A DNA stretch of 21,416 nucleotides. Source: a virus. Shown here in pieces: positions 1 through 21,416 of this stretch (the stretch's first letter is position 1; each line of letters opens with the position of its first letter). A model generated the notes under the pieces. The model worked only from the letters and a program-made list of their open reading frames with translations, was not told where the DNA came from and made no database searches. Location of the stretch: positions 1-21,416 of the IMG/VR virus record IMGVR_UViG_3300005581_003260; one strand, written 5' to 3'. The position numbers were made by a program, and so were the translations under genes.

Positions 1-813
1 TATAATGGTTCTTTGGGATGTGTTTATACTATATCTGTTGGAGGCTTTTTGTTTACTGGAGTCTTAGCTGATCATACTTATAGTCAATCTAGCTCAGGAT
101 TAATTTGGGACGTTAGGCTTACAGACGGTAGACAAAGCTTATCCAACGTTTCAGTTATATTAAATGATTATTATTGTAATATTAATACTCCAAATTTAAT
201 TAATGTTTTAGCTATACTAGAGCCATCAGTATGCAATCTTGGATGTGGTGATTTTATGGCATCATTTAAAGATGACCTAGGAATACCCATGCTATATATT
301 TTAAGGGCCTTACAAGGTAAAACTTGTTTACTTCCGGTGTGTGGAGTAACAATGTATATAGACGTATCACAAATTATTAGTATTTGTCCGGGATATTTAA
401 AAGTTACTGAGTCAAGTTCTAATGTTTTACAGATAATTGGACAAGCTTGTGATGAGGCTGGTTGTGATTTTATTATTACTATCGTTGGTAACACCTTTAC
501 TGCTATTCCTATCAATAAAAAGTTTCCGCCACCAAGTGGCGCACTAGGCACTTTTTTAAACACTATAGCCGCTAGTTCATGTGCTGGAGCAGGCACTATA
601 GACTATAGATATGGTGAAGAAGCATCATATGAGCCTAGTAAAAAATTGGTAATAGGCGAAAATGTACATTATTTGATGGTCGTTAGTAAAAATGGGGATT
701 GCGCAGGCTCTCCCGGTACAGAAGGTGGCGGAAAGGGCGGTACTTCAAACGACGCAATAGATTCTAGCGGTAGTGGTAGCAATAATAATGTCTCTCCCGG
801 TGGCGGAGACTAA
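1..813 (+). CDS. Putative tail/baseplate structural protein, 5' end outside window
   Basis: The reading frame is open to the left edge (first codons TAT AAT GGT), so the gene starts upstream; the TTG at 13 is only an internal candidate. About 270 residues are visible. The visible N-terminal part is beta-rich with the pattern FTGVLADHTY...WDVRLTDGR. A later segment, NVLQIIGQACDEAGCDF followed by short strands, resembles the alternating helix/strand layout of phage baseplate-hub (gpD/gp27-like) proteins, but this is a weak resemblance. The last 40 or so residues are Gly/Ser/Asn-rich and probably disordered. Several cysteines occur (CNLGCGDF, CSAG-like patches). It is followed after 20 nt by a second large structural gene on the same strand, which supports a virion role. 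The function is not firmly recognised. Confidence 0.6.
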   Translation, partial: YNGSLGCVYTISVGGFLFTGVLADHTYSQSSSGLIWDVRLTDGRQSLSNVSVILNDYYCNINTPNLINVLAILEPSVCNLGCGDFMASFKDDLGIPMLYILRALQGKTCLLPVCGVTMYIDVSQIISICPGYLKVTESSSNVLQIIGQACDEAGCDFIITIVGNTFTAIPINKKFPPPSGALGTFLNTIAASSCAGAGTIDYRYGEEASYEPSKKLVIGENVHYLMVVSKNGDCAGSPGTEGGGKGGTSNDAIDSSGSGSNNNVSPGGGD

Positions 814-833
814 AAATAAATTAGGGTATACTT

Positions 834-3800
834 ATGGCATGTTCAGTTTATCAATATTTTGGCGAAAGATTTACCGGGGCTGAATGGAAAATATTCTATA
901 CAGAACCAGACAATATAGACTATCCAAATTTTGATTGTTCTATACTAAAACAATCACTAGATTTAAATTTTGATAAGTTTACTTTAACAGAACTAGAGCT
1001 GTTATCAACAACTGATCTTAATACTTGGTTAAGCTATTGTATGAAGAGTGATAATAATGAGTTATTAGGAACAAAAATTGTTAAAAATCTAATTGCAGAC
1101 TGGGAGAAATTTCAAGACCATACTGGGCGTGCTTTTGACAGCATATTTGGTAATAATAGTTTTCAAGGAGTAGCAGAAAATTTTGCAACGCTTGACATTG
1201 GGAATGAAGTATTAGCAAAAATTAATAGTGCTTTAAAATGGTTGCAAAATATACATAATGAATTTTATGGTAAACAATATTTAATACAAATAGGTAATTC
1301 TTCCACAGGAGTTTGTATTAAAGATAGGTTTGGCAATGTCCCACAGGGTAATATTAAAGTAGAATCTGAAGGCGGATTATTCTATGCATCTGATGCTCCA
1401 GCTACTGGTGGGGGTTGGTTGGGGAAAAATCAAAATCAAATTATGGGACTAAATGTTGGGCCAGAATTATATCCATTTACAGAAAGTGACGATAGAGTTG
1501 GATGTTTCGTTAAATATACTAAACATACTGAAATAGATAAATTAGATTTAAAATGGGAGATAAATCTATCAGCCTTAGATAATAAAAATTATTATATCAA
1601 AGATAGTGACTTATATGTTAAAGCAGATGTCAATCCCGCTATATACAAAATAGGATCTAATCAATATGCTTTAGTGACCGTAGACGCACCTGAATTATTA
1701 CTTTCTCCTGATATATTCTCCGAATGTCCAACCGCACTAGCTTCTCAGGGCGCCACGGCCCTACTTGCTTTACATGGTGTTAAATATAAGGATGTTATTC
1801 AAAGAACATTCTGTGGTAAGGATAAAGAAGGAGAAGAGACCTCTGGAGTATCATATCTACATAGTCATATAAATATTTTTCAAATGCATAAGCCGTCAGT
1901 ATGTCCAGAAGAATTTTGTTTACCTTTTAAAAGTAATATTTTTACATATGGTCCTTGGTTTTTTCAAGCTGATCCTGTTGGTGGAACAGAAGTTGAGTCC
2001 AATAAAGAGCTTGCGCCGTGGAATTTTGCCAACTTACAAAATACTGGTTATGATGTAATGAATTATTATGGTTCGCTCATAGCTGCTGATGGCCCAAGAG
2101 GATTACAGAAACAGGAAAATGGATCTATTACAGTTGCTAGTTTACCATCATATGGTATTGGTTATATAGTTGGAGGTAATGCTGGTACATTAACAGACTT
2201 ACAGATTAACATTGGAGATAATGGATATACTACTACATATAATTTTAGAACATATACTCCTAAATTTGGTCAGCCAGGAAGACATTTGTCTGATTTATGG
2301 CATAAAAACTATAAGTCTATGTCCTATCTTAATAAATTTTTTAAGGATCAAAATTTAGAGATTAGAGCTTTAATTAATAATAATAAAAAAGAATTACAAG
2401 ACTTAAAACATAAAAATAAAGCTAAGGGCGTTGTAGCAAGTGGTGACTCCATAGCAGAGGGTGCTAACGGAGGACCAGCGGCTGGTTCGCCATCTAATAA
2501 AAGTCCACAGTCTTTAATACTATCTGGATATCATATTAGACCAAAAGAGACTAATAATAACGATGGTGTTAACGATTTTGATAATTCTTCTGGACTTCCA
2601 GCGTCACCGTGTTCATGCTATGGTCAATCAACCCCACCGCCTGCAACTTTGTCTCCATCAGTAGCAACATCTGGAAATAGTATTAAGAATTTTCCAGAGG
2701 TGGTCACAGATGATATTGCTCATAACACATGGTATCAGCAAAATTTTGAAAGAGCAGCTATCAATAGTCTTGATTTATTATTTTGTCCTATGAGCACCAA
2801 TCAAGAAGGAGATACAGATGCTGAATTACCAAGACTAGCTATGTATCAAGATTTCACTGGTTCTTTTGTCGAATTTAAAGATAAATCACAGACGCCAAAT
2901 AAACTTGGAGATGGTAAAGCCCCAAACTCTAGATCTCGTTCAGAAATACCCCCCTTCCTTATTGATGATGTGCTACAATATGATTTACCTATTCATCAAA
3001 TGTATCTTAATGCTACAACATCTACTGTTATGTTATCTGATTGGTTAAGTAGAATTAATGGTAGTACACAGGGATTTATTACTAAAATTATTGCTTATGG
3101 AACAGATGTAAAAGAGTTCACCCTAATAATGTCAGACGAGGAGGAAGACAATAAGCAAGATGCTACTAATTTTAGATATAGCGTTTTAAGAGGTCCATTA
3201 AGCTTACAGTCTTGGGGCTATGACACTTCTGGCAAGCCAGTACCAAATGCTATAGATTCTGCATATTTAGCTGAGAGGGGTCAGTTTAGAAGACGTGGGC
3301 TACAGGATAAATTTTTAAAAGACTGGCTTTCTAACCCTAAAACATGGCCCGCAGGCCCTATAGACTTACGCTGGGATAGGGAGCGTGGAGTATGGGTAGC
3401 TCCTCCAGCCAATAAAATCGTAGTTGCTAGACTTTTGACCAATTTAGAAAAATTTGGAGTAGCAGAGGCCGAATTAGTTGATCCTTCGGCTGGTGGTATA
3501 AAATTTTATGAAGAATACGATATATGGTCTGTGGATGGAGCAAATGTTAAGCAATCCATGAATAAAACTAAAATTAAAGTTTATGATTTTCTTGGAGTAA
3601 AATTATGTAAGTGTGATTATATCTATGCTTATTATGATGATAATAGATATATTGTTTTAGAGAGTAATCGAGCCTATAAGGATCCTAATGAGTCGTGCTG
3701 TCCAACAACCACAGCAACTCAACAAACTACCAGAGCATCACAACCAACCCCAACTCAACCAACTCCAACATCATGCTGGTGCGATCTTGATTGCTTAAAG

Positions 3801-3932
3801 ACTCTGAAAAACTATGATGAAAATAAACATCAGGCCCTGGTGCATAAGAAAGAAACACCAGGACCAGATTGCTTAATGTGGGAAGATATTGTAGAGTGCT
3901 ATACAACCCCACCAAACTTTTATAATCATTAA
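834..3932 (+). CDS. Large virion structural protein (probable tail/baseplate component)
   Basis: A 1032-residue protein starting at an ATG 7 nt after a weak SD-like TTAGGG. No signal peptide or membrane segment is visible. The mid region has YGPWFF (about 372-377), an APWNF segment near 394 and TTTYNFRTYTPKFG (466-479). I associate that pattern with large structural proteins of tailed phages, from memory only. It is followed by a charged, probably coiled-coil helix (about 485-530) and a Gly/Ser/Pro-rich linker (about 530-640). A second beta-rich domain ends in a Thr/Gln/Pro-rich linker (about 958-981) and a small Cys-containing tail (CWCDLDC). The layout suggests an elongated multidomain tail or baseplate protein. 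Its stop codon overlaps the stop of the convergent gene. The structural call is an inference from size, composition and neighbour; the exact role is unknown. Confidence 0.7.
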   Translation: MACSVYQYFGERFTGAEWKIFYTEPDNIDYPNFDCSILKQSLDLNFDKFTLTELELLSTTDLNTWLSYCMKSDNNELLGTKIVKNLIADWEKFQDHTGRAFDSIFGNNSFQGVAENFATLDIGNEVLAKINSALKWLQNIHNEFYGKQYLIQIGNSSTGVCIKDRFGNVPQGNIKVESEGGLFYASDAPATGGGWLGKNQNQIMGLNVGPELYPFTESDDRVGCFVKYTKHTEIDKLDLKWEINLSALDNKNYYIKDSDLYVKADVNPAIYKIGSNQYALVTVDAPELLLSPDIFSECPTALASQGATALLALHGVKYKDVIQRTFCGKDKEGEETSGVSYLHSHINIFQMHKPSVCPEEFCLPFKSNIFTYGPWFFQADPVGGTEVESNKELAPWNFANLQNTGYDVMNYYGSLIAADGPRGLQKQENGSITVASLPSYGIGYIVGGNAGTLTDLQINIGDNGYTTTYNFRTYTPKFGQPGRHLSDLWHKNYKSMSYLNKFFKDQNLEIRALINNNKKELQDLKHKNKAKGVVASGDSIAEGANGGPAAGSPSNKSPQSLILSGYHIRPKETNNNDGVNDFDNSSGLPASPCSCYGQSTPPPATLSPSVATSGNSIKNFPEVVTDDIAHNTWYQQNFERAAINSLDLLFCPMSTNQEGDTDAELPRLAMYQDFTGSFVEFKDKSQTPNKLGDGKAPNSRSRSEIPPFLIDDVLQYDLPIHQMYLNATTSTVMLSDWLSRINGSTQGFITKIIAYGTDVKEFTLIMSDEEEDNKQDATNFRYSVLRGPLSLQSWGYDTSGKPVPNAIDSAYLAERGQFRRRGLQDKFLKDWLSNPKTWPAGPIDLRWDRERGVWVAPPANKIVVARLLTNLEKFGVAEAELVDPSAGGIKFYEEYDIWSVDGANVKQSMNKTKIKVYDFLGVKLCKCDYIYAYYDDNRYIVLESNRAYKDPNESCCPTTTATQQTTRASQPTPTQPTPTSCWCDLDCLKTLKNYDENKHQALVHKKETPGPDCLMWEDIVECYTTPPNFYNH
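3700..3777 (+). repeat. Thr/Pro/Gln-coding low-complexity tract
   Basis: This stretch of the large structural gene uses repeated ACA/ACC, CCA and CAA codons and encodes a Thr/Pro/Gln-rich linker bounded by cysteine pairs (CC before, CWC after). The repeat unit is irregular (CAACC-AACTCC-like). Such linkers usually separate independently folded domains in surface-exposed proteins. Confidence 0.55.
3836..3862. other. Perfect 7-bp inverted repeat near the convergent gene ends
   Basis: CCTGGTG at 3836-3842 pairs with CACCAGG at 3856-3862 across a 13-nt loop. It lies inside the 3' end of the plus-strand structural gene and about 67 nt beyond the end of the minus-strand block. There is no U-tract on the plus strand and only a loosely T-rich run on the minus strand, so a bidirectional terminator role is speculative. 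Confidence 0.3.
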
Positions 3933-4258
3933 TTCTTTTCTTTAGGGGCTTGCCATTTGTGCCAGCCCTTATTAGGTAGCCAATTATTATCGTCATCTTT
4001 TCTCTTAGGAAATAATGTTCCGCCCTTTTTATGCTGACCAAATGCTAAGATAGCATTACAATCATTACATCTTAACTCATAGTAATCATTTCCTTCAACA
4101 TTTCTTACAACGAATCTTAGGTTTGTGCTCCCACAAAGACCACAAGCTTCTTCTGCAAAAATTTCTTGAATAGTTGCTAGCTCTTTAAAGATTTCTTTTT
4201 GACCAGCTCCCTCAAGTTCAAATTCTAATTTATCACCAACTTTATATTTTACTTTCAT
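3929..4258 (-). CDS. Zinc-ribbon protein of unknown function
   Basis: A 109-residue soluble protein. The N-terminal 35 residues look like a small beta/alpha segment (KVGDKLEFELEG). They are followed by a four-cysteine zinc ribbon, C39-x2-C42 and C64-x2-C67, and then a basic, Trp-rich C-terminus (FGQHKKGG..., PNKGWHKW). I recognise the arrangement only as a conserved phage type without known activity. The ATG follows a GGAG SD at 6 nt and overlaps the stop of the upstream annealing-like protein by ATGA, so the two are translationally coupled and may work together on DNA. The gene is last in the minus-strand block, and its stop overlaps the stop of the opposing structural gene. Confidence 0.75.
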   Translation of the reverse strand: MKVKYKVGDKLEFELEGAGQKEIFKELATIQEIFAEEACGLCGSTNLRFVVRNVEGNDYYELRCNDCNAILAFGQHKKGGTLFPKRKDDDNNWLPNKGWHKWQAPKEKN

Positions 4259-4977
4259 GAAATGCTCCAGTTATTTAGATAGCCTTTAACATTATTAGGA
4301 ATATCATCTGTTCTTTGTTGATAAGATGACAATTCTCTTATAACCGTCAAAGCATCATGATGCAATATATTTTTTATATTAGTATTATCAATACTAAGCG
4401 TCTTAAGTAGTTCTGGTACATTAATATCTAATCTTTTAGCTAATACGTCAATAAAATTAATCTGATTATTAGTAATTTTAGTAACATTATCGCTACTAAT
4501 ATCATCTTCTATATTTTCGGCTAGTTCTTCTGCTGCCACTACTTTTCTTAGTCTCATAGCTCTTCTAAGAGCCCTTCCTTCTGCTCGTGTTTCTGCAACA
4601 GCCACAGGATGATTGCGATATACTTTATCACAATTTCCCCAATATACGTCAGCAGCACCACTTACGGTCTTAACTTTACAAGCTTCGTTTGTTTCTGGAC
4701 TTAAGTCATACCATGTTATAGAATGAACTACAGAGGCTCTTTTTTCATTAGAAGGCTCAGGAGACTGAACAACAGTAGAGTCGGACTGTATAACAGAACA
4801 ATTCATTACTTTTTCAAAGACTCTACGCAATCCATCTGTTGTAGGATTACCATTAATTTTTTCATCATCAGATAATTGATGTAATACAAAATCTGTCCAC
4901 TCTATATCTCCTATGCCAACCTTTTGATTTACTTCTGTAGGATTAGTTACTACTTCAGTATTTTTAGCCTTAGCCAT
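4255..4977 (-). CDS. Putative Erf/Rad52-like single-strand annealing protein
   Basis: 240 residues. Residues 82-125 form a beta-strand run. The helix AETRAEGRALRRAMRL (128-143) resembles the AETRA-GRAL helix typical of Erf/Rad52/DdrA-type annealing proteins. The C-terminal segment starts ITNNQINFIDVLAKRL (168-183), like the small TxxQIxxIxxLA domain often found at the end of phage recombination proteins. The family would bind single-stranded DNA and pair complementary strands. The call is inferred from these motifs alone; an alternative is a conserved phage protein of other function beginning with the NPTTDGLRRV segment (44-53). The ATG at 4977 has a strong AGGAG SD (4984-4988, 6 nt spacer). 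The gene overlaps the upstream endonuclease by 8 nt and the zinc-ribbon gene by 4 nt. Confidence 0.5.
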   Translation of the reverse strand: MAKAKNTEVVTNPTEVNQKVGIGDIEWTDFVLHQLSDDEKINGNPTTDGLRRVFEKVMNCSVIQSDSTVVQSPEPSNEKRASVVHSITWYDLSPETNEACKVKTVSGAADVYWGNCDKVYRNHPVAVAETRAEGRALRRAMRLRKVVAAEELAENIEDDISSDNVTKITNNQINFIDVLAKRLDINVPELLKTLSIDNTNIKNILHHDALTVIRELSSYQQRTDDIPNNVKGYLNNWSIS

Positions 4978-5767
4978 CTGTATCTCCTATTTCTATAATA
5001 TTAGTATTACTTTTATTTTTATCTAGATTTTTAAGGGAAACTAAAAGATTAGAACATATTAAATTAGCTCTAGCCTTAGAAAAATCCTTAGTTTGCTTGA
5101 TTCTAATTAATTTATAGCCCTTGCCGATAAGTAAACCAGCCTTTTTCTTATCATATACTATATTTTTTTGTAAAACATCTTCTCCCCAAACAGGAGCAAA
5201 GTGTGAGGGGCCATCAATTTCTATAGCTATGTTCATAGTAGGCAGGAAAATATCTATTTGCAACTTGGTATTCGCTAGAATATGTTCTTTATGGAATTCT
5301 GTTTTAAAGCCCTGATCAATCAAAAAATTTAGAACAAAGTGCTCTAGCTTTGAGCCAACCTTGCTGCTATGTCTTACTGCTAAGTTAGCTTTATGTAACA
5401 TATTTGCTTTTTCATCATCGCTCTTTTTATTCCATAATTCTTGATATATTAGTTTTTTCTTTTGTAGCTCTTCTTCACCCAACTCGTCCCACTTCTTCAT
5501 AACAGACATGCCTATGTTTTGTTTTTCTTTTTCTGATCTTTCTCTACCCTTTGTTGGATGTTTATGTTTACCTGTTTGTAATGCGTTTTTTTGTGCTTCT
5601 GATTTAGTTTTAATCTTAATCCCAAGTCTTTTGGCATCCCTAAGAATTTTATTAGGATATGTATTATATTTATCCGCTATGTCTCTAAAGCTTGTATTTA
5701 ATTTAGTATATAGTTCATTTATCATATCTATTTTAGCAGCATCTGATAGATCGTTATAGTTTTTCAT
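4970..5767 (-). CDS. VSR/PD-(D/E)XK-like endonuclease with HTH and NUMOD-like region (putative homing endonuclease)
   Basis: 265 residues. The N-terminus has a helix-turn-helix (about 16-50, TSFRDIADKYNTYPNKILRD). A basic segment follows, containing a GKHKHPTKGRERSEKEKQNI-type pattern (66-85) that resembles the NUMOD3 DNA-binding motif of homing endonucleases. The C-terminal nuclease domain shows E142 in KLEHFV, D172 in QIDIFLP, E183-x-D185 in AIEIDGPSHF and a basic RIKQ strand, the VSR-like PD-(D/E)XK arrangement. It would cut double-stranded DNA at a specific site. Start: ATG with SD AAGGAA 7 nt upstream. It overlaps both neighbours (14 and 8 nt), so it is integrated in the operon rather than sitting in a visible intron. 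A mobile-element origin is inferred. Confidence 0.65.
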   Translation of the reverse strand: MKNYNDLSDAAKIDMINELYTKLNTSFRDIADKYNTYPNKILRDAKRLGIKIKTKSEAQKNALQTGKHKHPTKGRERSEKEKQNIGMSVMKKWDELGEEELQKKKLIYQELWNKKSDDEKANMLHKANLAVRHSSKVGSKLEHFVLNFLIDQGFKTEFHKEHILANTKLQIDIFLPTMNIAIEIDGPSHFAPVWGEDVLQKNIVYDKKKAGLLIGKGYKLIRIKQTKDFSKARANLICSNLLVSLKNLDKNKSNTNIIEIGDTDG

Positions 5768-6089
5768 GAAACAATTCCTTAATTTGAGAAGCTGTATCTG
5801 TAATATTACTTTTTATATTCAGAATAAATATATGATTATTTGGTATCAAAATAGAATTGAGAATCTTTCTGTCATATTCTGAAATTACAACATAAACTAA
5901 TTTTGATAAATTTATTTTAGTACTATATATAGTATGAAATAATGCGATATTTTTTATTTCATCAATACCAGCCAAGAGATTATCTGTGAATATTATAGGT
6001 TGCTTATATAAAATTTTACAAACACCCTCATAGGTGTGTACTAACTCTTTATCTTCAATAGTTAGATATTGTTTATATAGCGCTAGCAT
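5754..6089 (-). CDS. Hypothetical protein in the glycan-modification block
   Basis: 111 residues from the ATG at 6089. A TTG at 6095 is in frame, but the AGGA SD at about 6099-6102 is 9 nt from the ATG and only 3 nt from the TTG, so the ATG is preferred. The sequence is a mix of hydrophobic strands and helices (LSKLVYVVISEYDR, IFILNI) suggesting a small alpha/beta fold. No catalytic motif is recognisable and there is no signal peptide. It overlaps the nucleotidyltransferase-like gene upstream (stop at 6073) and the endonuclease downstream by 14 nt. It could be a fragment of a sugar-modifying enzyme or an unrelated small protein. Confidence 0.55.
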   Translation of the reverse strand: MLALYKQYLTIEDKELVHTYEGVCKILYKQPIIFTDNLLAGIDEIKNIALFHTIYSTKINLSKLVYVVISEYDRKILNSILIPNNHIFILNIKSNITDTASQIKELFHEKL

Positions 6090-6768
6090 TTTCAATTTTC
6101 CTAAATAAATTTTTAATATTAGTTAACTGATCAATACTATTAAAATGCATAATATTGGTTTTAAGTTTTATGGTATTAATCTGAATATTATGATGTATCA
6201 ACTCATTAATGATCTCAAATAAATACATATTGTTTTTAATATGATTTTTAATTACCCATTTAAATATACCATTATCTTTTTTATTGATATATAAATATTC
6301 ACATATTTTATTAGGTAAATCATAAAAAACAAATTCAACATTATTGTTATGATCTATTGTGCATCCAATTTTTGATTTAAATTTTGCAGACTGGCTTACT
6401 ATTACGGCGGAATCTTTTAATTTTAAATTTTTAATTAAACCGGGATCAATAACCATAGATATATTTATAATACTAATGTCACTATTATCTGGTATATGAG
6501 AGATAATATTTTTTAATGATTCTCCAACATTAGAATACTCAGTATATGTATGATTAATACAATTAACTCTTTTATGTTTAATTATATTATCTAATATCTT
6601 TTTGCTTTCAAAAGCACAAATAATAAATATCTTAGCTTTTTTATTAGTTTTAAGTAGATTTTTGATCTGATGATTCAAAAAAATGTCTTTATGTATCCTA
6701 ACCAAAGCCTTATTGCTCATGTTCTTTATGTTTTTATCAGGTATGGATGCGATTAAAATATAATACAT
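6073..6768 (-). CDS. Nucleotidyltransferase-like (GT-A fold) protein, possibly inactive
   Basis: 231 residues. The start MYYILIASIP followed by NKALVRIHKDIFLNHQIKNL matches the layout of sugar-phosphate nucleotidylyltransferases (IlAaG...KaLv.i.gkpll..qi..l). Later segments (IFIICAF, DISIINISMVIDPGLI, a hydrophilic hairpin and FKWVIKN) also follow that fold. The glycine-rich G-x-G-x-R loop that binds the NTP is replaced by SIPDKNIKNMSN, and the acidic metal site is not obvious, so it may be a pseudoenzyme or a divergent glycosyltransferase. There is no clear SD; it starts 6 nt after the methyltransferase-like gene. Context with two glycosyltransferases suggests a part in making or using an activated sugar. 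Confidence 0.45.
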   Translation of the reverse strand: MYYILIASIPDKNIKNMSNKALVRIHKDIFLNHQIKNLLKTNKKAKIFIICAFESKKILDNIIKHKRVNCINHTYTEYSNVGESLKNIISHIPDNSDISIINISMVIDPGLIKNLKLKDSAVIVSQSAKFKSKIGCTIDHNNNVEFVFYDLPNKICEYLYINKKDNGIFKWVIKNHIKNNMYLFEIINELIHHNIQINTIKLKTNIMHFNSIDQLTNIKNLFRKIENASAI

Positions 6769-6773
6769 AAGAT

Positions 6774-7193
6774 TTATGGTTTTGATGCCTTGATATAATA
6801 TTCAAAAACATTAATATATTTTTTAATATCAATTATAAATCCTACCCTTTTGAGCATATCTAACATTTCAGATATTAAATGAATTGATTTTTTATTAGGA
6901 TATAGTACTTTTTTAACAATATCTTGATCTATCATATTAAAAGAAACGGCCATACATAATTGTCTCAAGTCGGAACCCTGTATAAATATGCTTCCACCAT
7001 GATTAAGCTTTTGGTAAGCCTTTTGTAAAAGAGTAGTAGCATCATCTGATATAAAAAAATCACAAAGATCTTGATATAAAATTTCATCTAATGAATTATC
7101 TTCATATTTATCTATATCAGAAATATGAGCATACGCACTCTTGGTAGGCATTAATTCTTGATCTGACACATGAAACAAAATAGATTTATCCAT
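6774..7193 (-). CDS. Truncated class I SAM-methyltransferase-like protein
   Basis: 139 residues resembling the C-terminal half of small phage or bacterial methyltransferases. YEDNSLDEILYQDLCDFF (about 31-48) matches the acidic strand-4 motif, and LLQKAYQKLNHGGSIFIQGSDL matches the 'leader helix plus L-pGG-l-i' segment. A final LLKRVGF-like piece (MLDMLKRVGFIIDI) then occurs. The SAM-binding glycine motif that should precede it is absent, and only about 30 residues are available upstream. It is therefore either a degenerate enzyme or one that pairs with a partner protein. The start overlaps the preceding gene by 8 nt and has no SD, consistent with translational coupling. Target unknown. Confidence 0.45.
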   Translation of the reverse strand: MDKSILFHVSDQELMPTKSAYAHISDIDKYEDNSLDEILYQDLCDFFISDDATTLLQKAYQKLNHGGSIFIQGSDLRQLCMAVSFNMIDQDIVKKVLYPNKKSIHLISEMLDMLKRVGFIIDIKKYINVFEYYIKASKP

Positions 7194-7659
7194 AATATTT
7201 AAAAACCATTTTACAAGTTTGGAAAATAACCCTTTGCCACATTTCTAAATTTGATATATCATTTTTATTATCTAATATTTTATGATACGAAGTAGCCCAT
7301 GATTTGGCAATACTTTCATTTAATGCTATTTTATATGCTGAAGGAAACTCATATTTATGGGTTAGTGTTTCATCCTCTATAACATCTCTTGGTCTAGATA
7401 TATGGTCAATTAGTAGTACTGGTATATGAAATTGAATAGAAATATTTTTACATTTTTCATAATATAAAAATTTATTATTACAAATAATTATATGAGGACA
7501 GTCTTTACCAAAATATAAATGATCAAACGCGATCAAATTATGACCTAGTTTTTGTACCGTTTTCTCGAAAATCATATTGTCTACAGGAGTCCATAATATA
7601 TTAACTTTATCATTATTATTTATGGTTTCTCTGGCCAAAATACCGGTTACAGAATTCAT
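7186..7659 (-). CDS. Hypothetical protein, possibly a glycosyltransferase-like fragment
   Basis: 157 residues. Alternating hydrophobic strands (KVNILWTPVD, HNLIAFDH, HIIICNN, IPVLLIDHISRP) suggest a Rossmann-like N-terminal domain of the kind found in GT-B glycosyltransferases, but the nucleotide-sugar-binding half and any E-x7-E motif are missing. The ATG overlaps the stop of the upstream glycosyltransferase by ATGA, and the stop overlaps the next gene by 8 nt, so it is made as part of the same coupled block. Function is not recognised; it may be an accessory acceptor-binding subunit or a decayed enzyme. Confidence 0.5.
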   Translation of the reverse strand: MNSVTGILARETINNNDKVNILWTPVDNMIFEKTVQKLGHNLIAFDHLYFGKDCPHIIICNNKFLYYEKCKNISIQFHIPVLLIDHISRPRDVIEDETLTHKYEFPSAYKIALNESIAKSWATSYHKILDNKNDISNLEMWQRVIFQTCKMVFKYYG

Positions 7660-8765
7660 GGATTTAAAACACCTTCTACAAATGATTTTTCACTAAATTG
7701 TAATTTATTAAAGTTGGCTAATTTTTGCTGTTTTTCAGTAGATGTTAACTCGTATGCTTTTCTCATTTGCTCTTTGATAGAGTCTAAATATGGTTCTCTC
7801 CATTTTTCATAAATAGTATAAGTATTTTCCATATAATAATCTTTACTATAAATATTAGTTAAAAAGCTTTCTATCTCAAGACCATTAGATTTGTTAATAT
7901 ATGTATTGGCTCCTGTGCCACTATTAGTGATTGTTAAATTATTAAATAACATAGATTCAATAGCACTCGCCCCGAAAGATTCACACCTACAAACATTAAC
8001 ATAGCAATCACATTGTTTGTGTAGCCTCATCATATATTCTTGTTCATAATATCCTATAATAACATGAGGAGCTTGTACATATTTACTATTAATTCTGAGT
8101 GCTCTTTCTACTTGTTGTATATCATAAGTGATTATTTTTTCTGCTTCTTGATGGTCAAATCCTGTAATATCAGTTTTGATAATTAATTTTACATCGTCAT
8201 GTTTTCTAAATTCTAGAAAAAATGCAGCTAGTAACGCCTTAATATTATTTTTATCTTGATGTTTCCCTATATAGTAAAATACAAAATCTTTATTTGGATT
8301 ATCAAATAGGGGATCATAGGTTTTTTCAAATCTAGATAAATCAAATGGTTCTGGCAGAACCTGAATTTTGGTACTTGTCCCCGCTTGCTGTAATGACCTT
8401 TTGGACCAATCAGATTGAACTATAACGCGATCCATTAAATTAATACGGTCCACCCACCCAGTATGATTAATGCCCCAAGTGTCAATATCAGTAATTGCTA
8501 TATTTTCTCCAAACTCTTTTCTATATTCAAAACAGTTAGGAATTCCGTGCTGAATTACCATATCATAATATTTACTACTATTATCTTCGAATTCATTATA
8601 GTCTTTACCTGACTCATTTCCGCTATCTAGATATGGAGTAAAATATATGGGACGAATACTAAGATTAACATCAAAATTATATCCTAGAGCATCTATATAT
8701 CTTCTGGAGGATCTTCCCAAGCCAGTATTTTCTTTATATGGACCTATATATAGTATATTTTTCAT
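7656..8765 (-). CDS. GT4-family glycosyltransferase
   Basis: 369 residues with the GT-B two-Rossmann layout. The N-terminus MKNILYIGPYKENTGLGRSSRRY is a typical acceptor-domain start with a Gly-rich loop. The junction IQVLPEPFDLSRF precedes the donor domain, where FVFYYIGKHQDKNN corresponds to the first donor strand. The GT4 E-x7-E signature appears as E262-SFGASAI-E270. The enzyme would transfer a sugar from a nucleotide-sugar donor, with retaining chemistry in this family. It has no signal peptide or membrane helix, so it probably acts in the cytoplasm on phage DNA, a virion protein or a glycan precursor. It starts 1 nt after the stop of the other glycosyltransferase. Substrates cannot be told from sequence. 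Confidence 0.85.
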   Translation of the reverse strand: MKNILYIGPYKENTGLGRSSRRYIDALGYNFDVNLSIRPIYFTPYLDSGNESGKDYNEFEDNSSKYYDMVIQHGIPNCFEYRKEFGENIAITDIDTWGINHTGWVDRINLMDRVIVQSDWSKRSLQQAGTSTKIQVLPEPFDLSRFEKTYDPLFDNPNKDFVFYYIGKHQDKNNIKALLAAFFLEFRKHDDVKLIIKTDITGFDHQEAEKIITYDIQQVERALRINSKYVQAPHVIIGYYEQEYMMRLHKQCDCYVNVCRCESFGASAIESMLFNNLTITNSGTGANTYINKSNGLEIESFLTNIYSKDYYMENTYTIYEKWREPYLDSIKEQMRKAYELTSTEKQQKLANFNKLQFSEKSFVEGVLNP

Positions 8766-8766
8766 A

Positions 8767-10377
8767 TTAATAATTTAGAAAATCGTTAGCGACTATAGCA
8801 GAAGGGTTGTCTAAAAATTTATTTAGTGTTACTTTATTATTAAACCATACCTCTAAAGTTTTAAGAGCATCTTGTTGTTTATAGGGGGATACTGATTTGT
8901 CTGATATAATATATCCATTATCTAGCCCCATTATGACCTGCTGAATAAAAAAACTACTCTTTAGCTCAGGAGCTTCTAAGATATTATCAACAATGTTATA
9001 GATAAACTCCCTATTATTAGTTGTTTGTTTAGCTGTTTTATCAATTTGATTAAAATGTTCCTCTGGTATACTAGACCATCTAGAAGCATCAGTAGCACTA
9101 ATATTATCTATAATATCTTCAAAGGCTTTGGCAGTATAGTCCCAAGAATGCTTATTTATAGTTTTTATTCTTAGATTCTCTGAGAGTTGTGTTTTTTGTG
9201 ATATTGATAAATTTTGAAATTGTTTAATTAAATCTATACATATATTATTATTTGGATGTACTCTATCTGAGTTATGGTCATGATCTCTAAATACAGATGC
9301 TACTGGAATTTTTTGACCACCCAGATCATCTGACAACTCAGCCATTGCTCCGTGATCAACGGTTAAAAATGGTATGCCACAAGAAGCTGCTTCTAATGGA
9401 GGTATACCAAATCCTTCGCATATAGCATATTGTATATATAGATCAAATGTATTATATATTTTAGCTAAATCTTTATCCTCAATACCATGAGCAACATTAG
9501 CCAATATCATTTGTTTATTAGAACATTTTGGGCATATAGCATGTGCTCCTTTCCATTTCATTGGAAGCCAATGCTTGCAATTTTTACATAAATATGTGAA
9601 TAGTACTTTATCATAAATATTATGTTCTAGTAATAAATCTGGAATATCCCACCCTATTGTTTCTGGATAACTAGAATGTAAATATAGATATGTTGGAGTT
9701 TTGGTATTATGATTAATATTACTTATAATTTTGAATAGATCTGGTATGAGTTTTCTTTTTTGATTTCTCATAACGGAACCAATAATAAAAGCATCCAGAT
9801 CTAAACCTAAACTTTGTCTACAAGATATTTTATTTAATGGTTTAAATATATTTGTATTTATCGAATCTTTAACTATACCCTTGCATTTAATATTATAGAG
9901 TTCTTCTATAGTATTTTTTGCCCATTCTGTGTGTGTTAATAGCGTATCACAATTCAACATTAAATCCAGCCACTCATGTTTAACAGGAAATGAGTCTATT
10001 GTTGGAGCTAAAATCCAATGAAACTTATTTCTAAAAACGGATGTTCTTTGAAAAGAAGCCATAAAAATATCCCTGAAATCTATTACTATATCAGGTTTAA
10101 AATGTGCTACAGCAACATCAAATCTCCACTGGCCAAAAGAATTGCTGGGGCTAGAATTATACTGAGCAAATCTTGCGTCGTTTTTTTCAACTGCGTTTGG
10201 ATATATTTTCCAAGGAAAATCTTTAGCTTGTGATGTTGTTCTATAACAAGACAGTTCGGCTATATCGTATTTGTTAGTGGCAAATAGTCTTTCTAAGATT
10301 GATTTGGTATAATTGCCGTAGCCAGATTTTATGTGTGCAGATTCTGTACAGAAAAGTATTCTTTTTTTTATAGTCAT
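8767..10377 (-). CDS. GT4-family glycosyltransferase with inserted zinc ribbon
   Basis: 536 residues from the ATG at 10377. A longer frame begins at an ATG at 10407, but that codon sits in the loop of the ssb terminator, and MTIKKRILFCTESAH is the natural start of a GT-B domain. The donor domain opens with FIIGSVMRNQKRKL and carries the GT4 signature E321-GFGIPPL-E329. Between them is a four-cysteine insertion, C264-x2-C267 and C282-x2-C285, which looks like a zinc ribbon. About 120 C-terminal residues are a helical extension. No SD is visible upstream of 10377, although the 3' arm of the terminator contains GGAGGGG some 20 nt away. It heads the glycan block and runs into the next glycosyltransferase with a 1-nt gap. 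Donor and acceptor are unknown. Confidence 0.82.
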   Translation of the reverse strand: MTIKKRILFCTESAHIKSGYGNYTKSILERLFATNKYDIAELSCYRTTSQAKDFPWKIYPNAVEKNDARFAQYNSSPSNSFGQWRFDVAVAHFKPDIVIDFRDIFMASFQRTSVFRNKFHWILAPTIDSFPVKHEWLDLMLNCDTLLTHTEWAKNTIEELYNIKCKGIVKDSINTNIFKPLNKISCRQSLGLDLDAFIIGSVMRNQKRKLIPDLFKIISNINHNTKTPTYLYLHSSYPETIGWDIPDLLLEHNIYDKVLFTYLCKNCKHWLPMKWKGAHAICPKCSNKQMILANVAHGIEDKDLAKIYNTFDLYIQYAICEGFGIPPLEAASCGIPFLTVDHGAMAELSDDLGGQKIPVASVFRDHDHNSDRVHPNNNICIDLIKQFQNLSISQKTQLSENLRIKTINKHSWDYTAKAFEDIIDNISATDASRWSSIPEEHFNQIDKTAKQTTNNREFIYNIVDNILEAPELKSSFFIQQVIMGLDNGYIISDKSVSPYKQQDALKTLEVWFNNKVTLNKFLDNPSAIVANDFLNY

Positions 10378-10388
10378 TATGTATATAT

Positions 10389-10419
10389 AAACAAATAGCC
10401 CCTCCATTAGAAGGGGCTA
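10389..10419 (-). terminator. Rho-independent terminator downstream of ssb
   Basis: TAGCCCCT (10396-10403) and AGGGGCTA (10412-10419) form a perfect 8-bp stem with an 8-nt loop. Read on the minus strand it is followed by TTTGTTTAT, a U-rich tract. It begins 18 nt after the ssb stop. There is no U-tract on the plus-strand side, so it is directional. Confidence 0.88.
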
Positions 10420-10436
10420 CTGTTCCCACCTAGTCC

Positions 10437-10850
10437 TTAAAACGCTACAACTTCCTCGTTTTCCTGACTATCAACACCATCATTTGTTGCGCCAGTGGCA
10501 ACCTTGGCCTGACCGCCCTTAGAAACCTTTTGAATACGAGCAAAATTATTAACTCGTACCTTCATAGTTGATCTCTTAACTCCATCCTTTTCCCATGTGT
10601 CATTCCTTAGTGATCCTTCGATCATTACCAGATCGCCCTTCCTAAAAGAAGATGATATGGCTTCGGCTCCACTATCCCATGCTTCACAATTAACAAAGGT
10701 AGTAACCTTATCAGTATCACCATTATTCTTGGTAAACTCTCTGGATACAGCAACGGTAAAATTTACTACTGCCGTTTCCTTTCCAGATGGATTTACATAT
10801 CTAATTTCGGGATCCCTAGCCAAATTACCTCTCAAAATTACTAAATTCAT
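10437..10850 (-). CDS. ssb: Single-stranded DNA-binding protein
   Basis: 137 residues from the ATG at 10850. The frame is open further upstream, but MNLVILRGNLARDPEIR is the canonical SSB start, and AGGAG (10856-10860) lies 5 nt before it. The OB fold is complete: GNLARDPEIRYV, NFTVAVSR, TTFVNCEAWDSGAEAI, FRKGDLVMIEGSLRNDTW and the final strand NNFARIQ. A disordered linker ends in the acidic, hydrophobic tip SQENEEVVAF, the counterpart of the protein-interaction tail of bacterial SSBs. It coats single-stranded DNA at forks and probably recruits replication and repair partners. It is a separate transcription unit, with its own sigma70-like promoter overlapping the end of the polymerase region and a terminator right after it, so it can be expressed strongly and independently. 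Confidence 0.95.
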   Translation of the reverse strand: MNLVILRGNLARDPEIRYVNPSGKETAVVNFTVAVSREFTKNNGDTDKVTTFVNCEAWDSGAEAISSSFRKGDLVMIEGSLRNDTWEKDGVKRSTMKVRVNNFARIQKVSKGGQAKVATGATNDGVDSQENEEVVAF

Positions 10851-10855
10851 AAATG

Positions 10856-10860
10856 CTCCT
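10856..10860 (-). promoter_or_regulatory. Shine-Dalgarno site deciding the ssb start
   Basis: AGGAG on the minus strand, 5 nt from the ATG at 10850. It favours MNLVILRG as the SSB start over the in-frame upstream extension. Confidence 0.85.
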
Positions 10861-10895
10861 AAAATCAAAATGTATATGTAACGAACCACGCTTAT

Positions 10896-10924
10896 ATTGT
10901 ATCAGGACCGCCTACCCATGTCAA
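10896..10924 (-). promoter_or_regulatory. Near-consensus sigma70-type promoter for ssb
   Basis: On the minus strand: TTGACA at 10919-10924 (perfect -35), a 17-nt spacer, and TACAAT at 10896-10901 (one mismatch to TATAAT). The predicted start of transcription, near 10889, gives a leader of about 40 nt before the ssb ATG. The -35 box starts immediately beyond the stop codon of the polymerase C-terminal half (10926-10928). Confidence 0.85.
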
Positions 10925-10925
10925 G

Positions 10926-12533
10926 TCAAACTTGCCAACATTTTTTAACTATAAATGTCTCCTTATCCCTGGACCTATCAAGCTTAATTAATAGTGTATT
11001 TCCGTCTATAAGTAAATCTCTATATTGAGAAAATTCTTCCGGAAAAATCACCAAATCTGCTGACCCAGTAGAATCTGTAACTTTAATAAAGGCCATTTCT
11101 TGACCAGGATTAACTCCTTTTTTAGTTTTAATTATATTGATATCACTAATTTCCGCCCCAAGAATAGGAGTTTTTGTTTTGGTGCCTTGCGATAAGTCTT
11201 TACACTCAACGTTTGCGGCATATATATCACATCCATCAATTTTATGACAAGTAATGGATGCTCCTAAATAAAATTTCTCATTATTAGCTAGCCATTCTGG
11301 ACTATCATCCAAATTATATGGAGGATGTTTTAAAGTATTGATAAGAGATATAATTGTTTGCTTTCTTTTAGCTGTTATTTTAATCATACTTGAATCAATA
11401 AGCATTTGTAAAGCATCATCTATTTTCTGATTATTAAATATTTTTAATAACACATCAGCTTCTCTGTTTGTTAGATTATTTAGTATATCATAATAAAATA
11501 ACATTCTTGTTCTTGAGATTGTAGAGTTGCTTATAGCACCACAAGATATCAATCCCTTACAGGCCGTAGAATTGATATGTCTAAGAATATAACAATAAAT
11601 TTCTATAAAATTCATAGAACTAACATCGTATTGTTTTAGTAGATCTAGTAGTTTATCATATACAGAATCGCCCAAGCCTTTAATGTTAGTTAAACCAAAT
11701 GAAATACTATTGTCTTTTGTATTAATAAAAAATTCTTTTTCAGGCTTAAGTATAGATGGTAATTTAATAGATATATTCATTTCATTAGCATTACTAATTA
11801 ACTCTTGTATTTCTTTAAGAGGATCTATTTTATCTTTAGCAAATTTTAAATATGATGCAAAAAATTCTATAGGAAAATGTGCTTTAGCATATGCTGATAA
11901 ATATGCATTATAAGCATAACTCACAGCATGACTTTTATTAAAAGAATATCTTTGACTTTTCTCTATCCATCCGAATAGTTCTTCGGCTTCACTCTTAGAG
12001 ATTATATTCATGGATTCTGATTTTTGTAGAAACAACTTCTTAATCTTAACCATTTCTTCTGGCCTTTTCTTACCAATGGCTTTTCTAAGCTTGTCGGCTT
12101 CTGTAAGATCAAAATTAGCTATTTTCTGACAAATTTGCATAGCCTGCTCTTGATATACCATCTCTCCGTATGTATTACTTAATATTGGTTCTAAGGCAGG
12201 ATGAAAAAAATCTAGTGCTTCATTTTTATTTTTCTTATCTATATAATGATTGCTTACAGATTTTCCATCTCTATAAGCTTCTAGACATCCTGGCCTCATG
12301 ATACTGATAAGAGCAGAAAGTTGTTCTATATTTTCTGGCTTAAGTTTTTTAGCCATAGATTGACCAAGCCTAGACTCTAACTGAAAACACCCCTTTGTGT
12401 TGCCATCAGATATCATTCTCCAGGTTTTTGGACATTCCAAATCAATGTGTTCAATATCAATATCAAAATCAATAGTTCCCTGATTATTAATGCAGAATTT
12501 GCATTCACAATCGTCGAATGTTGCGGTTTTCAT
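10926..12533 (-). CDS. dnaE: DNA polymerase III alpha subunit, C-terminal half (fingers, HhH, OB)
   Basis: 535 residues continuing the DnaE fold exactly where the 630-residue protein ends. TKGCFQLESRLG (46-57), ALISIMRPG (74-82), TYGEMVYQEQAMQI (121-134) and YSFNKSHAVSYA (196-207) are the hallmark fingers motifs. ISFGLTNIKGLGDS (277-290) is the helix-hairpin-helix region. ILGAEISDINIIKTKKG (457-473) to the C-terminus is the OB domain. The tau-binding tail of bacterial alpha is missing, and no clear clamp-binding motif was identified. Catalytic aspartates are not in this chain. The N-terminus has a cysteine cluster (C9, C11, C14) not found in E. coli DnaE. The ATG overlaps the exonuclease stop by ATGA; the SD AAGGA is far (12 nt), which fits coupling. 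With the N-half the total is 1165 residues, close to E. coli alpha (1160). Confidence 0.9.
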   Translation of the reverse strand: MKTATFDDCECKFCINNQGTIDFDIDIEHIDLECPKTWRMISDGNTKGCFQLESRLGQSMAKKLKPENIEQLSALISIMRPGCLEAYRDGKSVSNHYIDKKNKNEALDFFHPALEPILSNTYGEMVYQEQAMQICQKIANFDLTEADKLRKAIGKKRPEEMVKIKKLFLQKSESMNIISKSEAEELFGWIEKSQRYSFNKSHAVSYAYNAYLSAYAKAHFPIEFFASYLKFAKDKIDPLKEIQELISNANEMNISIKLPSILKPEKEFFINTKDNSISFGLTNIKGLGDSVYDKLLDLLKQYDVSSMNFIEIYCYILRHINSTACKGLISCGAISNSTISRTRMLFYYDILNNLTNREADVLLKIFNNQKIDDALQMLIDSSMIKITAKRKQTIISLINTLKHPPYNLDDSPEWLANNEKFYLGASITCHKIDGCDIYAANVECKDLSQGTKTKTPILGAEISDINIIKTKKGVNPGQEMAFIKVTDSTGSADLVIFPEEFSQYRDLLIDGNTLLIKLDRSRDKETFIVKKCWQV

Positions 12534-13231
12534 ACTTTGAAAGAATCCTTAAACTGTATTTTTTGACTTAATTTTTTATGTAGTCTTAGAAATCTGAGTA
12601 GAATTTGAGCACAATCCTCAACATCTTTAGAGGCATTGTGAGCATTTGTTTTATCAATACCTAAATAATCTCTCATATAGTCTAGAGACAAGCCTCTTAC
12701 CTCAGAGATATAGCTCGTCCACATCCCAAATAAATGCATAATATCTATTTTATCTCTTGGATGAAATAAACAAGTTTCTTTTTCTTTGTTTGTATTATTA
12801 TACTTATTACTTAGTCTATTTACAATAGCCATATCAAATCGCAAGATATTATATCCTGCCGCTATTGGTGCGGTAAATTGTGATTTTTTACTATTACTAT
12901 TAGACTTTAAATGATATTTATCTAGATATGAAACAAACTGCGCCCAAGCATATTTTTGCTCAGGATACCCCTTCCATTCTGTTAAAACTTGTTCTCCAGA
13001 GAGATTGCGTATTTTGCCGTGCCAGTCAAGGATGTCAGAATCAGTATAAGGATTATCCGTGTTACAGTTAACTAATTTTTCTGGTTTTAGAAAAGTATTG
13101 AATTCAGATTTAGGTATAATTTCCAATTTAATTGGATCAATAATTATAGCAGATAGTTGTACCGGACTACATTCTTCAGGATTTTTACCATCAGTTTCAA
13201 AATCAAATACGCAAATTTTATTGTTGATCAT
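12530..13231 (-). CDS. DEDDh 3'-5' exonuclease (DnaQ-like proofreading)
   Basis: 233 residues with the complete DEDDh set: D10 and E12 in FDFETDG (ExoI), N128 and D133 in GYNILRFD (ExoII), and H198 and D203 in HNASKD (ExoIII). Such enzymes remove mispaired 3' ends and act as the epsilon-type proofreading subunit of polymerase III. The gene lies between the two halves of the alpha subunit, which strongly suggests physical association with the split polymerase. Translation is well supported: ATG at 13231 with GGAGG at 13241-13245 (9 nt spacer), inside the preceding small gene. Its stop overlaps the next ATG by ATGA. No clamp-binding motif was recognised with confidence. Confidence 0.9.
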   Translation of the reverse strand: MINNKICVFDFETDGKNPEECSPVQLSAIIIDPIKLEIIPKSEFNTFLKPEKLVNCNTDNPYTDSDILDWHGKIRNLSGEQVLTEWKGYPEQKYAWAQFVSYLDKYHLKSNSNSKKSQFTAPIAAGYNILRFDMAIVNRLSNKYNNTNKEKETCLFHPRDKIDIMHLFGMWTSYISEVRGLSLDYMRDYLGIDKTNAHNASKDVEDCAQILLRFLRLHKKLSQKIQFKDSFKV

Positions 13232-13403
13232 CTATTACAGCCTCCACTTGTGCTTTGTATTCAAATAAAGTTTCTTTATTGTCTCTTAATCTAATAGCAT
13301 TAGCATGAATCTGACAACATGTTTTTTTAATTTCTGGAATCTTAAGATATTCATATTCTTTATATCTAAATCTTTGTCCAGCTAGAATTTCTTCAAATAG
13401 CAT
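13218..13403 (-). CDS. Small conserved-looking protein between the polymerase halves
   Basis: 61 residues: MLFEEILAGQRFRYKEYEYLKI..., then NAIRLRD..., then a final EYKAQVEAV strand. The spacing (start 'F--I--GQ-F', then 'YLKI', 'NAI-L', 'V-V') resembles the small beta-barrel phage proteins of the type 'F-dL-xGd-F...Y-Ki...NAv-L', whose function is unknown. A good SD (AAAAGG, about 6 nt from the ATG) lies in the end of the N-terminal polymerase gene. The frame overlaps the polymerase gene by 11 nt and the exonuclease by 14 nt, the spacing of a real operon gene. It may bridge the polymerase halves or the exonuclease, but nothing in the sequence proves that. Confidence 0.6.
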   Translation of the reverse strand: MLFEEILAGQRFRYKEYEYLKIPEIKKTCCQIHANAIRLRDNKETLFEYKAQVEAVIDDQQ

Positions 13404-15285
13404 ATTCAGCCTTTTTTATTTTTAAAATATCCCTAATACACATAATTTTATCTAATAAAGCGATTCCAAGAATATCAAACTTAATCACTCCGATAGACTC
13501 TAAATCGCTCATCTCAAACCCAGCAATATTTTGTTCTGTTTTTGGATCCCATATCATTGGACATATAGTATTTAATGATGTGTTAGATATTGCTATACCA
13601 GCGGCGTGTTTGGATTGATTATATTTTGCTCCCTCCAATCTAATAGCCTGTTCAAATCGTTTAGCAAGTGGTCCGTATAGCTGTCCGTCATCACCAATAT
13701 AGCACCATTCTTTAAGTTTGGATCCATTATTTTCTAAAGCCCATCGTAAAATAGATGCTTCTCCGTCTTCATCTTTCATTTCCTGTAATTCATCTGCAAT
13801 TTTAGCCTCATCTGGTATGTGCTTAGTGATACGATTCATTTCTTCAAAGGATATATTACCATATATGCGTAACACTTCTTTAAGAGCACCCCTTCCTTTA
13901 AGAGTATTAAAGGTAATCATTTGAGAAACCTTATCATTACCATATTTATTTTTTATATAATTAATAATATCTTCTCTATATTCAATCGGTACGTCCACAT
14001 CAATATCTGGCATGGATATGTTGGAATCTGTATTTCTTCCAGTATTATAAAACCTTTCAAAGATTAAATCATATTTAATAGGGTCTATAGCAGTAATGCC
14101 AACCAGATAAGAAACTAAGCACCCAGCAGCAGAGCCTCTCCCTGGTCCCGGCAGACAGCTTTTATTTCTTATATATAAGACTATATCTCTAATAATAAGA
14201 AAATAACTTGCAAGATTAGTGGACTCTAAAATACTTAGTTCCTTTTTTACTCTGTCTACATAAATATCCTGTTGTTCTTTTGGTATTTTATTTTGAATCT
14301 TTTCTAACCATCCTTGCCTACAAAGATGTCTTAAGTATTCAATAGGCTTTTGTTGATCGGGACACTCAAAGGTTGGTAATTGAGGAGCAGACAAAATCTC
14401 ATAACTTTCGCACATATTATCAATTACTATTGTTGTGTCCAATTCTTCTTTATCGTGAATCGATAGCATTTCTTCATATGAAAGTATATAGTACTTTTCT
14501 GATGTAAAAAAACTAGACATGGGCACCTTTTCATTATTAATAATTTTATTAGATATTTCTGGTAGTGTAACTTTTAATGCACTACACAGAAGAACTCTTT
14601 GATCTACCGCATCAGACGATTCACAATAATGTGCATCTATTGATGCTGTTTTCTTTAATTTGTATTCTTTACATAGATCTCTTAAAGCTTTACCTATTAT
14701 TTGTTGGTGAACATTATCAGTATCCATCAATTGTATTTCTACAAATACATTTTCCTCACCAAAAACAGAATATAGTTTCTTGATATGATCCAATCCTTTA
14801 GTCTTCCAATCATCTAATAGTTTACTTTCATCAAAGCTATATATAGTATCGGCCAATGTAGATCCTGGATGACCAGTAATACAAATTAGATTATGACTAT
14901 CTAGAGTTGTTTTATGTATAAGATCAAGATCTAATCTTGGCTTATAATAAAAATAATTAGCATTATTGGATAAAGAGACAAGACTTATCAAGTCCTGCCA
15001 GCCATTAAAATTTTTGCATAAAATAACCATGTGTGATAGATCACTATTGGTTTTATCTTTAATTGATGCATCCTTTGGGGAAATATATAGTTCACAACCC
15101 ATTATTGGTTTAATGTTATTTTTTTTCATAGTTTTATAAAAATTAACATTACCAGATATAGTACCATGATCAGTAATAGCGCAACTTTTTGCTCCAATAG
15201 TCTTGCATCTTTTAGCTATTTGTTCTGGCTTAGACAAACCATCCAAAAGACTATAGTGCGTATGAACATGTAGCGGAATATACAT
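13393..15285 (-). CDS. dnaE: DNA polymerase III alpha subunit, N-terminal half (PHP and palm)
   Basis: 630 residues. The PHP domain has PLHVHTHYSLLDG (4-16, metal-site histidines 6 and 8), ITDHG (37-41), GCELY (63-67), GHPGS and IDAHY near 216-220; the conserved His/Asp set suggests a metal-binding PHP. The palm has GPGRGSAAGCLVSYLVGIT (380-398), PDIDVD (426-431, catalytic D427 and D429) and IKFDILG (601-607, D604, equivalent to E. coli D555). The chain stops about 26 residues after D604, where bacterial DnaE continues into the fingers. The start ATG overlaps the nuclease stop (TAATG) and has AGGAG 7 nt upstream. It should synthesise DNA only with the C-terminal half. No intein sequence is present at the break. 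Confidence 0.95.
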   Translation of the reverse strand: MYIPLHVHTHYSLLDGLSKPEQIAKRCKTIGAKSCAITDHGTISGNVNFYKTMKKNNIKPIMGCELYISPKDASIKDKTNSDLSHMVILCKNFNGWQDLISLVSLSNNANYFYYKPRLDLDLIHKTTLDSHNLICITGHPGSTLADTIYSFDESKLLDDWKTKGLDHIKKLYSVFGEENVFVEIQLMDTDNVHQQIIGKALRDLCKEYKLKKTASIDAHYCESSDAVDQRVLLCSALKVTLPEISNKIINNEKVPMSSFFTSEKYYILSYEEMLSIHDKEELDTTIVIDNMCESYEILSAPQLPTFECPDQQKPIEYLRHLCRQGWLEKIQNKIPKEQQDIYVDRVKKELSILESTNLASYFLIIRDIVLYIRNKSCLPGPGRGSAAGCLVSYLVGITAIDPIKYDLIFERFYNTGRNTDSNISMPDIDVDVPIEYREDIINYIKNKYGNDKVSQMITFNTLKGRGALKEVLRIYGNISFEEMNRITKHIPDEAKIADELQEMKDEDGEASILRWALENNGSKLKEWCYIGDDGQLYGPLAKRFEQAIRLEGAKYNQSKHAAGIAISNTSLNTICPMIWDPKTEQNIAGFEMSDLESIGVIKFDILGIALLDKIMCIRDILKIKKAEYAI

Positions 15286-16349
15286 TAAACTTCTCCTGGT
15301 GCCTTGTATGTACCAACACTATATCCTGGTAATTGATAAACGTCAACCGCTTCGTTCATTCCTCGTAATTCAAGATCGTGCTTAATTTGTTCACATTGGG
15401 TCATAAAATTATTTTTTGGTGTTATTTGATTATCTCTATATTCTATTGTTGGTAAAACATGTTTATCATTTTGAAATGTATTTTTCCCAAAATGACATAA
15501 CTTGCTACACATCCAAGACTTTTTAAGTTGAGGCTTTTGTGTTTTTTGAATATGAATAAATTTTTCTTTAAGCATATATTCGGTCTTCATCGCGTTATCT
15601 GCATTATCAAAACAAACAGAGAATGGACCACCATCATTAATAAAGTTTATTGTTACAATGATATGTTTGAATTCTGGAAATAATCTATGTACAGCATAGT
15701 GGTATAATCTTAGTTGTGGGTCATCTTCTAGTTTAGCTTGTGTTTTTTCTTCACCGGTCGCCCAGTTTAGTCTGCGACCAGTTTTCCAGTCAACAATTTC
15801 TAGTGTGTTATCGTCGATCTGTGTAATTAGATCCATTGTTCCTTTTATGGCTAGTTTACCACTAATTTTTTTGCCATTAATATCATAGATATAGTTAGCC
15901 CAATCTTTATTTATAGCCAAATCAAAATGCTGTTCTGATCTAAAAATATTGCGTCTTCTAGGATCAAACATACGATTATTTGCCCTAAGAGTTTTGCTAA
16001 TCCATTCTATACAGTCTTTTCTGTCTTTGTCTAGCCAAGAATGATGGGAGCATTGTGAGGTATAATAGTCATATACCTTATTAGCTAACGATAAAATAAA
16101 TTGATCGTTGAACATATCGTCTGTGTTTAGATCAATAGTTCCAACAATATCGTCTTCAATAATTTGTATTTTATCTTGATGGGCTTTTTTCATAATTGCT
16201 AGTATCTCTAGCACCTTATGAACAATAGTTCCTTTATCAGCCTTCTTATTAGACAGACCTCTTCTACCGAGAACATATTCGATAAAGTACTGCTGCTCAC
16301 ACATTGAATGGGTATTATACGATGAGCTTCTAAAGTATGTAATTATAAT
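15285..16349 (-). CDS. RecB/Cas4-like PD-(D/E)XK nuclease, probable AUU start
   Basis: The first ATG in frame is 16304 (339 aa), but it has no SD and would begin inside the first conserved motif. In frame upstream, codons encode SSSYNTHS directly before CEQQYFIEYVLG, recreating the family's 'S-S--nt---C---y---YvlG' start. AAGGA (16358-16362) lies 8 nt before an ATT at 16349, so an AUU start giving 354 aa is proposed. Residues below are numbered from 16304: GTIVH (25-29), GTMDL (155-159, D158), EIVDWKTG (169-176, D172 and K174), Q197/Y201 in QLRLYHYAV. Two cysteines (C266, C270) recall the C-terminal Cas4/AddB cluster, but a complete Fe-S set is not obvious. It probably degrades DNA ends. It overlaps the kinase stop and is coupled to the polymerase N-half. 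Confidence 0.85.
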   Translation of the reverse strand: MIITYFRSSSYNTHSMCEQQYFIEYVLGRRGLSNKKADKGTIVHKVLEILAIMKKAHQDKIQIIEDDIVGTIDLNTDDMFNDQFILSLANKVYDYYTSQCSHHSWLDKDRKDCIEWISKTLRANNRMFDPRRRNIFRSEQHFDLAINKDWANYIYDINGKKISGKLAIKGTMDLITQIDDNTLEIVDWKTGRRLNWATGEEKTQAKLEDDPQLRLYHYAVHRLFPEFKHIIVTINFINDGGPFSVCFDNADNAMKTEYMLKEKFIHIQKTQKPQLKKSWMCSKLCHFGKNTFQNDKHVLPTIEYRDNQITPKNNFMTQCEQIKHDLELRGMNEAVDVYQLPGYSVGTYKAPGEV

Positions 16350-16939
16350 GGTAAAAATCCTTTTTGTTTTAGAAAATTTGATAATAAAAGATTTTGTTGT
16401 GATATGGTCATATTTTGATTGTCTATGACAAGATCGAAGTTTTTTGCATCAAATCTGTTTTCGTCTAAAGCTACTTCGCTTTCGTGCTGAGAATTATAAG
16501 GATTCCTTGTTAACTTTACTACTAGACCTCCAGCATTTTTAATTGCATGTACTTCATTAGGAAACCTACAGTCAGCAATCAAACTAATCTTTTGTGTATC
16601 TTGCTTTATCTTTCTTATTGTGGTTTCTGACCAAACATTCGTTTTAAGTTTTCTAAACATATCGGTTCCGACCAGCTGCATAATTTCTCTAGCTGTAAGT
16701 TGTTTATTTTCCCAATAGCAGTCAACTAGTTGATTCTTTTGCTCGTCTGTACCATAACACTGATCATATGTTAAACCTAGTATATTTATACATATATCAT
16801 TTTTTAGAGAATCAGCAAAATTATATATTTTACATGAATCACTGCCAGATATAGTATCAAATATTTCTTTTGTAAACTGAGCACAAGTTGTTTTGCCCGA
16901 TTGTTTACGTCCAGCAAAGGCCAAAATAAAATTAGACAT
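16343..16939 (-). CDS. Deoxynucleoside monophosphate kinase
   Basis: 198 residues from the ATG at 16939 (a TTG at 16984 is in frame but lies in the primase gene; GGAT sits 7 nt before the ATG). Walker A is GRKQSGKTT (10-18). Later AREIMQLVGTDMFR and LIADCRFPNEVHAI...GGLVVKLTR match the T4 gene 1 type dNMP kinase pattern (lid and base-binding parts, DxRFpNE). The enzyme phosphorylates dNMPs to dNDPs, feeding dNTP supply for phage DNA synthesis; in T4 the relative handles dTMP, dGMP and modified dCMP. It overlaps the primase by 8 nt and its stop lies next to the nuclease start. Substrate range cannot be read from the sequence. Confidence 0.88.
   Translation of the reverse strand: MSNFILAFAGRKQSGKTTCAQFTKEIFDTISGSDSCKIYNFADSLKNDICINILGLTYDQCYGTDEQKNQLVDCYWENKQLTAREIMQLVGTDMFRKLKTNVWSETTIRKIKQDTQKISLIADCRFPNEVHAIKNAGGLVVKLTRNPYNSQHESEVALDENRFDAKNFDLVIDNQNMTISQQNLLLSNFLKQKGFLPL
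16358..16362 (-). promoter_or_regulatory. SD site pointing to a non-ATG start of the RecB-like nuclease
   Basis: AAGGA on the minus strand lies 8 nt upstream of an in-frame ATT (16347-16349). The ATG at 16304 is preceded only by GTATAATACCCATTCA, with no SD. Confidence 0.55.
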
Positions 16940-18098
16940 GCATTTTATCCATTTCTGGTATAATAGTTTGTTGTATATCTTCAATAGTCATATCCGCTAT
17001 ATCGTTCTTTATAATAGATAGTGTTTTAATATTATATGTACGATAACACTTATCATATATTTGTTTTGCTCCCACCTGACCAGCCTCATCATTATCTAAT
17101 AGAATTAATAAAGACATAGCTCCAGAGCAATCTAACAGCATTTTTTGCCTATCTCCTAATGAGGTTCCAAAAATAGCTATAGAATTATGGATACCAGCTT
17201 CTTCTAGTCTCCACACATTGCCTGGACTTTCGACAACCACAGCTATTCCGGTTTTTAATATATAATCTTTGGCAAACCATAGGTTGTAAAGATGGTCTTT
17301 AGCCTTAAAGTCTTTATTATGTTTCCATTTAGAATATTTCCAGCCAAATTCGCCATTTACACAATCAGTATTTGGATTATGATAATAAGAACACTTAGAA
17401 CATTTTTCATATATACTTCTGCCACTACATCCCACCATATGACTATACTGCTGGTTATATATAGGAACAACAATTCTATCAAACATTTCTTTATTAGAAT
17501 TGGTACATTGACCAACATCGTACTTGTCTAAAATCTTTTGAGAATAACCTCTTTTTAAATAGTAGTTTGCTGGAATATCTAATGCTTTTCTTACCATTTG
17601 TCTTGTTGGTAATTTATCTAGACTATCGGGTATATGAGATATGCTTTGTATATTTTTAATAAAAGCTTTTTTCTCCATATTAGTATAATTAACTTTAATA
17701 TCTTTTATATCTTTATTTAAGATTTTAAGGGCCATTTGCATAGTATTATCAAAGCTATACATTTCATCACCATCTTTCATCCAATTATTAGTTCTAACTG
17801 ATAATATGCCTCTTAAAAAACCAATAATAGATGGCTGAAAAATCCTTTCACAATGATGTGTTCGACAAACCCAATTACCACGATATGAATCCCCCACATA
17901 ATATAGATTAAGTGCCGATTCATTATCTCCACCATGTATTGGGCAAGCCATGGTGATCATTTTATTATTGTGTTTGCAATTAAGATCAAAAGTCTCACAC
18001 AATAAGTCTACATTATCACACAGTTCATCGCATACAGCCTTTATTTTAGCCTGACTAAACGAACGAGATTTCTTCTTCGTGTTGTTCATTATCTTCAT
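16932..18098 (-). CDS. DnaG-like primase
   Basis: 388 residues. The N-terminal CHC2 zinc domain has C52-x2-H55 in CPIHGGDNESALNLY and C78/H82/C83 in CRTHHC. The core has YLKRGYSQKILDKYDVG and DRIVVPIYN. The Toprim centre has E290 (VVVES), then AIFGTSLG and D335-N-D337 (LLDNDEAG). A second cysteine group (CSKC...C, about 233-246) is an insertion. It is shorter than bacterial DnaG (about 580 aa) and lacks the helicase-interacting C-terminal domain. It would make RNA primers for the phage fork. The start is uncertain: M1 (18098) or M4 (18089), both inside the helicase gene (overlap 44 or 35 nt), without a strong SD. The zinc domain needs the residues near this start. Confidence 0.92.
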   Translation of the reverse strand: MKIMNNTKKKSRSFSQAKIKAVCDELCDNVDLLCETFDLNCKHNNKMITMACPIHGGDNESALNLYYVGDSYRGNWVCRTHHCERIFQPSIIGFLRGILSVRTNNWMKDGDEMYSFDNTMQMALKILNKDIKDIKVNYTNMEKKAFIKNIQSISHIPDSLDKLPTRQMVRKALDIPANYYLKRGYSQKILDKYDVGQCTNSNKEMFDRIVVPIYNQQYSHMVGCSGRSIYEKCSKCSYYHNPNTDCVNGEFGWKYSKWKHNKDFKAKDHLYNLWFAKDYILKTGIAVVVESPGNVWRLEEAGIHNSIAIFGTSLGDRQKMLLDCSGAMSLLILLDNDEAGQVGAKQIYDKCYRTYNIKTLSIIKNDIADMTIEDIQQTIIPEMDKMHV

Positions 18099-19536
18099 CT
18101 GTGGTTATTTGAAAAGTATTTTTATTTTTACCAGAGCCATTATTTAGCTCTAATTTTGTTTGACCCTCAGTAATTTTAGCACACCAGCCCTTCATATGAC
18201 AATTAATATAATCATTGTCGTCTAAGCCTCCGCCGTGCCTACTTACTAGTGGTATTAATTTTCTATTGCCTGCTGATGGGCCATCCTCTGCTATTTCTTC
18301 GTCAGACTTGCGCTTAAAAATTGAGAAATTACTACATAGCCATATGATTCTATCTGAACCAGAAGCTGTATCAGTACTTTCTTTTGTGATGCCGTCACGA
18401 TTTAATTGAACAAATGCTACTACTGGTATTTTATATTTTGTAGCAAAATTATGTAGAGATGTCATCATGAATCCTAAAACTTGGTATTCTTTTAGATCCT
18501 GAGACATACCAGCAGAATCCATGAGTTTAAGATAATCATAAAATATAACACAATCTTTTGCGCTCCCATCATCATTTAAACCAACCTCTTTTATAATCCA
18601 TCTACGCATAATAGCTAGTTGTTCATCAAATGGTTTACCGGCTATAGATTTATAATAAAGTTTTATATTTTTTAATTTGGACTTAGCATCATAAATTTTA
18701 CTTTTTAGATCAGAGGAGTCTCTAAATTTACCAGTTTCTATTGTGTTTAAGTCTATATCTGTCATCATACCAATAATACGATTAATATGATCGTCCGTTG
18801 TCATTTCTGTATCCATATTTAAAACTGGTATTTTATTATTGGCCAAGTAAAATCCCATGTTGTCTGCTAATAGGGTTTTTCCAGTCTTGGGTCTTGCAGC
18901 AATAACATTAACAGTGCTTTTCCTTAAGCCTCCTCCTATAGCTTTATCATATATGGGAAATCCTGTGGATAAGCCTACTTGATCAACCGGATTATCTTCT
19001 AGATTTTGAATATATTCGTCTATATTTTTACCAATAGCTTCTGGCTCAGTCTTATTATCACCAAGCAGCATACCCAAATCAAAAACCTTACTCTCCGCTA
19101 TATTTAGAATATCGGAAATAGATTCTGATCCCGTAACCTCATGAAGCTCTTTTTGTGCAGAGCCTAGTTGATCACTAATATTTCTAGCTATTTCTAGCTT
19201 CTTTATTTTACTTGCAAATTTTCTTATGTTTGTTTGGTCTACTGGAAAATCTAAGATAGCTTTTATATGCATTGCCTCATCTTTTGATGATAATGCTTCT
19301 TTATATCCTAATTCCTGTGCTACGCTATATATGTATGCTAAATCTATAGTAGCATTATTATCGTTTGAATATATATGCTGTATACAATTATAGATTAAAG
19401 CATTACTGTCTATAGTAAATACTGCGCTAGATATTAGATCGCTTACATCTAAATAAGCATTTTCACCGTATTTACACAGTCCAGATAGAACTGCTCGCTC
19501 GGCAGATGGGTCAGCCAAATAGTCTTTATTTGCCAT
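18055..19536 (-). CDS. DnaB-like replicative helicase
   Basis: 493 residues. The N-terminal helical domain starts DPSAERAVLSGL (9-20), as in DnaB. A linker region follows, then GLSTGFPIYDKAIGGGL (188-204) at the start of the RecA-like core. Walker A is ARPKTGKT (214-221), the DnaB E-region is MDTEM (241-245), Walker B is CVIFYDYLKLM (329-339), the Q/R segment is FVQLNRDG (375-382), and RHGG (433-436) includes the likely arginine finger region. The ring-shaped hexamer unwinds the fork 5'-3' and pairs with the primase encoded next. The acidic C-terminus (TTDEDNEQHEEEISFV) may be an interaction tail. There is no SD; a TATAAT at 19548-19553 lies only 12 nt upstream with a poor -35, so a separate promoter is unproven. 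Confidence 0.95.
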   Translation of the reverse strand: MANKDYLADPSAERAVLSGLCKYGENAYLDVSDLISSAVFTIDSNALIYNCIQHIYSNDNNATIDLAYIYSVAQELGYKEALSSKDEAMHIKAILDFPVDQTNIRKFASKIKKLEIARNISDQLGSAQKELHEVTGSESISDILNIAESKVFDLGMLLGDNKTEPEAIGKNIDEYIQNLEDNPVDQVGLSTGFPIYDKAIGGGLRKSTVNVIAARPKTGKTLLADNMGFYLANNKIPVLNMDTEMTTDDHINRIIGMMTDIDLNTIETGKFRDSSDLKSKIYDAKSKLKNIKLYYKSIAGKPFDEQLAIMRRWIIKEVGLNDDGSAKDCVIFYDYLKLMDSAGMSQDLKEYQVLGFMMTSLHNFATKYKIPVVAFVQLNRDGITKESTDTASGSDRIIWLCSNFSIFKRKSDEEIAEDGPSAGNRKLIPLVSRHGGGLDDNDYINCHMKGWCAKITEGQTKLELNNGSGKNKNTFQITTDEDNEQHEEEISFV

Positions 19537-19568
19537 ATATTATATTAATTATAAGAATAGTTAGTTTT

Positions 19569-19970
19569 TTAACCAGGAGTTGTCGAACACTTATTACACT
19601 TAAATCTTTCTATACCACCATACAGTAGAGACGATTGGATCTTCTCTTCTCTACCACATACCCTACACTTAGCCTTCATGGTTTGATTTTTTCTATTTCT
19701 GGCGATTGGCGGTTGTTTATATAGTTTTTGTGCTAATTCAGGATCTTCTTTATGCATCCTGGCTTCTGGCATAGAAATAAATTTATTTTCTCTTTGTATT
19801 TTAGTTTTTGTTTTTTTTATTTTGCTTACTGATCGTGTTGTTTTGGTTTCTGGCACTTTGTTATCGTCGGCTTGTTGGGCCGCGTCAAGCAAGCTAGACA
19901 GTACTCCGATAATTTGTTTGATTTGGTCCGGATTTTTTAGTAATTCATTAAGATCAAAATTAGTTGACAT
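19569..19970 (-). CDS. Zinc-ribbon protein of unknown function
   Basis: 133 residues. The N-terminus is a short helix (LNELLKNPDQIKQIIGVLSSLLDAA), then a very basic, probably disordered Lys/Thr/Arg-rich linker (42-62). A conserved-looking FISMPEARMHKEDPELAQKLY segment follows. The C-terminal zinc ribbon has C102-x2-C105 (CRVCGREE) and C125-x2-C128 (KCNKC). The basic linker and ribbon suggest nucleic-acid binding. The SD AGGTGAG lies just before the ATG, and the gene overlaps its upstream neighbour by 11 nt. It ends 32 nt before the helicase gene. Position between recA and dnaB makes a helicase-loading, late-transcription or recombination role possible; none is shown. Confidence 0.75.
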   Translation of the reverse strand: MSTNFDLNELLKNPDQIKQIIGVLSSLLDAAQQADDNKVPETKTTRSVSKIKKTKTKIQRENKFISMPEARMHKEDPELAQKLYKQPPIARNRKNQTMKAKCRVCGREEKIQSSLLYGGIERFKCNKCSTTPG

Positions 19971-20442
19971 TTCTCACCTTTGTTTTCTGAATAGATAACA
20001 TAATATCCGATAAATGTTTTATACTATTAGCTAAATATTGAAGTCTATCACTTCTTTGTTTAGCGTATTTTTTTATTTTATTTAATGCTGTAGCTTTTTC
20101 ATTATTTTTTATGGCTTGTGAAGACTTTTCGATATAACCATACCCTTTATAATTATTAATTTCTTCGGCAATAGTTTCTTTAATCGTTTCTTCGGCCCAA
20201 TTAACTCTCGATAGCTCCCTATTAAGAGATCTTTGCATATGAAAAGCAAACTGACCTAATCTATAAGCTATTTCTCCGCATACTTCTGGTGTTGTTTTTT
20301 CTAGTTCGTCTCGACTCATTTGGAAATATCCATTTAATTCTGTTTCAGAGAAAATATCAGATTTGTATAATCCCAATCCAAGTCCTTGCTCGTACTCGTC
20401 AAGAACACGGTCCCACTCATTTACTTGTTCTTTAGTGTTCAT
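19960..20442 (-). CDS. Conserved phage coiled-coil protein of unknown function
   Basis: 160 residues, largely helical and charged. It begins EWDRVLDEYEQGLGLGLYK, has FSETELNGYFQMSRDELEK and ends in long helices (about 95-155, rich in Lys/Glu/Ala/Gln) that look coiled-coil. I recognise the 'WD-VLeEYE-GLGLGLYK' type pattern as recurring in phage genomes but know of no assigned function. The SD AAGGA sits 7 nt before the ATG. It is coupled to the zinc-ribbon gene and follows the VSR-like gene with an 11-nt overlap. Its place next to the recombinase and helicase is compatible with a mediator or loader, which would be an inference from position only. Confidence 0.7.
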   Translation of the reverse strand: MNTKEQVNEWDRVLDEYEQGLGLGLYKSDIFSETELNGYFQMSRDELEKTTPEVCGEIAYRLGQFAFHMQRSLNRELSRVNWAEETIKETIAEEINNYKGYGYIEKSSQAIKNNEKATALNKIKKYAKQRSDRLQYLANSIKHLSDIMLSIQKTKVRNVN

Positions 20443-20839
20443 TTTTAATCCTTATTTCCCATTGACTTATTTGATCAAATGGCAGTTCTATATGCTCAAT
20501 ACCATTTAGTTCACACCACTCTTTTTTTTCTTGATCTCTCTTTTTATGTTTTATAAAACCGAGTGGAGTATTATGAAAAAATTTACTGAATTTATAATGT
20601 TGCTCTCCATGAACCTCTATACATTTTTTAATAAGGGGTAAATAAAAGTCTAAATAAAGAGTTTCTGATCTTCTTATATTGACGGGAACTTCTTCCAATA
20701 CTTGTAATGTAGGAAAACAAACATGGATTAAATCCCTGGCCTGTAAATGTAGGCTAGATTTATTTTGAATAGACCCATGTGATATATTACCGATTAATTG
20801 CCAATTATAAGAATTACCATCCAGATCTTTTACTTGCAT
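20432..20839 (-). CDS. VSR-like small endonuclease (PD-(D/E)XK)
   Basis: 135 residues. The core LYLDFYLPLIKKCIEVHGEQHY (61-82) has D64, E75 and then H77/Q80/H81, the D...E-x-H-G-x-Q-H-Y pattern of phage VSR/homing-type nucleases. RDQEKKEWCELNGI (101-114) and ELPFDQ complete the fold. The N-terminal 55 residues could form the first helix with E49/E50. Unlike the larger endonuclease at 4970-5767 it has no HTH or NUMOD segment, so it may be a nicking or repair nuclease or a homing enzyme reduced to its catalytic core. It starts inside the recombinase gene (10-nt overlap) with no clear SD. Substrate unknown. Confidence 0.65.
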   Translation of the reverse strand: MQVKDLDGNSYNWQLIGNISHGSIQNKSSLHLQARDLIHVCFPTLQVLEEVPVNIRRSETLYLDFYLPLIKKCIEVHGEQHYKFSKFFHNTPLGFIKHKKRDQEKKEWCELNGIEHIELPFDQISQWEIRIKNEH

Positions 20840-21416
20840 TTGATGCCCATCATGTCCTTAACTTTTATCCATAAATCGTCATAAACTTCTGGATGATCAA
20901 CTAAATACTGTCTTGTTTTCTCAAGACCCTGGAATTTTGGCTTGTCCTCCACAGATGACATAGTATACCATGCACCCCCCTTAGATACAAGACCCAAATC
21001 TACAGCCAGTGTCAATAGTTCCATCTGTTTATCAATACCTTGTCCATATCTAATATAGCTTGTAATTTTACCACCAGGAGCACCTAGAGCAGAACACATT
21101 ACTTGCCAATGTACTTCTTGGCCAATCTGTGGACTGTCTGTACTTAAATTCCAAGGACTAAAATAGTTGGCTTTAATTTTAATATCTGTTTGATAAGCAA
21201 TAGCCTGACCACTCTTTTCTTTCCACTCACTATGACCCATCCCTGGATTACCCATTTGATGAGTAATACCTATAACCACATTTCTATTAACAGGAATAAC
21301 ATTAGACACCTTCCTGCAAAACTTAGCCAATAGCTTGGCTCCATCTGCTCTTTGCATCTTATCCATATCGCTAGTAATTTCAGCTTCTGTGCATAGAGCA
21401 GAGTAGGAGTCAATGA
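20830..21416 (-). CDS. RecA/UvsX-type recombinase, N-terminal part outside window
   Basis: About 194 residues are visible, reaching the right edge with no stop, so the N-terminus and Walker A lie beyond it. The ATG at 21366 is internal: upstream codons read IDSYSALCTEAEITSD, the Walker B strand (VIDS-type) of RecA. Then come KLLAKFCRKVSNVIP, NVVIGITHQMGNPGMG (strand leading to loop L2) and EKSGQAIAYQTDIKIKA, followed by a RecA-like end (IRYGQGIDKQMELLTLAVDLGLVSKGGAWY, and PEVYDDLWIKVKDMMG). The protein would form filaments on single-stranded DNA and exchange strands, supporting recombination-dependent replication and repair. It is the most upstream gene seen in the replication block. The C-terminus is shorter than bacterial RecA. 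Confidence 0.93.
   Translation of the reverse strand, partial: IDSYSALCTEAEITSDMDKMQRADGAKLLAKFCRKVSNVIPVNRNVVIGITHQMGNPGMGHSEWKEKSGQAIAYQTDIKIKANYFSPWNLSTDSPQIGQEVHWQVMCSALGAPGGKITSYIRYGQGIDKQMELLTLAVDLGLVSKGGAWYTMSSVEDKPKFQGLEKTRQYLVDHPEVYDDLWIKVKDMMGIKCK

Follow-up and report, generated by a model that had tools for sequence, protein, structure and literature searches.

Cyanobacterial DnaE is encoded by two genes whose chains are joined by a split intein, and PolC carries its exonuclease within the PHP domain of a single chain. Among phages, a replicase in two genes is known from 25 and 44RR, two Aeromonas phages whose T4-type gp43 is split into gp43A and gp43B (Petrov et al. 2010, as cited in PMC2988022); the gp43A and gp43B proteins of phage 25 co-purify and are active, and the gap between the two genes is occupied by a homing endonuclease or an untranslated insert (PMC2988022). 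Group 2.2 jumbo phages carry a minimal split Pol III alpha, the two standalone proteins of which are thought to reconstitute the enzyme (Iyer et al. 2021, PMC7824862). The genes for these halves lie far apart and accompany a PolB, and their products are reduced to the catalytic and template-binding core, lacking PHP and any other Pol III domain (PMC7824862). Fractured genes that combine split inteins with a free-standing endonuclease go back to Dassa et al. (2009), here taken as cited in PMC10343443 and PMC6892783.

The locus described here lies in a virus record of 21,416 bases, which was analysed as a whole and is referred to as the window. Its minus strand carries a replication operon in the order recombinase, DnaB helicase, primase, dNMP kinase, PD-(D/E)XK nuclease, N, 61-aa protein, exonuclease, C and SSB, where N and C denote the two parts of a DNA polymerase III alpha:

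20830..21416, minus strand: RecA/UvsX-like recombinase, cut by the window edge (PF21096; sequence)
18055..19536, minus strand: DnaB-type replicative helicase (PF03796, PHROG 19)
16932..18098, minus strand: DnaG-type (Toprim) primase (PF13662, PHROG 47)
16343..16984, minus strand: deoxynucleoside monophosphate kinase (PF21448, PHROG 139)
15285..16304, minus strand: PD-(D/E)XK (RecB/Cas4-like) nuclease (PF12705, E 8e-16; synteny)
13393..15285, minus strand: DnaE-N, PHP plus palm/thumb chain, 630 aa (Pfam, structure, TIGR00594)
13218..13403, minus strand: 61-aa small protein (small ORF in the N-exonuclease gap of 89/91 relatives)
12530..13231, minus strand: DEDDh 3'-5' exonuclease, 233 aa (RNase_T; PHROG 192 'DNA polymerase exonuclease subunit')
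10926..12533, minus strand: DnaE-C, fingers/HhH/OB chain, 535 aa (Pfam, structure; short N-terminal extension with CxC)
10437..10889, minus strand: single-strand DNA-binding protein, SSB (PF00436, E 4e-26; synteny)

The PD-(D/E)XK nuclease gene is located directly upstream of N and belongs to the same operon in most relatives, and the SSB gene follows directly downstream of C in a position that is syntenic in relatives. As an earlier note on this DNA had it, N, the small gene, the exonuclease and C are four ORFs with overlapping frames, at the positions given there and on the minus strand; according to the coordinates, the overlaps amount to 11 nt (N/61-aa), 14 nt (61-aa/exonuclease) and 4 nt (exonuclease/C). 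The ORF positions and the RNase_T match likewise uphold the presence of a small gene and a complete DEDDh exonuclease between the halves. A split of the RecA gene as well was considered and rejected, as its frame is open up to the window edge and the RecA of relatives measures about 340 aa.

N and C match a DnaE-type C-family alpha in their PHP domain, palm triad plus GRGS, fingers, HhH and OB, but differ from it by the lack of a tau-binding region and by not forming a single polypeptide. The assignment of PHP and all three palm aspartates to the 630-aa protein agrees with Pfam: N contains the PHP domain (PF02811, E 9e-37) with an active-type signature (HHDHEHHDH) and the entire DNA_pol3_alpha domain (PF07733, 1-260/260), and all catalytic aspartates reside in this chain, D427 and D429 in PDIDVD and D604 in KFDILG. 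In NCBIfam, N matches TIGR00594 with 458.7 bits over cut-off. Fingers, HhH and OB were correctly attributed to the 535-aa protein, as judged by Pfam and structural matches, which comprise the finger domain (PF17657, E 5e-46), HHH_6 (PF14579, 25.7 versus a cut-off of 25.6) and an OB fold whose Pfam match is sub-threshold, with model residues 440-535 resembling OB folds at Z about 10-12. C starts with about 15 extra N-terminal residues, and the CxC therein is kept in most relatives.

The break point was located with AlphaFold models of N (pLDDT 85.8) and C (pLDDT 86.5), built from 43 and 42 relatives, respectively. Residues 1-627 of N correspond to E. coli alpha 5-581 (2hnh, Z 38.5, rmsd 3.9, 569 aligned) and also superpose on Taq alpha 6-641 (2hpi, Z 40.7); residues 15-535 of C correspond to E. 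coli alpha 576-1073 (5fku, Z 19.9, 457 aligned, rmsd 8.3, with differing domain positions) and also superpose on Taq alpha 639-1121 (4iqj). The seam thus falls at about residues 576-581 of E. coli alpha, just past the palm strand of the third aspartate and its next helix. Between them, the two models cover E. coli alpha 5-1073, so the break, which lies between palm and fingers as the earlier note had proposed, costs no conserved part. The only alpha region absent overall is the tau-binding region at the C-terminal end, away from the break; C stops at the position matching residue 1073 of the 1160 in E. coli alpha. Among the C rows sampled, no conserved QxxLF-like internal beta-clamp-binding motif was found before the OB fold.

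With gp43A/gp43B, the closest functional precedent, the present system shares a replicase encoded by two separate genes. However, gp43A/gp43B is of family B with an unrelated fold, whereas the phage system here is of family C, holds genes for a putative proofreading exonuclease and a conserved small protein in the gap, and is split throughout a large clade. By sequence family, the nearest precedent is the minimal two-piece alpha of the jumbo phages; going by the description in Iyer et al. (2021), the difference is that we find nearly the whole alpha with PHP, HhH and OB, usually in one operon and with no PolA or PolB found. Genes fractured in the manner of Dassa et al. are likewise broken with an insertion between the halves, and two relatives (L086 and L072) show exactly this arrangement elsewhere in N, but the break in the window is without intein halves and its gap without an endonuclease gene. 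The likeness to cyanobacterial split DnaE extends to the two genes, here without an intein at the break. PHP, polymerase and DEDDh exonuclease in one replicase are common to PolC and the phage system, and the contrast to PolC drawn in the earlier note holds as well: here, an ORF of its own, downstream of N and between palm and fingers, encodes the exonuclease.

How widespread the split is was assessed by scanning IMG/VR with N, C and a distant C as queries. N and C were separate ORFs in every clade relative recovered. The order N - small gene - exonuclease - C, with all three large genes intact, was found in 43 non-redundant IMG/VR loci (first relative set; sequences >90% alike removed), and the split is also present in about 80 further loci (second set), in the same order down to about 40% identity. 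The survey of related phage genomes suggested in the earlier note has hence yielded the same break in more than 100 contigs. No unsplit ancestor was found within the clade among the relatives surveyed; the unsplit C-family genes that come closest are DnaEs of phages and bacteria, with identities of about 30-35%. The clade is a large, diverse group of aquatic phages. The palm triad D427/D429/D604 and the G..GRGS motif are invariant (43/43), and the active-type PHP signature, by the activity criterion of PMC12926913, is present in 41/43, the exceptions being one locus in which a truncated start call hides two positions (L052) and one that is truly degenerate (L033). In the exonuclease, D10, E12, D133, H198 and D203 are invariant (32/32). 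Comparison of the window with its nearest relatives gave dN/dS values of 0.04-0.14 for C, 0.05-0.09 for N, 0.03-0.14 for the exonuclease (where dS was computable) and 0.08-0.37 for the small gene, all of which are rough because dS is near or beyond saturation. By this sequence comparison, both halves are under purifying selection.

The halves are usually about 0.86 kb apart. Spacing between exonuclease and C is -4 or -8 nt in 61 of 87 loci, and the start-stop overlap of the two genes suggests translational coupling. The small ORF is absent from only two relatives (L022 and L025); its product shares the motif SCC...NA among relatives, belongs to no Pfam family and gave a PHROG match (phrog_8235, E 0.0015) too weak for naming. 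In two further relatives (L123 and L125), there is no N nearby, and a search of the whole records placed it about 6 kb upstream of exonuclease-C on the same strand. The spacer in L125 consists of metabolic genes (aldehyde dehydrogenase, aminotransferase and others).

Other replication genes were sought in the contigs of 12 relatives (76-233 kb, completeness not certified). Each of the 12 contains exactly one finger domain, and per record we found one N and/or one finger domain. There was no match to PolA or PolB in these 12 contigs, nor to a beta-clamp C-terminal domain or a delta-prime-type loader. N plus C thus seems to be the only recognisable replicative polymerase that these phages encode, yet a second, undetected polymerase is possible in view of the uncertified completeness of the contigs.

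Taken together, sequence and models make it very probable that the replicase is a non-covalent two-chain enzyme of the C family with an operon-encoded proofreader. N would supply the PHP domain, the thumb and the whole catalytic palm, and C would supply the fingers along with the HhH module and OB fold. As the earlier note had proposed, one active site would be built from both chains, which would associate non-covalently at the hinge between palm and fingers; N would contribute the catalytic aspartates and C the fingers that bind nucleotide and template. The DEDDh exonuclease, whose gene shares the operon and overlaps that of C start to stop, would act as the proofreading subunit; if it behaves like E. 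coli epsilon, it would dock on the PHP domain. Non-covalent assembly, polymerase activity and the docking site of the exonuclease are what we infer here, as opposed to the gene order, its conservation, the intact catalytic residues, the tiling models and the lack of an intein or known intron, which the data show directly. Counting against this reading, C has no conserved copy of the usual clamp-binding motif and the 12 contigs gave no beta clamp or delta-prime, which makes it harder to see how processivity would be attained.

A more demanding version, which we regard as possible but on the doubtful side, holds that N, C, the exonuclease and the SCC/NA small protein form an obligate multi-chain replicase, in which exonuclease and small protein hold the halves or time their joining, and which works without a sliding clamp or clamp loader of its own. 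If true, an alpha break with the proofreader gene inside would be a repeated design, because a sister lineage (L185) does likewise at another hinge. In this lineage, with at least 69 relatives having the full set, alpha is broken between PHP and palm, and a PHROG 192 exonuclease plus a small ORF occupy the break (PHP / exonuclease / 73 aa / palm-fingers), which looks like a gene-level parallel of PolC. The recurrence of a PHROG 192 exonuclease in a gap at a different break also speaks against the notion that the exonuclease in our gap is an independent nuclease sharing the operon by chance rather than a proofreader. In favour of that notion, its likeness to epsilon or PolC is weak (best NCBIfam E about 1e-4), and its matches among solved structures are exodeoxyribonucleases along with a PolC exonuclease domain. 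However, the PHROG family to which it belongs is that of a polymerase exonuclease subunit, and it adjoins C in every examined clade locus that holds both, so that chance co-residence appears unlikely to us.

Returning to the two-chain enzyme, it may be asked whether N and C still make a polymerase at all. One could imagine a decaying alpha, with the host replicase copying the phage DNA and N and C keeping partial jobs (PHP nuclease and DNA binding, respectively). Missing tau-binding region and canonical clamp motif would fit such decay, as would the few relatives with frameshifts or a degraded PHP signature (L024, L004 and L033), but the invariant catalytic residues, the low dN/dS in N and C and the retention of both together throughout the clade render it highly improbable.

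We attach still less weight to the idea that the halves are joined before use, be it by protein trans-splicing, RNA splicing or translational bypass, such that the working enzyme would be one chain. Protein splicing does occur in the clade, as evident from a split intein elsewhere in N of L086 and L072 (GPGRG/S). An intein at the break itself was rejected, in agreement with the earlier reading that the ends lack intein motifs: the NCBIfam scan at E up to 0.1 matched no intein model in N or C of the window, while the same scan detected the intein of L086 as a positive control (TIGR01445, E 2.8e-9). Moreover, the N tail past the palm motif KFDILG comprises only about 20 residues and is variable. 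A scan for Rfam introns, covering the window and six relatives with a broken or split gene, matched nothing and hence had no positive control. Frameshifting or bypass is unsupported by the junction sequence and by the gap, which encodes two conserved proteins under purifying selection. The roughly 6-kb distance of N from exonuclease-C in L123 and L125 makes cis-splicing or bypass very unlikely. A sequencing or assembly error, or mere chance, was rejected on account of the split being repeated in more than 100 contigs.

Two-piece phage polymerases are known in other families, but a stable split of a bacterial-type replicase appears to be undescribed. A limited literature search found no description of the split clade, and a word search of a phage DNA polymerase survey (PMC11348598) returned no description of the arrangement. 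What stands out among two-chain phage replicases is the unusual breadth of the split and the unusual gene in the break. A bacterial-type replicase, usually seen as one large chain, can persist as two across a wide and diverse phage clade, and family C tolerates a break at the hinge around E. coli alpha 576-581, apparently more than once. The arrangement offers a natural design for split polymerases and reconstitution assays, and it bears on how proofreading exonucleases became built into PolC or stayed separate in DnaE systems. In practical terms, annotators would otherwise label N and C as partial genes or pseudogenes.

As to origin, trees were built with FastTree (86 rows) and then with IQ-TREE (30 rows). 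In the latter, the members with N-exonuclease-C form one clade (support 100/100), with L184 as a weakly supported sister (84/47). L184 has the same break point, its gap containing RNase HII and a zinc-ribbon ORF and no exonuclease gene. The same break is found in the cultured Rossellomorea phage phiT1 (PV767480; gp20/gp19/gp18), with a 49-aa ORF in the gap and no exonuclease gene there. In the free tree, phiT1 is placed elsewhere (100/99), although a single clade of phiT1, L184 and these members is not rejected in an AU test (p 0.107); convergence of the break in phiT1 and the clade is likely. The split probably began with the insertion of a gene or homing endonuclease in the hinge loop, that is, as an insertion-driven fracture that would then have been maintained for a long time. 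Inserted ORFs at this and other sites in related loci illustrate possible routes to such breaks: in L036, an HNH-like endonuclease ORF separates N from the small gene, and L037 has another HNH-like ORF in its gap; L086 pairs its split intein, located elsewhere in N, with a nuclease ORF that stands free; a LAGLIDADG ORF breaks N of L174 just before PDIDVD; and Bacillus phage KLEB27-3 has an HNH ORF at FQxE. Two-gene DnaEs with other break points are annotated in the cultured phages phi19:2 and Anakin.

The DNA polymerase III alpha of the cultured phage phiT1 is broken at the same palm/fingers point as that of the window, and phiT1 is the best bench model of this split. In Mycobacterium phage Send513, gp74 encodes a DnaE that lacks its N-terminal piece. 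The product of gp72, which carries the annotation 'sliding clamp', aligns with profile positions 3-239 of alpha, its PHP part, and looks like that piece. The prefix L denotes a locus.

L100 4207-4356, 49-aa ORF in the palm/fingers gap of phiT1
L102 2498-6119, Send513 alpha region (gp72, gp74)

The PHP-palm chain (N) is itself interrupted in some relatives, at one of two points.

L086 2041-5130, likewise L072, split intein at the GPGRG/S junction
L174 2045-5119, likewise L150 and L175-L181, break immediately upstream of PDIDVD, the gap holding a LAGLIDADG ORF

The intein halves of the former flank a free-standing PD-(D/E)XK-like nuclease ORF, so that alpha is there encoded by three genes; for the L174-type break, searches for an intein and an Rfam intron found neither. 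Elsewhere, N lies far from the exonuclease gene and the adjoining fingers gene, or the break itself falls between a divergent PHP domain and the palm.

L289 7284-13412, likewise L290, N to exonuclease spacing of about 6 kb
L185 2373-6560, also L291-L370, PHP/palm split of a second aquatic phage lineage

The L289 spacer comprises metabolic genes (glyoxalase-like, aldehyde dehydrogenase, dimethylargininase-like, aminotransferase and two dehydrogenases), and the ORF sizes in that of L290 resemble them. The PHP/palm break is occupied by a gene for a DEDDh exonuclease together with an ORF of 73 aa, a PHP/exonuclease/palm layout that looks like a parallel to PolC at the gene level.

Further genes of the window are as follows.

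834-3932, plus, 1032-aa ORF without Pfam or PHROG match
4970-5767, minus, phage-type homing/HNH endonuclease-like ORF (PHROG 559, E 8e-14)
7656-10407, minus, two glycosyltransferase genes adjoining the replication operon

Glycosyltransferase genes also lie near alpha in L185 and in L184, a locus split at the palm/fingers point.
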